Translations under genes and position numbers: made by a program
Origin: a bacterium
GTDB taxonomy: Bacteria; Patescibacteriota; Microgenomatia; UBA1406; GWC2-37-13
Reading direction: 5' to 3'
Assembly: GCA_021789995.1 (NCBI GenBank)
Contig: JAJYIQ010000001.1
Span: 1-64,000 of the forward strand
DNA: 64,000 nt
The notes under the pieces: generated by a model
The model's input: only the letters and a program-made list of their open reading frames with translations
Databases searched by the model: none
Told to the model about the DNA's origin: nothing
Shown here: piece by piece, positions 1 through 64,000 of the stretch
Position numbering within the stretch: the stretch's first letter is position 1
Layout of the letters: every line of letters begins with the position of its first letter

Positions 1-340
1 CGTAGGAGTGGGGGCCGTGTCTCAGTCCCCCTCTGGCTGACCACCCTCTCGGGCCAGCTACTCGTCATAGGCTTGGTAGGCCGTTACCCTACCAACTACC
101 TGATAAGCCGCAGGACCATCCCAAAACGTGCGATTAAGCACTTTAGCCTCCGAATCGGAGGCACCATCGAATATTATCCTACCTTTCGGCAGGCTATTTT
201 CAATTCTGGGGCAGGTTCCTACGTGTTACTCAGCCGTCCGCCACTACCTTTCCGCCTTGCGGCAGAAAAGACGTTCGACTTGCATATCTCAGGCACGCCG
301 CCAACATTCATCCTGAGCCAGGATCAAACTCTTAAAAAAA
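1..340 (-). rRNA. rrs: 16S ribosomal RNA, 5' portion (gene continues past the left edge)
   Basis: Read on the minus strand this is the first ~340 nt of a small-subunit rRNA. The universal 27F site AGAGTTTGATCCTGGCTCAG lies at 332-313, and the conserved block around 338F (actcctacg...) is at the window edge. The 5' end is approximate. The helices between are short compared with E. coli, as in many CPR 16S genes. Apparent open frames inside it are not genes. Confidence 0.97.
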
Positions 341-420
341 GTTTGAAAAATCCTAACCCGTTCACCAAGACTAAATTATATTGTCAAAGTGCGCAAAGCT
401 AAATTGTATATGATCCAAAC
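341..420 (-). promoter_or_regulatory. Upstream region of the 16S rRNA gene
   Basis: Short gap between the 16S 5' end and the end of mreB. On the minus strand it contains a TTGACA and an overlapping TATAAT, so an rRNA promoter is likely here, but the two boxes overlap and no 16-18 bp pair stands out. Confidence 0.35.
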
Positions 421-1479
421 TCAAATGTCAATTGATAGTTTATGAAGATTCCGGTAATCTTTCGATAATTTAATTATACCATTAATGGTTGCATCTTGTA
501 CGTTATGAATACAGTAAGAATCGATTTTTATTTCGTTGGCAAAAAAACTGTCGATACCTTTGATATTAGCCAATCCCCCTGTCAGGATAATCCCGCGGTA
601 AAGAAGCTCATCCAATATCTCCGGTGGTGACGTTTCGATCAATTCCTTGACTCCGTCGGTTATTTGATTAAAACTGGTCAGTAAGGCTTCTTTTATATCG
701 GATGTTTTTATACGGACCGATTTTGGCAATCCGCTTTCCAAAGATTTGCCTCTGATTGTGGTCGTATTTTCCGTATTGGTAAAGTTGAGTAGATTGATTT
801 TTAGCGATTCACAGGTGGCCTCGCCAAGAATCAGCCCGTATTTTAAGTAGACGTAATTATAAATCAGTTTATTCATGTAATCGCCGGCGTTTTTGATCGT
901 TTTTTGAGCAATAATTCCACCGCTCCCGACAATAAATATTTCGATCAATCCCCCACCGAGGTCGACAATCAAATTCGGCTGGTGGGAGAAAACGTTCAGG
1001 TTGCAGCCGGCGGCGGTCGCCAGCGGTTTCTCAATCAAAAAAACATGCGACAGTCCGACTTTAAGCAACGCTTCCTGGACGGCTTTTTGTTCGATCTCGG
1101 TCGAGATTGAGGGCACGATCGCTACCGCCTGCATTCCGGGCTTTATCAGTTGGTTGTTGAAGTAAATATAAACGGATTGCTCCATAAATTTTTTAAGCAG
1201 GGAAACCTGGGCATCAAAGTCGGAAATTACACCATTAACGATTGGTCTGATAATTTTGATGAAATCGGGCGTTTTCCCGAGAATCGATTTTGCTTCCGTT
1301 CCAAAAAAAATATATTCCTTTAATTTGGTATTGAGTCCGAGATATGTCGGTTCCCGCAACACAATCCCCTTGTCTTTTATGGCAATTTTGGTGCTGGCAG
1401 TGCCTAAATCGAAGTAAATTTCATAGCCTTTGAAAATCGACGGTTTGAATTCCTGAAAATTTCGGATAAAATTAAACAT
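421..1479 (-). CDS. mreB: Rod shape-determining actin homologue MreB
   Basis: Actin-fold ATPase that forms filaments under the membrane and guides peptidoglycan synthesis. Visible are the N-terminal phosphate-1 motif DLGTASTKI, the PIVNGVISDF block and a C-terminal GGLANIKGID phosphate-2/adenosine region; about 350 residues is the normal family length. I start it at 1479 (MFNFIRNF), because a longer start at 1500 would run into the divergent gene that begins at 1480. It is the last gene before the rRNA operon. The divergent neighbour is a polysaccharide/glycoprotein assembly protein, consistent with an envelope locus. Confidence 0.9.
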   Translation of the reverse strand: MFNFIRNFQEFKPSIFKGYEIYFDLGTASTKIAIKDKGIVLREPTYLGLNTKLKEYIFFGTEAKSILGKTPDFIKIIRPIVNGVISDFDAQVSLLKKFMEQSVYIYFNNQLIKPGMQAVAIVPSISTEIEQKAVQEALLKVGLSHVFLIEKPLATAAGCNLNVFSHQPNLIVDLGGGLIEIFIVGSGGIIAQKTIKNAGDYMNKLIYNYVYLKYGLILGEATCESLKINLLNFTNTENTTTIRGKSLESGLPKSVRIKTSDIKEALLTSFNQITDGVKELIETSPPEILDELLYRGIILTGGLANIKGIDSFFANEIKIDSYCIHNVQDATINGIIKLSKDYRNLHKLSIDI

Positions 1480-3603
1480 ATGATATATACGATTATACAA
1501 TTATTATATTACTTCTTATTTTTATTCACTCCGCTTATCATGTCCAAAGATACTTCCGAGCTTTTTGAGTTCGATAAGATGATTTTTATTTATATCGTGA
1601 CCGTTGGCGTATTATTCTTTTGGATTTTGGCAATGATCAGGAATAAAAAGATAATCTGGAAAAAAACACCGCTGGATATCCCGATACTGCTGTTTCTGGC
1701 TTCGGAAATATTATCGACGGTATTTTCCATCGACCGCCAGACGTCGTTTTTCGGTTACTACGGCCGGTTCAACGGCGGCTTATTATCCATTATAACCTAT
1801 ATTGCTCTTTTTTACGGTTTCATAAATTTCTTCAATAAGGAAAAGATTATAAAACTAATGCGTATTTCCCTGATTGGATCATTTCTGGTTATTCTTTGGG
1901 GAATGCCCGGCCATTTTGGTCACGATATGAGCTGCTGGTTGTTTACCGGCCAGTTTAACAATACATGTTGGACAAGCCAGTTTCATCCCGATTTGCGGAT
2001 GTTTTCCACACTTGGGCAACCTAATTGGCTAGGGGCTTATCTAGCGATAAATTTCTTTATTGGCTTATATTTTCTGTTTTCCAAAAAGAATAATATTTTA
2101 CTCTACGCTTATCTGGTTCTGAATTTCATAACCGTGCTTTTTACCCGTTCCCGATCGGCATTGGCGGCGGTCGGTGTCGGATTCGTTATTTTTGTCGTTT
2201 TTACCTTTTATATTGAACGTCAGTGGCGCAAACTATTATTTTTAGGATTATTATTTCTTATTCCGATTGTCATTTTCAAAACCGATATTCCGGCAATCGA
2301 TAAATATTTACGGCTGCCGTCATTTCACCAAAATATCAAAACAAAAACGACTACTTCGGTTGCAGTTTCTCCACCGCTAAATATCACCGATTCACTGAAA
2401 ATTCGGGAAATTGTATGGCGAGGAGCCATTAGACTCGGAGAAAGATACCCGTTATTCGGGACGGGATTGGAGACTTTCGCTTACTCCTATTATTTTGTCC
2501 GGCCGGCCGCCCATAATCTGACTTCGGAATGGGATTATCTATACAATAAAGCGCATAATGAATACCTTAATTATCTGGCAACGACGGGATTTATTGGTGC
2601 AGGCACCTATATATTAATGATTGGCGGTGTTCTTATACTTTTATCTCGACAAATTTTCAATATCCAATTTTCAGTTTCGAAACAAATTTCAAATTCCAAA
2701 TCCAAAATAGATAATAATGAACGGCTTATGGCAATAAGTTTATTAGCGGCCTATGCCACGATTTTGGTTACCAACTCTGTCGGATTCTCAACGACGACCA
2801 TTAATCTATTCTTTTACCTTATCCCCGCCTTTGTCCTGGCTTGGAAAAACGATTTGCCGGCTTCGTCGGCCGACAAAAACTTCGATGCCCGGCAATGGTT
2901 TCTATCGCTTATTGCTTTTGTCGTCGCCATCTTTGCCGTCATTTATTTTGCTCAATATTGGCTGGCCGATATTGCTTATGCCAAGGGCAACGCTTATGCC
3001 CAGGTAAACGATTTCCAGCAGTCGGCTAGTTATTTAAGCCAGGCATTGAATTTGCGGTATGAGCCGGTCTATGAAGATAAATTATCTTATGTTTTGGCCA
3101 ATCTGGCCGTAGTGGCTTCTTACAATAAGCAAACCGATATTGCCAAAAAATTGGTGACTGCCGCCGATTTATATAATCAAAAAACCATCCAGGACTCGCC
3201 GGAAAATGTCCTTTATTGGAAGACTAAAGCCAAAAACGAATATCTTTTTTACCAGGTGACGTTAAATAACCAGCAGCTGGCCGATGGTATTTATGCTTTG
3301 CAGGAAGCGCAAAAACTGGCTCCTACCGATCCGAAAATTCCCTACAGCCTGGCAATTTATTATTCGTTAATGGGCGATGACGTTAAAAATATCAAGGATA
3401 AATCGGCGCTGGACGATAAATCATTGCAAGAGGTGGATAAAGCGCTGGCGCTTAAGCCGGATTATGAAGACGGATATCTTTTAAAAGGCCAATTGCTGAA
3501 AAAATACGGTGACAAGCAGCAAGCGAAACAGGTTTTCCAATTTATTCTCACTAAAATAAATCCGGCTGACCAAACGGCCAAGAAAGAAATAGATGGATTA
3601 TGA
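1480..3603 (+). CDS. O-antigen ligase / Wzy-like polytopic membrane protein with C-terminal TPR repeats
   Basis: About 707 residues. Roughly a dozen hydrophobic segments fill residues 1-480, with the WaaL/Wzy-type signature region (HNEYLNYLATTGFIG) near residue 355, followed by a soluble tail of tetratricopeptide-like helices (LALKPDYEDGYLLKGQLLKKYGD). Such proteins join glycan chains to lipid, protein or each other on the outer face of the membrane. The start at 1480 keeps the first membrane segment; a later ATG at 1540 would cut it. It is divergent from mreB with essentially no gap. The exact substrate cannot be read from sequence. Confidence 0.8.
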   Translation: MIYTIIQLLYYFLFLFTPLIMSKDTSELFEFDKMIFIYIVTVGVLFFWILAMIRNKKIIWKKTPLDIPILLFLASEILSTVFSIDRQTSFFGYYGRFNGGLLSIITYIALFYGFINFFNKEKIIKLMRISLIGSFLVILWGMPGHFGHDMSCWLFTGQFNNTCWTSQFHPDLRMFSTLGQPNWLGAYLAINFFIGLYFLFSKKNNILLYAYLVLNFITVLFTRSRSALAAVGVGFVIFVVFTFYIERQWRKLLFLGLLFLIPIVIFKTDIPAIDKYLRLPSFHQNIKTKTTTSVAVSPPLNITDSLKIREIVWRGAIRLGERYPLFGTGLETFAYSYYFVRPAAHNLTSEWDYLYNKAHNEYLNYLATTGFIGAGTYILMIGGVLILLSRQIFNIQFSVSKQISNSKSKIDNNERLMAISLLAAYATILVTNSVGFSTTTINLFFYLIPAFVLAWKNDLPASSADKNFDARQWFLSLIAFVVAIFAVIYFAQYWLADIAYAKGNAYAQVNDFQQSASYLSQALNLRYEPVYEDKLSYVLANLAVVASYNKQTDIAKKLVTAADLYNQKTIQDSPENVLYWKTKAKNEYLFYQVTLNNQQLADGIYALQEAQKLAPTDPKIPYSLAIYYSLMGDDVKNIKDKSALDDKSLQEVDKALALKPDYEDGYLLKGQLLKKYGDKQQAKQVFQFILTKINPADQTAKKEIDGL

Positions 3604-3604
3604 A

Positions 3605-4105
3605 TTATGGAGTAGTGTTGGGGCTGGAGATACCCCAAATACAGGTAGTTGATGTATGACCGTCAGGCTCAAAGCAATTGGTACCGCATGCAGGAGCGGC
3701 ATTATTTGGATTATTAGAGAGATAAGGTAATATTTGCTGGTTATTTTCTAAACAAGCATATAATTGGTAATAATTATTGGCTGAATCATAATAATATCCA
3801 TAATTGCCGCCCGACGGATCGGTCGGCACTTTTTCCATATATATTTTCCCGGATGTTCCAGGATCAATTATTTGAGTTGACAATGTATTTCCTGGTACTG
3901 CCGTTGGGTATACTCTTTTATCTTCGTAGTACATTTCCAGTGCCCGCTGGATTTGTTCCAAATCCCCTTTTCTCCTCGCATCCCGGCCTTTCTTGAGGGA
4001 AGTGATGAAATTGCCGGAGATCATCGCCGCTAAGACGCCCAAAATGGCAATGACGATCATCAATTCAAGAAGAGTAAAGCCTAAAGCGGTAATTTGATGC
4101 TTCAT
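3605..4105 (-). CDS. Type IV pilin-like protein (prepilin)
   Basis: 166 residues with a class III signal: short leader ending in LG, then FTLLELMIVIAILGVLAAM, which is both the prepilin peptidase site and the N-terminal assembly helix. The following DARRKGDLEQIQRALEMYYEDKRVYP block and a C-terminal pair of cysteines are typical of the small pseudopilins that CPR genomes carry in numbers. It is a single gene, separate from the main pilus locus at 9442-19133, and converges with the Wzy-like gene one base away. Confidence 0.85.
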   Translation of the reverse strand: MKHQITALGFTLLELMIVIAILGVLAAMISGNFITSLKKGRDARRKGDLEQIQRALEMYYEDKRVYPTAVPGNTLSTQIIDPGTSGKIYMEKVPTDPSGGNYGYYYDSANNYYQLYACLENNQQILPYLSNNPNNAAPACGTNCFEPDGHTSTTCIWGISSPNTTP

Positions 4106-4159
4106 TAATATAAATCCATATTATAATAATAAAAAGATTTAATCAAGATATATAACATC

Positions 4160-5608
4160 ATGAAAAAACACCTCTTCGCTTATTGCCTTTTGATTGCAGC
4201 GGTTACGGTACTTTTGCTCAAAAAGCAAATCACCATGAACTATCTGGACTATGGTGAAGGCAGTTATATCTATGCCAGCTGGTTATTTAGCAAGGGAATA
4301 CTGCTTTATAAGGATTTTATTGTTCCTCAACCTCCTGTTTTGTTTATCATCGGTGCCCTGTTATTAAAAATGCAAAATTCCATCGTTTTCGTCAGAATAT
4401 TTAACCTATTCATTTATCTAGTATCGAACGTTTTATTTTATTTGTTGTTGGTTAAGATATTCAAGAACCGTTTATTGGCGCTTATTGGTTCGGCTTTGTA
4501 TTTTATCATGCCGGTATCTGTCAGCTGGTGGCCGATATTTATCGCAGAAACATATATCCGTGTTATTTTACTAGCATTATTGAATATTATGCTGCCGTTG
4601 CATCGTTATTCCTGGAAACGGATCGTATCGGCCGGTTTACTGAGTATCTTGCTAATTTTTACCAAATATACTGCTGCGCCGATCGTCATCGCGATATTAA
4701 CAGTTTTGCTGCTGTATGACAGAAAAACATTTGTTCGTTACCTGATAGTCTCAGGTCTGATTTTCGGAGCAGCGCTTTTTGCGTTAATTAGTTTATTTGG
4801 GCCGAATTTCCTGCTGGACACCGTGTTTATCCGCCGCAACATTGAAATGAAGCCGGCCGTTTCGATAATTTACAGTTATACGATTACAATCGGTTATTAT
4901 TTATTTTTCGTATTATTGGATTTTTTGCTCGCAATTTTAGCGATCAGGTCTAAAAAATATTCTTCTGCTTTGCTGTTTTTGTGTCCGGTATTTTATATGG
5001 TCAATCTCGTTGCAACCGCATTTAATGGTACCTATAATTACGTTTTCTATCCGGTCGAACCGCTCATTATATTAGGCTACGTTTATATCCTGTATTATTT
5101 AGTATCAGGTAAAGCACCGGTCGTAAAAATCAGGAACAATTTTTTGAAAGGCGTATTATTTGTTTTTCTGTTTTTAGGTTCATTTAGCATCATTTTTTTC
5201 ATTCAAACGTTCCAGATAGAAGTGTCTGTGTCCGCTAATAATGCTGATCAAAAAACAGTTACCGCCTTAAGCAGCTATCTTCAAAAATATGCTGCCAAAG
5301 ATCAAAAAGTGATTGCACCGCCGTATTTTGCCTTTTTAAGCCGAAAAACGATTCCTGACAAACTGACGGATCCCTTTATATGGCTGGTATTTGCGTCAAA
5401 TAATAAAACCGTACATTATATCCGTGATTCCTTGAATGATATTCGGGAACAGTTGGTTGCTGATAAAATTCCCATTTTGCTCGTGGACTGGCGTTTGGCA
5501 AGCTTCAACGCAGTCAGTGTTCCGATCGAAAAGTATTACCGGAAAGTGGCGAGTTACTCTTTTGTGATCAACAACACGGAAAATATTGACGTTTATGTTG
5601 CTAAATAG
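4160..5608 (+). CDS. GT-C family membrane glycosyltransferase (PMT/ArnT-like)
   Basis: 482 residues with about 10 membrane helices. The early loop MNYLDYGEGSYIYASWLFSKG contains the acidic pair expected for lipid-phosphate-sugar-dependent GT-C enzymes of the GT39/GT83 type, and the short C-terminal soluble domain fits as well. It would transfer a sugar from a polyprenyl-phosphate donor to protein or glycan outside the membrane. It faces the DUF2723 protein tail to tail and lies among envelope genes. Substrate unknown. Confidence 0.7.
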   Translation: MKKHLFAYCLLIAAVTVLLLKKQITMNYLDYGEGSYIYASWLFSKGILLYKDFIVPQPPVLFIIGALLLKMQNSIVFVRIFNLFIYLVSNVLFYLLLVKIFKNRLLALIGSALYFIMPVSVSWWPIFIAETYIRVILLALLNIMLPLHRYSWKRIVSAGLLSILLIFTKYTAAPIVIAILTVLLLYDRKTFVRYLIVSGLIFGAALFALISLFGPNFLLDTVFIRRNIEMKPAVSIIYSYTITIGYYLFFVLLDFLLAILAIRSKKYSSALLFLCPVFYMVNLVATAFNGTYNYVFYPVEPLIILGYVYILYYLVSGKAPVVKIRNNFLKGVLFVFLFLGSFSIIFFIQTFQIEVSVSANNADQKTVTALSSYLQKYAAKDQKVIAPPYFAFLSRKTIPDKLTDPFIWLVFASNNKTVHYIRDSLNDIREQLVADKIPILLVDWRLASFNAVSVPIEKYYRKVASYSFVINNTENIDVYVAK

Positions 5609-5617
5609 CCCTTGATT

Positions 5618-7408
5618 TTATCGGGAGAGTTTCTGCAAATCGTTTTTTGCTTGTAGGTAATTTGAGTCGTATGACAATATCAGCGCCAAGTAGCGCTTGA
5701 CGTCACTAATTTTCATATGATATTGCAGAAATCGCGTGTACGTATATAAGGTATTCAGGTAATTCATTTGTAGGTCGCTTAGATATAAGATATTTTTATC
5801 GTTGGTTTTCAAAGTCGGGATATGGTATAAATGATCCCATAAATAATCATTTATTTCCACAATATGATCAACTTCCTTATCGTTGATGTTATTCGGGTAG
5901 TACTTCCAGAAAAAACCGTACGGAACCCACAATCCTTTGCCGACGTCGTCCGGCCGTTCGAAAAATAAAGAATAACGACCCGAATTTTTCAAAATAAAAT
6001 TCTTTTTGGCCACGTCATAATTTTGATCAGACGGTATAATGACACCGGGATATTTCGATTTTATATAATTATTGTAATAATCGCGTGAAAGTAATCCGAT
6101 GAAAATAATCTTCAGATCGGACCGGTATTTTTGGGCAGTGTAATAATAGCTGGAAGTGAAATATGACAGATCGCCGTTTATTGCGACAATAGCCTGCGGT
6201 TCAGGTGTCGCTAACAGGTTTTTAGCGTATTCATCAAATTGATTGATATGGGGGACAGTGCTGATTTTGACGAGCGATTCATGAAAACCGATACCGATGA
6301 TAGCTGCGATAAAAACATAAAGAACCACTTTAGTTAGAAGTTTTAGTTGTGTATTCGCGATGTATTTTATTACAATTGATTCGTATTTATCGAAGAAGAA
6401 TTTAAGTCCAAAAGCAAACGGGAATACCAGTATCAGGTAAAATGCGATCATGAATCTTTCATAAGTGGCAGAAATAAAATTATTATCGATGCTGAAATCA
6501 CTGATAAAAAGAAAAAAGATATAGATGATCAGCGTAGTCAGGACATAACGGAAGAAGTTCCCGGCTTTTTTATGCATAAAATATAATCCTAAGAAGATAA
6601 AAATAATGCCGAGCGGTTTGAAATCCTGGAGCAGAAACAAACAGGCTGATAACAAATCGGCCATCTGATTAATCAGATTTGGCACAGATCCGGCATATGC
6701 CTGGAAGGTACCGTATGAGGAACGGGTTACCAGACGGATGAAGCCGGCCAGGCTACTCGCGTATTCCCAATCTATCGGCGGCCGGAAAAAACTTGCAATT
6801 GGAGCGTATATATAAAAAGAAAATCCCAGTAAAGCCATGGCGATATTGCGTAAAAATCCGTTCTTAACAAATTCCCAACGTTTATTCCCTATCAAAAATA
6901 TGAGCCCGGGGAGGAAAAAAATAAAAGTTTGATGGTGGGCTGCGCCCAAACCGATAAGCAAAAAACACAGATACCGGTACCGGTTTTTACCGGATTTCCG
7001 GTACCGTAAAACGGAATAGATAATGAGAGAAATTATCAGATTATTGATAGCAAAGATTTCCGGCACCTCGGCGTATAGCCAGACCGGAAATAATGATAGG
7101 TAAAATATTATGGCGGCAAGAGCGATGGTACGATTTTTCAGAAGCATTTCGAGCGTTTTATAGATAATAAGAGCGGTTAGTAAAGTCGGAATGATCGAAA
7201 ATAGGTTATTTCTTATATATTCGGGGACAAACGGAAACAGGATTCGGATCAGATTTAGCAAAAGTGAATATAAGGGATAGCCGGGCGGGTGTGGAATACT
7301 CCAAGTACGGGAAACGACGGAATATTCGGGGGAATCACCGCCGAACAGATGATGGATTTGCAGCCGGTAATAAAAAGTGCCGAATATTAGCAGAATTATA
7401 TAAATCAT
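5618..7408 (-). CDS. DUF2723-type membrane protein, putative O-mannosyltransferase-like GT-C enzyme
   Basis: 596 residues, about 11 membrane helices and a ~200-residue C-terminal extracytoplasmic domain. The N-terminal loop FGGDSPEYSVVSRTWSIPHPPGYPLYSL is the hallmark of the DUF2723 family, related to protein O-mannosyltransferases. A TATACT -10 box at 7421-7416 lies 7 bases before the ATG, so the mRNA is probably leaderless. It is immediately downstream of a terminator that closes the preceding pilin gene. Confidence 0.75.
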   Translation of the reverse strand: MIYIILLIFGTFYYRLQIHHLFGGDSPEYSVVSRTWSIPHPPGYPLYSLLLNLIRILFPFVPEYIRNNLFSIIPTLLTALIIYKTLEMLLKNRTIALAAIIFYLSLFPVWLYAEVPEIFAINNLIISLIIYSVLRYRKSGKNRYRYLCFLLIGLGAAHHQTFIFFLPGLIFLIGNKRWEFVKNGFLRNIAMALLGFSFYIYAPIASFFRPPIDWEYASSLAGFIRLVTRSSYGTFQAYAGSVPNLINQMADLLSACLFLLQDFKPLGIIFIFLGLYFMHKKAGNFFRYVLTTLIIYIFFLFISDFSIDNNFISATYERFMIAFYLILVFPFAFGLKFFFDKYESIVIKYIANTQLKLLTKVVLYVFIAAIIGIGFHESLVKISTVPHINQFDEYAKNLLATPEPQAIVAINGDLSYFTSSYYYTAQKYRSDLKIIFIGLLSRDYYNNYIKSKYPGVIIPSDQNYDVAKKNFILKNSGRYSLFFERPDDVGKGLWVPYGFFWKYYPNNINDKEVDHIVEINDYLWDHLYHIPTLKTNDKNILYLSDLQMNYLNTLYTYTRFLQYHMKISDVKRYLALILSYDSNYLQAKNDLQKLSR

Positions 7409-7423
7409 TTATTGCAGTATAAC

Positions 7424-7446
7424 AAAAAAAGCGGCATAATGCCGCT
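7424..7446 (-). terminator. Rho-independent terminator after the pilin gene at 7469
   Basis: On the minus strand GCGGCAT-TAT-(AT)GCCGC is followed by seven T. T's on the other side make it plausibly bidirectional. The next gene's -10 box begins just beyond the T tract. Confidence 0.8.
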
Positions 7447-7468
7447 TTTTTAATTTAAGCTTGTGATA

Positions 7469-7966
7469 TTATCTGACGCACCAATAGCAGGAAAAAGCAG
7501 GGTCGCTCGGTGTATCGGTACAACCTTCTATTCCGCTTATATCATATTTAGTATTTGGATCGCTTCTAAAGGACTTCGATGTCGGTTTGAAGCAGACAGT
7601 GACGCTTTGATCAGTACCGATAACATTAATTTTGGCTAACTGGCCAGCGCCCGCCAAGGTAGAAAAATCGCTTTTTAGTTCACCCGAATCAATTACGCTT
7701 TGCATATTTAACGTGGAGAAGCCCGTTAACATGTCGACCGGACCAATACTGCTTACCCCTGACCAAGGCATAAAGTTTTTAATAGCGTAGTATCTGATGA
7801 TAGCTCCTTGTGTCTCGGAAACGGTATTTCTTACTCCGGTATCATCACCTTTTTTCAGCTGTTCGAATGGGTCAAGAGCGGCGAGAAGGCCAACGGCTAA
7901 AGCGCCCAACAGCGCGATGACGATAAGTAATTCGATAAGGGTAAAACCCTTTTTAGAGTTTTTCAT
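7469..7966 (-). CDS. Type IV pilin-like protein
   Basis: 165 residues with the prepilin motif [21 protein letters not shown] at the N terminus, then an alpha-beta globular part with three cysteines near the C terminus. A promoter TTGACA-17-CATATT sits exactly 8 bases upstream of the ATG (see the bidirectional promoter entry), so the message is likely leaderless. It is a solitary pilin outside the main locus, divergent from rpmF. Confidence 0.85.
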   Translation of the reverse strand: MKNSKKGFTLIELLIVIALLGALAVGLLAALDPFEQLKKGDDTGVRNTVSETQGAIIRYYAIKNFMPWSGVSSIGPVDMLTGFSTLNMQSVIDSGELKSDFSTLAGAGQLAKINVIGTDQSVTVCFKPTSKSFRSDPNTKYDISGIEGCTDTPSDPAFSCYWCVR

Positions 7967-7974
7967 ATAATTAC

Positions 7975-8025
7975 AATATGCATGATTTTATTTCACTTGT
8001 CAAGGGGTAAATGATTCGATATAAT
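7975..8025. promoter_or_regulatory. Divergent promoters with overlapping -35 boxes (pilin / rpmF)
   Basis: Minus strand: TTGACA (8003-7998), 17-bp spacer, CATATT (7980-7975), 8 bases, ATG at 7966. Plus strand: TTGTCA (7997-8002), 17-bp spacer, TATAAT (8020-8025), 8 bases, ATG at 8034. The two -35 boxes occupy the same 7 bases, so the two polymerases should compete. Both transcripts would start at or next to the start codon. Confidence 0.8.
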
Positions 8026-8033
8026 TAGTAAAT

Positions 8034-8183
8034 ATGGCACCATTACCAAAAAGAAAACATTCTACTCAAAGGAAAGGTAAAAGATTGGCGGCGCGGGCAA
8101 ATTCATTACCTCAATTGGTCAAATGCAAAAATTGCGGAAAAAAGAAACTGGCTCATCGCGTATGCAAATATTGCGGAAAATAA
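8034..8183 (+). CDS. rpmF: 50S ribosomal protein L32
   Basis: A 49-residue protein (MAPLPKRKHSTQRKGKR...) with the basic N-terminal tail of L32 and a C-terminal zinc ribbon, CKNC...CKYC. It binds 23S rRNA near the exit of the large subunit. The promoter is 8 bases upstream of the ATG. Its stop TAA overlaps the nusB ATG (TAATG), giving translational coupling. Confidence 0.93.
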   Translation: MAPLPKRKHSTQRKGKRLAARANSLPQLVKCKNCGKKKLAHRVCKYCGK

Positions 8184-8518
8184 TGGACATTCGTCATCAG
8201 GAACGTATCAAAATCATCCAGGAACTTTATGCCCAAACGTTTAAATCCCAATCTGTCAGTGATAAGACAGCGGCGGTAATCGATAAACAGACAGAAATTA
8301 ACACCTTGATTAAAAAATATGCCGCCAAATTCCCCGTCGATAAAATCGCCAAACTGGATTTAGCCATTCTCCAGCTAAGCATTTATGAATTAATTTTCGA
8401 AAAAAAGGAACCGCCGAAGGTCATTATCAATGAGGCAGTGGAATTGGCCAAGGAGTTCGGGTCGGATAAATCGTATTCGTTTATCAATGCAATATTGGGG
8501 AAAGTCTATGGTAGATAA
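8183..8518 (+). CDS. nusB: Transcription antitermination factor NusB
   Basis: 111 residues from the ATG that overlaps the rpmF stop (MDIRHQERIKIIQELYAQTF). An upstream in-frame start at 8123 would lie inside rpmF and is rejected. The C-terminal VIINEAVELAKEFGSDKSY-FINAILGKV block is the diagnostic NusB helix pair. It binds boxA RNA with S10 and prevents termination in rRNA operons. It overlaps rnc by 11 bases. Confidence 0.92.
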   Translation: MDIRHQERIKIIQELYAQTFKSQSVSDKTAAVIDKQTEINTLIKKYAAKFPVDKIAKLDLAILQLSIYELIFEKKEPPKVIINEAVELAKEFGSDKSYSFINAILGKVYGR

Positions 8519-9206
8519 TTATCAGAAGTTGGAAAAAGAAATCGGTGTCCATATCAAAAACCGGAAACTACTGGAAAACGTTTTCATCCACCGGTCATAC
8601 CTCAATGAGCATAAGGGTTCTTCCCTGCCTTCCAACGAAAGACTGGAATTTTTGGGCGACAGCGTCCTGTCTTTAATTACCTCCGTTTACCTTTTCCGAA
8701 AATATAATGAATTGGCGGAGGGCGATTATACGGAAATCAAGTCGTCAATTGTCAAGACGGAAAGCCTGGCGACGGCTGCTTCCGAAATCGGCTTGGGGAG
8801 CTATTTATTTTTGTCCAAAGGCGAGGAACTGGGCGGCGGCCGGAGCAATAAAAATATCCTCGCCGACTGTTTTGAGGCGCTTATCGCCTGTATTTTCCTT
8901 GATCAGAATTTTGAGGCAGCCTACGAATTTGTCAGCAAACATTTATTTAAGGGTAAACTGGATTATCTGGTGGAAAACAAGCTGTATTTGTCGGCCAAGA
9001 GTAAATTGCAGGAATTAATCCAGGGAAAGTATAAGACGACACCCGTTTACCGGGTTCTTGAAGAAAAGGGACCGGAACATAAGCGGATATTCCAGGTGGG
9101 TGTGTTCTTTCATAACAAAAAACTGGGCGTGGGTACTGCCTCGTCGAAGAAAGAAGCCGAGGAGATCGCCGCCCGAAATGCTTTTGCCAATTTGGAAAAT
9201 ATCTGA
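8508..9206 (+). CDS. rnc: Ribonuclease III
   Basis: 232 residues: an RNase III domain with the signature NERLEFLGDSVL (about residues 43-54) and the second acidic cluster DCFEALIACIFLD, then a double-stranded-RNA-binding domain (YLSAKSKLQELIQGKYKTTPVY...EIAARNAF) to the end. It processes rRNA and other duplex RNA. The start at 8508 is inside the end of nusB; the longer frame from 8430 is a nusB shadow. Confidence 0.95.
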   Translation: MVDNYQKLEKEIGVHIKNRKLLENVFIHRSYLNEHKGSSLPSNERLEFLGDSVLSLITSVYLFRKYNELAEGDYTEIKSSIVKTESLATAASEIGLGSYLFLSKGEELGGGRSNKNILADCFEALIACIFLDQNFEAAYEFVSKHLFKGKLDYLVENKLYLSAKSKLQELIQGKYKTTPVYRVLEEKGPEHKRIFQVGVFFHNKKLGVGTASSKKEAEEIAARNAFANLENI

Positions 9207-9221
9207 TACAATATTCATATT

Positions 9222-9455
9222 ATGGCAGTAGCATTAAGGCTTTTCCGTCTTGGCAAAAAAAATAATCCGTCGTACCGGGTAGTGGCGATCGATAAACGCG
9301 ATAAACGCAACGGTTCCTACATTGAGGTTGTCGGCATTTACGATCCGATGGTTAATCCTCACCGGCTGGAATTGAAACAGGACAGGCTGGAGTATTGGAT
9401 GAGCCGCGGTGCCCAAGTATCGGAAGGGTTGAGAAAACTGCTTAAAAAGGATTAG
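9222..9455 (+). CDS. rpsP: 30S ribosomal protein S16
   Basis: 77 residues, MAVALRLFRLGKKNNPSYRVVAIDKRDKRNG..., the complete conserved S16 core with a short tail. A TTGCCA-17-TACAAT promoter lies 9 bases upstream of the ATG although rnc is only 15 bases away, so it can be transcribed independently. Its 3' end overlaps the convergent pilO-like gene by 14 bases. Confidence 0.95.
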   Translation: MAVALRLFRLGKKNNPSYRVVAIDKRDKRNGSYIEVVGIYDPMVNPHRLELKQDRLEYWMSRGAQVSEGLRKLLKKD

Positions 9456-10128
9456 TCTTTCGCGGGTAGGCGGTATTGATTACCGCACTTTCCGATGATG
9501 ATTTCAATGAGAATTGAACCTTATTCATGATTGTTGCCAATTCATTAAATGACTGAGCGGTAAAATTGCTGCCCGGATTTTGGGTAGACGTGTCTTTTTG
9601 GTGATAAAACGCCAGATTGATTTTTATCGTTCCGGACATTTGCGGTGATAATTCAATGTTGTCGGAAGTAATCAGCCGGCCACCGCCGAAATTATAATTT
9701 TCCAAAAACTTCATGAAGGCGTTGCTATCCCCTGCTCCCTCAATAGTGATCTGCAGCTTATTGTTATTTGATGCATTTAGATTGACGGCATATGATGTTA
9801 TAATAAAACCGGTTTGCTGTGATAACTGGTCAAGCGAATAAATGATGGAGAAATAATCTTCGGTATCCGGAATAAGCGTTTTTAATAATTTGATATCGTC
9901 ATCCAAATTCTGTGTCCCGGCCAGGACGGAATTCAGTGCCGCCGTTTTATTTTGCAGATTATTAATATCGGTATTCAAGCGGTTGATTTTATCGGTATCC
10001 GTAATATTTTTAGTGATACTGATCGAGAATAAGAATAGAGTTAGCGCTAAAAATAAAATATCAGCGGCAAGATAAACCGCATTTTCCCGGATCAGGGTAA
10101 GGATATACGGACTAATTTTTATTTTCAT
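9442..10128 (-). CDS. Type IV pilus inner-membrane alignment protein, PilO-like
   Basis: 228 residues: one N-terminal membrane helix (AVYLAADILFLALTLFLFSI), a coiled-coil stretch and a ferredoxin-like periplasmic-type domain. The sequence is diverged and the assignment rests mainly on position: it follows pilM and pilN-like genes in the same operon, overlapping the latter by 17 bases. PilM-N-O link the cytoplasmic motor to the pilus. Confidence 0.7.
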   Translation of the reverse strand: MKIKISPYILTLIRENAVYLAADILFLALTLFLFSISITKNITDTDKINRLNTDINNLQNKTAALNSVLAGTQNLDDDIKLLKTLIPDTEDYFSIIYSLDQLSQQTGFIITSYAVNLNASNNNKLQITIEGAGDSNAFMKFLENYNFGGGRLITSDNIELSPQMSGTIKINLAFYHQKDTSTQNPGSNFTAQSFNELATIMNKVQFSLKSSSESAVINTAYPRKTNPF

Positions 10129-10696
10129 TGATGGGAACGAATTTGCCGGTAAAATTCAGATCGTAACTGCTTTTTTTATTCTCGTTACCGCCAATGGTGG
10201 TAAAGCTTTTCAGGGTAATATTTTCAAAATTCTTTAAAAAATTATCCGATTCTACAAAACGGAAGAAATTCATCAGTTCATCGAAATTACTGAAGGAAAC
10301 GGCGAATGTGACATCACGATCTTTACTGATGACAAACGATTTCAGGCTGGCTGTCTCGGTACTGGTCGCAATCGCCGACTGTAACAGATTATAATACGGA
10401 AGAGAATAGGCATCATTTTTCATGAAATTTTTTAAATCCTGGTATTTGTTTTCGACATAAATCAATTTTGCCTCATCCGTTTGGCGGCCTTGGGATGATA
10501 AAAGCAGTGTTTGCTTGGAAGCAAGCAGAGCATTAATTTTTGAATTATTCTGAAAACTTATCAAAAATAAATATGAAGCCGACAAAATAAATAATATCAC
10601 CATGACTACGGCGATAATCCGCGTTCCATAAAAATATCCTTCGTATTTCCGGTAATCTTCACGGTTGATAAGGAGATTGATCTTGGATTTTTTCAT
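10112..10696 (-). CDS. Type IV pilus assembly protein, PilN-like
   Basis: 194 residues. It begins with a short cytoplasmic tail (KKSKINLLINREDYRKYEGYFY, comparable to the PilN INLLP motif that docks into PilM), then one membrane helix (IIAVVMVILFILSASYLFLI) and a globular domain. Located between pilM (3 bases away) and the pilO-like gene. Confidence 0.75.
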   Translation of the reverse strand: MKKSKINLLINREDYRKYEGYFYGTRIIAVVMVILFILSASYLFLISFQNNSKINALLASKQTLLLSSQGRQTDEAKLIYVENKYQDLKNFMKNDAYSLPYYNLLQSAIATSTETASLKSFVISKDRDVTFAVSFSNFDELMNFFRFVESDNFLKNFENITLKSFTTIGGNENKKSSYDLNFTGKFVPINENKN

Positions 10697-10699
10697 GGT

Positions 10700-11710
10700 T
10701 CAGCGGAAATTGCCGCCGATGGCGGGAATGAATAGCGACAACTCATTTTTATGAGTTTCGACAAGGTTATTTTTTTGGCAGATGGTATAAGGATTGAGTA
10801 CTTTTGCCGGTATCGAGAGAGAACCGGTCAGATAGGCCGGCAATGACGGAAAGCGGAATGCTTCATTAATAAGAAATATCTGTTTTATTTGGGCGTGATT
10901 CTTTTCGCTGACCAAGGTGATGAATCGTCCCAACTCGGTCGAAAATTCATTAAGGATTGGTGCGATAATCGCATTTTGCTTGTCATAGACTTTTAAGGCT
11001 TCGATTGCCTTTTGAATGTCAGTATTGGCATTTATCTGAATTTCCTTGATAAACAGTTCATAGCCGATTTTAAAGTTATGGGTCTGGGTCAATAGAAGCA
11101 TTGTGGGATCGAAATAATATAAGGATGTTGAACGCCAGCCGATATTGGCGATGAGATATGCGCCTCCAGACGCCATCCCTAAAATTTTACCGCTTTCGGC
11201 GACAAACCGGGCCGAGGCGCTTAATTCGTTTTCGATCGAATCCGGCAACAAACCGGCACTTTCAATCAGTCTTTGTACTTTATCGACCAGTTTTTTAGGA
11301 GACGCGACCATCAGGACCAATAATTTTTTTTCTGTATTGAATTCCTGCAGGATCTCAATGTCGATATTGGTTTCGTCGATTGGCATGGGGATGAATTGGT
11401 CGGCCTGATATTTGATGGCGGAAATGAGCTCTTTTTCGTTGAGGAAGGGCATCAATAAAATCTGGCTATAAGTGAATGCGTCGGGAATGACAACACTGAC
11501 ATTCTTCTTGGTAATCTTCAAGCTGGTAACCAGTTTGCTGATTACTGCCGCTTCATCATGGATATTTTTTTCGTTGTCGGCGGCATAAAATGTCGTATCG
11601 GTATCGATATAGCCGATTGTATTAATATCGATGGCATTGCCGTTTTTTTTGGCATCAACGATTTTGACCAGGTTTTCACCAACGTCAAGACAAAAAAAGG
11701 AATCGGCCAT
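10700..11710 (-). CDS. pilM: Type IV pilus assembly protein PilM (actin-like ATPase)
   Basis: 336 residues with an FtsA/PilM-type actin fold: N-terminal FFCLDVGENLVKIVDA nucleotide-binding loop, the PFLNEKELISAIKYQADQFIP subdomain typical of PilM, and GGAYLIANIGWRSTSLYYFD as the second phosphate loop. It binds the cytoplasmic tail of PilN. A leaderless-type promoter lies directly upstream. Confidence 0.87.
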   Translation of the reverse strand: MADSFFCLDVGENLVKIVDAKKNGNAIDINTIGYIDTDTTFYAADNEKNIHDEAAVISKLVTSLKITKKNVSVVIPDAFTYSQILLMPFLNEKELISAIKYQADQFIPMPIDETNIDIEILQEFNTEKKLLVLMVASPKKLVDKVQRLIESAGLLPDSIENELSASARFVAESGKILGMASGGAYLIANIGWRSTSLYYFDPTMLLLTQTHNFKIGYELFIKEIQINANTDIQKAIEALKVYDKQNAIIAPILNEFSTELGRFITLVSEKNHAQIKQIFLINEAFRFPSLPAYLTGSLSIPAKVLNPYTICQKNNLVETHKNELSLFIPAIGGNFR

Positions 11711-11718
11711 ATAATTTC

Positions 11719-11747
11719 AATATAGAAGAAAGTAATTCAAATATCAA
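11719..11747 (-). promoter_or_regulatory. Promoter of pilM (leaderless geometry)
   Basis: TTGATA (11747-11742), 17-bp spacer, TATATT (11724-11719), then 8 bases to the pilM ATG at 11710. The -35 box overlaps the stop region of the upstream pilin gene, so pilM-N-O has its own promoter. Confidence 0.7.
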
Positions 11748-12304
11748 TAGCTCTTCATTTGGACGGCAGTTTGGTAATGTAATTTACCGGTTATATCTTC
11801 GGCTCTAGTCGAGGTCGTCGAATAGGCGACGTCATATTGAATATTAATGACAGGCGGTGAATAAGGATTGGTGCGGGTACAGGTCATGCTGAAACCGGTA
11901 ACGGTCACTTTTGTGGGATCGGTCAAATCGGCATTGGCGTTGAGCACCGACGATTGCGAAGCGATTTTGGAACTACTTCCATCGAATCCGAAAGTAGCGC
12001 CAGTATTATCATTCTTAAATCCGCCAACTTGAGCTGTTACTGGAAATGAAGGGGCAGTAGTAGCACATACTTCGGTGCTACTCTGGTAAGAGGTTAAAGT
12101 TTTGGTAGCATATCCCCTGATAAGATTTTCCATGACATTCATGGCATAATCCCCCTCCCTTTTTGCCTCGGTCAAATGCATGATTTTCGTCTGTTGCTGG
12201 AGAATCGTAAAAATAATCGCAAATAATGCCGGCAAAGCGAAAGCGATTGTGGCGACGACGACGACCATTTCAATAAAGGTAAAGCCGGATTTTTTTATTC
12301 CCAT
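11744..12304 (-). CDS. Pilin-like protein, PilW/GspJ-like minor pilin
   Basis: 186 residues with GFTFIEMVVVVATIAFALPALFAIIFTI at the N terminus. The motif ends in E-M, as in many minor pilins that prime fibre assembly, and a REGDYAMNVMENLIRG helix follows. It overlaps the PilV-like gene upstream by 10 bases and belongs to the run of six pilin-like genes 11744-14512. Confidence 0.8.
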   Translation of the reverse strand: MGIKKSGFTFIEMVVVVATIAFALPALFAIIFTILQQQTKIMHLTEAKREGDYAMNVMENLIRGYATKTLTSYQSSTEVCATTAPSFPVTAQVGGFKNDNTGATFGFDGSSSKIASQSSVLNANADLTDPTKVTVTGFSMTCTRTNPYSPPVINIQYDVAYSTTSTRAEDITGKLHYQTAVQMKSY

Positions 12305-12717
12305 AGTTGATAAACAGTGTTAATCGGTACGCTGTACTTGTTGCCGCCTTCGGACCAGGAAACGGTGATAGAAGCTTTCATTTGTGTCGTATCTCCGTCG
12401 ACTGTCGCTTGTCTGGTATAAATCGTTCCTGCAATCTGATCGGTAGCTGAGCATGCAGCGGGAGACGCTGGCCAATTTAGCGATTTAAAGCAATATGGAG
12501 TCGATGAGGCATAGTTAACGAACGTATTCCAATCTTCCTCTTTTTGGCTCGTTAACCAATTGGATAGCTCTTCGGCATAATGGGTAGCGATGATTTTATG
12601 TTCATTTACTTGCATATTCCTTAATGTCGCTGTCGTTACCGCCACGGCAACGACAAAAAATAGCGCCAGTACCGAGACGAAAATCAGGACTTCGATGAGG
12701 GAAAAACCGTTTTTCAT
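12295..12717 (-). CDS. Pilin-like protein, PilV/GspI-like minor pilin
   Basis: 140 residues, KNGFSLIEVLIFVSVLALFFVVAVAVTTATL, the GFSLIEVL form of the prepilin motif common in PilV/GspI-type minor pilins. Overlaps the neighbour at 12304 and is 2 bases from the GspH-like gene. Confidence 0.82.
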   Translation of the reverse strand: MKNGFSLIEVLIFVSVLALFFVVAVAVTTATLRNMQVNEHKIIATHYAEELSNWLTSQKEEDWNTFVNYASSTPYCFKSLNWPASPAACSATDQIAGTIYTRQATVDGDTTQMKASITVSWSEGGNKYSVPINTVYQLWE

Positions 12718-12719
12718 AA

Positions 12720-13229
12720 TCAGCAGCTTGTAAAAGTTTGGTCGTTCAGGCTGACCTTACCGGAATTATCGATGGTGATCTGCAGGCAATTTGGAGAATT
12801 AAAGGCTGTACTTTTCAAAGTCGGCGTAAACGGTAAACAACCGGTTGCTGACGTATCAAGGCCGGCGGCCAGTTGGCGGAATTTGATGCAGCCGGAGGAT
12901 TGGATAGTGACGGAAACGTTTGATTGGATAGTATATGTTGCAATGCTGGAACAAGTGCCGCCGCAACAGGCATTTATGCTATAGGAGTTGGGAGCGGTAA
13001 AATTGATTCTGTATCCCTCAAACCCCCCGTTACACGTACCGGGTGAATCGCCGGCTGCCGCCTTATTTTTGGCCAGTTCCAGGACGTCGACAATTTTTCT
13101 TGCTTCGGCTCTCAGTTGCTGCTGGGCGGTAAAATTGTTGTAATATGATAAAGATATTCCCAAAATAAGGGCCGTGACGCCGATAACAACGATTAGCTCG
13201 ATTAAGGTAAAACCGATTTTATTGTCCAT
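12720..13229 (-). CDS. Pilin-like protein, GspH/FimT-like
   Basis: 169 residues from MDNKIGFTLIELIVVIGVTALILG. The QQQLRAEARKIVDVLELAKNKAAAG block after the helix matches the GspH/FimT subgroup. The globular part holds several cysteine pairs. A longer frame to 13298 would put 23 unrelated residues before the leader and overlap the upstream pilin by 80 bases, so 13229 (overlap of 11) is preferred. Confidence 0.83.
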   Translation of the reverse strand: MDNKIGFTLIELIVVIGVTALILGISLSYYNNFTAQQQLRAEARKIVDVLELAKNKAAAGDSPGTCNGGFEGYRINFTAPNSYSINACCGGTCSSIATYTIQSNVSVTIQSSGCIKFRQLAAGLDTSATGCLPFTPTLKSTAFNSPNCLQITIDNSGKVSLNDQTFTSC

Positions 13230-13623
13230 AGGGTCCGACGCAGTAATTGCAGTTGGCGCCGCATTGGCCGGCAAAACAGGAGTTGCCGCCGGCTTCAAGT
13301 TGTGCCGCTACCGTATAAGTTGTTCCGTCACTCGTATAATAATAACTGTTAGTAGGGTTTTTCGGATCAGAAGGTAGAGTCTTGATATATATTGTTCCTG
13401 ACGTTAAAACATTGAGGGTGGACCAACCGCTACCGATTGGATAAGTCGAGTTATTGCTTCGATACATTTCCAAAGCAGCTCTGACATTTTCCATATCGGC
13501 TTTCCGTTTTGAGTCGCGCGACTGCTTCATGAATTGGGAATAGGAAGCGGCGCCAACAGCCGCTAAAAGACCGATGATTGTCGCGACAACCAAAATTTCG
13601 ATCAGGGTAAATGCTTTTTTCAT
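13219..13623 (-). CDS. Type IV pilin-like protein
   Basis: 134 residues: KKAFTLIEILVVATIIGLLAAVG followed by the DSKRKADMENVRAALEMYRSNNSTYP module shared by CPR major-type pilins, ending in a four-cysteine tail (CFAGQCGANCNYC). A member of the six-gene pilin series. Confidence 0.87.
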   Translation of the reverse strand: MKKAFTLIEILVVATIIGLLAAVGAASYSQFMKQSRDSKRKADMENVRAALEMYRSNNSTYPIGSGWSTLNVLTSGTIYIKTLPSDPKNPTNSYYYTSDGTTYTVAAQLEAGGNSCFAGQCGANCNYCVGPYGQ

Positions 13624-13629
13624 ATCAGA

Positions 13630-14016
13630 CTATTGTTGATTATTAACGACAAAAGTTGAGCCGTTTTCCAAAGTTGCGGAAATGCTGTAAGTATTATTGA
13701 CTGTATCCGATGATGCGGCATAAACATAAGGACTGCTGTTGACAGGATCCGTAATAGAAAAATTGGTGCATCCGCCTGGGACAGAAGACATTGTAATAGT
13801 GCCGGACGTGGTAATAGCCGGATACCGATAAACATTGGTTGTATTGGTCGCATAACACTGTTCCATCATTTTTTGGGCCGCATCCAGATCTCCTTTTCTC
13901 TTGGCATCCCGTGCCTTTTTCTGGGCGGTCGAATAAGAAACCGTACCGATAGCAACAAGAATGGAAATAATACCGATAACTACTAACATTTCCAAAAGCG
14001 TAAAAGCTTTTCTCAT
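13630..14016 (-). CDS. Type IV pilin-like protein
   Basis: 128 residues: RKAFTLLEMLVVIGIISILVAIG, then KARDAKRKGDLDAAQKMMEQCYATN. Same module as its neighbours, with a short beta-rich globular domain. Separated from the flanking pilins by 4-6 bases. Confidence 0.87.
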   Translation of the reverse strand: MRKAFTLLEMLVVIGIISILVAIGTVSYSTAQKKARDAKRKGDLDAAQKMMEQCYATNTTNVYRYPAITTSGTITMSSVPGGCTNFSITDPVNSSPYVYAASSDTVNNTYSISATLENGSTFVVNNQQ

Positions 14017-14020
14017 ATTT

Positions 14021-14512
14021 TTATGGTTGGGTAACTATATAACATTTTTTTGACGTACTGCAACCGCTGTCGTAACTGCAGGCGGTACAAGTCGAACTGC
14101 CGTCCGGATCGGCTTTGTTTTCCAGACAGGCGCAAACAGTATAGATGAGCGTTCCCGTAGTGTGCGTGTAGGTATAATATTCGCCGGAACTGGGCGGGAT
14201 AGGAAACTTGCTCATATAAATGGTATCGCCGCTGGCGCAACTGCTTTTCAAATAAGGCGAAGTCGAGTTGAAACAGTAACCATCGGTAGGTAAAGTAGAA
14301 CCAATCACCGTCGGGTCAGGATAATCCTCCGGCGTCTGGTCCTGTTTGTACATTTCGAAGGCTTTCTGTATCTGTTTTAAGTCGCTTTTCCGCTGGGTGT
14401 CGCGGGCGCGCTCGCGTGCGCCCATGAAATTGGGCACCAGCATCGCCGATAGCATGCCGATAATGGCGATGACGATAAGAAGTTCAATGAGGGTAAATCC
14501 TTTTTTCATCAC
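14021..14512 (-). CDS. Type IV pilin-like protein
   Basis: 163 residues: [55 protein letters not shown], then a cysteine-rich C terminus. First gene of the pilin series on the minus strand; the holB-like gene ends only 1 base upstream of it. Confidence 0.87.
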
Positions 14513-14513
14513 T

Positions 14514-15113
14514 TTACTTTATGCTATAGTGTTTGCAGATAAAAATCAAGAGGTGATCTATTGCCAGCTGTTGATTAAGGTTATTGTTTTCCAACAGGCT
14601 TTGAACACGCAGTAATTCCTTAAGGATTTCCACCGCTTTTTTGTCGGTCGGTAGCCGGGTTCGAAAGAAAAATACTAATTGATCAATGTCTGCCGGAAAT
14701 AACATGAATTGTTTTCCCTCGATCAACTGCTGCAATTGTTTTTTTATAGTTTCATCGGGTGTTATTTTTGCCTGATCGAGTTTGACGATATGGGCGCGGG
14801 AAACAATCGTCGGTAGCAAGCCATATGCCGATTTGGTAGTCAAAACAAACAGGGTTTTCTCCGGCGGTTCCTCCAATAGCTTCAGGAAAGCGTTTTGCGC
14901 CTCGATTGACGAATGGTCAAAATCGGTTAAGACATAGATACGCAGCTCCAGGTGGAAGACAACGGTTTCTTTGATCAAAGATTTTATCTGGCCGATCGAG
15001 TACTCCGTTTTTTCCGGAAAAACGTCAATTACGACAGTCTTCCCGACTTTAAGAGTTTGGATGTATTTATCAACACTTCGCTTGTTAATGGTAATTAATA
15101 TTAGTGGGATCAT
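14514..15113 (-). CDS. DNA polymerase III delta-prime-like subunit (small HolB/DnaX-type protein)
   Basis: 199 residues from [13 protein letters not shown]. The stretch [26 protein letters not shown] and the following TIVSRAH are the classic clamp-loader sensor-1 region. No Walker A is visible before it and the protein is much shorter than HolB (about 330), so it is a minimal delta-prime-like subunit. It sits at the head of the pilin gene series. A frame extended to 15224 would overlap the divergent pilB start and is rejected. Confidence 0.75.
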
Positions 15114-15153
15114 GTTGCATTTTCTTCCAGATCTGCCTATATTTAAATTATAC

Positions 15154-16869
15154 ATGAATATCCCTCCGAAATTATTACTCGACGAGCTAGTGCAGAGTGA
15201 AACGGTCGCCCGCGAAGACGCCAACCGTTACGAAGTGACCAGTTTGCAAAAAAACCTGCCGATCCAGGAATATCTCTATCAATTTACGAATATCAGCCGG
15301 ACAGCTATTCTCAAAGCGCTTGCCAAGATCCAAAAAACCGCTTTTGTCGATTTGACTGCTTCTCCGATCGATCCCCAGGCTGTTGGGTATATACCGGAAT
15401 CGATCGCCAGAAAATACAAGATAATACCGTACAAGTTCGATCCTAAAGACGATGTCATTTATCTGGGAACAACAGAACCGTTTAATACGGAAATAATCGA
15501 TTTTCTCGAAAAAAAAACCGGAAAAAGGATTGTTTTAAGTCTTGCCGACAGCGATGAAATAATAAAAAGTATCGCAATGGCGTATACACAGGGATTATCC
15601 CCGGAAGTAAAAGACGCCCTTAAGGAGTATAAATCGGAGTCAGCCACTAATACATTGGAAAAGATTGATGCCTCAATCCACGAAGCACCGATTGCTAAAA
15701 TCGTTTCAACAATTCTGGAATTTTCCATCAAAAGCCGGGCTTCCGATATCCATATCGAACCGATGGAAGCAAAAACTCAGGTGCGGTACCGGATAGACGG
15801 CATCCTGCAGGAAAAGCTCTCACTGCCGAAATCGATTCACGAAGCGTTAATTTCCCGAATTAAAATATTATCCGGCATGAAAATCGACGAAAAAAGGGTT
15901 CCCCAGGACGGCCGTTTTACCTTCCAACTAGCCGATGACATCGTCGATCTGCGGGTTTCATCCCTGCCGACAGTCCATGGTGAAAAAATCGTCATGCGTC
16001 TTTTAAAGAAGACCGGCGGTATCCCCAGTCTGTCTGATCTGGGATTAATGGGGCCGCAGCTTAAAGATTTGGAAGAGGCCATCACCAAACCGTACGGCAT
16101 CATTCTGGTGACTGGCCCGACCGGCAGCGGCAAGACGACGACATTATATTCCGTATTGTCGCGATTGAACAAACCGAGTGTCAACATTGTCACTTTGGAA
16201 GACCCGGTAGAATACCAAATGCCGGGAATCAATCAGGTGCAGATCAATCCCCAGGCTGGTTTGACGTTTGCAACAGGTTTGCGTGCATTTTTAAGACAGG
16301 ACCCGAATATTATTCTGGTCGGCGAGATCCGGGATACCGAAACGACACAACTTGCTATCCAGGCTGCCTTAACAGGCCATCTGGTTTTCTCCACTTTGCA
16401 CACCAATGATTCGGCAACCGCCATCCCCCGTCTGGTTGATTTGGGTGCGGAAACATTCCTAGTCGCTTCCGTATTAAATGCCGTTATGGCGCAAAGAATT
16501 TGCCGGAAAATTTGCCCCAACTGCAAAGTACAATACGAGGCGCCGGCCGCCGTCCAACAAAATATCAAAGAAGTACTGGGTCCTTTATTGCCGGCAATTT
16601 ACGCCAACGGAAAGCCGATGATGCTATTTAAAGGCCAGGGATGCGGCGAATGTAATAATACCGGGTATCTCGGCCGGATTGCCATTTTTGAAGTCTTGAA
16701 AATTACTTCAGTAATCAATAGAATGATTATACAGCAGTCACCGGCAAAAGATATCGAAAACCAGGGAAAAAAAGAAGGATTGATTGTTATGAAACAGGAT
16801 GGTTATCTTAAAGTTTTGGATGGTATTACAACCATCGAGGAAGTATTACGGGTGGCGGAAGTAGAATAA
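15154..16869 (+). CDS. pilB: Type IV pilus extension ATPase PilB (GspE family)
   Basis: 571 residues: an N-terminal MshEN/T2SSE_N domain (about 1-150), then the motor with Walker A GPTGSGKTT, Walker B ILVGEIRD, the His box (HLVFSTLHTNDS) and a C-terminal tetracysteine zinc site (CRKICPNC...CGEC). It drives pilin polymerisation. The start at 15154 is chosen over one at 14971, which lies inside the divergent holB-like gene. pilT follows after 2 bases. Confidence 0.95.
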   Translation: MNIPPKLLLDELVQSETVAREDANRYEVTSLQKNLPIQEYLYQFTNISRTAILKALAKIQKTAFVDLTASPIDPQAVGYIPESIARKYKIIPYKFDPKDDVIYLGTTEPFNTEIIDFLEKKTGKRIVLSLADSDEIIKSIAMAYTQGLSPEVKDALKEYKSESATNTLEKIDASIHEAPIAKIVSTILEFSIKSRASDIHIEPMEAKTQVRYRIDGILQEKLSLPKSIHEALISRIKILSGMKIDEKRVPQDGRFTFQLADDIVDLRVSSLPTVHGEKIVMRLLKKTGGIPSLSDLGLMGPQLKDLEEAITKPYGIILVTGPTGSGKTTTLYSVLSRLNKPSVNIVTLEDPVEYQMPGINQVQINPQAGLTFATGLRAFLRQDPNIILVGEIRDTETTQLAIQAALTGHLVFSTLHTNDSATAIPRLVDLGAETFLVASVLNAVMAQRICRKICPNCKVQYEAPAAVQQNIKEVLGPLLPAIYANGKPMMLFKGQGCGECNNTGYLGRIAIFEVLKITSVINRMIIQQSPAKDIENQGKKEGLIVMKQDGYLKVLDGITTIEEVLRVAEVE

Positions 16870-16871
16870 TT

Positions 16872-17924
16872 ATGGATATATTTAAATTGCTACAACTTGC
16901 GATTGAGAAACAAGCTTCGGACTTGCATATCGTACCGGACTATTATCCAACCATGCGGATTAACGGCGAATTGTACCAGATGTCGACCCTGCCTTTAATT
17001 ACCAAAGAATCGGCCGAAGCAATGGCTTTTGCTATCGTTAGTAACGAACAGAAAGAAAACCTTCTGTCCAACCGCGAGATCGATTTGGGCTACGGTTATC
17101 AGGATTATCGTTTTCGCGTTAATATTTATTTTGCCAAAGATGTTATTAATATCAGTATGCGGACGATTCCCAAATATATTAAAACCTTGGAACAATTGGG
17201 ATTGCCTTCATATTTGCACAACTGCGTCAATTACCGTCAGGGCCTGATCCTTTTAACCGGTCCGACCGGCGAAGGCAAGTCAACGACACTCGCCTCCATC
17301 ATTAACGAAATAAATAGCAAATATGCCCGGCATGTCGTTACCATCGAAGACCCGATCGAATATACTTTTCCCAGAGCGAAATCGGTTATTTCTCAAAGAC
17401 AACTTCACGACGATACTCATTCATGGAATATTGCTCTAAAATCCGCCTTACGTGAAGATCCCGACGTCATCATGGTCGGTGAAATGCGCGATTACGAAAC
17501 TATCCAATTGGTGTTGACTGCCGCAGAAACCGGCCATCTGGTATTTTCCACTCTCCATACCAATTCTACCCCCGAAACGATCGACCGGATGATCGATATT
17601 TTTCCGCCCAATTTTCAAAGCCAGGTCAAAAATCAGTTGGCCGCCGTCCTGAAAATCGTGGTTTCACAGCGATTATTGCCCAAAGTCGGCGATATCAAAA
17701 GGATTCCGGCGGTGGAAATATTGATTAATACGGCGGCAGTGGCAGCAGCGATCCGCGACGGTAAAACATATCTTATCAATAATATGCTGGAAACCTCGGA
17801 AAACGAAGATATGATCCTTTTTGAAAAGAATATCTTAAGTCTGTATCAGCAGGGAGTAATTTCCAGAGAAACCGCCTTTTCCTACGCTATAAGGCCGAAA
17901 GAACTCGAAAAGTTCATTAAATGA
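16872..17924 (+). CDS. pilT: Type IV pilus retraction ATPase PilT
   Basis: 350 residues, the usual PilT size: MDIFKLLQLAIEKQASDLHIVPDYYPTMRINGEL N-terminal PAS-like part, Walker A GPTGEGKST (Glu in place of Ser in the usual GPTGSGKS), Walker B VIMVGEMRD, His box HLVFSTLHTNS. It disassembles pili for twitching or DNA uptake. Between pilB and pilC in one operon. Confidence 0.93.
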   Translation: MDIFKLLQLAIEKQASDLHIVPDYYPTMRINGELYQMSTLPLITKESAEAMAFAIVSNEQKENLLSNREIDLGYGYQDYRFRVNIYFAKDVINISMRTIPKYIKTLEQLGLPSYLHNCVNYRQGLILLTGPTGEGKSTTLASIINEINSKYARHVVTIEDPIEYTFPRAKSVISQRQLHDDTHSWNIALKSALREDPDVIMVGEMRDYETIQLVLTAAETGHLVFSTLHTNSTPETIDRMIDIFPPNFQSQVKNQLAAVLKIVVSQRLLPKVGDIKRIPAVEILINTAAVAAAIRDGKTYLINNMLETSENEDMILFEKNILSLYQQGVISRETAFSYAIRPKELEKFIK

Positions 17925-17930
17925 AACCCA

Positions 17931-19133
17931 ATGGAATTTCAATACAAGGCCCTAAAAGATAATAAGATAATACGGAAGAATATTGAGGCGGAATCGGTTG
18001 ACGAAGTGGTCGCATACCTGCGAAGTAACGGCTATTTTCCGATTGGCATCAAATCAGTCAGAAAAACCGAATCGGGGGCGTTGAGTAAATTTTTTAATAA
18101 GGTATCTTTTAATGACATAGTTGATTTTACCCGGCAAATTGCCATTATGCTCAATGCCGGTCTGACCCTCGTTGACTCGTTGGAAATATTGAAAAAGCAA
18201 AGCGCGAAAGACAGTGTCAAAAAGTTACTGGAAGATATCGATAACGAGATAAAGGCCGGTAATTCTTTTTCATCGGCTCTGAGAAAATATCCACAAAATT
18301 TTTCCAATCTGTATATTTCGCTGGTCAAATCGGGTGAAGCCTCCGGTAAATTGGGTGAAATCCTGCTACGGCTATCGGACAATTTGGAAAAAGAACGGGA
18401 ATTCAAAGGCAAGCTGAAAGGGGCAATGATTTATCCCATAATCGTCATTATCGCCATGGTCGGTGTCATGTTCATCATGATTACTTTCGTTATACCGAAA
18501 CTGCTTGATTTGTATAAACAGTTTAATGTCCAATTACCGATAACGACGCAAATTCTGATGGCTGTTTCGTCCTTCAGCGTGCATTTCTGGCCGCTTATTA
18601 TTGCAGCGATTTTCGGCGGCAGTTATTTTATGCAGCAGTATTTGAAAACGAAAACCGGTAAATTCACCCGGGATACATTGCTGCTTAAAATACCGATTAT
18701 AAATAATGTCATCCGGGTTTCGGCATTGGTTGATTCGACGCGCACGTTGGCAATATTGATCGGCTCCGGCGTCTCTATTCTGGACGGATTAGGCATTATT
18801 ATTGAAACGACGGACAATGTCATTTTCCAAAATGCATTTATTGAAATCAAGCGGAAAGTTGAAAAAGGCCAATCGCTCGGAGTATCGCTGGAGCAGGCGG
18901 AAATATTTCCGCCGATTTTAGTCCAAATGGCAATGGTCGGCGAGCAGACCGGCCACCTTGACGATACGCTGATGCGTTTGTCAAAATATTTTGAAATGGA
19001 ATCGGAAATGGCGATTAAAGCAATGACGGCGATGATTGAGCCGTTGATATTGGTAGTGCTTGGTCTTGGTGTTGGTTTCCTTGTTTTATCGGTAATTACG
19101 CCGATATATAATTTGACGAATTCGTTCCAGTAA
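17931..19133 (+). CDS. pilC: Type IV pilus inner-membrane platform protein PilC
   Basis: 400 residues with two T2SSF domains, each ending in membrane helices (GAMIYPIIVIIAMVGVMFIM; PLILVVLGLGVGFLVLSVI). The conserved FTRQIAIMLNAGLTLVDSLEIL and VKSGEASGKLGEIL motifs of both repeats are clear. Last gene of pilB-T-C; converges with recG. Confidence 0.94.
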   Translation: MEFQYKALKDNKIIRKNIEAESVDEVVAYLRSNGYFPIGIKSVRKTESGALSKFFNKVSFNDIVDFTRQIAIMLNAGLTLVDSLEILKKQSAKDSVKKLLEDIDNEIKAGNSFSSALRKYPQNFSNLYISLVKSGEASGKLGEILLRLSDNLEKEREFKGKLKGAMIYPIIVIIAMVGVMFIMITFVIPKLLDLYKQFNVQLPITTQILMAVSSFSVHFWPLIIAAIFGGSYFMQQYLKTKTGKFTRDTLLLKIPIINNVIRVSALVDSTRTLAILIGSGVSILDGLGIIIETTDNVIFQNAFIEIKRKVEKGQSLGVSLEQAEIFPPILVQMAMVGEQTGHLDDTLMRLSKYFEMESEMAIKAMTAMIEPLILVVLGLGVGFLVLSVITPIYNLTNSFQ

Positions 19134-19140
19134 TAACCGA

Positions 19141-21192
19141 TCAGTCCCTGCTCACTTCTTCTACTTTCTTTCTTTCAATTCTCTCCTTTAAGCCGGGAAA
19201 CTTATCTAGTGCATAATGATTGATAAAGTATTCCGCCGCCGACCGGGTTTGTTTGATTAAGGAGTAATCGGTGAATGAGGCAATTTTGAGATCAGTGTAT
19301 CCGTGTTGCATCTGGCCGTAGATTTGTCCCGGTCCGCGGATAATCAAATCTTTTTCCGCCAGCAATCGTCCCTGATTGGTGACGGTGAAATATTTGAGGC
19401 GTTCGGAGACATCATGGTTATCGTTGCTGGTGAAAAGGAAACAATAAGATTGTTTATCACCCCGGCCGATGCGGCCCCGCAACTGATGCAATTGAGCCAA
19501 ACCGTAGCGCTCGGCGCCCTCGATGATCATAATAGTGGCGTTGGGAACGTCTATTCCCACTTCGACGACCGGTGTCGCCACCAGAATATCATACTTTCTT
19601 TTTTTAAAGTCATTCATAACGGTATCTTTTTCTTTTGACTTTAACTTTCCATGAACCAGTCCGAGTTTCAGTTCCGGGAAAACATAGCTTTTTAAATATT
19701 CATATTCCTTAGTGACCGCTTTGACAGACTGCATTGTTTCCGTTTCCGACTCGGCAATCAGCGGACAGACAATAAATGTCTGGACGCCCTGCTCCTTTAT
19801 TTGGCGTTTGATCCACTGATAACCGGCTTCGCGTTTGAGTTTCGGGACAAGATAGGTTTTTACCGGCAAGCGGCCAATCGGCATTTCGTCGATGACAGAC
19901 AGATCCAGTTCGCCGTGCAGAGTGAGGGCGACAGTTCGGGGAATGGGCGTCGCTGTCATCGTCAGGATATGAGGATTTATTCCCTTTTCTTTCAGTTTTG
20001 CCCGCTGGGCGACACCAAAGCGGTGCTGTTCGTCGATGACGATGAAACCTATTTTATTCAGGCTGAATTTCCGGCTGATTAATGCATGGGTACCAACGAC
20101 AATATCGCAATTTGAGTTTTGAGATTTGAAATTTGAAATTTTTTGCGATCCGGTTTGCAGGCCTATCTTGACGGGAGAGTCCTTAAATAGATTTGTTAAT
20201 GTTTGATAATGTTGTTGTGCTAATATTTCCGTCGGGGCCATTATTAATGACTGGTAACCGTTAAGATAAGCCAAATAGCAACCCAGGGCCGCAACCACTG
20301 TTTTTCCCGATCCGACTTCACCCTGCAAGAAACGGTTCATCGGTTTTGTTTTGGTTAAATCATATTTAATTTCTTCCCATACCTTTTGCTGACTGGCGGT
20401 TAATTTGAACGGTAAATGGTTGATAAATTTTTGCAGGGAATACATGTGTGTGTTTCCTGCGTCAAATTTGTGTCCCACTGTTTGTATTTCCCATTCTTTC
20501 CTGATTAAAGCCGATGTTAATTGTATAATGAATAATTCATCGAATGCCAACCGCTGTTTGGACTTGTTTAATGCGTTTTTGTTATCTGGAAAATGAATAT
20601 TTTGGTAAGCGCTTTTTTCATCAATTAATTTATTAAACGCCAGAATTTCTTCCGGATATAATTCATTACCAAGTTGATCACGATCGTGATCTAATTGGTT
20701 TAATATATAATTAATTTTTTCCCGGATTAATTTGGAAGACAATCCCCGCTTCTCCGGATATATCGGAATCAACCGACCGGTGTGTTTGCTTGGTTCACCA
20801 ATTTCATATTCGTGCGGTTCAAGACTGAATTTATTACCGAACCGTTTTACCAAACCGGCGACCGACAGTTGGGTTCCCGGTTTGAAAAGTGTCAACAAAT
20901 AGGGCTGGTTAAACCATGCTAATTCAACCGTGCCGGTACCGTCCTCCAATTTGAATTTCTGCATCCGGGTACCGTTTCGGGTGACGGCGTATTTTCCGTC
21001 GGTAATCTTTCCGGTAACGGTGACGGTTTCCCCTTCCTGCAATCTATCTATCGGTGAAATCAACGAATAATCCTCATAACGGGAGGGAAAATAATTAAGA
21101 AAATCCCAGAAAGTGTTAATGCCGATGGATTTTAGCCGGCGGATAGTAATGACGCTTGTATTGGGTAACGTTTCGATCGGATCATTTATCAT
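19141..21192 (-). CDS. recG: ATP-dependent DNA helicase RecG
   Basis: 683 residues: an N-terminal wedge/OB domain (INTFWDFLNYFPSRYEDYS; GKITDGKYAVTRNGTRMQ), helicase motifs I (GEVGSGKTV), II (VIDEQHRFGV, i.e. DEQH), III (TATPIPRT) and VI (QLRGRIGRG), and the RecG C-terminal RGPGQIYGQMQHG block. Acts in fork regression and recombination. An AAGGTGA Shine-Dalgarno precedes the ATG at 21192. Confidence 0.96.
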   Translation of the reverse strand: MINDPIETLPNTSVITIRRLKSIGINTFWDFLNYFPSRYEDYSLISPIDRLQEGETVTVTGKITDGKYAVTRNGTRMQKFKLEDGTGTVELAWFNQPYLLTLFKPGTQLSVAGLVKRFGNKFSLEPHEYEIGEPSKHTGRLIPIYPEKRGLSSKLIREKINYILNQLDHDRDQLGNELYPEEILAFNKLIDEKSAYQNIHFPDNKNALNKSKQRLAFDELFIIQLTSALIRKEWEIQTVGHKFDAGNTHMYSLQKFINHLPFKLTASQQKVWEEIKYDLTKTKPMNRFLQGEVGSGKTVVAALGCYLAYLNGYQSLIMAPTEILAQQHYQTLTNLFKDSPVKIGLQTGSQKISNFKSQNSNCDIVVGTHALISRKFSLNKIGFIVIDEQHRFGVAQRAKLKEKGINPHILTMTATPIPRTVALTLHGELDLSVIDEMPIGRLPVKTYLVPKLKREAGYQWIKRQIKEQGVQTFIVCPLIAESETETMQSVKAVTKEYEYLKSYVFPELKLGLVHGKLKSKEKDTVMNDFKKRKYDILVATPVVEVGIDVPNATIMIIEGAERYGLAQLHQLRGRIGRGDKQSYCFLFTSNDNHDVSERLKYFTVTNQGRLLAEKDLIIRGPGQIYGQMQHGYTDLKIASFTDYSLIKQTRSAAEYFINHYALDKFPGLKERIERKKVEEVSRD

Positions 21193-21338
21193 TTCACCTT
21201 ATGAACAATAACGGTGCCAACGACGATAAAATCAGGAGAATGGAGGAAACGATCATGATTACTTTCCAGATTGTTTCTTTTTTAATTTTCAGCTTCATAA
21301 TTTTTTATTTTACCACAATTTTGTTATACTTATCAGAT

Positions 21339-23885
21339 ATGTATGAATCCCGTCGTATACGGATACACCAGCAATATTTTAGACAGCAATTGATTGTCAA
21401 AGGCCTGATTTTCCTCACGGGGTTGATCGTCGTCGGCTTCATCTTTTCCTTCCTGCTTTTTGCCTGGTATGCCCGGGATTTGCCTTCGCCGACAAAATTG
21501 TCGCAGGCACCGACGGCCTCGACCGTCTTTTACGACCGTGACGGCAATATTTTATACGAAATGTATAAGGACAAAAACCGGATGCCGGTTGCTTTTGCCG
21601 ACTTGCCGACTTACCTGAAGCAGGCGACCATATCGATCGAGGATAAAAACTTTTATCATCATGGCGGCGTTTCGGAAATGGGGATTATCCGGTCGGTGAT
21701 TGATCTCATAATAAAACACCGTCTCGAGGGTGGGTCGACCATTACCCAGCAGCTTATCAAGAACGTTCTTCTCAATTCCAACCGGAGTATCAGCCGTAAA
21801 ATAAAGGAAGCGATATTGGCGTTTGAGGCGGAGAAAAAATATACCAAGGATGAAATTCTTACGATGTATCTGAATGAAGCGCCTTACGGCGGTACCATCT
21901 GGGGTGTCGGCAGCGCGTCCATGACTTATTTTGGCAAACCGGTTAAAGATTTGAATTTGGTCGAATGCGCTATTTTGGCCGGATTGCCACAGGACCCGAG
22001 CTACTACTCGCCTTATATCGGTAAAAATGATGCCTGGAAAGGACGGGCCCAGGATGTCCTCCGGCGGATGCGGGAAGACGGCTACATTACCGCTAAACAG
22101 GAAAAAAATGCTGATTCCGATGTCGAAGCCTATGGTTTTGCCCCGCCGAAAATGGCGATCAATGCGCCGCATTTTGTTTTTTACGTCAAAGATTTAGTTG
22201 ATAAGGATTACGGCCCGCAGCTTATTGAGCAGGGAGTAAAAATAAAAACGACACTATCACTGCCGGTTGAACAAACGGTGGAAAAAATTGTTAAGGACGA
22301 AATTGAAAAGCTGAAAGGTTACAATGCGACCAATGCTGCCGTTGTCGTTCTCGATTCCCAAACCGGCGAAATCCTGGCAATGGACGGAAGTTATGATTAT
22401 AACGACCCGAAATTTGGCAAATTTAATGCCGCCTTGGGATTGCGGCAGCCCGGGAGCGCCGTCAAGCCGATTACCTACAGTCTCGCCTTCGAAAAAGGTT
22501 ATACCCCGGCGACAGTCCTTATGGACGTAAAAACCGATTTTCCCGACCAGGGCGGAAAAAATTATTCGCCGGTAAATTACGACGGTAAATTCCGCGGACC
22601 GGTCCAACTGCGGTTTGCTTTAGGTAATTCCATCAATATTCCTGCAGTCAAATTGCTGGCGATGGTCGGTATCCGCAATTTTTTGCAGCGGGCAGACGAT
22701 ATGGGATTGACTCAACTGGCGCCAACGCAGGAGAATCTTAATCGCTTTGGTTTGTCGGTTACTCTCGGAGGCGGTGAGACGACACTTCTTGATCTGACCT
22801 CCGCTTATGAAGTGTTCGCCGACGGCGGCGTCAAAAAACAACCGTCGGCTATTTTGGATATCAGCGATTTCAAGGGAAATTCGATTTACAAACAGGTAAA
22901 AACCGATGAAAAACGGATTACTTCGCCGGAAGTGGCGTTTTTGATTTCTCATATTCTCTCAGATAACAATGCCCGGATGGCGGAATTCGGCCCCAATTCC
23001 TACCTAAATATCCCCGGAAAGACCGTCGCTGTCAAAACCGGCACGACCGATGACAAACGGGACAATTGGACGGTCGGTTATACCAATAGCATTACTGTCG
23101 GCGTCTGGGTGGGTAATAACGACAACAGCCCGATGAATCCGAAAATCGCTTCCGGCATCACCGGCGCATCACCGATCTGGTACGACATTATGCGGGAACT
23201 TCTCAAAAAATACGACGATGGGATTATCGCCAAGCCGGACGATGTCAAGGCGGTGACGATCGATTCCTATCTTGGCGGTTTGCCCAAAGATAACCAGCCG
23301 ACCAGAACCGAATATTTTATTGCCGGCACCGAACCGAAGACAACCTCGCCATTTTATAAAACGCTGAAAATTGCCCGGGCCGACGGCAAATTGGCGAATG
23401 ATGTTCAGATAAAACGGGGCGATTACGACCAGAAAGACTGTATTGTCATCACCGAAGACGATCCGGTTTCGACCGACGGCATCAACCGCTGGCAGCAAGC
23501 GATTAACGACTGGGCAAAAAACCAGCCCGATGACCGCCTGAAGTGTCCGACCGATACATCCAGCGCTTCGTCCGATTCGGTTATTGTCCAAATCAAATCA
23601 CCGGCTGACCAGGCGATGGTTGGTATGGGTAACGTCGACGTCCAGGCAAAGGTCTATAGCGTCGTTGATATCAAAAACGTCAAAATTTATCTCAACGACA
23701 ATCAGGTGCAAAGCATTGACGGTAACAACCGCGATATTGATCAAAACGTGTCAATCGGCAGCGACGGCGTTTACCGGATAAAAGTGGCAGCGACGAATAA
23801 TAACGGCCAGACCGGCGATTCGACGATCAACTTATTTGTCGGCGTCACCCCGACCCCAACACCGATGCCTACATCAACTCCGTAA
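21339..23885 (+). CDS. Class A penicillin-binding protein (PBP1A-type glycosyltransferase/transpeptidase)
   Basis: 848 residues: one N-terminal membrane helix, a GT51 domain (ATISIEDKNFYHHGG; EGGSTITQQLIKN), a transpeptidase domain with the SxxK motif in PGSAVKP, the KTGTT motif in place of KTG, and a C-terminal Ig-like extension ending in a Pro/Thr-rich tail. It polymerises and cross-links peptidoglycan. I start at MYESRR because TATACT (21325-21330) lies 8 bases before that ATG; starts further upstream overlap recG. Confidence 0.92.
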   Translation: MYESRRIRIHQQYFRQQLIVKGLIFLTGLIVVGFIFSFLLFAWYARDLPSPTKLSQAPTASTVFYDRDGNILYEMYKDKNRMPVAFADLPTYLKQATISIEDKNFYHHGGVSEMGIIRSVIDLIIKHRLEGGSTITQQLIKNVLLNSNRSISRKIKEAILAFEAEKKYTKDEILTMYLNEAPYGGTIWGVGSASMTYFGKPVKDLNLVECAILAGLPQDPSYYSPYIGKNDAWKGRAQDVLRRMREDGYITAKQEKNADSDVEAYGFAPPKMAINAPHFVFYVKDLVDKDYGPQLIEQGVKIKTTLSLPVEQTVEKIVKDEIEKLKGYNATNAAVVVLDSQTGEILAMDGSYDYNDPKFGKFNAALGLRQPGSAVKPITYSLAFEKGYTPATVLMDVKTDFPDQGGKNYSPVNYDGKFRGPVQLRFALGNSINIPAVKLLAMVGIRNFLQRADDMGLTQLAPTQENLNRFGLSVTLGGGETTLLDLTSAYEVFADGGVKKQPSAILDISDFKGNSIYKQVKTDEKRITSPEVAFLISHILSDNNARMAEFGPNSYLNIPGKTVAVKTGTTDDKRDNWTVGYTNSITVGVWVGNNDNSPMNPKIASGITGASPIWYDIMRELLKKYDDGIIAKPDDVKAVTIDSYLGGLPKDNQPTRTEYFIAGTEPKTTSPFYKTLKIARADGKLANDVQIKRGDYDQKDCIVITEDDPVSTDGINRWQQAINDWAKNQPDDRLKCPTDTSSASSDSVIVQIKSPADQAMVGMGNVDVQAKVYSVVDIKNVKIYLNDNQVQSIDGNNRDIDQNVSIGSDGVYRIKVAATNNNGQTGDSTINLFVGVTPTPTPMPTSTP

Positions 23886-23888
23886 GTG

Positions 23889-23906
23889 ACGGTTTTAACC
23901 GTTTTC
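23889..23906 (+). terminator. Short terminator-like hairpin between convergent genes
   Basis: ACGGTT-TT-AACCGT followed by TTTTC just after the PBP stop. The stem is only 6 bp, so it is a weak candidate. Confidence 0.45.
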
Positions 23907-24466
23907 TATAGTATTTTCGGTAATATTTTTTTCAACGCGTCGAAATCGTTGGCGATCGTCGCCCGGAATTTGGCGAAACGGATGGCGGCCGCCGGATGAA
24001 GAGTGATGAAGTATATTTTATTATTTTTATCGATCAACCGACCATGTTGCTTTAAGATGGGAATATCTTGATTTAAGACGGCGGACACCGCGGTTTTTCC
24101 CAATAAAACAATCACTTTCGGTTTGATTATCGTCAATTGTTTTATGAAAAACGGTCGAGCGGTATCGATTTGCTTTTTGGAAGGTGTCCCCTGCTTCGGT
24201 AAATATTTGACCGGACTCGTGATATATACGTTTTCCTCCTTCAATTTTAAAATATTTCTGATAAGTGACCGGAGGTATTTGCCCGAACGACCGATGAATG
24301 GCCGGCCGGTTTTGGCTTCCTCTTTTCCCGGCGCCTCGCCGACAAACATCACTTTTGCGTTTGGGTCGCCCTCACCGAAAACCATTTTGCCGATGGAATC
24401 TTTTTTGCACTCGGCGCAATGGGCGATTTCAGCGGCGATTTTTTTCAATTCAATCACTTTATTCAT
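23906..24466 (-). CDS. Uracil-DNA glycosylase, family-4-like, lacking two iron-sulphur cysteines
   Basis: 186 residues. Motif 1 [20 protein letters not shown] and the late motif LHPAA place it with family 4/5 uracil-DNA glycosylases, which remove uracil from DNA. Family 4 binds a 4Fe-4S cluster with four cysteines. Here only the first pair (CAEC, residues 17 and 20) is present. The third site, usually KCRPP, reads VKYLPK, and the fourth, usually CRPFL, reads TARPFF. It may have lost the cluster or belong to a diverged subgroup. It overlaps no gene, with the pheT stop 25 bases upstream. Confidence 0.8.
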
Positions 24467-24470
24467 GGCT

Positions 24471-24495
24471 TATAGTAAAACCAGTGTATTGTTAC
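24471..24495 (-). promoter_or_regulatory. GTAACAATACRCTGG motif, copy 1 (pheT end / udg start)
   Basis: Minus strand reads GTAACAATACACTGG then TTTTACTATA, ending 4 bases before the udg ATG. The pheT stop codon TAA is part of the motif. Three further copies surround the TrpR-like gene at 34306-34743. The shared core GTA-ACAA-TAC is palindromic. Confidence 0.6.
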
Positions 24496-26465
24496 AGTGT
24501 AGATTTTATTTTTTCCAATTCCTTTTTCGCTTCTTCTTCCGTTATATTCCTGTCCGGCGCGGAAAAATAAAAACGGAGAGTAATTTTGTTTTCGTATTTT
24601 CCGACAAAGTCGATGTCAATCAATAATTTGGATTCCTTAAATGCCACCACTTTTATTTCGGCATACGGTTTATTTTCTTCGATCGTTAAATCCAGCTTGA
24701 CAACCGCATATGGATTTATGGCTTTATATTTCGGAAATTGTTTTGCGTTACTTATCAATGATTTCATATTGAAGTCTGCCAGAAATACGCCGTTTTCAAT
24801 TTTATCGGCATTTTGGTGCGAGATTTTCAATCGGCCGAATTCGGCGATAGACTCATTATTTTTTCGTATTACTCCCCAGCCTTTTTCCAGGATATTATGA
24901 TCGATGGTTGCCGGAATAATATTGTAATTTTCGATATTCAGTTCTTTTAAAAGCGCGTCAACAATTCCTTTCATGTCGGAAAAATCGGTATTGGTCGCGA
25001 CTGCCAGATGATATTCCTCTGCCGGCAGATTATCCTTAACCGGTTCATATGTCTTTCCGATCTCAAAAAACTTCAGTTCCGATTCCTTTCCTTCATTGTC
25101 TTTAATGTTTTTAATCAGGGAAGGTAAAAGCGACAGGCGCATATATTCGATTTGTTCGGAAATTGTGTTTTTTAGTCTTAAATGAGTAATACCGGCTAAT
25201 CCGTTATCATTGATCATTTCCTCCGAAACCATCGAATAATTAACGACTTCACGCAGACCGAGATGTTTGAGGAAATATTTTATTTTGCTTTCGTAAAGAA
25301 AAAGATTTTCCAGCTCCTTGGGCTGTTTGACATAAACCATCGGCTGAAGGTTATTCGGCAGCCGGAAATAACCGTAAATCCGGGCGATTTCCTCAATCAG
25401 GTCTTCTTTAATCGTTACTTCGTGCATCCGGTATGACGGTATAAGAAACGTAAGCGTATCATCTTTATCCTGTTGCAAAACAAATTCGAGGTTGACTAAA
25501 ATATCGATAATGTCTTTTTTAGGTATTTCGACGCCAATCAGTCTTTCGACATCAGTTACCGTTATTGATAATGACTTAGGTTTGACCGGTTCATGATAAA
25601 TATCGATCGGTTGGCCGGCCAGCCGGGCTCCGGCTATTTCCTGAAATAGCTGGATTACCCGATAAAGAGCAATCCGGGATAACTCCGGGTCGACATCTTT
25701 TTCCTCATAGGTGGCGGCCATTGTCCGGATTCCCAGACGCATCGAAGTTTGGCGAGTAGTTTGCGGCTTGTTTGATTCGATAAAAATTACCGTCCGCTTT
25801 GTTGAATCGTTAACGACACTGTTTTCCGTGCCCATGATCCCCGGTAAATCAACAATTCTTCCGCTGCCATCATCAACTACGATATCTTTTTCATTCAGGA
25901 TATGATTTTTCCCGTCAAGGGTCGTCAGTGTTTCTCCTTTTATCGCTCGGCGAAATATGAGCTTGCCGGTTTTGATGCGATCGTAATCCATGACATGCGT
26001 CGGATGGCCCAATTCGACCATGACGTAATTGGTGATATCGATGATGTTATTGAGGGAGCGGATACCGATGGCTTCCAATCTTTTTTTTATGTATGACGGA
26101 GATTGTTTGATTTGGATGTTGTCCATGACTGCCGAGACGACCCGCGTTTCCAGGCGTTTATCATCACGGATTTCCAGCGGCAAGTGATTGTCATCGGTTT
26201 TTGGCGGTGGTGCTTGAACTGGTCGCAAATTCGCTTCAATTCCGAAACGGTTCAATATGGCATAAGCCTCGCGGGCGATGCCGACAACCGAGGCGGTATC
26301 GATGCGATTGCTGGTGATTTCGATTTCATAGACATAATCATCCCCCATTTTTTCCACCCGCTCGACCGACGGGCCGCAAAGCGACAGATACTTCTGGATT
26401 TCATCGGGGGTAGCCTTGGTATCAAGGTACTCAAGAAGCCAGTTATGAGTAATTTTAATATTCAT
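24492..26465 (-). CDS. pheT: Phenylalanine--tRNA ligase beta subunit (short form)
   Basis: 657 residues against about 800 in most bacteria. The N-terminal B1 part ([28 protein letters not shown]) runs directly into the B3/B4 region ([25 protein letters not shown]), so the EMAP-II-like tRNA-binding insert is absent. B5 and the catalytic-like core follow, with a C-terminal ferredoxin-fold anticodon-binding domain. It works as an alpha2-beta2 tetramer with PheS, whose gene is about 7 kb away instead of adjacent. A TATAAT lies 13 bases upstream of the ATG. Confidence 0.93.
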
Positions 26466-26502
26466 TATTAATGATTACATTATATAATGTTTTTACCTCT
26501 GA

Positions 26503-29500
26503 TTAAGGTCCAAATCTTACCGCCGCGTTATTATTATAAAGTGCTTTAATCTGGGTAGATGTCAGAACATAGTTGTAAATTCTAAAATCATCTACCTGGC
26601 CTTTGAACCTTTTGCCTCCTGAATCACGGTTACCGATAAAAGCCAATGTAGCAGCGGGCGTGTCGAACCAAGAAGTGTTATGGACCTTCAATGCTCCATT
26701 AAGATAAATGTTTCTGACCATAGCCACATCATCCCAGGTAAGGGTTACATGCGTCCAGGCTCCCTGAGGAATATCACCGGCATTAAGGTCAACAGAGTAA
26801 TTGTCAATCCAAAAGCTGAAACCGGTCGAGGCCCAGCTTTTTTGGAACATATAGCTTCCCGCCGAATTTCCGTAAACTCCCTGCTCGGAATCACCGGAAA
26901 GATCGCTGGGATCTATCCAAAACGAAATTGTTCCCTGTGAACCGCTTATATCCGGTCCGCTTGAAAAATTAACCTGGTCATTACTCCCGTCCAAATAAAG
27001 GCTTGCCCCATATTTACCGGTGGCTCCTTTATTCCAAATAGTTGTATTGGTGCCATCGCTGCAGGTGCCGGCCGTCAAGGAACCGGTAGCTAACGTTCCT
27101 GTCAAATTATTCCCGCTTGAATCATGAATGTTTGTCCCTGTGCACTCATTGAATTTGTACCATGCTACCGGTTCCCCCCGGTTATAGTCCCAGGCAATCT
27201 GGGCGGGAGTACGGGCGTAGTTATAAATTTTGACATCGTCAATGGAACCAGACATTGGTATGGCCTTATCAGCCGATCTCGCCCCAGCAACCAAATTGTA
27301 ACTTGAATCTCCTGCATAAGTACCTGAACCATTTTGAGAATAAATAGATAAAGCTTGTCTTACTCCATCGACATAGAGAACAAACGACTGTGTAGCTGTG
27401 CTAAATACCCAGGCATAATGATGCCACATGTTTACGGATGGGGCTGTTGCTGGGCTTGCTGTTGCAGTTGCGGTCGGAAAAACAATCCAGAATTCTGGCA
27501 AACCATATTCACCACTGATATTCCAACCATAGTTCCAAGCTCCTTTAGAGAAATACTCTTTCTGATTCCAATTTGGAACATTCATCCACATCTCGAACGT
27601 AAAATCACTATTCGGTAAGTTTTGAATAGATGTGCTATTTGGTGCAGAAACCCAATCATTGCTCCCATTAAATAAACCTGCCTTGCCGAATTTGCCGGTG
27701 GTCCAATGATTTGTACCGGTCCCGCTCCATGTCCCATCGTTGCCGTTGCCCGAGGTGTCGCAAACGTCTTTCCCGCCGGTACAGGTGCCGTTTTTCCCTT
27801 CCTCAAAATTCCACTCCGCCACCGGTGCGGCGCAGGGGTCGGAACTGCCCGGGACGCAGTATTGTTGAGCGGAAGAATTAGGGGAATAAGAGGAATTAGA
27901 GCCGAGAGCGCCAAGGATGAGGGCTGAGCCGTGATTGTATTCGGTCAAAACTTCATCAGAGGTCAGGGCGTAGTTGTAGATTTTAACCTCGTCAATAAGA
28001 CCGTTAAAGGATCCCGTTGGCCCGGCAGAGTTATAATTGCCAATAACTGTTTCAATGGTTGGCGTATTGGGATTGCAGGTTGTTCCGCCACCAAGCGTCT
28101 TCTTCACCCCGTTTATATACATTTCCCATGTACCATTATTTTTTTGAACTACCAAATGTTGCCAGGAATTAGTAGGTAACGTTACCGTGCTGGTTGCCGT
28201 ATCCACATTGTGGCAAAGGATGGCCAGATGGTTACTGTCGGCACTATTAACTTCAACAGCCCAACCAGTTCCGTTGTCATAACTTCCGTTAAAAAGGATA
28301 TCTTGAATTCCGCCTGTTCCTCCCTGCCAATTGACCCAGGCGGACATGGCCATATTATTGGTTAAATTGCTGGCTAAGGGTGTGACTACACGGTCAGAAG
28401 CGGCATTTCGGAATTTTAGTGCTTTCCCGAATTTCCCGTTTTGGCTCCAAGAAGCGCCGTTTATCGTTCCGTCTTTGCCGTTTCCTGAAGAATCATGGGC
28501 GGTCGTACCATAGCCTTCATCCATCTTCCAGTAACCAACCGGCCCTTTGCCGAAAGAGGTTACTCCCTGCAAAGAGACACCGCTATCGGTTCTTGCATTC
28601 ATGTCTTCCATAATCTGGTCGGGAGTGCGGGCGTAGTTGTAAATTTTGACGTCATCAAGGGAACCGTTGAAATACCACCTATTACCAGCTTCTTTGCCAA
28701 TTAAAGGAGCCGACGGCATAGAGGCCAAATTTCCACTAATTGCGGTGGACTGACCGTCGTGTTTTCCGTCGGTATATATAATTCCTGTTGTTCCATCAAA
28801 AGTAAAAGCCACATGATGCCACAGTCCGTCACTAACAGAAGTACTGCCTCCAAAGCTTGTTACTGAGGTAGTGTGATACCAAATCATCGGATTACTGCCA
28901 TTAATACTAAAATAGAATGGTCCGCCATTGTTATATTGTCCCTCTACAATCGTTCCTCCGACACTGTAGTTGTTTATCTTTGTCTTTACCCACGCTTCGA
29001 CTGTCATGTTGTTTAGGACAATTGCATTACTACCCGAAACATAATCGTTACTCCCGTTAAATCCTCCCGCTTTACCGTATTTGCCGGTGGTCCAGTGGTT
29101 TGTCCCTGTCCCATTCCAGCTGCCGTCATTGGCATTGCCGCTGGTATCGCAAACATCCTTGCCGCTGCCGCAGGTACCGTTTTTCCCTTCATCAAATTTA
29201 TAGTAGGCAACCGGTCCCGGAGCAAAATTGTAAAGCTGCCGGACTTCGGCCGGAGAAAGGGCGCGGTTGTAGATTCGGACTTCGTCCACATTGCCTATAA
29301 AATGATGTGATGAATCACCTTCGCCAAAGTAAATATTAGTTTGATAATTTTGATTCAATTTATGAGTACCAGTTGCGGCAGTCGATGCTTTTAGAACTCC
29401 ATCCAAGAAATATCTAACATATTTACCGTCATATGTACCGGTCATGAAATGCCATCCATTAAGTGGGGGAGCTGAGCCGGCAGCAGCATAACACTTACCA

Positions 29501-32241
29501 TCACTCATAGGTAGCTTAAACCCGGTACCCATATAGCCGTTGGCTAGACCACCTTCAGTAACACTACCGTTGCAACTAAGATATTGACCGACATAGTTAA
29601 ACCACCAACTTGGTCGAGATGATTCATATGTCCAAGCAGAAATCGTAACTTGTGTTCGGTCACCAAAATCAATGCTTCCTGTATCAACTTTTCCGTAGTT
29701 ATAGGTAGAGCCGGAATAACTGAAATAACCGGAATTCCCAAATTTCCCAGCAGCCAAAGTAGGCAATGTACATCCGGTGCCCGTGCAGGCGGCTGTCCCA
29801 TTATTCCCGTTGCCGCTGGCGTCTTTGACTTCACCCGGAGTCCCGTTCCAACTGCTTTCATCCATTTTCCAATAGCCGACCAGACCCTGAGAAAGATAAA
29901 CAGAATTGCCTGAACCTAAGGAAACTGAGGTTCCGGAAATTGAACCTACTGAGTTATAGTCGGCCTTGGCTTGACTGGAAGACCGGATATAATTATAAAA
30001 CTTAATCTCATCAAGAAAGCCGTTAAAGTAGTTGGTGTTGTCAAAACCTGCTTTAATAGAAGATGCATTGATAGCAGAACCAGAACCAATAGTAATTTCT
30101 ACATGTTGCCAATTGCCAGCTATAATAGTTCTGGTAGATTTTCCATTAACATAATAGGTAGGAGTACCTGAAAAACCATTAGCTGTTAAAATGCCAGAGG
30201 AGATAGTAATTGTGTGTGTACCTTCATCCAGATCCATGATAGATTCGGTAGTTGTTTTAGGTTTAACCCAAAAAGAGATGGTTTGAACATTAGTTAAAGA
30301 GCTGCCGGCCGTAACTTTGGCAGAAGAGGAACCACTAAAACTTAAACATTTTCCATAAACACACTGGTCTTCGTTGACCCAAGTGGCATTACTTATTATG
30401 CCGTTATTTTTATTGGGGGAGGCATCAAAAGCAGTACTTCCTTGACCGTCATCCAAATGCCAGTTTAAAGTAGGGGGAGTAGGACAGCTGGAATTGATCA
30501 AAAAGTTAGAATTAGAGGTAGTAGAAGAAAAAGCCACCGTTTTCCCTTTCCAGGGGTTTTCATTTTGGTCAGTTACACTAAGGTTATAAAAAGCATAAGT
30601 GCCGATACCAGCCCATGTTCTGGCGCTGCCAGGAGAGGAAGAAGTGATAGCAATAGTACTTTGGTTGCCACAGTTGGTTAAGCTCCCAAAATTCATAGAA
30701 CCATTATTGGTAACTCCTCCGGAACCGACTACCATCCCCCCTGACGAGGTGTTTTTCCATATACCACTTTTGCTGATAACAAAAGTTCCTGCCTGAACGT
30801 TTCCTGAACTTTGGATTAGAGTTCCCCCAATGGTAAAAACTCCGTTGGTTGCTAAGCTGTAGGTAGACATGTTTAAAGTTCCAGAAGAAAAAAGCAGAGC
30901 TTGGTTTAAACCAGATAAATTAATATCAGAACCGAGGGTCACAATCCCAGAAGATTTATTAATGGTAAAAGTACCAGTAGGAAAATTTGAGATTTGGGTT
31001 AAATTCTGGTTATTTGTTCCAGACATGGTAAGGGAAGTGTTACCAGTGATTGTGCTCCCAGTATCAGCAATAACATTGCCTTGAGCGACGATTGTGCCCG
31101 GGCCATTAATGTTTAAACCACTTGTTCCATTGCGTTGCATAGTTAAAGTCCCAGCCACTGTCATGACTGTCCCCGAGGTGAATGTAACAGAACTTCCGCA
31201 ATTTGAAGAATTGTTTTGAATTAATACATTATATAAAGTGATAGAACCTGCTACAGTGGAGGTACTGCAAGGAGGTGCAAGTAAAAGAGTACTTCCGGTC
31301 GTTATCACATTACCGGCGATATAAGTTAATGTGTTTCCCATTCTGATATTGTTAACCAAAATTAGATTACCTGAGGTTTTATTGATTGTTAGAGATGGAA
31401 TAGCTGGATAATCGATAACTCCTCCGGTAATTGTTTGATCTGTGGTTCCCCGAACAGTTATTACAGCTGTTCCGTTAACTCCCATATTGTTTAGGGTAGT
31501 GATGTCTCCCAGAGCGATAATATTTCCCGGGCCGTTAACAGAACCGCTATTATTTACATTAAAAGTAAGTGTATTATTGACAGTTAATGTCGTACCCGCA
31601 GCTAAATTATAAGAATCATTGAAGGTATTGTTTCCGAAACTTAATTTATAAAAAGTAGCTGAACCCGTGATTGTGGCAGCGTTGGCGTTTCCGCCTTTGG
31701 CAAAAATAACCGTCCCGGTATTGTGGTTAAAAGTACCTCCGTTGATGGTGAAAACTGAACCGGCAGCACCTCCCATGAGGAGGAAATTTCCGCTTGTTGA
31801 AGTAAAAGTTCCGCCGGTAAGAGAATATGTAAAGTAACTACTGCCGGGATTAATAGTGATGCTTCCTGAACCTCCGGTAAATGTTCCTCCTGTTTGAGAC
31901 CAGCCGGAAGCTCCTAAAGTAATAGTGGCGGTAGTGGTTTGGGTGATGCTGCCGGAATAGGTAATATCTATAGACACTCCTGCTACAGAGATAACAGAAC
32001 CAGCGGGAATGGTAGAGTTAGCAGTAGAAGCGGAATTAAAGGTGGCAACGTCCGAGGTGCCTGGACAGCCGTTAGTACCTGTTCCTCCTGACCAGTTACC
32101 GCAGGTCGTCCAGAGTCCATCCCCACCTCCATTAGTCCAAGTTGCAGTAGCAGCTTGGACTTGTTTTGGGAAAAAGAGAAACAGCCCCAAAAAAAATATA
32201 AAAACGGCTGAAAATAGAATTATTAAATTAACCGACCTCAT
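26503..32241 (-). CDS. Giant secreted surface protein with six LamG domains
   Basis: 1912 residues. Signal peptide (LIILFSAVFIFFLGLFLFFPKQVQA), then about 600 residues of beta-helix-like repeats rich in Thr, Ser, Asn and Gly, then six concanavalin-A-like LamG domains. Each opens with a PVGYWKMDEG...DSSGNGNDGT-type motif and closes with VDDVKIYNYARTPDQI-type strands. Such domains bind glycans or proteins at the cell surface. The C terminus AAVRFGP is shared with the truncated paralogue at 32643. The gene overlaps the upstream small membrane protein by 4 bases (ATGA). It has no nearby template repeat, so it is not a DGR target. Confidence 0.88.
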   Translation of the reverse strand: MRSVNLIILFSAVFIFFLGLFLFFPKQVQAATATWTNGGGDGLWTTCGNWSGGTGTNGCPGTSDVATFNSASTANSTIPAGSVISVAGVSIDITYSGSITQTTTATITLGASGWSQTGGTFTGGSGSITINPGSSYFTYSLTGGTFTSTSGNFLLMGGAAGSVFTINGGTFNHNTGTVIFAKGGNANAATITGSATFYKLSFGNNTFNDSYNLAAGTTLTVNNTLTFNVNNSGSVNGPGNIIALGDITTLNNMGVNGTAVITVRGTTDQTITGGVIDYPAIPSLTINKTSGNLILVNNIRMGNTLTYIAGNVITTGSTLLLAPPCSTSTVAGSITLYNVLIQNNSSNCGSSVTFTSGTVMTVAGTLTMQRNGTSGLNINGPGTIVAQGNVIADTGSTITGNTSLTMSGTNNQNLTQISNFPTGTFTINKSSGIVTLGSDINLSGLNQALLFSSGTLNMSTYSLATNGVFTIGGTLIQSSGNVQAGTFVISKSGIWKNTSSGGMVVGSGGVTNNGSMNFGSLTNCGNQSTIAITSSSPGSARTWAGIGTYAFYNLSVTDQNENPWKGKTVAFSSTTSNSNFLINSSCPTPPTLNWHLDDGQGSTAFDASPNKNNGIISNATWVNEDQCVYGKCLSFSGSSSAKVTAGSSLTNVQTISFWVKPKTTTESIMDLDEGTHTITISSGILTANGFSGTPTYYVNGKSTRTIIAGNWQHVEITIGSGSAINASSIKAGFDNTNYFNGFLDEIKFYNYIRSSSQAKADYNSVGSISGTSVSLGSGNSVYLSQGLVGYWKMDESSWNGTPGEVKDASGNGNNGTAACTGTGCTLPTLAAGKFGNSGYFSYSGSTYNYGKVDTGSIDFGDRTQVTISAWTYESSRPSWWFNYVGQYLSCNGSVTEGGLANGYMGTGFKLPMSDGKCYAAAGSAPPLNGWHFMTGTYDGKYVRYFLDGVLKASTAATGTHKLNQNYQTNIYFGEGDSSHHFIGNVDEVRIYNRALSPAEVRQLYNFAPGPVAYYKFDEGKNGTCGSGKDVCDTSGNANDGSWNGTGTNHWTTGKYGKAGGFNGSNDYVSGSNAIVLNNMTVEAWVKTKINNYSVGGTIVEGQYNNGGPFYFSINGSNPMIWYHTTSVTSFGGSTSVSDGLWHHVAFTFDGTTGIIYTDGKHDGQSTAISGNLASMPSAPLIGKEAGNRWYFNGSLDDVKIYNYARTPDQIMEDMNARTDSGVSLQGVTSFGKGPVGYWKMDEGYGTTAHDSSGNGKDGTINGASWSQNGKFGKALKFRNAASDRVVTPLASNLTNNMAMSAWVNWQGGTGGIQDILFNGSYDNGTGWAVEVNSADSNHLAILCHNVDTATSTVTLPTNSWQHLVVQKNNGTWEMYINGVKKTLGGGTTCNPNTPTIETVIGNYNSAGPTGSFNGLIDEVKIYNYALTSDEVLTEYNHGSALILGALGSNSSYSPNSSAQQYCVPGSSDPCAAPVAEWNFEEGKNGTCTGGKDVCDTSGNGNDGTWSGTGTNHWTTGKFGKAGLFNGSNDWVSAPNSTSIQNLPNSDFTFEMWMNVPNWNQKEYFSKGAWNYGWNISGEYGLPEFWIVFPTATATASPATAPSVNMWHHYAWVFSTATQSFVLYVDGVRQALSIYSQNGSGTYAGDSSYNLVAGARSADKAIPMSGSIDDVKIYNYARTPAQIAWDYNRGEPVAWYKFNECTGTNIHDSSGNNLTGTLATGSLTAGTCSDGTNTTIWNKGATGKYGASLYLDGSNDQVNFSSGPDISGSQGTISFWIDPSDLSGDSEQGVYGNSAGSYMFQKSWASTGFSFWIDNYSVDLNAGDIPQGAWTHVTLTWDDVAMVRNIYLNGALKVHNTSWFDTPAATLAFIGNRDSGGKRFKGQVDDFRIYNYVLTSTQIKALYNNNAAVRFGP

Positions 32242-32627
32242 GGTTTTAAAAGACCTGTTTTTGTAAGACTAATAATGGTTTTAATGCCTGGATCATAAAT
32301 TATGGTCCAGTTATTGTAAATAATTAAAATATCTCCTGCTTGAGCGTTGGCAAATAAGGGATTTTTATTCCGAAGAAGCTTAATATCTTTAATTATGCCA
32401 AAAGTGCCTGTTTGGTCATCAGGAAATTCAAATAGTTTATTTGCTTCAGAAAGATCCTGGTTTTTGTTAATAGTATCCTGAGTGATGGTTTTTGTTTTTT
32501 CTAAGGAGGAAAGAATCTGTTGGTCATATAGCAAATCAGAGGCTTTATGGACAAGGAAAATTATCAGAAATATCAATAAAGTTATTGCGATTAATTTAGA
32601 CAAAGATTTAATTTTAAACGTTTTCAT
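32238..32627 (-). CDS. Small membrane-anchored protein of unknown function
   Basis: 129 residues: one N-terminal membrane helix (LIAITLLIFLIIFLVHKASDLLY) and an extracytoplasmic domain containing NAQAGDILIIYNNWTIIYDPGIKTIISL. I recognise no function. It sits between two LamG-type genes in one transcription unit, coupled to the giant protein by an ATGA overlap, which suggests a shared role at the surface. Confidence 0.75.
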   Translation of the reverse strand: MKTFKIKSLSKLIAITLLIFLIIFLVHKASDLLYDQQILSSLEKTKTITQDTINKNQDLSEANKLFEFPDDQTGTFGIIKDIKLLRNKNPLFANAQAGDILIIYNNWTIIYDPGIKTIISLTKTGLLKP

Positions 32628-32642
32628 AGTTATAGTCAGTTG

Positions 32643-33059
32643 TTAAGGTCCAAATCTTACCGCCGCATTTTCATTATAAAGAGTTTTTACCTGTACTGCC
32701 GTTAAGGGATAGTCAAAGATCCTCACATCATCGCATGAGCTCATGACTTGGTTTAGCTTCCCCAACGACTGGGTATCCAGATTAATTTGATAAGTGGTGC
32801 CGGTTGTCAGTGTCGGATTACCGCTGGTATTATTCACCAAGGTTAACTGTTTTCTTTTTCCCCAGTCAGAAAGCTCTCCCGGCCAAGGGACAGCATAGAC
32901 GGAATGGCCGTATTTAAGAAAAAGGAAAATGCCGGTAAGAATGATAAGGGCAGCAAAGGAATAAAGGAGAGTCGACCTTACAGACAGGGTGCGAATAGAT
33001 GTTAACCGGCGAATGATTGGCAGATTAGCCGGTATTTGCCAATACTTTTTGTGATTCAC
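32643..33059 (-). CDS. Truncated surface protein: DUF2341-like start fused to the last strands of a LamG domain
   Basis: 138 residues, GTG start with TATACG 7 bases upstream. A membrane helix (SFAALIILTGIFLFLKYG) and WGKRKQLTLVNNTSGN...YQINLDTQS (DUF2341-like) are followed directly by DDVRIFDYPLTAVQVKTLYNENAAVRFGP, which is only the C-terminal end of a LamG repeat. Domains that should lie between are missing. The last ~40 bases nearly match the 3' end of the giant LamG gene (26514 onwards), pointing to deletion between paralogues. It may still be expressed as a small anchored protein. Confidence 0.7.
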   Translation of the reverse strand: MNHKKYWQIPANLPIIRRLTSIRTLSVRSTLLYSFAALIILTGIFLFLKYGHSVYAVPWPGELSDWGKRKQLTLVNNTSGNPTLTTGTTYQINLDTQSLGKLNQVMSSCDDVRIFDYPLTAVQVKTLYNENAAVRFGP

Positions 33060-33156
33060 ATTTATTCGTATATTTAACTTCCGAATATTTTATATGGTTT
33101 AAGGCTAAAAGTATTATTTTTATTATATAGGAATACTGTCTCGAGTTTATAATCGG

Positions 33157-34218
33157 TTAAAATTGCTTGAGGAATCGGATATCCCCGCTGTACAAATCCC
33201 TGATTTCCGATAATCCCAACTTCATCATCAGACACCGTTCCGGCCCGAAGCCAAAAGCCCAACCGGTATAGACATCGGGATCGATACCGCCGGCGCGCAG
33301 GACATTGGGATGGATCATTCCCGATCCCCCAAGTTCCAGCCAGCCGGATTTGCAGACGCGACACTTTTTGCCATTAACCGTTCCGGTTCCACCGCATACA
33401 TTGCATGATATATCAGTTTCGAAAGACGGCTCGGTAAATTGAAAATGATGCGGACGCAGCCGGATCTCGCGATCCGGACCAAAGAAATTCTTGGCGAAAT
33501 AATCAATTGTTCCTTTTAGGTGAGTAATATTGATTCCGCGGTCGACCACCATTCCCTCGAACTGGTAGAACATCGGTGCATGGGTGGCATCCCAGTTGCG
33601 GCGGTAGCATTTGGCGATATTGATCATCCGAATCGGCGCCTGCCTGCCGGCAGGCAGGGTTTTCCTCACTCGTTCCATTTCCCGCACCTGTCCGGACGAC
33701 GTATGCGGTGTCAGGACCATTTTAGCCAATTTCGCGTGTTCGGGAACATCGATATAAAACGTTTCGAAATCGTCGCGGGCCGGATGGCCTTTGGGCATAT
33801 TAAGGGCCTCAAAAGAATAATATTCCCATTCGACTTCCGGATAAGACATGCGGACAAAACCGATCTTTTCGAAAATCCGGCTGATTTCCTCGATAGCGTA
33901 AGTGATCGGATGGAGGGTCCCATGCAGATACGGTTTGCCGGGGAGGGTGATATCGACCGTCTGTTCCGTCCCGCTTTTTTCCAACAATTCCTGTTTTTTG
34001 GTTTCGATCAGCCGGCCAATTGAGCTTTTTAGCTCGTTTAGTTTTTGCCCGTAATCTTTTTTTTCTTCCGCCGGAACATTTTTAATGTCTTTGAGCAGGT
34101 TGTTGATAATGCCGTTTCTTCCTAAGTACTTAATCTGCAGCTGGTCTAAAGGAGCGATAGAGCTTATCTTATCAATCTCTTTTTGAATTTTACCTGCTTC
34201 ACTTGTAAAATCTTCCAT
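33157..34218 (-). CDS. pheS: Phenylalanine--tRNA ligase alpha subunit
   Basis: 353 residues: N-terminal coiled coil (about 1-85), then the class II core with motif 2 around IRMINIAKCYRRNWDATHAPMFYQFEG and motif 3 GWAFGFGPERCLMMKLG. Two CxxC pairs (CNVCGG, CRVCKSG) form a small zinc-like insert before motif 3. Just before motif 2 a six-to-seven-residue LPAGRQA is encoded by a perfect 20-bp palindrome and looks like an inserted element. Promoter immediately upstream. Confidence 0.94.
   Translation of the reverse strand: MEDFTSEAGKIQKEIDKISSIAPLDQLQIKYLGRNGIINNLLKDIKNVPAEEKKDYGQKLNELKSSIGRLIETKKQELLEKSGTEQTVDITLPGKPYLHGTLHPITYAIEEISRIFEKIGFVRMSYPEVEWEYYSFEALNMPKGHPARDDFETFYIDVPEHAKLAKMVLTPHTSSGQVREMERVRKTLPAGRQAPIRMINIAKCYRRNWDATHAPMFYQFEGMVVDRGINITHLKGTIDYFAKNFFGPDREIRLRPHHFQFTEPSFETDISCNVCGGTGTVNGKKCRVCKSGWLELGGSGMIHPNVLRAGGIDPDVYTGWAFGFGPERCLMMKLGLSEIRDLYSGDIRFLKQF
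33639..33658. repeat. 20-bp perfect palindrome inside pheS (LPAGRQ element)
   Basis: CCTGCCTGCCGGCAGGCAGG, encoding LPAGRQ in the pheS frame. From general knowledge, the peptide LPAGRQ recurs in unrelated proteins of CPR bacteria, so I read this as a dispersed palindromic element tolerated in a coding sequence. The only other partial match I noticed in the window is a 10-bp coincidence in pheT near 25018. Confidence 0.75.
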
Positions 34219-34226
34219 TAAAGCAA

Positions 34227-34255
34227 ATTATAGCCAAATAGAATTTAAAAAACAA
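34227..34255 (-). promoter_or_regulatory. Promoter of pheS (leaderless geometry)
   Basis: TTGTTT (34255-34250), 17-bp spacer, TATAAT (34232-34227), 8 bases, ATG at 34218. The GTAACAATACGCTGG palindrome lies about 20 bp upstream of the -35 box. Confidence 0.75.
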
Positions 34256-34274
34256 CTATGTAAGAATATCTCCC

Positions 34275-34303
34275 ATAGTAAAACCAGCGTATTGTTACAC
34301 TGG
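34275..34303 (-). promoter_or_regulatory. GTAACAATACRCTGG motif, copy 2, fully palindromic (upstream of pheS)
   Basis: Minus strand CCAGTGTA-ACAA-TACGCTGG (34303-34284; 7 of 8 arm positions complementary), followed by TTTTACTATG. It sits between the TrpR-like gene and the pheS promoter. It could be an operator for pheS or a terminator of the TrpR-like gene: the hairpin plus TTTT fits either. Confidence 0.6.
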
Positions 34304-34305
34304 AA

Positions 34306-34743
34306 TCAGAGACCAGTTTCTTTTTTGCGCTCAAGACGGAATTTTCGCTGCCAAGCAGCGGACCAACTTGCTCTATAGACTCCAGGAGCAAAAATATCAT
34401 TAAATAATTGTTCAAATAACAAAGCGATCTTATCTATAGAGATAATATCTTTTAACGCCGGTACTATACCATGGCTGGATTCCATCATAATCCGGTACTT
34501 GGAAATCGTGGTGAAGGAAACCTTTAAAACTTTTTTTATAATCTCGCAGTCAACCTCTTTCAGCAACAGGTAAACAATCGCGATCCGTTTTACAATCATT
34601 ACTCTTTCAGACGGGCTTAAAAGTTCGAATAATATTTTATTGAATTCGGTTTTATTACGATTATGGCCGACAACCTCATAAAATACGGAGAAAATTTTTT
34701 CGTATGATTCCGGCCCGATTCGGTACGGGAATATTCTAACCAT
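34306..34743 (-). CDS. TrpR/YerC-like helix-turn-helix regulator
   Basis: 145 residues. The middle, LLSPSERVMIVKRIAIVYLLL...EIIKKVLKVSFTTISKYRIMME, has the layout of TrpR-superfamily proteins: an S-ER helix, then a turn, then a recognition helix with TTISKYR. Ligand residues of true TrpR cannot be assigned. It is flanked on both sides by copies of the GTAACAATACRCTGG motif, one ending 7 bases before its ATG, which suggests autoregulation. Located between rplT and pheS. Confidence 0.75.
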   Translation of the reverse strand: MVRIFPYRIGPESYEKIFSVFYEVVGHNRNKTEFNKILFELLSPSERVMIVKRIAIVYLLLKEVDCEIIKKVLKVSFTTISKYRIMMESSHGIVPALKDIISIDKIALLFEQLFNDIFAPGVYRASWSAAWQRKFRLERKKETGL

Positions 34744-34750
34744 ATATCAT

Positions 34751-34765
34751 GTAACAATACACTGG
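34751..34765 (+). promoter_or_regulatory. GTAACAATACRCTGG motif, copy 4 (opposite orientation, at the TrpR-like gene start)
   Basis: GTAACAATACACTGG reads on the plus strand, 7 bases upstream of the ATG of the TrpR-like gene, inverted relative to the other three copies and without the TTTTACTAT extension. Confidence 0.55.
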
Positions 34766-34859
34766 AATTGGATTTTTGTCTATGGATTATAATCCACAAA
34801 TGAAGGTATACGGCGCAATACAATATGTTTTCTTCTTTAAATATACAAACTTAATTCCC

Positions 34860-34884
34860 TATAGTAAAACCAGCGTATTGTTAC
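34860..34884 (-). promoter_or_regulatory. GTAACAATACRCTGG motif, copy 3 (after rplT)
   Basis: Minus strand CGTAACAATACG-CTGGTTTTACTATAGG about 10 bases after the rplT stop. The inner palindrome is CGTA/TACG where copies 1 and 4 have TGTA/TACA, a paired change that keeps the symmetry. Confidence 0.6.
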
Positions 34885-34894
34885 GAAATGAGTA

Positions 34895-35239
34895 TTATTT
34901 GATTTTATCCACAATCTTTTCGAAGACCTGCGGGTTTTCGACGGCGATTTGAGCAAGAATTTTCCGGTCGAGTCCTACCTTTTTTGTTTTCAACCGGCTG
35001 ATAAATTGACTGTAGGTCATTCCCATTGTGCGAAGTGCCGCATTCAACCGGATAATCCATAATGAACGGAAATCCCTTTTTTTCAACTTTCTTCCGGCAA
35101 AAGCATATTCACCGGCATGCAATACGGCTTCTTTTGCTTTTTTGAATTGCTTGTGGCGGGTCATCCAATAGCCTTTGGCCAGCTTCAAAATTTTTTTGTG
35201 CCGCCTGCGAGTTGTCATTCCGCCCTTTACTCTGACCAT
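34895..35239 (-). CDS. rplT: 50S ribosomal protein L20
   Basis: 114 residues, MVRVKGGMTTRRRHKKILKLAKGYW...; complete L20 with the basic N-terminal extension and the C-terminal RKILAQIAVENPQVFEKIV domain. Third ribosomal gene of thrS-infC-rpmI-rplT. In many bacteria L20 represses its own operon by binding the leader; no leader of that type was recognised here. Confidence 0.95.
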   Translation of the reverse strand: MVRVKGGMTTRRRHKKILKLAKGYWMTRHKQFKKAKEAVLHAGEYAFAGRKLKKRDFRSLWIIRLNAALRTMGMTYSQFISRLKTKKVGLDRKILAQIAVENPQVFEKIVDKIK

Positions 35240-35272
35240 ATTAAATAATTTTCAATATTTAACTTTCAATTT

Positions 35273-35467
35273 TTAAACACCAAGCATTTTTTTCAACTTG
35301 TTCTTAAATGTTCCCGTTATGGATTTCATTTGTTTCAAGCTACGCAATGCCCGTTTGCTTTTGTTTGAGCGTAAATGCCGGCGAAACGGCGATCGGTGCA
35401 TCAATTTGCCGTTACCCGATACTTTAAATCTGGCGACGGCGGATTTTCTGGTTTTTTGTTTTCCCAT
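35273..35467 (-). CDS. rpmI: 50S ribosomal protein L35
   Basis: 64 residues, MGKQKTRKSAVARFKVSGNGKLMHRSPFRRHLRSNKS..., full length for L35. Between infC and rplT, the conserved bacterial order. Confidence 0.95.
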   Translation of the reverse strand: MGKQKTRKSAVARFKVSGNGKLMHRSPFRRHLRSNKSKRALRSLKQMKSITGTFKNKLKKMLGV

Positions 35468-35478
35468 AAATGTTTATA

Positions 35479-36012
35479 TTATTTTTTCCGTGCGACAACG
35501 GCCCGGATCACCCTTCCTTCAATTTTCGGCTCCTTGGAAATATTGATTTCACCCAAACTGACGATAAATTTTCTGACTAAATCAAAAGCCATGGGTTTCT
35601 TACCCATTTCCCGACCCCGAAGGGTCAAATTTATGCGCAATTGGTGTCCTCCATCAAGAAATTCATGGCCCTTATGTTCCAGCCTTTCCAAATCGGCCGG
35701 ACCGATAAAAAGAGACAAACTAAGATCCTTGACGGTGCTTTTTTTGACGCCTTTTTTGGCTTCTTTTTGTTTCTTTTCTTCCTGATACAGAAACTTTTTG
35801 AAATCGATTATCTTGGCAACCGGCGGTTGCGCTTGCGGCGCAATCAATACCAGATCCAATTCTTTCTCCAGGGCGATCCGCAGGGCTTCAGCCTTGGTCA
35901 TCACGCCGATCTGTTTTGCCTGATCGTCAATTACCCGCAAGGTCGGTGCCTCAATCCGGTAATTGGTGTAATAATATTTCCTGGGCTGATATGGCCTACG
36001 AATGATTCTCAA
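35479..36012 (-). CDS. infC: Translation initiation factor IF-3
   Basis: 177 residues: N-terminal domain with YRIEAPTLRVIDDQAKQIGVMTKAEALRIA, linker helix, and C-terminal domain (LRINLTLRGREMGKKPMAFDLVRKF). It binds 30S and checks the start codon. The start overlaps the end of thrS by 17 bases. Confidence 0.95.
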   Translation of the reverse strand: MRIIRRPYQPRKYYYTNYRIEAPTLRVIDDQAKQIGVMTKAEALRIALEKELDLVLIAPQAQPPVAKIIDFKKFLYQEEKKQKEAKKGVKKSTVKDLSLSLFIGPADLERLEHKGHEFLDGGHQLRINLTLRGREMGKKPMAFDLVRKFIVSLGEINISKEPKIEGRVIRAVVARKK

Positions 36013-37753
36013 TTTGATCCTTTATTTTTTTAAGAAACTCATTAATCGGCATCTGACCTAAATCTTTGCCTTCACGCGTTCGAACCGAAATTACTGCCGG
36101 CGATTTTAAATTCATCCCTGCAGAACCTGCTTCCTTTTCTCCTATTATAACCATATAGGGGATTTTTTGCAAGGTGGATTGACGGATTTTCTTGCCCAGC
36201 GTCAGGTTGTCGGAATTTATTTCCGCCCGAACACCGGATTTCTCAAACTCGGTTTTTATCCGCCCGACATAGTCCAAAAATTTGTCGGAAACCGGTAAAA
36301 TCGCTACCTGGACCGGGGATAACCAGACCGGGAAAGCACCGGCATAATTTTCGATCAAGATCGCCAGGAATCTTTCCAAAGATCCAAGCGGCGCCCGGTG
36401 AATCATGACCGGTGTTTTCTCCTGGCCGTCCGAGCCGATATATTTCAAACCAAATCTTTCCGGCAGCATGAAATCAATCTGGACGGTGCCGCATTGCCAT
36501 TCACGACCGAGAGCGTCTTTAATCAGGAAATCAGCCTTCGGTCCATAAAAAGCGGCATCGCCTTCGGATATGAAATATTGCGACCCGCTTTTTTCGAGAG
36601 CGTCAATCGCTTTTTTCTGGGCCCTTTCCCACAATTCGTCGCTACCGAGGTATTTTTCCTTTTTAGAACGCACGCCGAGTCGGACACGGTAATTGTCAAA
36701 ACCAAAGACCTTATAAAGCCGCTGAATGAAATTAAAGACAGTCAGGAACTCGTCTACTGCCTGTTCCTCGGTACAGAAGATATGGGCATCGTCCTGCGTA
36801 AACGCCCGGACGCGAAGCAAACCGTTTAGTTCACCCGATTTCTCGTAGCGGTAAACAGCGGCAATTTCGGCGATCCGGAAAGGCAAATCGCGGTAGGAGC
36901 GCGGTTTAAACAAGTACGACTGGATATGCATCGGGCAGGTCATCGGTTTGACGAGAAATTCGTTGTCTTCCATTGCCATCGGGGTGTACATTTTATCGCG
37001 GTACAAATCCCAATGGCCGCTTCTTTCCCACAAAGTCTTCAGGCCGATATGCGGGCTGTAAACGTGCTGGAAACCGAGTTTCGTTTGTTCCCGGACCATG
37101 TAATCCTCGATCTGACGCCGGATAGTAGCGCCTTTAGGCAACCAAAGCGTCAATCCCTGTCCCACTTGGGGAGAAATCGTAAATAGTTCCAGTTCCTGAC
37201 CCAGGCGGCGATGATCGCGCTTTTTCGCCTCTTCCAGTTGCCATAAATATTTGTCCAGTTCTTCCTTGGTTGAAAAACAAGTGCCGTAAATACGTGTCAG
37301 CATTTTATTCTTTTCATTCCCCCGCCAGTAGGCGCCGGCAATCGATAGCAATTTAAAATATTTTAGTTGTTCTTTGGGATTATCGACATGTCCACCTTCA
37401 CATAAATCCCAATAATCACCGGATTTGTAAAAACTTATTTTTTCGCCCTTTTTGGCGATTTCATCAATCAGCTCATGTTTGTACGGATTATCCGGATATT
37501 CATTTTTGGCTTCCTCGGCCGGTAATTCGTGCCGTACGAATTTGTCCCATTGTTTGGCGATTTCGTGCATTTTCTGTTCGATCTTCGGGAAATCGGCTTC
37601 CGAGATCGGATGGGAAAATTCGAAGTCAAAATAGAAGCCGTTGTCGATCGCCGGGCCGATCGTCCGCTTCGCATCCGGCCATAAATTCATAACGGCTGCC
37701 GCCAACAAATGGGCGCAGGAATGCCGTAAATTTTTCAGATTTTGGTTTTCCAT
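35996..37753 (-). CDS. thrS: Threonine--tRNA ligase without the TGS domain
   Basis: 585 residues. It begins directly with the editing domain (LRHSCAHLLAAAVMNLWPDAKRTIGP, the HxxxH motif), so the ~60-residue N-terminal TGS domain of usual ThrRS is missing. Motif 2 and 3 regions (YRYEKSGELNGLLRVRAFTQDDAHIFC; VMIHRAPLGSLERF) and the anticodon-binding domain are intact. A TATAAT lies 9 bases upstream of the ATG. Heads the thrS-infC-rpmI-rplT unit. Confidence 0.95.
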   Translation of the reverse strand: MENQNLKNLRHSCAHLLAAAVMNLWPDAKRTIGPAIDNGFYFDFEFSHPISEADFPKIEQKMHEIAKQWDKFVRHELPAEEAKNEYPDNPYKHELIDEIAKKGEKISFYKSGDYWDLCEGGHVDNPKEQLKYFKLLSIAGAYWRGNEKNKMLTRIYGTCFSTKEELDKYLWQLEEAKKRDHRRLGQELELFTISPQVGQGLTLWLPKGATIRRQIEDYMVREQTKLGFQHVYSPHIGLKTLWERSGHWDLYRDKMYTPMAMEDNEFLVKPMTCPMHIQSYLFKPRSYRDLPFRIAEIAAVYRYEKSGELNGLLRVRAFTQDDAHIFCTEEQAVDEFLTVFNFIQRLYKVFGFDNYRVRLGVRSKKEKYLGSDELWERAQKKAIDALEKSGSQYFISEGDAAFYGPKADFLIKDALGREWQCGTVQIDFMLPERFGLKYIGSDGQEKTPVMIHRAPLGSLERFLAILIENYAGAFPVWLSPVQVAILPVSDKFLDYVGRIKTEFEKSGVRAEINSDNLTLGKKIRQSTLQKIPYMVIIGEKEAGSAGMNLKSPAVISVRTREGKDLGQMPINEFLKKIKDQIENHS

Positions 37754-37788
37754 ATAGAGTTTATTATAAACTATTATTACTATAGCAT

Positions 37789-37811
37789 AAAAAAACCCTC
37801 CTCTCGGAGGG
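37789..37811 (-). terminator. Rho-independent terminator after tRNA-Val
   Basis: On the minus strand CCCTCC-GAGA-GGAGGG followed by seven T. Between it and tRNA-Val is a second small hairpin (37830-37847, ACTCCT/AGGAGT) with no T tract. Confidence 0.85.
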
Positions 37812-37883
37812 ATATTGCTGCCATGACACTACTCCTCCTTCAGGAGTCGGTAGCGGTAGTGGAATTAATATTTCGTATTTTCA

Positions 37884-37960
37884 TGGTGGAGCCGACAGGA
37901 CTTGAACCTGTGACCTTTACAATGTCAATGTAACGCTCTAGCCAACTGAGCTACGGCTCC
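37884..37960 (-). tRNA. tRNA-Val (anticodon GAC), CCA encoded
   Basis: Minus strand: acceptor GGAGCCG...CGGCTCC, D arm GCTCAGTTGGCTAGAGC, anticodon stem TTACA/TGTAA with loop TTGACAT (anticodon GAC), T arm ACAGG-TTCAAGT-CCTGT. The discriminator A is followed by a genomic CCA. Confidence 0.96.
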
Positions 37961-37963
37961 TAT

Positions 37964-39271
37964 TCAGTCAATTTTACCAAACAATTCTCCCTTTTTAAAC
38001 TCCGTTATGCGCACGTTTTTTATATGGCCGTTAAGATTCTTTTCCGCTTTTATCCAGGCCGGGATCTGGTTGTCCAGAAGTGCTTTTTGATAGCCGTCTT
38101 CCCGTTTATCGATAAAAAGTGCCGTGGAATTATAATCAATCAATGCGCTTAAGAACTGGTTATATTTCCGGTCGCCAAGCGCTTTCAGCCGTTTGGCCCG
38201 TTCGTTTTTAACAGCGGCCTGCGGTTCTCGTAATCTTTTGGCCATAAAACAGGCGGCGGTATTGTCCCGCTTTGAGTAGCGAAAGATATGGAATTTGGCA
38301 ATCGGCGATTTTTCCAGGAAGCGGTAGGTATCTTCAAAGTCTTTTTCCGTTTCATCGAGGAAGCCGACGATAACGTCCGTCGCAATAAGGGCAAACGGAT
38401 TGATTTTGTGTATCGCGTTGACTTTTTTCATAAATTCCTCCGCCGTGTATCCCCTTTTCATGAGCGCCAGGATTTTATTCGATCCGGACTGGAGCGGAAT
38501 ATGAAAAAAATTAACGAAACGGTTACGGGTCAGATTTTTTTTATAAAACCGCAAAAAATCGTCGTTGACGCTCCACGGGTTGATCGAACCGCAGCTAATC
38601 CGGGGAACGGTTGTTTTATCGATAATTGTCTTTAACAAATCAGTGAATTTCTCGCCCGTGTCGTAACCGAACGCTTCAGTATTAATTGCTGTCAGTATTA
38701 CTTCCTGTATTTTTGTTTCGAAATTCTTAACTCTGAATTCTAAATTCTGAATTGTTTCTGATTTCGGCCGGCCGCGAAGATATGGGACGATACAGTAGGT
38801 ACAGAACCGCTGACAGCCATCCTGGATTTTGAGAAGCAATCGTCCGCTCTTTATCATTTTGTTATTATTCATCATTCCGACCGGTGATTGCTGGAGCCGG
38901 GGAATCCCCCGATTTCCTTTTAAAATAAGCGTTGAGGGATCCCTCGATTCGCTAATGGTCACTTGGGATGACAAAGGAGGAAGGGCGTTTTTCCGCCAGT
39001 ATGCTGCCGCGCATCCGGTGACAATTATTTTAGCCTTGGGATACTGTCGCTGAAGTTGGTAAATAAGCTGCCTGGCTTCGCGTACTGCCTTGGCGGTGAC
39101 AGCACAAGTATGGATGAAGCAAACGTCCGGATGGCGGTTGTCGAAGGTGTAGCCAGCCTCGATTAGCCTCGATTCCAGCGCCTGGCGCTCAGCTTCATTT
39201 ACCCGGCAACCGAAGCTGAAAGTGGTGAAGGATATTACCGGTTCATTACCCTCCTTTGCTTTGTTTTTCAT
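37964..39271 (-). CDS. tRNA methylthiotransferase, MtaB-like radical SAM enzyme
   Basis: 435 residues: UPF0004 N-terminal domain (TFSFGCRVNEAERQALESRLIEAGY; FIHTCAVTAKA; VTGCAA give the three cluster cysteines), the radical-SAM CxxxCxxC in GCQRFCTYCIVPYLRG, and a C-terminal TRAM-like region. The GCRVNEAE form resembles MtaB, which methylthiolates t6A37, more than MiaB. TATAAT 6 bases before the ATG suggests a leaderless mRNA. tRNA-Val lies just downstream. Confidence 0.88.
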   Translation of the reverse strand: MKNKAKEGNEPVISFTTFSFGCRVNEAERQALESRLIEAGYTFDNRHPDVCFIHTCAVTAKAVREARQLIYQLQRQYPKAKIIVTGCAAAYWRKNALPPLSSQVTISESRDPSTLILKGNRGIPRLQQSPVGMMNNNKMIKSGRLLLKIQDGCQRFCTYCIVPYLRGRPKSETIQNLEFRVKNFETKIQEVILTAINTEAFGYDTGEKFTDLLKTIIDKTTVPRISCGSINPWSVNDDFLRFYKKNLTRNRFVNFFHIPLQSGSNKILALMKRGYTAEEFMKKVNAIHKINPFALIATDVIVGFLDETEKDFEDTYRFLEKSPIAKFHIFRYSKRDNTAACFMAKRLREPQAAVKNERAKRLKALGDRKYNQFLSALIDYNSTALFIDKREDGYQKALLDNQIPAWIKAEKNLNGHIKNVRITEFKKGELFGKID

Positions 39272-39304
39272 ATGTGTATTATAAACTACGCCCGTAAATG
39301 GGAA

Positions 39305-39333
39305 TTGACAATCCTATAATCTTGTGCTATAAT
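39305..39333 (+). promoter_or_regulatory. Consensus promoter upstream of the lysozyme-fold gene
   Basis: TTGACA (39305-39310), 17-bp spacer, TATAAT (39328-39333): a perfect consensus. Unlike most core genes here, it leaves a leader of about 45 nt before the ATG. Confidence 0.9.
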
Positions 39334-39341
39334 ACTCTTCA

Positions 39342-39387
39342 GATCCTAAGGTTGCTCAAAATTTTTGAGAAGCTTTAGGATTTTTTT
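39342..39387 (+). promoter_or_regulatory. Hairpin with T tract abutting a start codon (attenuator candidate)
   Basis: The leader folds as ATCCTAAG...CTTTAGGAT (outer stem) enclosing CTCAAAA/TTTTGAG, followed by seven T that end at the ATG of the next gene. It has the form of an intrinsic terminator placed to control the gene at 39388. No riboswitch aptamer I know fits in the short space. Confidence 0.6.
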
Positions 39388-39951
39388 ATGGATAAAATAA
39401 CCAAAGTTTTGTTGCCAATAATTTTTCTATTTCTATTCGTCATACCCGTCCATGCCGATGGCGTCGCGGGCAGTTCCGCGCAAATCCAGATCGCTTCGGT
39501 TAGTAACAATATTGTCTATAATGTCAATAAAATATATAGGACTAAAATTGTTCTAAGGACTGTTCTTGAGAGGTATAATTCGCCGCTTGCTAATGAAGTT
39601 GACAGCTTCATCGATGCCTGTCAAAAATATAACCTTGATTGTTACCTGCTGCCGTCTATCGCCGGTTTGGAATCGACTTTCGGCCAGTTTGTTTATCCCG
39701 ATTCTTACAATCCTTTCGGTTGGGGTGGTGGCTATATAAAATTTGATAACTGGAGCCAAAGCATCGATACCGTCGCTCAAGGTCTGCGCTTAAATTATAT
39801 CAATCGCGGTGCTACCAGTGTGCCGGCAATCGGCCGGATTTATTCGGAAAGCCCGACTTGGGCGATTAGAGTACAGAATTTTATCAATCAATTTCGGCAG
39901 GAAGAAGACAAATTGCCGTTGTTTTTGAGTGAAAATAAAGTAGAATTATAA
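39388..39951 (+). CDS. Secreted lysozyme-fold / glucosaminidase-like protein
   Basis: 187 residues: signal peptide (VLLPIIFLFLFVIPVHA), then a domain with YNLDCYLLPSIAGLESTFGQ...NPFGWGGGYIKFDNWSQSIDTVAQGL, the pattern of the glucosaminidase/lysozyme-like superfamily (catalytic-like Glu in the LESTF motif). It probably cuts or binds peptidoglycan. It is a paralogue of the minus-strand gene ending at 41443. Controlled by a strong promoter with a hairpin leader. Confidence 0.75.
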   Translation: MDKITKVLLPIIFLFLFVIPVHADGVAGSSAQIQIASVSNNIVYNVNKIYRTKIVLRTVLERYNSPLANEVDSFIDACQKYNLDCYLLPSIAGLESTFGQFVYPDSYNPFGWGGGYIKFDNWSQSIDTVAQGLRLNYINRGATSVPAIGRIYSESPTWAIRVQNFINQFRQEEDKLPLFLSENKVEL

Positions 39952-39957
39952 TTCTGT

Positions 39958-40821
39958 ATGTATACTTACAAAAAAACGGCAGCGCCGAAAAGGACAACCG
40001 AAATTATCGTTACGATTCCGCTTAAAGACATCGAAGAAGAACGAAAAAAAGCGTTTACCCACCTGCAGTCGGGACTGACCGTCGAAGGCTTCCGCAAAGG
40101 TAAAGCACCGGCGGAAATCGCCAAAAAACATATCTCCAAGGAAGATATTCTTAAAGAAATGCTCAATGACCTTCTTCCGCGAATATATGAAGAGATTGTT
40201 AAAAAGGAAAATCTCCAGCCGATTATGTCTCCCCGAGTTGACCTGACTTCGGCCAAAGAAGGTCAGGACTGGGAGATTAAATTCATCATTGCCGAAAAAC
40301 CGCTTGTCGACCTGGGTAACTATAAAGAAGCGGTCAAGAAAATAAAAGCGGATAACAAGAAAAAAGATATCTGGGTGCCGGGTAATGGCGAGGAGCCGAA
40401 AAAAGAGACGGAAAACAAGGAAAAAACGCTTAACGAGATTCTGGCGGCCGTTCTTAAAGAAACGAAATTTGAAATTTCCGATCTGGTTGTCGAAGAAGAG
40501 CTAAACCAGCGCCTGAGCCGGTTAGTCGACGATGTGCAAAAGATCGGCCTAACTGTGGATGCCTATTTGAAATCGAAGAATACCACGATTGACGATCTTA
40601 AAAAACGGTATCGTCAGGAAATAGAAGATACTTACAAACTGGAGTTTGTCCTGTCGGAGATTGCCGAAAAGGAAAAAGTCACTGTTGAGCCGGAAGAAAT
40701 CAATAAACTTTTAGGCAATATCACCAATGAAAAAGAACGGGAGGCGGCCAAGCAGAATAGTTATTATTACGCGACAATCCTGCGTAAACAAAAAACGCTT
40801 GATTTCCTTTTGGCCCTATAG
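39958..40821 (+). CDS. tig: Trigger factor-like chaperone without PPIase domain
   Basis: 287 residues. The N-terminal ribosome-binding domain is clear (VEGFRKGKAPAEIAKK, the GFRKGKxP ribosome-docking loop), followed by a charged linker and the helical C-terminal domain (LVDDVQKIGLTVDAYLKSKNTTIDDLKKRYRQEIE). The ~100-residue FKBP-type PPIase domain between them is absent, hence the length of 287 instead of ~430. It starts 6 bases after the lysozyme-fold gene. Confidence 0.88.
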   Translation: MYTYKKTAAPKRTTEIIVTIPLKDIEEERKKAFTHLQSGLTVEGFRKGKAPAEIAKKHISKEDILKEMLNDLLPRIYEEIVKKENLQPIMSPRVDLTSAKEGQDWEIKFIIAEKPLVDLGNYKEAVKKIKADNKKKDIWVPGNGEEPKKETENKEKTLNEILAAVLKETKFEISDLVVEEELNQRLSRLVDDVQKIGLTVDAYLKSKNTTIDDLKKRYRQEIEDTYKLEFVLSEIAEKEKVTVEPEEINKLLGNITNEKEREAAKQNSYYYATILRKQKTLDFLLAL

Positions 40822-40833
40822 TAAAATGGGCGC

Positions 40834-41388
40834 ATGGTGAATAAATCGTCTGGCACCGGCAAGACGCAAAACAAACTCCAGAAAGATACTTTAGAGTCAA
40901 TACGTGATCGCAGCAGCGACGGTTTCCTCGACCAGTTCTTCGGCCAGCCAGAATATCCGGATTACCCTTTCGAAAAACCGGCTACGCCAAAAACGCAAAA
41001 AAAGGAGTTCAAACTGTTTAGCTACCAGGAACACTACGAAAATACCCTGATTAAAAAAGAAATCAAAGACCTCACCGAGCAGATAAAAAGGGAAATTGAG
41101 CTTATCAAGAGAGCGGACAAGGCGCTTATCAATGAAGTGAAAGATATTGAAAAAATTTCCGTCGAGAGTCTGCCGGACAAGCCGGGAATGTATCATGTCC
41201 GTTTTATGGAATTGGTCCTTTCCATTTTAAGGACTCTTCGCGCTAAAATCGGCGAATCACGGACTTGGTTGGCCGCGCTTTCTTCCAAAAAAAAGAAACG
41301 CGGTTCACTTTTTGCTTCCCGTTCCAAGAAACAAGGAACGCAGTACTCGTTGTCACAGGAACTGCAATCGGCACGATCCGTACAATGA
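40834..41388 (+). CDS. Conserved hypothetical protein with coiled coil
   Basis: 184 residues, no signal or membrane segment. A low-complexity start is followed by FLDQFFGQPEYPDYPFEKP, a long charged helix (YENTLIKKEIKDLTEQIKREIELIKRADK) and a basic C terminus with SSKKKKRGSLFASRSKKQ. I recognise no enzyme. It is 12 bases after tig, so probably co-transcribed. Confidence 0.75.
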   Translation: MVNKSSGTGKTQNKLQKDTLESIRDRSSDGFLDQFFGQPEYPDYPFEKPATPKTQKKEFKLFSYQEHYENTLIKKEIKDLTEQIKREIELIKRADKALINEVKDIEKISVESLPDKPGMYHVRFMELVLSILRTLRAKIGESRTWLAALSSKKKKRGSLFASRSKKQGTQYSLSQELQSARSVQ

Positions 41389-41442
41389 TTAAGTCTGACC
41401 AATACTTGCTAATAAATTAATTTTCTGAATGATTGTGTTTGC

Positions 41443-42039
41443 TTATTCTAGTGCACGCAGAAAGGTGTTAACTCCGTGAGCCCAGCTGCCGTTTGAAGAA
41501 GGCGTATACTTTTCCATAATGGCTGAAGCCGTCACCAACCCCTTATCGATATAATCTTTCTTGATTCCCGCGGCAACTGCTTTAATTGCATTGTCATAAC
41601 TATCGAATTTAGTTACCGTACTGCCATATATTCCCCAGCCCCAGCAATTGTGCGAATCGTCAGGAATAAACCGGCAGACATTAGATTCCTGCATGGCAAT
41701 CGCCGGCAACAGCCGGTAATCGAAACCGTTTTGATCGGAAACCTGAACGATCAGATCGGCATAATCATAAAGCGGCGAATTATATTTACGGAAAAAACTC
41801 TTTAGGTTGGCGACACGGCTGTCGCCGAAGGACACATTGGTTTGATACACGCCAAGAACATAGGGATTACCGGAATACTGGAATTGGTTTTGCGGGTTGG
41901 TCGCTTCGGCGATTTCATCAAGGATTTTTTGGACATGCGCCTGTTTCTGACTATTACTATAAAATTTATTGACAATCAACAGATTGATGGAAAACAGACA
42001 GATAAATATAATGCCGTATTTAACTCCTTTAGCAATCAT
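41443..42039 (-). CDS. Membrane-anchored lysozyme-fold / glucosaminidase-like protein
   Basis: 198 residues from MIAKGVKYG. One membrane helix (GIIFICLFSINLLIVN), then YADLIVQVSDQNGFDYRLLPAIAMQESNVC...NCWGWGIYGSTVTKFDSYDNAIKAVAAGI, parallel to the protein at 39388 through YRLLPAIAMQES / YLLPSIAGLES and the GWG motif. A longer frame with a TTG start would include the TATAAT (6 bases before this ATG), so 42039 is preferred. Confidence 0.75.
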   Translation of the reverse strand: MIAKGVKYGIIFICLFSINLLIVNKFYSNSQKQAHVQKILDEIAEATNPQNQFQYSGNPYVLGVYQTNVSFGDSRVANLKSFFRKYNSPLYDYADLIVQVSDQNGFDYRLLPAIAMQESNVCRFIPDDSHNCWGWGIYGSTVTKFDSYDNAIKAVAAGIKKDYIDKGLVTASAIMEKYTPSSNGSWAHGVNTFLRALE

Positions 42040-42143
42040 ATATTTATTATACAACAACCCGCTCTTACCAACTTATTACTCCTTTTATGATCGTGCTTGA
42101 TGTTTTTTACTTATAGTAGCAAGTAGAAAGGCGGTGAAAGATT

Positions 42144-42341
42144 ATGGCCAGAGGAAATTTCGGCAACACGGAACAACATAAACAAGCCGGTCGAAAAGGC
42201 GGTAAAGCGGCCCAAACGAATGGCCGCGCCCATCAGCTTACCCGTGAGGAAAGAAGCCGCGGCGGTTCACATAGCGGGGGTAATTTCCGCAATAATCCGG
42301 AAAGAGCGCGGGAAGTGGGAAGACGCGGCGGTCGGGAGTAA
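42144..42341 (+). CDS. KGG-domain small stress-type protein
   Basis: 65 residues made of Gly/Arg/Lys-rich KGG repeats (KQAGRKGGKAAQ, ERSRGGSHSGGNF, REVGRRGG), as in general-stress protein GsiB/Con-10 relatives. Such proteins are highly hydrophilic; their molecular function is not settled. A Shine-Dalgarno AAAGGCGG lies ~10 bases before the ATG, one of the few clear ones outside the element. Confidence 0.8.
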   Translation: MARGNFGNTEQHKQAGRKGGKAAQTNGRAHQLTREERSRGGSHSGGNFRNNPERAREVGRRGGRE

Positions 42342-42343
42342 GC

Positions 42344-42895
42344 TCAGGTCAACCGGTAGTAGTATGTTGAGAACGGACGGCGATCGAGTTTCTTGAACTG
42401 CACTTTTTTCCAGCCTTCGATCGGAAAACCGTGGGAAATAACGACCGATTTCGGTTTCAGCTCTTCTTCAAGCTTGGGTTTTAATTTGGCGATCAGATTG
42501 GGCATTAAAAATAAATAAACATAATCCGCCTGGCGGATATCGGTGTTGAATATATTTTTTGTCTGAAATTTGATCGCTTTTAATTTCTGCCAGTGGGCCT
42601 TAATGCGGGCAATTAAAATAAGTATGGGGTTAACATCGATCCCTGTTCCCCGCAACCGGTATTTTTTGGCCGCCGTTCGTAATATCCGGCCGTCGCCGCA
42701 ACCAAGCTCAACCAAATACTTCCCTTTTTTCAAACAGGCCTCGGCAAGAATAATTTCTGCCTCCTTCTGTTTTGTGGGAACATATGGTGATCCCATTAGC
42801 GAAGAATAAATAAGGAATAATGTATAAATACTTATCCCCACCAGGAAAAGCAGCAAGACAAGGACTAGAGCCAGATAAGCGATTAGAGCGATCAT
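42344..42895 (-). CDS. Membrane-anchored class I SAM-dependent methyltransferase
   Basis: 183 residues: an N-terminal membrane helix (LIAYLALVLVLLLFLVGISIYTLFLIY), then the SAM-binding motif I YLVELGCGDGRILR and motif-II-like GTGIDVNPILI, and QADYVYLFLMPNLIAKL. The substrate is unknown. Its 3' end faces the KGG gene two bases away. Confidence 0.8.
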   Translation of the reverse strand: MIALIAYLALVLVLLLFLVGISIYTLFLIYSSLMGSPYVPTKQKEAEIILAEACLKKGKYLVELGCGDGRILRTAAKKYRLRGTGIDVNPILILIARIKAHWQKLKAIKFQTKNIFNTDIRQADYVYLFLMPNLIAKLKPKLEEELKPKSVVISHGFPIEGWKKVQFKKLDRRPFSTYYYRLT

Positions 42896-42919
42896 TTATT
42901 TAGTATAATATACCATATT

Positions 42920-42991
42920 GCTCCCGTAGCTTAATGGATAAAGTATTGGTCTTCGGAACCAATGATGGGGGTTCGATTCCCTCCGGGAGCA
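42920..42991 (+). tRNA. tRNA-Arg (anticodon TCG)
   Basis: GCTCCCG...CGGGAGC acceptor, D arm GCTTAATGGATAAAGT, anticodon stem TTGGT/ACCAA with loop CTTCGGA (anticodon TCG), T arm GGGGG-TTCGATT-CCCTC. CCA is not encoded. A TATAAT at 42904-42909 is placed as its promoter. Confidence 0.95.
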
Positions 42992-43056
42992 CTTCGACCG
43001 CCATTGGCGGTCTCGGTGTAAACACTTCGATCGTCAATGACGGTCTCGGTGTAAAC
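42991..43056 (+). repeat. Tandem 33-bp repeat forming two hairpins after tRNA-Arg
   Basis: Two adjacent 33-bp units (42991-43023 and 43024-43056), identical at the flanks (acttcga; cggtctcggtgtaaac). Each contains an inverted repeat, GACCGCC-ATT-GGCGGTC and GATCGTC-AAT-GACGGTC; the differences between units mostly keep the stem paired. Possible processing or termination structures of the tRNA transcript. Confidence 0.7.
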
Positions 43057-43106
43057 ACTCTGGCGCATGATTAATGCGTTTTAGTGGATATACGGGAATA
43101 AAAATT

Positions 43107-43367
43107 ATGTGGTGGGTTTATATTGTTGAATGTAAGGATGGATCACTTTATACGGGAATTAGCAACGATGTGGAAAGAAGGGTAAATAATCATAATAATA
43201 AGGTAGGAGCAAAATCACTAAGAGGAAAAGTTCCTGTAAAATTAGTATATAGAGAAGAACATAATAACAAAGTAAGTGCCGCAAAAAGGGAAAGAGAAAT
43301 TAAAGGATGGAGACGAGAAAAAAAGATTGAACTGATTGGAGGCGCTCACAAAAAGGGCTTGACCTGA
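43107..43367 (+). CDS. GIY-YIG nuclease-domain protein (YhbQ/UPF0213-like)
   Basis: 86 residues from MWWVYIVECKDGSLYTGISNDVERRVNNHNNK. WVYIVEC and LYTGIS are the GIY and YIG motifs; R35 and the C-terminal KREREIKGW helix with a conserved Glu complete the fold. The in-frame ATG at 43074 adds 11 residues outside the domain. Small stand-alone proteins of this kind are common; their substrate is uncertain. It lies between tRNA-Arg and tRNA-Lys. Confidence 0.85.
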   Translation: MWWVYIVECKDGSLYTGISNDVERRVNNHNNKVGAKSLRGKVPVKLVYREEHNNKVSAAKREREIKGWRREKKIELIGGAHKKGLT

Positions 43368-43383
43368 GGAGCGCAGCGACGAA

Positions 43384-43456
43384 GGGCCTGTAGCTCAACT
43401 GGTAGAGCAGTTCCCTCTTAAGGAATTGGTTCAGGGTTCGAGTCCCTGCAGGCTCA
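43384..43456 (+). tRNA. tRNA-Lys (anticodon CTT), insertion site of the element
   Basis: GGGCCTG...CAGGCTC acceptor, D arm GCTCAACTGGTAGAGC, anticodon loop CTCTTAA (anticodon CTT), T arm AGGG-TTCGAGT-CCCT. CCA is not encoded. Its last 26 bases are also the 3' end of the recombinase gene on the other strand. Confidence 0.95.
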
Positions 43457-45116
43457 CAAACTGGTATCGCGACTGGTAAAAGTCCTCGCTTAGCGCGATA
43501 CATGGCTCTAATTTCGGGGTTCCAAACACCAATTCATCGTAAGTGGGTGTTTTTTCGAATAATGCCCCGAAAAGAGCGGCACGACGCAGCGGATCAGGGG
43601 TTCCAAGAAGCAGGTCATCCAGGTGCTCCATATAGTAAGTTACGTTATCCAGCACGATCTCCATGTTGATAATTTCCATGTCTTTTTCCTGTTTGGTACT
43701 TTCCAGCTGCTCAATTTCCTTCTCTGCCTTGACAATATCCGCCTCGATGGCCTTAATGGCGATTTCTGACGAAAGTAGCTTTATTTTTTCTGTAGAAGAA
43801 ACAATCGACAGTTTTAAGGTCTCAATTCTTTTGCCAAGCTCCGTCGAATCGTTTTGCTTTTCTCCCATGCGGTTTTTCCACTCCTTCAGGGATTCTTCCT
43901 TCAGAGCTTGAATATAATCTTTGGTAATGTGCAATCCTTTGACGAAATTCTGAATGGTTTCCTCAAATTTCTTGGTTGGGATTCTTAAGTATTTATGGCC
44001 ACGGTTGCAGTGGTAGGCGGCAAAATGACCGCCCCATCTGCCTTTAGAAGCACTACCGTAAAAGGGCTTTTTACATAGAGGGCAAAGGACGTATTTTTTA
44101 TAAGGATATTCCGGATTCCGGGTAGATTTCTTAAGCTGCCAGTCTTTTGGCTGCCTTCTGGTGATTTTAACCTCGCCTTCGGACTCTGTAATGGTTAATT
44201 TTCCCTTATTTGCCTTATTAAACTTATCCAAGCACACCAAGCCTGTAAACTGCCCTTTTACGGGCTTTTCATCGGTCCACTTGTGGATGGAAATTCCGGC
44301 ATAGACCGGGTTTTCGATATAGCGCCAAAACTGCTTCAAACACAATGCTTTCCCGCCTTTTGTCCCGATAATCTGCGTTTTATCCTTTGGATTTCGTATA
44401 TATTGCTTCCTCGTTTTAAATCCGAGCCGGTTAATTTCATCCACAATCTCCCTGTCGGTCATGTTTCCCCGCGCCCGAAGTTCAAACATCCGGATTATCC
44501 ATTCCGACTCCTGGGGGTGTGCTTTAAGAATAACTCTTTTCCCATGTGCTGTTTCGGTCTTTTCATTGGCATACCCAAAGGGCGGGGTGCATACACGGTA
44601 GCCCATTCTAACGTAACGTATTTCGGCTCCGATCATTCTGGTTAAAATATCCCGGATTTCATCTTTTGCCCGTTCCGCCTCCAGAATTTCCGACTTTTTT
44701 GTTGGCGAATAGACGCTCCAGTCATATTTGATATCTAAATGCTCAAGGGTATTCACTTCCTGGTTACTGACAATGCCGTAAATATCCACCAGTTTGACGT
44801 TGTATTTGACCAGCTGCATTTTTAGAAAGTCATAGTAGTACGAACCGCCGCGGGTAAACCGGTCAATAGATTTGATAATGAAAAGTTGGATATCATTGTC
44901 TGGATTTTTGCAGTAATCGATCGCTTCCTGGACTGGCTGATCCTCATGCGAGGCCGACTCCATAAAAACGAAATACTTTTTAACATTAATGTTGTGGTTG
45001 CGGGCAAACTGTTCAATCTGTTCCTTTTGCGCCTGGGGGGAATCTCCCTGCAATCCTTGTTTAGTCGAGGAAACTCTGATGGCGGCAACGGCGTTTTCTG
45101 GTGTGTAAATAACCAT
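43431..45116 (-). CDS. Large serine recombinase / integrase
   Basis: 561 residues: resolvase domain (AAIRVSSTKQGLQGDSPQAQKEQIEQFA, nucleophile serine at residue 16 or 17; the SIDRFTRGG arginine motif), recombinase domain (YRVCTPPFGYANEKT...), a zinc-ribbon (CPLC...CNRGH) and a C-terminal coiled coil (KLSIVSSTEKIKLLSSEIAIK). It catalyses integration and excision. The last seven residues, SLQGLEP, are encoded by the antisense of the tRNA-Lys T arm and acceptor stem, which places the attachment site inside the tRNA gene. Confidence 0.93.
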   Translation of the reverse strand: MVIYTPENAVAAIRVSSTKQGLQGDSPQAQKEQIEQFARNHNINVKKYFVFMESASHEDQPVQEAIDYCKNPDNDIQLFIIKSIDRFTRGGSYYYDFLKMQLVKYNVKLVDIYGIVSNQEVNTLEHLDIKYDWSVYSPTKKSEILEAERAKDEIRDILTRMIGAEIRYVRMGYRVCTPPFGYANEKTETAHGKRVILKAHPQESEWIIRMFELRARGNMTDREIVDEINRLGFKTRKQYIRNPKDKTQIIGTKGGKALCLKQFWRYIENPVYAGISIHKWTDEKPVKGQFTGLVCLDKFNKANKGKLTITESEGEVKITRRQPKDWQLKKSTRNPEYPYKKYVLCPLCKKPFYGSASKGRWGGHFAAYHCNRGHKYLRIPTKKFEETIQNFVKGLHITKDYIQALKEESLKEWKNRMGEKQNDSTELGKRIETLKLSIVSSTEKIKLLSSEIAIKAIEADIVKAEKEIEQLESTKQEKDMEIINMEIVLDNVTYYMEHLDDLLLGTPDPLRRAALFGALFEKTPTYDELVFGTPKLEPCIALSEDFYQSRYQFVSLQGLEP

Positions 45117-45117
45117 A

Positions 45118-45285
45118 TTATTTTGCCGGTAGGTTTTTAAACTTTAAGCTTCCGGACTGCTGGTCTTCAATAATCCGGTCGATTATTAGATTGGCAATTA
45201 TCCGGAGCCGTTCTTCAGTAGCGGGGGTAATAGCAGGCTTCTTTTGATCCTCTTTTCCAGTCTCTAGTTTCTTTACTTGTTCCAT
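45118..45285 (-). CDS. Small hypothetical protein upstream of the recombinase
   Basis: 55 residues (MEQVKKLETGKEDQKKPAIT...), charged N terminus and an amphipathic helix EERLRIIANLIIDRIIEDQQSG. Its stop is 1 base before the recombinase ATG, so the two are coupled. Size and position suggest a recombination directionality or regulatory factor, but no motif proves it. Confidence 0.6.
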   Translation of the reverse strand: MEQVKKLETGKEDQKKPAITPATEERLRIIANLIIDRIIEDQQSGSLKFKNLPAK

Positions 45286-45308
45286 ATCCTTAAACTCTTA
45301 TTTATAAC

Positions 45309-45329
45309 ACTATCACTTATATGGATAGT
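45309..45329. promoter_or_regulatory. Inverted repeat upstream of the recombinase operon (operator candidate)
   Basis: ACTATC-N9-GATAGT, a perfect 6-bp inverted repeat, lies in the gap between the recombinase operon and the divergent gene at 45434. A minus-strand TTGACA is about 25 bp away, so a repressor here could control recombinase expression. Confidence 0.5.
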
Positions 45330-45433
45330 TTACTATAATAATTAAGTCTTTGTCAAGGGTATTTGGCATTTTGTTTTAGGTTTACCTCCATTGTCGATAA
45401 CTAAAGCTTATAGTATAATAACGGGAATTTAAT

Positions 45434-45943
45434 ATGACCTTAAAAGAAGCTAAAGTACGAACAGATTTTGAGGGCCCGATGGGCCATTTCTATGCACCCG
45501 TGCTTTATGCCGATGAATTAAAGAGTAGTTTTGGCAATCTTATTTTCAATTCTATTGTCGGCGGCTCTCTTCCATATTTATTCGTAGGCTATTTCAGGCC
45601 TAAGAATAGCCCCATCACTGAAGGTAAATGGTACTTTGCTAATGCCAGAAGACACGAAGAAATGCGGGTTGCGGTTTGTCAGACGGAATTTCCTGACCAG
45701 GAAGTCGATTATTATTACGGACAGATATTTCTTGGATCTGAAATAAAAGAAGGCGATATTAAATTTAGAAATTTAATACTCCATACCGATCTGCCAGCAT
45801 CGGATGAAGAAAGAAAAACAATTCTTCGTAACTGTTTCCACCTTATTGGCCGTGAGGATTTAAGAGATTTTATTGATGTTAACTGTCCCAACGAGTGGGA
45901 ATATACTTATATTCCCGATACAGACGATCTGGCTTCACTGTAG
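45434..45943 (+). CDS. Hypothetical protein of the element
   Basis: 169 residues, soluble, acidic, no signal peptide. Readable blocks are FEGPMGHFYAPVLYADELKSSFGNL, LPYLFVGYFRPKN and EVDYYYGQIFLGSEIKEGD. I do not recognise the family. It is the first plus-strand gene of the element, divergent from the recombinase operon, and stands about 130 bases ahead of the DNA-transfer ATPase gene. Confidence 0.65.
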   Translation: MTLKEAKVRTDFEGPMGHFYAPVLYADELKSSFGNLIFNSIVGGSLPYLFVGYFRPKNSPITEGKWYFANARRHEEMRVAVCQTEFPDQEVDYYYGQIFLGSEIKEGDIKFRNLILHTDLPASDEERKTILRNCFHLIGREDLRDFIDVNCPNEWEYTYIPDTDDLASL

Positions 45944-46076
45944 TAAAAGTTTACAGAGTTCTAATTAATTCTTCTCTCAATAACGTTATAGGCTTTACTT
46001 TCAAATAATATTTGCTATATTAGGCGGTAGATAAGCCATTAACAATTTATCTTGCCCGGAAAGCCTGCCCATTAAA

Positions 46077-48659
46077 ATGGGAAACATAAATTGGCACAAC
46101 CTGGAGGCTGGGTATTTAGTTAGTCATTTCTCTTCTTATTTAGCGTTACTTAAAGAGGGGTTTATTTCTGTCTCTTCGAACTATTTCTTCTTCTCTCCGG
46201 TCTTTCTTATTGGGATAGTTATCGCACTTGCTTTAATTTTTGTAATACGAAAGCTTTTTATCCTGCAAAGATCTCTTAGTGAAAAACCGGTGTTTTTGGA
46301 ACTAACCCCTCCGGCTTTAACGGATAAAACCTCCTATACCACAACCCAGCTTTTTTCAGTCGTCCACGAGCTGGGAAAAATTAAATACCTGGGCGATAAG
46401 ATTGTGGGCAAGAAAACTGTGTTTTCTTTTGAAATTGTCTCCACTCTTAACGAGGGAATCCGCTATTTCATAAGAACTACCAAGGAGGAAGAAACCAACA
46501 TTAAAAAAAGCCTTTTAGCCTATCTTCCCCAGGTAACGGTTAAAGAAGCCGATGATTATCTTTTTGGCAATTGTGACAGATCATGCTACCAAAAAATCTT
46601 TGATTTCCGGTTAAACCATCATTTTGCCTATCCTTTGAAAAAGCAGAATATATTGGAAGAACACGATCCCATTGCCTACATTACCGGCATGATGACCAAG
46701 CTCAAACCCGGAGAATTAGTCTCTTTCCAAATTGTCCTGGCGCCGGTCCAGCCAAAAGAAACGGAAACTATCTCCGACAAAATTCTTCACGGTGATGATG
46801 TTTTTAAATACCTGGAAAGAATACCCTTGCCGTCGCTTTTTAAACCGCTAACCTCTGGCTTATCGCTTTTATCTAAGCTGCTGCATCCTTTCGATACCGC
46901 ACCAAAAAGATCATATAACACCTTTGAACAGCAGGCGGTAAAAAGTATCCAGGAGAAAATCGAGCAACCGCTTTTTGAGACTTCGGTCAGATTACTGTTG
47001 ATAGTAAAGAACAAAAATCAGCTAAGGGAAAGAAAAAATGGTTTCGTTTCCTCCTTGGCTACTTTCTCGGTACCTAAATATCAAGCTTTGAAAGTTAAAT
47101 ATAATCTTCTGCCCTGGATCCTGGACAAAATCAACCTTTTTAACTTCCAAAAGAGGCGGTTGTCCTGGCTTTTAAATTCCAGTTCCCTGTATCTTTCCCT
47201 AACTGAAGTTTCCGATCTTTACCACTTTCCTTTTAAAAGGGTAACCCAGACGGAAGACCTGGTAAAAGTGTATTCCAAAGACCTGCCCGCGCCGCTATCG
47301 TTGAAAAATACCAAACTTGATTATGTTTTTGCCAAAAACAGCTACGGGGGTACGGTTACCGATATTGGCTTAACGGATAAGGAAAGAGAAAAACACATGT
47401 ATATTATTGGCGCTACCGGTACCGGCAAGACCACGATGATTATGTCCATGGTCGACAAAGACCTGAAAAACGGTAAGGGACTCTGTGTTATTGACCCTCA
47501 CGGCGACCTGGCAGAAAGCATTATTGCCTGTGTTCCCAACGATAGAATTTCGGATTTTATCTACTTTAACCCGGATGATATTAAATATCCGATTGGGCTG
47601 AACCTCCTGGAACTGACTCCCGGACTGGATGAAGACGAGCTTTTAAGGGAAAAAGAGCTTATTACTGAAAGCGTGGTTTCCCTGTTTAGAAAAATCTTCT
47701 CCGAAGTCTGGTCTGCCCATGCCCACCGGATTGAATACATCTTAAGAAATACAATCCAAACGGCACTGTGCCTGAAAGATCCAACCATCTTTACCGTTTA
47801 CCATCTTTTAACCGATCCGGAATTTCAAAAGTCGGCTATGAATGAGGTCTCGGATGAAAATTTGCAGAACTTCTGGAAAAACGAATTTGGCAAAGCCGGT
47901 GATTTCCAGAAGGTAAAAATGATCGGACCGATTACCTCAAGAATCGGCCGTTTCCTGTTCTCCCCGTCGGCTAAAAGAATTCTGGAGCAGCCCAGGTCAA
48001 CGATTAACTTTGATGAGATCCTGGACAAGGGAAAGATCCTGGTTTGCAACCTGTCTAAAGGCCGCCTGGGCGAAGACACGTCTGAAGTATTGGGAATCAT
48101 GATCTTAACTAAAATCCAGCTGGCTTCTCTTAAGAGAGCCAGAATCGATGAAGAGAAAAGAAAGACTTATTACGTTTACGTAGACGAATTTCAGACCTTT
48201 GCCACGCCCTCATTTATCCAGATGCTTTCCGAGTCGAGAAAATACAAGGTTTACCTGGTCATGGCCGAGCAGTCCACTTCCCAGCAAAAAGACCGCAATA
48301 TCACAAATGTCATTATTGCCAATGTGGGGACAGTCATCAGTTTTCGAAGTGCCAATCCTGAAGATGAAAAACTGATGCTACCGCAGTTTGAACCGTATGT
48401 TGACAAGGGGGAGATAACCAATCTACCTTCCTACAAGTTCTACATGAAGATTTCAGCGATTACTCCCCGGGAACCTTTCTCCGGGGAAACTATTTTAACT
48501 CAGGTAAATAAAGATAAAGACCGGTTCACGTCGCTTATCCAATCCTCCCGCGCCTTGTATGCCAAAGAATATATTGCCCCGGTCGCAACCAGGGTAATTC
48601 CCAAAGCAAAGAGACCGGTAAAAGAAGAAGTTTCCGAATCAATTAGCGTCCTGACTTAA
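46077..48659 (+). CDS. Type IV secretion-type DNA-transfer ATPase (VirD4/TrwB/HerA-like)
   Basis: 860 residues: two N-terminal membrane segments (FFFSPVFLIGIVIALALIFVI and a weaker one), about 350 residues of accessory domain, then a hexameric motor with Walker A GATGTGKTT, CVIDPHGDLAE, and Walker B YYVYVDEFQTFATPSF, followed by the sensor-like MAEQSTSQQ. This is the coupling-ATPase architecture that pumps DNA in conjugation. No relaxase was recognised beside it, though the next gene is a replication-relaxation protein often paired with it in CPR elements. Confidence 0.88.
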   Translation: MGNINWHNLEAGYLVSHFSSYLALLKEGFISVSSNYFFFSPVFLIGIVIALALIFVIRKLFILQRSLSEKPVFLELTPPALTDKTSYTTTQLFSVVHELGKIKYLGDKIVGKKTVFSFEIVSTLNEGIRYFIRTTKEEETNIKKSLLAYLPQVTVKEADDYLFGNCDRSCYQKIFDFRLNHHFAYPLKKQNILEEHDPIAYITGMMTKLKPGELVSFQIVLAPVQPKETETISDKILHGDDVFKYLERIPLPSLFKPLTSGLSLLSKLLHPFDTAPKRSYNTFEQQAVKSIQEKIEQPLFETSVRLLLIVKNKNQLRERKNGFVSSLATFSVPKYQALKVKYNLLPWILDKINLFNFQKRRLSWLLNSSSLYLSLTEVSDLYHFPFKRVTQTEDLVKVYSKDLPAPLSLKNTKLDYVFAKNSYGGTVTDIGLTDKEREKHMYIIGATGTGKTTMIMSMVDKDLKNGKGLCVIDPHGDLAESIIACVPNDRISDFIYFNPDDIKYPIGLNLLELTPGLDEDELLREKELITESVVSLFRKIFSEVWSAHAHRIEYILRNTIQTALCLKDPTIFTVYHLLTDPEFQKSAMNEVSDENLQNFWKNEFGKAGDFQKVKMIGPITSRIGRFLFSPSAKRILEQPRSTINFDEILDKGKILVCNLSKGRLGEDTSEVLGIMILTKIQLASLKRARIDEEKRKTYYVYVDEFQTFATPSFIQMLSESRKYKVYLVMAEQSTSQQKDRNITNVIIANVGTVISFRSANPEDEKLMLPQFEPYVDKGEITNLPSYKFYMKISAITPREPFSGETILTQVNKDKDRFTSLIQSSRALYAKEYIAPVATRVIPKAKRPVKEEVSESISVLT

Positions 48660-48666
48660 GTCACTT

Positions 48667-48690
48667 CCAGTGTCCGACTTTTGACACTGG
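48667..48690. other. 8-bp perfect hairpin after the ATPase gene
   Basis: CCAGTGTC-N8-GACACTGG starting 8 bases after the stop codon. There is no T tract on either side, so it may block RNA decay or be a weak terminator. Confidence 0.45.
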
Positions 48691-48739
48691 ATCTAACTAA
48701 ATTTGAGGCTAATTAAGTAAAAAGTCTTGTCTATATATT

Positions 48740-48757
48740 CCTTATACAAGTATAAGG
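48740..48757. promoter_or_regulatory. Palindrome overlapping the Shine-Dalgarno of the replication-relaxation gene
   Basis: CCTTATAC-AA-GTATAAGG: 8-bp perfect arms. The right arm runs into the AAGGAG ribosome-binding site ten bases before the ATG at 48771. TTGTCT and TATAAG boxes lie around it. It could be a repressor operator at the promoter or an RNA hairpin hiding the ribosome-binding site. Confidence 0.55.
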
Positions 48758-48770
48758 AGAGAAACAATAT

Positions 48771-49583
48771 ATGAGCGACAAGGGAACAATAAACCTAAAG
48801 ACTCCTGCTAAACTAAATCCCAAACTTGAAGAGATCCTCCTTTTAATTTATCGATTCCGTTTTCTAACTACTTCTCAAATCCAAATCCTTCTTAATCATA
48901 AATATCACAGCCGTATTAATCTCTGGCTAAACCAATTAACCACCAAAAAATATCTCAAACGATACTATGACCTTAAATTTGCTGGTGAGCCGGCTCTATA
49001 CTCTTTGGGAACCGCCGGAAGAAAATATTTTAAAACGCACCAAGAAATTAAGGGGATAAAAGCGTCGCTTCTTGATCGGGTCTGGACGGAGTACCGCAAT
49101 TCCTTGCAGTTTAAGCGTCATTGCCTGTTACTGGCGGATATTTATATTTCCCTCTTAGGCTTAACGAGTAAAGCAAAAGCCAAGCTGGGTTTTTATTCCA
49201 AAGTCGATCTTTTCGGGATGAAATTTATGGTTCTGCCCGAACCCTCGGGATATTTTTCTCTTGAAGACCAAAACGGCGTAACCAAACGCTATTTTCTGGA
49301 TATCTTTGACTACTTTGTTCCCAAAGACCTTTTTAGACGAATTAAAAAATACCTCTACTACTTTGAAAAGCGCTACTGGCAGGACCATACCGATAAACCC
49401 TTTCCGGAGATAATCCTGGTTTGTCCCAATAAAGCGGCAAGAACTTATCTGGAGAAAACCATCAAGGGTAATCTGGAAGATAAAGATTTTTCTCTTTCGT
49501 TTTACCTGGGTTTGCAGGAAGAAATTAAAGCCAAAGGTTTGATCCCTGAAACTTTACATAAAGTTCAGCTATACTCAAATTAG
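48771..49583 (+). CDS. Replication-relaxation family winged-helix protein
   Basis: 270 residues. N-terminal wHTH: EEILLLIYRFRFLTTSQIQILLNHKYHSRINLWLNQLTTKKYLKRYYD...YSLGTAGRKYF, the standard pattern of the replication-relaxation family found on plasmids and conjugative elements of Gram-positives and CPR bacteria. The C-terminal half is a nuclease-like or nucleic-acid-binding fold. Strong Shine-Dalgarno. The stop directly abuts the next gene's ATG. Confidence 0.8.
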   Translation: MSDKGTINLKTPAKLNPKLEEILLLIYRFRFLTTSQIQILLNHKYHSRINLWLNQLTTKKYLKRYYDLKFAGEPALYSLGTAGRKYFKTHQEIKGIKASLLDRVWTEYRNSLQFKRHCLLLADIYISLLGLTSKAKAKLGFYSKVDLFGMKFMVLPEPSGYFSLEDQNGVTKRYFLDIFDYFVPKDLFRRIKKYLYYFEKRYWQDHTDKPFPEIILVCPNKAARTYLEKTIKGNLEDKDFSLSFYLGLQEEIKAKGLIPETLHKVQLYSN

Positions 49584-50264
49584 ATGTATAAAATATCCCC
49601 ATCGGCTATCGGCGCACTTTTGGAATGTCCCCGTTGTCTCTGGCTTTTTGCTAACGAAAATCTAAAACGGCCAAGAGGCATCTATCCCTCACTTCCGGAC
49701 GGGATGGATGAAGTTTTTAAAAGCTACTTTGATTCCTACCGGCAAAAGGGAGAAGTCCCACCAGAGATTGACGGTAAGGTTGACGGCACTTTGTATACTG
49801 ACTTGGAAAAGCTGTCTAGGTGGCGTGATATCGATTATGGCCGGGGAGGTTTTGCGGCCGAGTTTCCTGAGATCCAGATAGTTTTGCGGGGAGCAATTGA
49901 CGACCTTTTAGTTAATGACCGGGGGGAATACGTTCCCTTTGACTTTAAAACGCGGGGGATGAAAAACAAGGAGGATACTCATAAGCATTATCAGCACCAA
50001 CTGGATTTATATTCCCTCTTGTTTCGGGAGAACGGTCTCAAACCCGCCTCCTATGGTTATCTGCTGTTTTTCTGGCCTAAAGCCTACGAAGCCGGGCAAA
50101 CCACTTTTGAGCACCAATTGGTTAAAATGGACATAAGTCCTGATGAAGGGTATAAGCTTCTGGAGAAGGTTTACCAAATCGCCAGTTCCGAAGAACCGGC
50201 CTCCCACGAGGAATGCGAGTATTGTCTTTACCGAAGCTTTTTGGAGAAGAATAATAACAGTTAA
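49584..50264 (+). CDS. Cas4/RecB-like PD-(D/E)XK nuclease with four cysteines
   Basis: 226 residues. SPSAIGALLECPRCLWLFANE opens the fold with cysteines 15 and 18; the nuclease core reads GAIDDLLVN...YVPFDFKTRG (D...DxK) with QLDLYSLL as the QxxxY motif; the end has CEYCLYR. The cysteine layout matches Cas4-type iron-sulphur exonucleases. It is not a CRISPR gene here (no array or cas1) and probably processes DNA ends for the element. Confidence 0.82.
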   Translation: MYKISPSAIGALLECPRCLWLFANENLKRPRGIYPSLPDGMDEVFKSYFDSYRQKGEVPPEIDGKVDGTLYTDLEKLSRWRDIDYGRGGFAAEFPEIQIVLRGAIDDLLVNDRGEYVPFDFKTRGMKNKEDTHKHYQHQLDLYSLLFRENGLKPASYGYLLFFWPKAYEAGQTTFEHQLVKMDISPDEGYKLLEKVYQIASSEEPASHEECEYCLYRSFLEKNNNS

Positions 50265-50271
50265 GGACGAC

Positions 50272-50313
50272 AAAAAAACCGCAGGCAAGAGTTGTTAGCT
50301 CCTACCCGCGGTT
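50272..50313 (-). terminator. Terminator of the DUF2958/RadC operon
   Basis: Minus strand ACCGCGGGTA...TTGCCTGCGGT imperfect stem followed by seven T, beginning a few bases after the DUF2958 stop codon. Confidence 0.75.
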
Positions 50314-50319
50314 ATAAGC

Positions 50320-50763
50320 TCACTTGTTCATGATCTCTGACAAGTGACAAGGCTTGAAATAGCGATCCCGCTCCACCGGCAATCCTAACTTGCCCCGGTT
50401 GGAAGTAAGCTCGCTTAGGCTAAAGTAACCCAGCTCCGGATAGTCGCCAACGACATACCCGTAGAACGTGTCTTTGCCGTCATACTCAATGGCATACCAC
50501 GTCCAGGAGAAGTCTGGATAAAAGAACTTGGCGATAACCATAGGGTTTTCCTCGTTCTCCTGGGAATATAACGGTGGAAGTTGTTTAAGCACCTCTTTTG
50601 TCAGTAGTTGCATAGATTGCTCCTTTCTATAGCCTGTAAGGATCTTTTGTCCTTTTGAGCTTTCAAAACTGATAAACTCAAGCTTCTTGCCGTAAATAGC
50701 GACTCTAAACTCCTTGAGCCGTTCGTCTACGGTATAGCCTTGGTACGTTGGTAATATATACAT
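50320..50763 (-). CDS. DUF2958-domain protein with a second in-frame start
   Basis: 147 residues from the ATG at 50763 (AGGAGG 8 bases upstream). Residues about 50-147 (MQLLTKEVLKQLPPLYSQENEENP...WTWYAIEYDG...ELGYFSLSEL...VERDRYFKP) are a full DUF2958 domain, common on plasmids and function unknown. The first 50 residues (YTVDERLKEFRVAIYGKKLEFISFES) resemble a separate small plasmid protein. A second perfect ribosome-binding site (AGAAAGGAG) precedes the internal ATG at 50613, so a 97-residue DUF2958 protein can be made alone. Confidence 0.8.
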   Translation of the reverse strand: MYILPTYQGYTVDERLKEFRVAIYGKKLEFISFESSKGQKILTGYRKEQSMQLLTKEVLKQLPPLYSQENEENPMVIAKFFYPDFSWTWYAIEYDGKDTFYGYVVGDYPELGYFSLSELTSNRGKLGLPVERDRYFKPCHLSEIMNK

Positions 50764-50793
50764 AAAAATCACCTCCTTTCTTTTTGAAAACTG

Positions 50794-51210
50794 TTAAATA
50801 AGCCGTTGTTCCTGGAAGCTGGTAAACGAATCCCGGGTAAAAATGATATGGTCAACAATCGGTATTCCCAGGATATCGCCGGCTTTAACCAACCGTTTCG
50901 TTAATTCCAGGTCTTCTTCGGATGGCCTGGTGACTCCTGATGGATGGTTATGGGCGATAATAAGCTGGGCGCTTCGCAACCCAATGGCCCGGGTAAACAC
51001 TTCCCGCGGATGAACGAGTGAGGTATTTAAGGTACCTACCGAAACCAGTTCAAACGCTTTGATTTTGTTTCGTACATCCAGGTGCAGTACGAAAAAGTGT
51101 TCTTTGTCCCGGTCAACTCTATCCAGGGTTGCAAAATATCCCGATAAGACTCGGTACCCGTGTTCCGGGTTATCCACGACCCGCTCTTGTTCTGAAACAT
51201 GAATGATCAT
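50794..51210 (-). CDS. RadC-like JAB/MPN-domain protein
   Basis: 138 residues with the metal motif IIAHNHPSGVTRPSEEDLELTKRLVKAGDILGIPIVDHIIF (HNHPSG plus a later Asp). Only the MPN domain is present, without the helix-hairpin-helix part of chromosomal RadC, as usual on plasmids and ICEs. AAAGGAG Shine-Dalgarno. A GGACAGGACAAA box lies 50 bases upstream of the ATG. Confidence 0.87.
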   Translation of the reverse strand: MIIHVSEQERVVDNPEHGYRVLSGYFATLDRVDRDKEHFFVLHLDVRNKIKAFELVSVGTLNTSLVHPREVFTRAIGLRSAQLIIAHNHPSGVTRPSEEDLELTKRLVKAGDILGIPIVDHIIFTRDSFTSFQEQRLI

Positions 51211-51259
51211 AGGTTTGTATCTCCTTTCTGAAGGCCAGAGAACAACTAAAATGTGTAAT

Positions 51260-51271
51260 TTTGTCCTGTCC
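51260..51271 (-). promoter_or_regulatory. GGACAGGACAAA box upstream of the radC-like gene
   Basis: Direct repeat GGACA-GGACA followed by AA, identical to the boxes at 51508 and 62627 but without the conserved upstream 50 bp. A TAATCA sits at the -10 spacing seen in the other two; no clear -35. Confidence 0.55.
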
Positions 51272-51458
51272 TTGGCCTATTGATTAAAAAGCTGAGAAAC
51301 AGAAGAAAGATGGAGAATCAGAAGCATATACAAAGGGGCATGGGGCGATAAAACAGATGTCAAAAGTTCCGACGCAGGAGGAAGGATTTTAACGCCTGTC
51401 AGAAAAATGCGTACCTTAGAAAATATCCTTTATTACCATTGCATTTTTCTACCGGCTT

Positions 51459-51521
51459 AAAACCCACCTTTTGATAGATGGTTTGAGACCCATATAATGA
51501 AAAAGCAGGACAGGACAAAAC
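51459..51521 (+). promoter_or_regulatory. Promoter module A upstream of avd (duplicated at lexA)
   Basis: TTGATA (51471-51476), 16-bp spacer, TATAAT (51493-51498), then 9 bases to GGACAGGACAAA (51508-51519), which therefore covers the expected transcription start. The whole 63 bp matches 62574-62640 with a few substitutions and a 4-base indel in the spacer. Confidence 0.75.
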
Positions 51522-51584
51522 AAAGTTGAAATAGATTCTTCAAGGGTGCTATAAAAATTTTTCTTTATTCGCTACAGTTATAGA

Positions 51585-51998
51585 ATGGACGTTGAAAAGC
51601 TGGTTCTTTTTCAAAAAGCATATGACTTTTTACTCTGGCTCTATTTTCTGGTACAACATCTGCCCAAACGACATAAACCGGTCCTCGGTAAATATCTTGA
51701 AGAATCAGCCATCTCGCTGTTACTTCTTATTATTCATGCCAATAAAGCGTCTGACAGGCGAAGACACCGGATTCAAAAGGAAATCTCCGATGAGCTGGAT
51801 CTCCTGCGAATATTGATCCGTCTCACCAAAGACCTGCGCTTTATGAGTGTTAAACAATACGCGTTTTCGGCAGAAAAACTCAACGAGATGGGAAAGATCC
51901 TGTACGGATGGAGTAATTTTCAAAGAAATACAGCCCGCAAAAACAGTCCGCAAAAGAAACCACTTGCAAACAAGGTCGAAAATCTGCGATTATTTTAA
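51585..51998 (+). CDS. avd: DGR accessory variability determinant (Avd), four-helix bundle protein
   Basis: 137 residues, all helical, basic C terminus. VLFQKAYDFLLWLYFLVQHLPKRHKPVLGKYLEESAISLLLLIIHANKASD is the typical start of bAvd-type proteins (S23-like fold). Avd forms a pentameric barrel that binds reverse transcriptase and template RNA and is needed for mutagenic cDNA synthesis. TR starts 22 bases after its stop. No Shine-Dalgarno was seen; promoter module A is ~85 bases upstream. Confidence 0.9.
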   Translation: MDVEKLVLFQKAYDFLLWLYFLVQHLPKRHKPVLGKYLEESAISLLLLIIHANKASDRRRHRIQKEISDELDLLRILIRLTKDLRFMSVKQYAFSAEKLNEMGKILYGWSNFQRNTARKNSPQKKPLANKVENLRLF

Positions 51999-52020
51999 GA
52001 GGGGAAGATTAAAAACACTT

Positions 52021-52142
52021 GAGTGTTTTCCTGCGCGGGGGGAATTGGAATAACACCTCGAACACAGGAGCGTTCACACTGAACTTGAATTGGACGACCA
52101 CTAATACGAACAACAATGTTGGGTTCCGCTGCGCCAGTGATC
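52021..52142 (+). repeat. DGR template repeat (TR)
   Basis: 122 bp aligned without gaps to the variable repeat 3825 bp downstream. Thirteen positions differ; twelve are adenines in TR (52044, 52049, 52050, 52052, 52061, 52076, 52078, 52089, 52104, 52109, 52112, 52116), one is T52046. The last 26 bp, ending GCGCCAGTGATC, are identical in both and form the initiation-of-mutagenic-homing region. The hypervariable codons are AAT/AAC, which cannot mutate to a stop by single or double adenine changes. An open frame through TR is incidental. Confidence 0.97.
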
Positions 52143-52327
52143 AAAAATTGCGCCAGATGAGTCGGTATTCGTTTAAGGATGAATACCCCGGATCTAATAA
52201 GGATCACCGTATGTCTTCTCCTTTTTCGCTTTATCGCGGAAAAACAGAAAGCCTGTATTCTTGCTCCGCCACCGGCGGGACAAGGTAAGTAGGTGTAGCC
52301 GGGTCGGTCATGTATGATTAAGAATAG

Positions 52328-52350
52328 GTAGCCGATCCGGCTACTTTTTT
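52328..52350 (+). terminator. Terminator between TR and the reverse transcriptase gene, with an alternative partner
   Basis: GTAGCCG-ATC-CGGCTAC followed by six T, ending 8 bases before the RT start. Upstream, GTAGCCGGGTCGG (52295-52307) can pair with the right arm over 13 positions, giving two mutually exclusive folds, one of which may let polymerase read through into RT. Confidence 0.75.
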
Positions 52351-52357
52351 ATATCCC

Positions 52358-53410
52358 ATGTATGACATTATCTGTAGTTTATCGACGCTTCTTTATTCCT
52401 ATTATCAGGCGAGACTTTGCAAACGATACAAAGATAATATCCTGCGCTTTGGGTTTTTCCTCGAAAGTAATCTTTTAAGACTGCAGCGTGATTTGCAAAC
52501 GGAAATGTATACGCCCTCTTCCTATGTCTGTTTTACCATCTTTGATCCCAAAGTGCGGAAAGTCGCAGCTCCGGCATTTCGCGACCGCGTGCTCCAGCAT
52601 GCGGTTGTTTCCCAGATCGAACCGCTGTTTGAAAAACAGTTTATCTATGATTCCTATGCGTGCCGGAAAGGAAAGGGCACACATTTTGGCATGAAGCGGG
52701 TGAAAAAGTTTCTTCAGGCAGCTCATTCTTTGTATCCCGATACAAATGTGTATTGCCTGCGCATGGACGTTGATAAATTTTTTGCCAGCGTTTCCTGGGA
52801 TGTACTGCTTCATTTAATATTCCGGCAGGTAGCATGTCCCAAGACGAGGCGCCTTCTGGAAAAAATCGTCACGCAACACCGCTGTTTTGATACCCATAAC
52901 CATCCAATAGCGCCTCCACCGGATATTATCTGCCCTGCCAGGCGGCGGGGTCTTCCCATAGGCAATCTCACCAGCCAGCTCTTTGCCAATATTTACCTCA
53001 ATGAACTTGATCATTTCGTTAAAGAAACCTTGCATATCAGCTGGTATGCCCGCTATATGGATGATTTTCTTGTTATTCATCCTGAAAAAACATACCTGAA
53101 AATCATAAAACAACAACTTGAGTCTTTTCTCAATGAGAAACTCCACCTGCGTCTCAGTTACAAAAAAGTCGTCATATCCAACGTACAAGACGGTATCCCG
53201 TTTGTCGGCTACCGCATCTTCTATGACCACGTGCTTATTCGGGGAAGTACCCTTATCAGAAGCCAGAGAAAGCTCAAAAGCAGACGGCGGGCCAGAAAAT
53301 ACGAGCGGATTTCCAAAAGGACGTATAAAGCCGGTGTTGCCTCAATTAACGGGCATCTTCGCTTTGCCAACAGCCATCATCTTGCCAAAAAACTGCTGCA
53401 CTGGAAATAA
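52358..53410 (+). CDS. DGR reverse transcriptase
   Basis: 350 residues, RT palm and fingers only. RMDVDKFF (Asp137) and YMDD (233-236) give the catalytic aspartates. Motif 4 reads GLPIGNLTSQ (198-207), where DGR enzymes have SQ and group II intron enzymes have QG...SP; there is no maturase, HNH or integrase part. It copies TR RNA with errors at adenines. Downstream of avd and TR, the usual DGR order. Confidence 0.97.
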   Translation: MYDIICSLSTLLYSYYQARLCKRYKDNILRFGFFLESNLLRLQRDLQTEMYTPSSYVCFTIFDPKVRKVAAPAFRDRVLQHAVVSQIEPLFEKQFIYDSYACRKGKGTHFGMKRVKKFLQAAHSLYPDTNVYCLRMDVDKFFASVSWDVLLHLIFRQVACPKTRRLLEKIVTQHRCFDTHNHPIAPPPDIICPARRRGLPIGNLTSQLFANIYLNELDHFVKETLHISWYARYMDDFLVIHPEKTYLKIIKQQLESFLNEKLHLRLSYKKVVISNVQDGIPFVGYRIFYDHVLIRGSTLIRSQRKLKSRRRARKYERISKRTYKAGVASINGHLRFANSHHLAKKLLHWK

Positions 53411-53573
53411 AATCCGCCGCTTCAGTGATTGAAAAAGAGCCTCATTTAGCGGCGCCTACGGAGAAAACTGAAACTAGAAGTTCCCTACGGCGAAAAATAC
53501 AACACTGATTGCACTAATACAGAAAGTGTATTCTCAGGCAGTAATTTAACTGCAAAAATGCTATAATGAAAAC

Positions 53574-53837
53574 ATGATCAATTGGTCGACTGATGAGCTA
53601 ACATTTAAGAAAAAATACCCTAAGGAATACAAAATTTGGCGGTTAGTTCAGCTTATTAATTACGGTATTGGTACGGAAAAACTAAACGAATTGGATATTC
53701 GAAAGAATTGGGATACAATAAAAGACAGGCTCGATCCGTATAAAAAGCGAGCGCTTGAGTACCTTATATGGGACAAACTATACTCACTCCCAAACAATCT
53801 GAGTTTTTGGAACTTGTCCAAGGAGACAGCCAGATAG
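53574..53837 (+). CDS. Small protein preceding AbiEii, antitoxin candidate
   Basis: 87 residues (INWSTDELTFKKKYPKEYKIWRLVQLINYGIGTEKLNELDIRKNWDTIKDRLD...). It overlaps the AbiEii start by 70 bases, and TATAAT is 6 bases before its ATG. No clear wHTH signature is visible. Position suggests the partner of the toxin; the function is inferred. Confidence 0.65.
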   Translation: MINWSTDELTFKKKYPKEYKIWRLVQLINYGIGTEKLNELDIRKNWDTIKDRLDPYKKRALEYLIWDKLYSLPNNLSFWNLSKETAR

Positions 53838-54439
53838 TCAAACATTTCTACTTGACTGGCGGTACGGCTTTGGCAGAGTTCTACTTACACCACCGATTAT
53901 CGGAAGATATTGATTTATTTACAGAAAAGCAGGAAGTGGATCAGTCACTAACTGACGCCTTTCTTAAAAAAAATTCATCGCGTCTCCACGTTACAAAAAT
54001 TGACAGGTCTCAATTTATGGGGCTTTATAGTTATCACCTGACATACACCGATGGTAAGACTCTTAAAATAGATTTTAACTATTATCCGTTTCCTAAAATT
54101 GAACAAGGAACAAAGTTTGGTAGTTTATGGGTTGATAGTCTTACAGATATAGCTGCAAACAAAATTCATACACTTTTTATGAAGCCTCGAACAAGGGACT
54201 ACATCGATCTTTACTTTATTTTTAAGCATCAAAAATTTGACCTCGAAAAATTAATACTGTTGGCTAAAGCGAAGTTTGATTGGGATATAGATAAAATGAA
54301 CCTTGCCAATCAGTTTATTCGCGTAAAAGATATTAAAAGGGAAGATTACCCTACAGTATTAGTCCCATTTAGCGTTGAAGAGATGGAAACGTTTTTCCTT
54401 AATTTAGTCAAAGGTTTGAAAAGCGAGATTCTTCAATAA
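53768..54439 (+). CDS. AbiEii/AbiGii-family nucleotidyltransferase (type IV-like toxin)
   Basis: 223 residues. FYLTGGTALAEFYLHHRLSEDIDLF carries the G-G and DxD nucleotidyltransferase motif of the AbiEii family; KPRTRDYIDLYFIFK follows in the C-terminal half. These enzymes add nucleotides to tRNA or other targets and cause growth arrest unless countered by AbiEi. It sits between the DGR reverse transcriptase and the target gene. Confidence 0.87.
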   Translation: MGQTILTPKQSEFLELVQGDSQIVKHFYLTGGTALAEFYLHHRLSEDIDLFTEKQEVDQSLTDAFLKKNSSRLHVTKIDRSQFMGLYSYHLTYTDGKTLKIDFNYYPFPKIEQGTKFGSLWVDSLTDIAANKIHTLFMKPRTRDYIDLYFIFKHQKFDLEKLILLAKAKFDWDIDKMNLANQFIRVKDIKREDYPTVLVPFSVEEMETFFLNLVKGLKSEILQ

Positions 54440-54569
54440 GATAAAACCCTCACATCAGGGTACCACAGAAAATCCAGATTATTGGCATAGACTAAAAATT
54501 GGATTTCCGCCTGCGTGGAAATGACAATCTGTGTCAAGAAGTGTAAGCTCTTGCCTCCTTCACTTTCCC

Positions 54570-54597
54570 TTGTATTTTTCCAGGCGTTTTCTATAAT
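54570..54597 (+). promoter_or_regulatory. Promoter of the DGR target operon
   Basis: TTGTAT (54570-54575), 16-bp spacer, TATAAT (54592-54597). Leader of about 48 nt with a small CCCAT/ATGGG hairpin (54608-54622) and AGGA before the GTG start. Unlike avd it has no GGACAGGACAAA box. Confidence 0.65.
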
Positions 54598-54652
54598 GAT
54601 AATAGTCGCCCATTTTACATGGGAGTATTGTAGTATTAATAGGAATGACACC

Positions 54653-57600
54653 GTGAAACATTTTATTTCAAGATTTAAACAATGGTTAGCCCGGTACTTT
54701 TTTGAACCCCGATTTCATTTTAGTCGGCTGCAGTTTAACCTCGTCAGCGTTTTTTTCGTCGGATTAGGTATTGTTATTGGCCTTTATTTCACTGCCTTTC
54801 ACCTTATTCCCACCATTTTTGCGGTTAACGACACCAGCAAAACCTGGACTTTCAATACGGCCAATGCCGGTAATTACACCTATGACAATACGTTGGTGGC
54901 GGTAGATAACAGCGGCGCCCGGCCCATAACCGGCGCCAATAAATTTACCAATCCTGCTTTTGCCAGCGACAACACGAGTTGGGCCACCGCTTCGGCCGCT
55001 CCTGCCGGCTGGGTTGAGGTTCCCGGCAACAGCACCTTTAGCACGACCAACTTCCTGGCCATGAAATACGACGCCAAATGCGCGGCTAATGCCACGCCAA
55101 CGGTCGGTCTCACCTCACCTGACACCGGCTATCATACCTACGCCAATAATACTACCGCCTGTACCAGTGCCAACAGCAGACAGGTCGTATCGGTCGCCTC
55201 GGGTTACCCCATTGCCAATATTAACCACACAGATGCGGCTTCCTACTGCGGCAATGTCTCCGTCGGCGGTTCGACTGCCCACCTTATAAGAAACGACGAG
55301 TGGCAGACCATTGCCCAGAATGCAGAAGGACAAAACACCAACTGGTCCGGCGGCAGCGTGGGCAGCGGTTATTTATATGCCGGCCATAATGATAATTCAC
55401 CGGCAACCGCGCTTCCCGCCTCAACGACCGATACCGGCAACTACCGCTGCGCCTATACCGACTCGGGCGGCTCAACCGAAGCACCGTCTCCCTGTCCCTC
55501 AAATACCGGGAGCGGCCAGTCTGGCTCAACAGGTAACCAGGTGAGAACGTTATCTCTTTCAAACGGCGCAGTCATCTGGGATATCGCCGGAAACGTCTGG
55601 GAGCATGTGGCCCGCAGCACCAACAATAGCGGCGATGACACCTCAACCATGACCACGCTTCCTGCCTGTTCCAACAACAGTGCCGGTTGGGAATGGTGCC
55701 AATACGGCGGCTCCACCAGCCCATATGTTTCAGCCTGGACCTCAGCAGTGCCTCAGGCAAATGTCGCACCGTCCCACAGTACCTATGATTCAAACTCTGG
55801 CGTAGGCCAGGTCTATACCTACGGCACCGGCGCCGGTCAAAGTACGAGTGTTTTCCTGCGCGGGGGGACTGGGGTTGACACCTCGGACACAGGAGCGTTC
55901 GCGCTGAACTTGAGTTGGACGACCACTACTACGTACTACAGTGTTGGGTTCCGCTGCGCCAGTGATCCCGTAGCCATCTCTCAATCTTGGTCTTCCTCAT
56001 CTGGTCGGGGGGGTTCGGGGGGGGATACGGTCTCCGTAGGTTCTGTTTCCGACGGCCTTTTAACCGAAAGCATCAATGTCGGGGACACTTCAACCTATGA
56101 TTTTTCCGCCTATGTGTATGACAACACCGCCGGCAATGTCGGCGGCACGGTTTCTTCTTCCATTGCCCAACTGTATGCCAACGGGTCAACCGTGACCACA
56201 ACCTATACCAGCGTCGGGTCGGGATGGTATAAACTCTCCGGCTCGGTTACCGGTGTGGCTTCCTCGGTAACTTACGGTCTTTTGGTTAAATCGGGTAAAA
56301 CCGTAAAAGTCGACGACTTCACCCTCAGTAAGCAAGGCACGTACAGTGTTTATACCACCAGCGCTTATTCCAATGCGCAGGTCGTCACCTGGGACAGTTT
56401 TTGTGAAGGAACCATAACCGGCGGCACCTGCTCCAATGACGGGGTGACGGCTTCCGGCAATGCCTCGGTCGGCTATCAGATTTGCACCGACAATGGCTCA
56501 AGCTGTGGCTACTCAAGCGGCTCACGGTGGCAATACTACACCGGCGGCGCCTGGACCAATGCAGCCGATGCTACCCAAACCAATACCGCGGCCCAACTCA
56601 CCCAAGCAGCCATGCAGGCTTTGTCTACCACCTCACAAAAAATTTCCGTCAAGGCGGTCATGGGTTTTGGCGGAGCTGATACACCGGCAATTACTAATTT
56701 AAGCGTGGGTTTGACCACCGATACGACCCCACCAACCACCAACGCTTCCAGTATCCTCGCGTATATCTCAAACGGCGGGTCAAGCCTGTCCTCAGGCGGC
56801 TGGACCAACGGCTCAAGCCCCTATTTTTCCTGGACCGCGGGAGCTGACAACGCCGGCGGATCGGGACTCAAGGGCTATTGTTTGTATTTAGGCACTGACT
56901 CAGCAGGCGATCCGGCTACAGCCAAAGGACTGTTGGGTACCAGTCCGGTTTCAACCACCGGTACCACCTGTCAGTTTATTGTTGCTGGAACCAGTATCGA
57001 TCTGGCCACTTCCTCCTACCAAGGGTCAACCTGGCTTTCGTCTTCTTCCTCACCCTACTACCTTAACATCAAAGCGGTGGATAACGGCGGCAATATTTAT
57101 GGCGGCAGTTCCGCCGCGTTTTCCTTTTATTTTGACAACACCGGCCCGACGAATGTTTCCTACATTTCCTGCGCCTCAGGCAACTTTTCCAATGTTACGG
57201 ACATGAGTTTTAACTGGCCAACGTCGGGGAGTGCAGCCTCCTCAGACAGTAACTCCGGCGTTTTAGGCTGGCAGTACCAGATAAATTCTTCTTCCGGCAG
57301 CTGGCAGGGAACCACCCACAGCTCAAGCCTAAATCTGGACTATATTCCGGCCACCGCCTCAGCATACACGCTGGTTTCCTCCCGCGACTCAGGAGCCATT
57401 AACACCGGCTCCAATGTTATCTATTTCCGCACGGTAGATAGTGCCGGCAATCTGTCTTCAGGTTCGACCATCCGTACCTGCAGCCTATCCTACGGCGGAG
57501 CGGCACCGACTTTTGGTTCAACCGACGTGGTCACGGTCACGCCGTCAACCTCAACGACCAATTCCTATGCCCTGTCCTGGCCGGCAGCCACCCCGACCTC

Positions 57601-59401
57601 CGGAAAAACCATTGCCCATTACTATTACATGGTCAATGTCTCTCCGCCGTCAACCTTAGCGACTCTGCAAGGCACTGCCACAACCTACATTGATAACGGC
57701 ACCAGTTTAACTGTCGCCGCGACATCTCTTGCCAATGCTACTAAAGGCACCAACACCGTGTATGTCGTCGCCATTGATAACGCCTCAACTCCCAATTATT
57801 CCCCTTCAAACTATATTACGGGGACATTCACCTTAAACTCCACCAATCCCGATCCGGTGCAAAGCCTGGTGGCTTCCGATTCGTCCATCAAAGATAAGTC
57901 ACAGTGGAATGTCACGCTCACGTGGGCAGCGCCGTCCTACCAGGGTGCAGGCAATTTGACGTACAAAGTCTATCGTTCAACCGACGATTCCACCTTTTCG
58001 TATGTAGGTTCCACATCAGGGTTGTCATATATTGATAACACACCCTCATCAACGCTCTACTATTATTATGTGGTTACGGTTGACGGAGCAAGCGCCGTAA
58101 GCAGCAACTCAACAACCGTTTCTCTGACCCCAACCGGCAAGTATACGACGGCGCCAACACTTTCTTCGGGTCCTTCTGCCGGTTCCATTACCACCAAGAA
58201 GGCAACGATTACCTGGTCAACCTCACGAAACGGCGATTCGCGGGTTGCCTACGGTACCACCTCCGGTTCGTACGGTTCGGTGGAAGCAGCTAACTCCGAC
58301 CAGGTTACCAGCCACTCGATCGACCTTTCAGGCTTAACGTCCGGCACAACCTATTATTACAAAGCCAAGTGGACCGACGGGGACGGCAACCAGGGTACCT
58401 CAGACGAAAAAAGCTTTACGACCACTTCAGCGCCCACGGTTTCGGCTGTTTCGGCAGGAAGCATTGGTTTAACCAGCGCGTATATCTCATTTACAATTTA
58501 CAACGGCTCCAAAGCCACGGTCCAATACGGATTGACTACGTCCTACGGGGGATCGACCTCCGTCTCAACCTCCAATACCGGATCAGGTGCCACCTATTCA
58601 GTGCCGTTAACAGGACTAACCGACGGCTCACCATACCATTACCGCATTGTCATGGAGGATGCTGACGGCAACCAATACAATAGCGATGACTATACCGACT
58701 TGGTGACGCTGCCCCGGCCGAAAGTCACCACCGTCCGTCTGGCCCAAGTGGAAAACACCGCTCAAACGACGATTTTAGTTACCTGGACCACTAATACTGA
58801 TATTTCCTCCATTGTCACCTATTGGCCGCAGGGCAATTCGGGCGCTGCCAAAGATGAGGTGAATGTTGCCTTAACCACCGGAGAGCACCAGATGATTATC
58901 CGGGGTCTGGAGCCGCAGACTGACTATATGCTGGTTGTCAAAGGGAGGGATAAGCTGGGGAATGAGGCCACATCCGACTCGCAGCGATTTACCACTGCCA
59001 CCGACACCCGGCCGCCACAGCTTCTGGAGCTGGCGGTGCAGGGCGAAACCATACCGCCGGTGGCCGGCACAGCCCAACACTCGATTGCCCAGCTCATTGT
59101 TTCCTGGAACACGGACAAACCGGGTACCTCCCAGGTGGAATTTTCAGAGGGCACCGGCACCACCTATTCCCAAAAAACCCAGGAAGACAGCAATCTCACC
59201 ATGAACCACCTGGTCGTTATTTCCGGCCTGACTCCTTCCCAGGTGTATCATCTGCGCGCCATTTCGGTTGACAAGTACGGCAATATCGGCAATTCGATTG
59301 ACACGGTGACCATTGCGCCTAAAGCTACTGACAACGCCTTAAACTTAGTCATTACCAGTTTGGGAGAGGCTTTTGGATTTTTAGGAGGATTAGGAAAATG
59401 A
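54653..59401 (+). CDS. DGR target: membrane-anchored variable FGE/C-type-lectin-fold protein with fibronectin-like stalk
   Basis: 1582 residues from the GTG at 54653 (AGGA upstream; the frame further up would have to begin inside the promoter). An N-terminal membrane helix (LVSVFFVGLGIVIGLYFTAFHLIPTIFA, about 25-50) is followed by an FGE-sulfatase-type domain (GNVWEHVA near 313; VFLRGG...VGFRCASD at 399-438 is the variable repeat), a jelly-roll-like region (about 456-560), Ig-like repeats and at least four fibronectin-III-like domains from about 1168 to the end. Ser/Thr/Gly/Asn-rich. Its stop overlaps the ABC ATPase start (ATGA). The variable face probably binds changing surface ligands. Confidence 0.93.
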   Translation: MKHFISRFKQWLARYFFEPRFHFSRLQFNLVSVFFVGLGIVIGLYFTAFHLIPTIFAVNDTSKTWTFNTANAGNYTYDNTLVAVDNSGARPITGANKFTNPAFASDNTSWATASAAPAGWVEVPGNSTFSTTNFLAMKYDAKCAANATPTVGLTSPDTGYHTYANNTTACTSANSRQVVSVASGYPIANINHTDAASYCGNVSVGGSTAHLIRNDEWQTIAQNAEGQNTNWSGGSVGSGYLYAGHNDNSPATALPASTTDTGNYRCAYTDSGGSTEAPSPCPSNTGSGQSGSTGNQVRTLSLSNGAVIWDIAGNVWEHVARSTNNSGDDTSTMTTLPACSNNSAGWEWCQYGGSTSPYVSAWTSAVPQANVAPSHSTYDSNSGVGQVYTYGTGAGQSTSVFLRGGTGVDTSDTGAFALNLSWTTTTTYYSVGFRCASDPVAISQSWSSSSGRGGSGGDTVSVGSVSDGLLTESINVGDTSTYDFSAYVYDNTAGNVGGTVSSSIAQLYANGSTVTTTYTSVGSGWYKLSGSVTGVASSVTYGLLVKSGKTVKVDDFTLSKQGTYSVYTTSAYSNAQVVTWDSFCEGTITGGTCSNDGVTASGNASVGYQICTDNGSSCGYSSGSRWQYYTGGAWTNAADATQTNTAAQLTQAAMQALSTTSQKISVKAVMGFGGADTPAITNLSVGLTTDTTPPTTNASSILAYISNGGSSLSSGGWTNGSSPYFSWTAGADNAGGSGLKGYCLYLGTDSAGDPATAKGLLGTSPVSTTGTTCQFIVAGTSIDLATSSYQGSTWLSSSSSPYYLNIKAVDNGGNIYGGSSAAFSFYFDNTGPTNVSYISCASGNFSNVTDMSFNWPTSGSAASSDSNSGVLGWQYQINSSSGSWQGTTHSSSLNLDYIPATASAYTLVSSRDSGAINTGSNVIYFRTVDSAGNLSSGSTIRTCSLSYGGAAPTFGSTDVVTVTPSTSTTNSYALSWPAATPTSGKTIAHYYYMVNVSPPSTLATLQGTATTYIDNGTSLTVAATSLANATKGTNTVYVVAIDNASTPNYSPSNYITGTFTLNSTNPDPVQSLVASDSSIKDKSQWNVTLTWAAPSYQGAGNLTYKVYRSTDDSTFSYVGSTSGLSYIDNTPSSTLYYYYVVTVDGASAVSSNSTTVSLTPTGKYTTAPTLSSGPSAGSITTKKATITWSTSRNGDSRVAYGTTSGSYGSVEAANSDQVTSHSIDLSGLTSGTTYYYKAKWTDGDGNQGTSDEKSFTTTSAPTVSAVSAGSIGLTSAYISFTIYNGSKATVQYGLTTSYGGSTSVSTSNTGSGATYSVPLTGLTDGSPYHYRIVMEDADGNQYNSDDYTDLVTLPRPKVTTVRLAQVENTAQTTILVTWTTNTDISSIVTYWPQGNSGAAKDEVNVALTTGEHQMIIRGLEPQTDYMLVVKGRDKLGNEATSDSQRFTTATDTRPPQLLELAVQGETIPPVAGTAQHSIAQLIVSWNTDKPGTSQVEFSEGTGTTYSQKTQEDSNLTMNHLVVISGLTPSQVYHLRAISVDKYGNIGNSIDTVTIAPKATDNALNLVITSLGEAFGFLGGLGK
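55846..55967 (+). repeat. DGR variable repeat (VR)
   Basis: 122 bp, residues about 399-438 of the target. Compared with TR it changes NWNN to TGVD, N to D, T to A, N to S, and the N-rich run TTNTNNN to TTTTYYS. The 3' 26 bp are identical to TR and are the homing site; sequence diverges directly after GTGATC. Confidence 0.97.
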
Positions 59402-60150
59402 ACGAAATTATCTGGGCAAAAAATATCGACAAATCATTTCATGTAGGAACGCAGGACGTTTCCATACTGAAAAACCTTTCGTTTGAAACGCATGCGGGCG
59501 ATTTTTTGATTATCTACGGTCCTTCGGGATGCGGTAAGTCAACACTTCTTCATATCATATTGGGACTTGAACCGCCCACCCACGGCCAGATACAGGTTTT
59601 ATCCCATAATATCTACAATTTATCCGAGGATGACCGCGCGGATTTTCGTAAACGCCACATCGGCATGGTGTACCAACAGGCCAACTGGATTCGTTCTTTG
59701 ACGGTCGTTGAAAACGTCGCCTTTCCCTTAACACTTCTGGGGGAAGAACGGTTATCCACCCTTGCCAAGGCGGAGAAGATGCTGGCGCGACTCGCAATGA
59801 AAGATTGGGCCAGCTATATCCCGACCGAGCTTTCAAGCGGCCAGCAGCAAAAAATTGCCTTGGCCCGCGCTTTAATCTCTGATCCGGAACTCATCATTGC
59901 CGACGAACCGACCGGCAATTTGGACTTTGACTCGGGTCAGGAGCTCATGCACCTTTTGACCGAACTCAACAATCAGGGGAAAACCATCCTTATGGTCACC
60001 CACGATCTGGAATATCTGAAGTTTGCCAAAACGGCAATCCATATGTTTAACGGCGAAATTAAAGATGAATATACCGACCACAAGCTCCAGGCATTATTAA
60101 AAGAAATTAAAAGCAAAAGGGGCAACGGCGAGGCCTTAAAAACACCATGA
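59398..60150 (+). CDS. MacB/LolD-type ABC transporter ATPase
   Basis: 250 residues: Walker A GPSGCGKST (41-49), Q-loop YQQANWIRSLTV, signature LSSGQQQK, Walker B LIIADEPTGNLD, H-loop VTHD. The sequence type is that of MacB/LolD/FtsE ATPases that pair with FtsX-fold permeases and act as mechanotransmitters, not as classic importers. Coupled by ATGA overlaps to the DGR target upstream and the permease downstream. Confidence 0.93.
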   Translation: MNEIIWAKNIDKSFHVGTQDVSILKNLSFETHAGDFLIIYGPSGCGKSTLLHIILGLEPPTHGQIQVLSHNIYNLSEDDRADFRKRHIGMVYQQANWIRSLTVVENVAFPLTLLGEERLSTLAKAEKMLARLAMKDWASYIPTELSSGQQQKIALARALISDPELIIADEPTGNLDFDSGQELMHLLTELNNQGKTILMVTHDLEYLKFAKTAIHMFNGEIKDEYTDHKLQALLKEIKSKRGNGEALKTP

Positions 60151-62216
60151 GAACCTTATTTACCAAACTATCCGGTTTCATTCATTATCTCATCGACCAT
60201 TTTCCTTTAACAAGAAAAACCATTTCGCTTTTGAAAACAAGCGTTTGGCAATTTTCCTCGTTTATCCTGCTTCTCACCCTGTATATGACCGCGAAGTTTT
60301 TCGGGTTTCTCAACCGGAAACATCTCATTCCTCTCCGTCTTTCCCAAAAAGTCGGTCCGCGCATGGGTTCCTGGTACCGGCAACTCGTCTTTTTCTTTGA
60401 GATCAGGCGCCGGCAGTCCATTTCCCGCATCGATTTAATCGAGCTGGCGTTAAAAAATATGGCGGCAAAAAAAACCCGCACGCTGGTGACGGTTGGCGGG
60501 ATGACGATCGGCATTGCGGCGATTGTGTTTCTCGTTTCTTTGGGCTATGGATTACAATCGCTGGTTATCTCGCGAGTAGCCCGGCTCGATGAGATGCGCC
60601 AGGCAGATGTCACTGCCCAGCCCGGCGGAAAGATGAAAATTAACGACAAGACACTTTCCGATTTAAAAAACCTTGCTCATGTCGAGAAGGCTCTCCCCTT
60701 AATCTCGGTGGTTGGCCGTGTTTCCTATCATAATGCCATCTCAGACATGGCAGTCTATGGAGTGACGAGCGATTACCTTACTCAATCAGCCATCAAACCG
60801 GTGGAGGGGAAGATTTTTACAAGTAACGCCCTTGTTAGTGAAGTGCCAACAGGAGGAGAGGTCGCCGGTATTTCGACCGAAGCTTCACCGGTTGCCAGCG
60901 TTGGGGCTACCATCCAGCCAGTGGTATTCCATATTGCAGCGTCAGAGTGGATACGGGTACGCTCCGGTCCAACTATCAGCGCGCCTATCATTGGCTACAC
61001 GAAACGAACCGAAGGGGAAAGTTCAGGTGTCGAAGTATGGGGCACGAGCTATGCGGATGATGCGGGTCGCGGCAAAATGGGATTTGATGCAAACGGTAAC
61101 GCCATGGGCCGTTGGATACAGGCGCCGGTCCTTTTGTGGAAAGAGGGAGCTTGCGATCCAAAAGCGAGCGGTGACTGCGAAGCGGGACATTACCTGGTCG
61201 AGCGGGATAAGGACGGCAGCCAAGTACAAAAAACCGGCTATTTTGCGGAGATAAACGTCAGTTTTGCCGGAAACACCGTTATTGAGCCCAATGTTTTGGG
61301 TGTGGCAACCGACAGCGCCGGAGTAGTTAACCGTACCTCGGGTGGTTCCCTGCAGTTTGTCCAGATTGCCTCGGAAGCCGGAATTGTCAAACCACCGGAA
61401 ACAAAAACCGTTACTTTGTCCGATACAGCCGTTAAACAAGCAGTGGTTAACCGCTCGATGCTTAAGGTTTTAGGCATTAATGAGTCGGCGGCTGTCGGAA
61501 AAACCTTTTCCGTCACCTACGTGGTTACCGGTGATATGGCAGGACTTACCAATGAAAACCTCACCTCTGAACCGGCGACGTATTCGATTATCGGTGTCGT
61601 GCCGTCCGGCGAAACGCCGCTTTTTTATGTTCCGTTTATGGACCTTCGGTCTTTGGGAATCATGAACTACTCACAGGTAAAAGTGGTTGTTGCCCAGGCA
61701 GCTGATTTAAGTAATTCCCGTCACCAGATCGAGGCCATGGGCTATATTACCCGTTCCGTTGCCGATACGGTCGCCCAGATTAACAGCCTTTTTGCGACCG
61801 CGCGTACTCTTCTGGCCCTTTTAGGATTGGTTGCTTTGGCGGTTGCCGCGCTGGGGATGTTCAATACCCTCACGGTTTCACTCCTTGAAAGAACAAGAGA
61901 AGTCGGCTTAATGAAAGCCATGGGTATGAAATCATCGGAAGTACAGGAACTGTTTCTGACCGAATCGATGATTATGGGATTTTGCGGCGGGATTTTAGGA
62001 ATTATCGTCGGATTTTTAGCGGGAAAACTTATCGGCGTTGTGCTTTCCGCCTTTGCCGTTTTTAAAGGTGTCGGGTTTATTGACGTTTCAACCATTCCCT
62101 TGCCGTTTGCCATTCTGGTCATGTTCCTCTCGCTTCTAGTCGGGGTGACCACCGGCATTTATCCGGCCAAACGGGCAACAAAAATTTCCGCACTTAATGC
62201 CTTACGGTATGAATAA
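60147..62216 (+). CDS. FtsX/MacB-type permease with SH3-like extracytoplasmic insert
   Basis: 689 residues. An extra N-terminal membrane segment, then the MacB-style first helix (TLVTVGGMTIGIAAIVFLVSLGYG), a ~430-residue outside domain and three C-terminal helices (LLALLGLVALAVAALGMFNTL; GFCGGILGIIVGFLAGKLIG; AILVMFLSLLVGVTTGIYPA). Within the outside part, about residues 262-370, AASEWIRVRSGPTISAPIIGYTKRTEG...GRWIQ is a bacterial SH3-like module, known elsewhere for binding cell-wall peptides. It forms a transporter with the preceding ATPase and is co-transcribed with the DGR target. Confidence 0.9.
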   Translation: MRTLFTKLSGFIHYLIDHFPLTRKTISLLKTSVWQFSSFILLLTLYMTAKFFGFLNRKHLIPLRLSQKVGPRMGSWYRQLVFFFEIRRRQSISRIDLIELALKNMAAKKTRTLVTVGGMTIGIAAIVFLVSLGYGLQSLVISRVARLDEMRQADVTAQPGGKMKINDKTLSDLKNLAHVEKALPLISVVGRVSYHNAISDMAVYGVTSDYLTQSAIKPVEGKIFTSNALVSEVPTGGEVAGISTEASPVASVGATIQPVVFHIAASEWIRVRSGPTISAPIIGYTKRTEGESSGVEVWGTSYADDAGRGKMGFDANGNAMGRWIQAPVLLWKEGACDPKASGDCEAGHYLVERDKDGSQVQKTGYFAEINVSFAGNTVIEPNVLGVATDSAGVVNRTSGGSLQFVQIASEAGIVKPPETKTVTLSDTAVKQAVVNRSMLKVLGINESAAVGKTFSVTYVVTGDMAGLTNENLTSEPATYSIIGVVPSGETPLFYVPFMDLRSLGIMNYSQVKVVVAQAADLSNSRHQIEAMGYITRSVADTVAQINSLFATARTLLALLGLVALAVAALGMFNTLTVSLLERTREVGLMKAMGMKSSEVQELFLTESMIMGFCGGILGIIVGFLAGKLIGVVLSAFAVFKGVGFIDVSTIPLPFAILVMFLSLLVGVTTGIYPAKRATKISALNALRYE

Positions 62217-62472
62217 CATCACAACCAAAATTCGTAACCTGTTTCGTAAAGAAAAATCGGTCAATGGAGCAAAAAATCCAAAACGTATGTACAGTATTGC
62301 CGAGGCCTCGGAAATTACCGGAGTCGGAAAAAGTACCATATATGCGCTGGTCAAGTCGGGAACAATTCCATCGCTTCAACTGCAGGAGCACGGAAATTTC
62401 CGCATCGCAGATACAGAGTTAGAGCATATTAAAGCGCTTACTGCATCATCGTCTTTGCCGGAAAAGCTGTAG
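62209..62472 (+). CDS. Excisionase/MerR-type helix-turn-helix protein
   Basis: 87 residues from MNNITTKIRNLF; basic N terminus, then a wHTH: MYSIAEASEITGVGKSTIYALVKSGTIPSLQLQEHGNFRIADTELEHI, the standard DNA-binding excisionase-family domain. It overlaps the permease end by 8 bases, so it is the fourth gene of the target operon. It could regulate the operon or act in excision of the element. Confidence 0.8.
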   Translation: MNNITTKIRNLFRKEKSVNGAKNPKRMYSIAEASEITGVGKSTIYALVKSGTIPSLQLQEHGNFRIADTELEHIKALTASSSLPEKL

Positions 62473-62573
62473 GGATAACTCCGGTGAATGATATAAATCC
62501 TTTTATTTTAGAGAAAAAGTACCGCAATGATCCTTCGTATATTATTGTATAGCAACGTTTTTTTAATCTGCAT

Positions 62574-62640
62574 AAAACCCACCTTTTGATAGATGTTTTG
62601 AGAACCCGCGATATAATTAGAAGGCAGGACAGGACAAAGC
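62574..62640 (+). promoter_or_regulatory. Promoter module B upstream of the lexA-like gene (copy of module A)
   Basis: Shares AAAACCCACCTTTTGATAGA, TATAAT (62612-62617) and, 9 bases later, GGACAGGACAAA (62627-62638) with module A at 51459. The TTGATA to TATAAT spacing is 20 here against 16 in module A, so this copy may be a weaker promoter. Confidence 0.7.
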
Positions 62641-62690
62641 AGATTAAGCGTGTAAAGCCATAATGAGTTCAAATTTAATATTATCTGTTG

Positions 62691-62722
62691 CTATTTACGC
62701 TATAATGCTGTACTATTTACGC
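62691..62722 (+). promoter_or_regulatory. Direct repeat CTATTTACGC flanking a -10 box before lexA
   Basis: CTATTTACGC at 62691-62700 and 62713-62722, 22 bp apart (about two helical turns), with TATAAT at 62701-62706 between them. The second copy ends 4 bases before the ATG. Likely a second promoter with a repressor-binding pair. Confidence 0.55.
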
Positions 62723-62726
62723 AACC

Positions 62727-63353
62727 ATGAAAAAGACATTAACTGCCGCTCAAAAAAGGGTTATCGCTGTGATCCAAGATCTCTCTCGAAAGATGGGACA
62801 TTCACCCACACTTGAGGAATTAAGAGTGGCACTTAAACTGGCTAGTACCAGTTCCGTTCAGCGTCATATTGAAGCCCTACGAAAGAAAGGGGTCATAACT
62901 GGAGAGAAACATCAGGCCCGAAATATCGAACTTAATATCGAGTTAGAGCAAACGGTTAATATCCCTGTAGTTGGTAACGTTGCTTGTGGTGTTCCTATTT
63001 TGGCCGTCCAGAACATTGTAGCCTATATCCCCTATAAGAAATCACTACTGCATGGTAGAAGCGCCGATGACTATTTTTTTCTTAAAGCTGTTGGAGACAG
63101 TATGAATGCTTCCTCTCCAATAATTAATGATGGCGACTATGTCCTTGTAAAAAAGCAGAGTGTTGCCGTCCCAGGTCAAAGAGTTGTTGCGTTAATAGGA
63201 GACGAGGCCACTATTAAGAAGTTTAAAAAGGCTAATAATCACTATATTCTTGAGCCAGAGTCTACTAACTCTACCAATAAACCAATTTACGTATTTGCAG
63301 ATTTGTTTATTCAGGGAATTGTACAAGATGTAATCAAGAAAGGAGGGGAATAA
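62727..63353 (+). CDS. LexA-like self-cleaving repressor
   Basis: 208 residues: winged HTH of LexA type (TAAQKRVIAVIQDLSRKMGHSPTLEELRVALKLASTSSVQRHIEAL), then an S24 peptidase domain with cleavage site VACG|VP-type (Cys87-Gly88, where E. coli LexA has Ala-Gly and UmuD has Cys-Gly), nucleophile Ser125 (GDSMNAS) and Lys164 (ATIKKF). RecA-stimulated self-cleavage would lift repression on DNA damage. It carries promoter module B upstream, shared with the DGR, and is probably the element's own regulator. Confidence 0.92.
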   Translation: MKKTLTAAQKRVIAVIQDLSRKMGHSPTLEELRVALKLASTSSVQRHIEALRKKGVITGEKHQARNIELNIELEQTVNIPVVGNVACGVPILAVQNIVAYIPYKKSLLHGRSADDYFFLKAVGDSMNASSPIINDGDYVLVKKQSVAVPGQRVVALIGDEATIKKFKKANNHYILEPESTNSTNKPIYVFADLFIQGIVQDVIKKGGE

Positions 63354-63355
63354 AA

Positions 63356-63577
63356 ATGCCGTTAGGAAAACACAAAAAAACAAACGAAGGAACCATACGG
63401 AAAGAACGAGGCGATTCTTTAGTAAAAAACCTCAAACAAGATTATCCGGTCCTTGGAAAGTTTGACGGACGAACGAAACTAGAAACTTTACGAGATAGAT
63501 ATGGAGTAGATTCTCTTGATCAACTTTTGAAAAAGTTGAAAAAAAAATATGAGACTCAAAGACAACAAACTTTTTGA
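63356..63577 (+). CDS. Small basic hypothetical protein after lexA
   Basis: 73 residues, MPLGKHKKTNEGTIRKERGDSLVKNLKQDYP...; very basic N terminus and a helical C-terminal half (TLRDRYGVDSLDQLLKKLKKKYE). AGGAGG precedes it by 8 bases and it starts 2 bases after lexA, so it is in the same operon. Function unknown. Confidence 0.65.
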   Translation: MPLGKHKKTNEGTIRKERGDSLVKNLKQDYPVLGKFDGRTKLETLRDRYGVDSLDQLLKKLKKKYETQRQQTF

Positions 63578-63812
63578 ACTGCCAGAGCTTATGGGTGGTT
63601 CTTTTAGTGGGATAGATAGATTAGAAATCCCATACAATATTCTCATACTAAGAAAGGTATTACAACGAGATGATAACGGAGATATTGAACTGGGTTGCAA
63701 AGCAAATGACGGCCCAGAGGAGAAAAGAGGCGGAGTACGTTTTACTATTGATGACCGAGCAAGAAAGATCAACTATTTCATTGGTTTCAACAACAAATTG
63801 GTAAAGATATAG
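63549..63812 (+). CDS. Small hypothetical protein
   Basis: 87 residues, MRLKDNKLFELPELMGGSFSGIDRLEIPYNILILRK..., mixed alpha/beta, no known motif. Overlaps the previous gene by 29 bases, consistent with translational coupling in the lexA operon. Confidence 0.6.
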   Translation: MRLKDNKLFELPELMGGSFSGIDRLEIPYNILILRKVLQRDDNGDIELGCKANDGPEEKRGGVRFTIDDRARKINYFIGFNNKLVKI

Positions 63813-63855
63813 AAACTATTTATGAATGTGACTTTAGTTTCGGAGGTGAGGTTAT

Positions 63856-64000
63856 ATGAAAAAATGCCCAAAGTGTAAATCTGAAATGTTTATAAGTATG
63901 GAACCCAAAGTGGCAAATCTTGCCAATAGCAACAGCAAGTTCCCATATCAATCTGAGTACTGGCGTTGCAGTAATAAGAAATGCAGTTATAAGGAAAAAT
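63856..64000 (+). CDS. Zinc-ribbon protein, partial (runs off the right edge)
   Basis: 48 codons visible. MKKCPKCKSEM...EYWRCSNKKCSY gives two CxxC-like knuckles of a small zinc ribbon. GGAGGTGAGG Shine-Dalgarno just upstream of the ATG. The 3' end is outside the window. Confidence 0.65.
   Translation, partial: MKKCPKCKSEMFISMEPKVANLANSNSKFPYQSEYWRCSNKKCSYKEK

Follow-up and report, generated by a model that had tools for sequence, protein, structure and literature searches.

Large serine recombinases share conserved active-site residues, a Ser and Arg motif and a DR motif. In phiC31 and Bxb1 the Resolvase, Recombinase and zinc-ribbon domains follow one another in this order and the common core is very short; to our knowledge, an attP lying between the recombinase body and a C-terminal domain has not been described for integrases of this type. 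The excerpted text of a paper that names phiC31 and Bxb1 gives tRNA genes as frequent targets, and the terms used found no passage on self-splitting in those excerpts (PMC12884075). The Bxz2 serine integrase has a common core of 4 bp (PMC2884959, excerpts). Two described systems come closest to the locus reported here. The streptococcal rumA ICEs have one serine integrase and direct repeats of 2-21 bp, one of which lies within the integrase gene, and on integration their integrase and target genes trade 3' parts, the frame of both proteins being altered (PMC4701971, excerpts). The archaeal suicidal (SSV-type) integrases carry the recombination site in their gene and are split into parts that include the catalytic domain; the excerpts of the 2021 review that describes them call self-disrupting recombinases exclusively archaeal (PMC8371274). 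A search of the open-access literature found no report of an integrase split in candidate-phylum bacteria.

The recombinase gene and its tRNA target

We analysed a stretch of 64,000 nucleotides (the window, positions 1-64000 of contig C3) from a genome of 898 kb in four contigs (G000). The locus under study consists of the following features, in window coordinates unless marked C3.

43384..43457, plus strand: tRNA-Lys(CTT), the integration target, whole after integration (ARAGORN, Rfam)
43431..45116, minus strand: large serine recombinase (integrase), shortened integrated form of 561 aa (Pfam Resolvase)
43451..43457, no strand assigned: attL core, GTGAGCC on the integrase strand; its partner core attR, C3:74711-74717, lies beyond the window
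43451..64000, no strand assigned: in-window part of the 31.3-kb element, which continues to C3:74717

A preliminary description of this DNA had proposed that the recombinase gene overlaps tRNA-Lys(CTT), and the open reading frame on the minus strand together with the ARAGORN tRNA on the plus strand bears this out. The overlap, given there as 26 bases, measures 27 nt with the stop included (24 coding nucleotides plus the stop codon at 43431-43433, inside the tRNA); the final 8 codons and the stop are thus antisense tRNA. The N-terminal part of the protein matches Pfam PF00239 Resolvase above cut-off (3.5e-8), the Recombinase domain (19.1 bits, cut-off 21.1) and the zinc ribbon (14.7, cut-off 25.3) both score below theirs, and the Recombinase domain is above cut-off in the relatives L140 and L091. 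The predicted active-site residues R14, S16, D85 and R86 are invariant across 6 recombinase sequences, and by these residues the window protein would qualify as a large serine recombinase. No solved structure matched the integrase profile at 0.001. Since conservation within the protein ends near residue 549, directly before the tRNA, the tRNA-coded tail is not conserved, and such tails differ freely between recombinase loci.

A recombinase match is present in 23 of 57 genomes, the window's own included; the closest match among the related genomes is 80% identical and lies on an 8435-base contig. At 21 of the 30 loci examined in related genomes, a set in which one locus lacks a stop, the recombinase ORF enters an antisense tRNA or tmRNA 3' end. 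When each species was scanned through a single genome, 80 close-family loci were kept: 61 that overlap a tRNA, 3 with a tRNA nearby and no overlap, 13 with none and 3 whose ORFs leave the contig. Because overlap recurs at 21/30 related and 61/80 close-family loci it is not a matter of chance, and the proposed tie of the recombinase to tRNA 3' ends holds for the family, with these 61 ORFs running antisense into such an end. The overlap spans 4 to 90 nt, and ten tRNA isotypes are targeted (Glu 27, Lys 8, Gln 7, Leu 5, Arg 4, Gly 4, Ser 2, Trp 2, Val 1, Phe 1). By the genomes in which its sequences occur, the close integrase family is one of candidate-phylum (CPR) bacteria. No relatives were found in viral contigs among 110 pattern stretches, and plasmids and phages gave no match at 1e-20.

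Several further observations concern these loci. More distant serine recombinases (L010-L028) likewise end antisense in the 3' ends of tRNA-His, Glu, Asn, Phe, Trp or Ile or of tmRNA. In two assemblies (L123, L125) runs of N lie within the tRNA beside the integrase end, perhaps reflecting assembly ambiguity at the site. Two entries titled Micrarchaeota and Chitinophagales (L098, L108) carry the candidate-phylum integrase and are probably mis-binned contigs. In the vicinity of the window's own tRNA, two direct repeats of ~38 bp (TTCGAYCG...CGGTCTCGGTGTAAACAC) lie at 42993-43060, directly past tRNA-Arg, and G000 (42344-43457) and the sister genome G001 (L066, 9470-10196) have the tRNA-Arg/tRNA-Lys pair in opposite orientations with respect to the adjacent methyltransferase gene.

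The element and its far end

From the integrase inwards, the in-window part of the element carries the following cargo.

46077..48659, plus strand: type IV coupling-protein-like ATPase (TrwB_AAD_bind, TraG-D_C)
48771..49583, plus strand: Replic_Relax protein
49584..50264, plus strand: PD-(D/E)XK nuclease
50794..51210, minus strand: RadC-like JAB protein
51585..51998, plus strand: bAvd, accessory protein of a diversity-generating retroelement
52021..52142, plus strand: template repeat, compared with the variable repeat at 55846-55967
52358..53410, plus strand: reverse transcriptase of the retroelement
54515..59401, plus strand: 1628-aa target protein holding the variable repeat (55846-55967)

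Further, the element encodes a VirB4 of the CD1110 family (361 bits, cut-off 325), an M23 peptidase and a pilin-like match. We regard it as ICE-like on account of the coupling protein, Replic_Relax, the PD-(D/E)XK nuclease, RadC, VirB4, the M23 peptidase and the pilin-like match; integrase, coupling protein and VirB4, the combination by which ICEs are recognized, are all predicted from its sequence. The element proteins scanned include Replic_Relax but no classical relaxase. The 31.3-kb element is integrative and probably conjugative. It also carries a complete diversity-generating retroelement (window 51585-59401), in which 12 of the 13 differences between template and variable repeat fall at a template A.

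The preliminary description had expected the tRNA 3' end to recur beyond 64 kb. As a long repeat it is absent: allowing 2 mismatches at most, the tRNA-end sequence GAGTCCCTGCAGGCTCA has a single occurrence in the 898-kb assembly, and a long tRNA-end repeat was therefore rejected as attR in G000. Loci that lack a tRNA next to the integrase gave the clue to the far end: in L140 the ORF runs on into a tail of ~45 residues. A profile derived from this tail finds orphan tails at the far ends of integrated elements, and in G000 it matches C3:74583-74786 on the minus strand (E 1e-16). Two features, both outside the window, are found there.

C3:74583-74717, minus strand: orphan integrase tail of ~45 residues (tail profile)
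C3:74143-74583, minus strand: PLD-like gene, next to the orphan tail

The two ends have in common a 7-bp core that reads GTGAGCC on the integrase strand and lies at 43451-43457 and C3:74711-74717, which gives a core-to-core element length of 31,260 bp. In G000 taken alone, this 7-bp match is weak, being reached by 25 of 300 shuffles. The sequence at the integrase end is CCAGTTT GTGAGCC TGCAGGGAC and that at the far end AAGTCG GTGAGCC AGCTGTCC. Both cores read GTG AGC C in the same codon phase, and when the two sides are joined in silico the circle encodes an open integrase of 598 residues. These data support an excised form in which the integrase would regain a conserved ~45-residue C-terminal domain and a closely coupled downstream gene. 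The crossover proposed in the preliminary description, within both genes, stands, with a different placement: it falls at the tRNA 3' terminus, where only 7 bp are common. Its second suggestion, that excision alters the recombinase 3' end as a built-in switch, agrees with the orphan tail, the in-frame core, the in-silico fusion and an exchange in G059 given below; at the level of DNA the switch is there, as two predicted integrase 3' ends, one integrated and one excised.

Integrase and tail in related genomes

The tail profile, the common frame of integrase and tail, the L140 fusion, the G059 exchange and the empty sites together lead us to place attP inside the integrase gene, with the C-terminus swapped by integration. 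Very probably, then, integration at the tRNA-Lys terminus swaps the tail and excision re-fuses it, giving two forms of the integrase that are expected to differ. The evidence is set out below against three other readings.

Among the 372 genomes of the class, 47 carry the tail family, in open frames that measure 32-285 aa and never reach integrase length, and 26 of the 47 tail-bearing genomes hold a close integrase. L090 has an ORF of 285 aa with a partial tail match, and G234 has a frame of 263 aa. A PLD match lies beside 31 of the 38 tail loci listed, and the tail stop and the following start often overlap or abut, an arrangement that would suit an exchange that is real and a tail that has no effect on recombination, its part being to link translation of the PLD-like gene to that of the integrase in the circle. 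The tail protein itself argues, indirectly, against so passive a role. In the closest tail pairs pS is 0.45-0.75, a range that excludes two nearly identical pairs, versus a pN of 0.04-0.16; pN being well below pS, the tail is under purifying selection and must be translated in some state. It has invariant Trp, Leu and Gly residues and a predicted fold consisting of a compact helix and a beta-hairpin (mean pLDDT 79, pTM 0.47); among solved structures the tail has no match below 0.1. We therefore consider a tail that serves coupling alone possible, and rather unlikely.

It would be otherwise if the integrase ended naturally near residue 550 and merely ran on into the tRNA, the far-end ORF being a small gene with no relation to it whose start lies at the core or close by. 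The end of conservation near residue 549, the freely varying tRNA-coded tails and the ATG, GTG or TTG present at the core of certain orphan tails are what such a run-on would produce, but the pairing of integrases with tails makes it improbable. From 23 integrase/tail pairs, 4 without an ARAGORN tRNA were left out (G072, G335, G058, G070), and G068 lay outside the set. A core of 6-9 nt at the tRNA terminus is present in 12 of the 19 pairs kept, and all 12 are in frame, in two registers; having common ancestry, these pairs do not amount to 12 independent trials. Overall 16/19 pairs are in frame; the three that are not are G042 and G315, both anchored by 3 nt, and G060, with a 5-nt anchor and a broken integrase whose match ends at residue 499. 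Core sharing sums to 118 in the true pairs versus a permuted mean of 87.6, a value as large being reached in none of 2000 permutations. G000 uses the sequence GTGAGC in register 0, G051 and G262 use it in register 1, and in either register the tail agrees. Of 26 comparisons over a wider stretch, 20 were in frame by longest match, the match lying away from the core for several pairs.

Natural fusions and one exact exchange also weigh against an incidental run-on. In L140, a Replic_Relax relative is followed by integrase and tail in a single ORF of 605 aa and then by PLD; by its sequence this is a natural fused copy. G061 carries a fused integrase remnant, and in L157 the integrase is fused to a divergent tail, a close copy of which is orphaned in G068. 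In G059 a protein gene serves as target: the integrase reads in frame into the C-part of DUF1846 (profile 204-331), the DUF1846 N-part (2-204) is joined to the tail, the core GAGCTC is in codon phase 0 on both sides, and the rejoined host protein matches DUF1846 profile 2-330 at 1.7e-101. As read from the sequence, two target-gene halves have been exchanged exactly, and in frame, with two integrase halves.

The empty-site comparison proposed earlier could be made in two relatives, reciprocally. In G062, tRNA-Leu(GAG) is uninterrupted and homology with G061 begins at the tRNA CCA end, with 19-20 of 20 bases matching inside the boundary versus 3-6 outside; in G061, tRNA-Leu(CAG) is uninterrupted and its flanks are those that a ~20-kb element separates in G062, beside whose attR ~0.9 kb has no match in the G061 empty site. 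These reciprocal sites place the element boundary at the tRNA terminus. For the attR flank gene of G000, a search of the other 56 genomes gave no relative, and there is accordingly no empty site for the window's own element; G001, which has an identical 74-nt tRNA-Lys without integrase, was rejected as such because of its rearranged neighbourhood.

In many tyrosine integrases the crossover lies in the tRNA T-loop and the element restores the tRNA 3' end. A crossover of this kind, first favoured from G012, G063 and G068 and dropped once the tails were mapped to the tRNA terminus, is highly improbable here: T-loop-to-end tRNA fragments of 16-24 nt do lie near the G012, G063, G068 and G071 loci, but no such fragment exists in G000 or most regions scanned, the tails sit at a terminus-type core, and the G061/G062 homology begins at the CCA end. 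Such fragments, single or tandem, are seen beside tRNAs or just outside attR (L076 14021-14245; G063:C20 near 120014; L216 near 5888; L204 near 5616). The serine integrase core does not explain them, and they are perhaps traces of other integrases.

A possible switch and its relation to known systems

We propose, then, an attP inside the integrase gene that would lie between a conserved recombinase body of about 550 residues and a C-terminal domain of ~45 residues, whose stop would overlap or abut the start of the PLD-like gene. Recombination at the ~7-bp core, at the tRNA-Lys 3' terminus, would keep the tRNA whole, provide the integrated integrase with a tail read from antisense tRNA and leave the PLD gene and the genuine tail stranded 31 kb away, at the opposite element end; excision would rejoin integrase body, tail and PLD gene. 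The full-length form, together with the PLD protein, would be made only from the circle and would most likely be the integrating form. The shortened form retains all recognised recombinase domains, and an altered direction or activity may stabilise the integrated state.

Anatomy, common core, reading frame, natural fusion, selection on the tail, empty sites and reciprocal exchange all appear in the genomes compared, and from them we infer that the two integrase forms behave differently and that the swap regulates direction. Tentatively, this may be a family of bacterial serine integrases, distributed over the candidate phyla, in which tail and PLD protein, present only in the circle, drive integration, and their loss locks the element or sets excision with no separate directionality factor. 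What makes a serine integrase integrate or excise is a central question, with a bearing on the use of these enzymes as tools, and here nature would supply matched long and short forms of one integrase, tied to the state of the element. Where the repeats of an element are too short to be recognized, an orphan tail with its PLD gene can also reveal the far end, as in the present case.

The very short core is shared with phiC31 and Bxb1, and so would be the domain order Resolvase, Recombinase, zinc ribbon, of which the last two score below cut-off in the window protein. The likeness to the streptococcal rumA ICEs, as far as the excerpts describe them (PMC4701971), extends to a serine integrase, a repeat within its gene and a reciprocal 3' exchange, which is found with DUF1846 in G059 and with the antisense of the tRNA in the window. 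The rumA target, however, is a protein gene, whereas here tRNA 3' termini of many isotypes are the main targets (tRNA-Lys in the window), and the frame change reported there is replaced by the predicted loss and regain, in frame, of a conserved domain. With the suicidal (SSV-type) integrases, as portrayed in the excerpted review (PMC8371274), the locus shares an attP in the integrase gene and a gene split on integration. Those are archaeal tyrosine recombinases and the present one is a serine recombinase of candidate-phylum bacteria; unlike them, it keeps its catalytic body whole, only a ~45-residue tail being detached. On the strength of its sequences, this family represents a serine variant, in bacteria, of the self-splitting integrases, with many tRNAs as targets and a conserved domain detachable in frame, and would thus provide a bacterial serine-recombinase counterpart to a class that the excerpts of the 2021 review called exclusively archaeal (PMC8371274).
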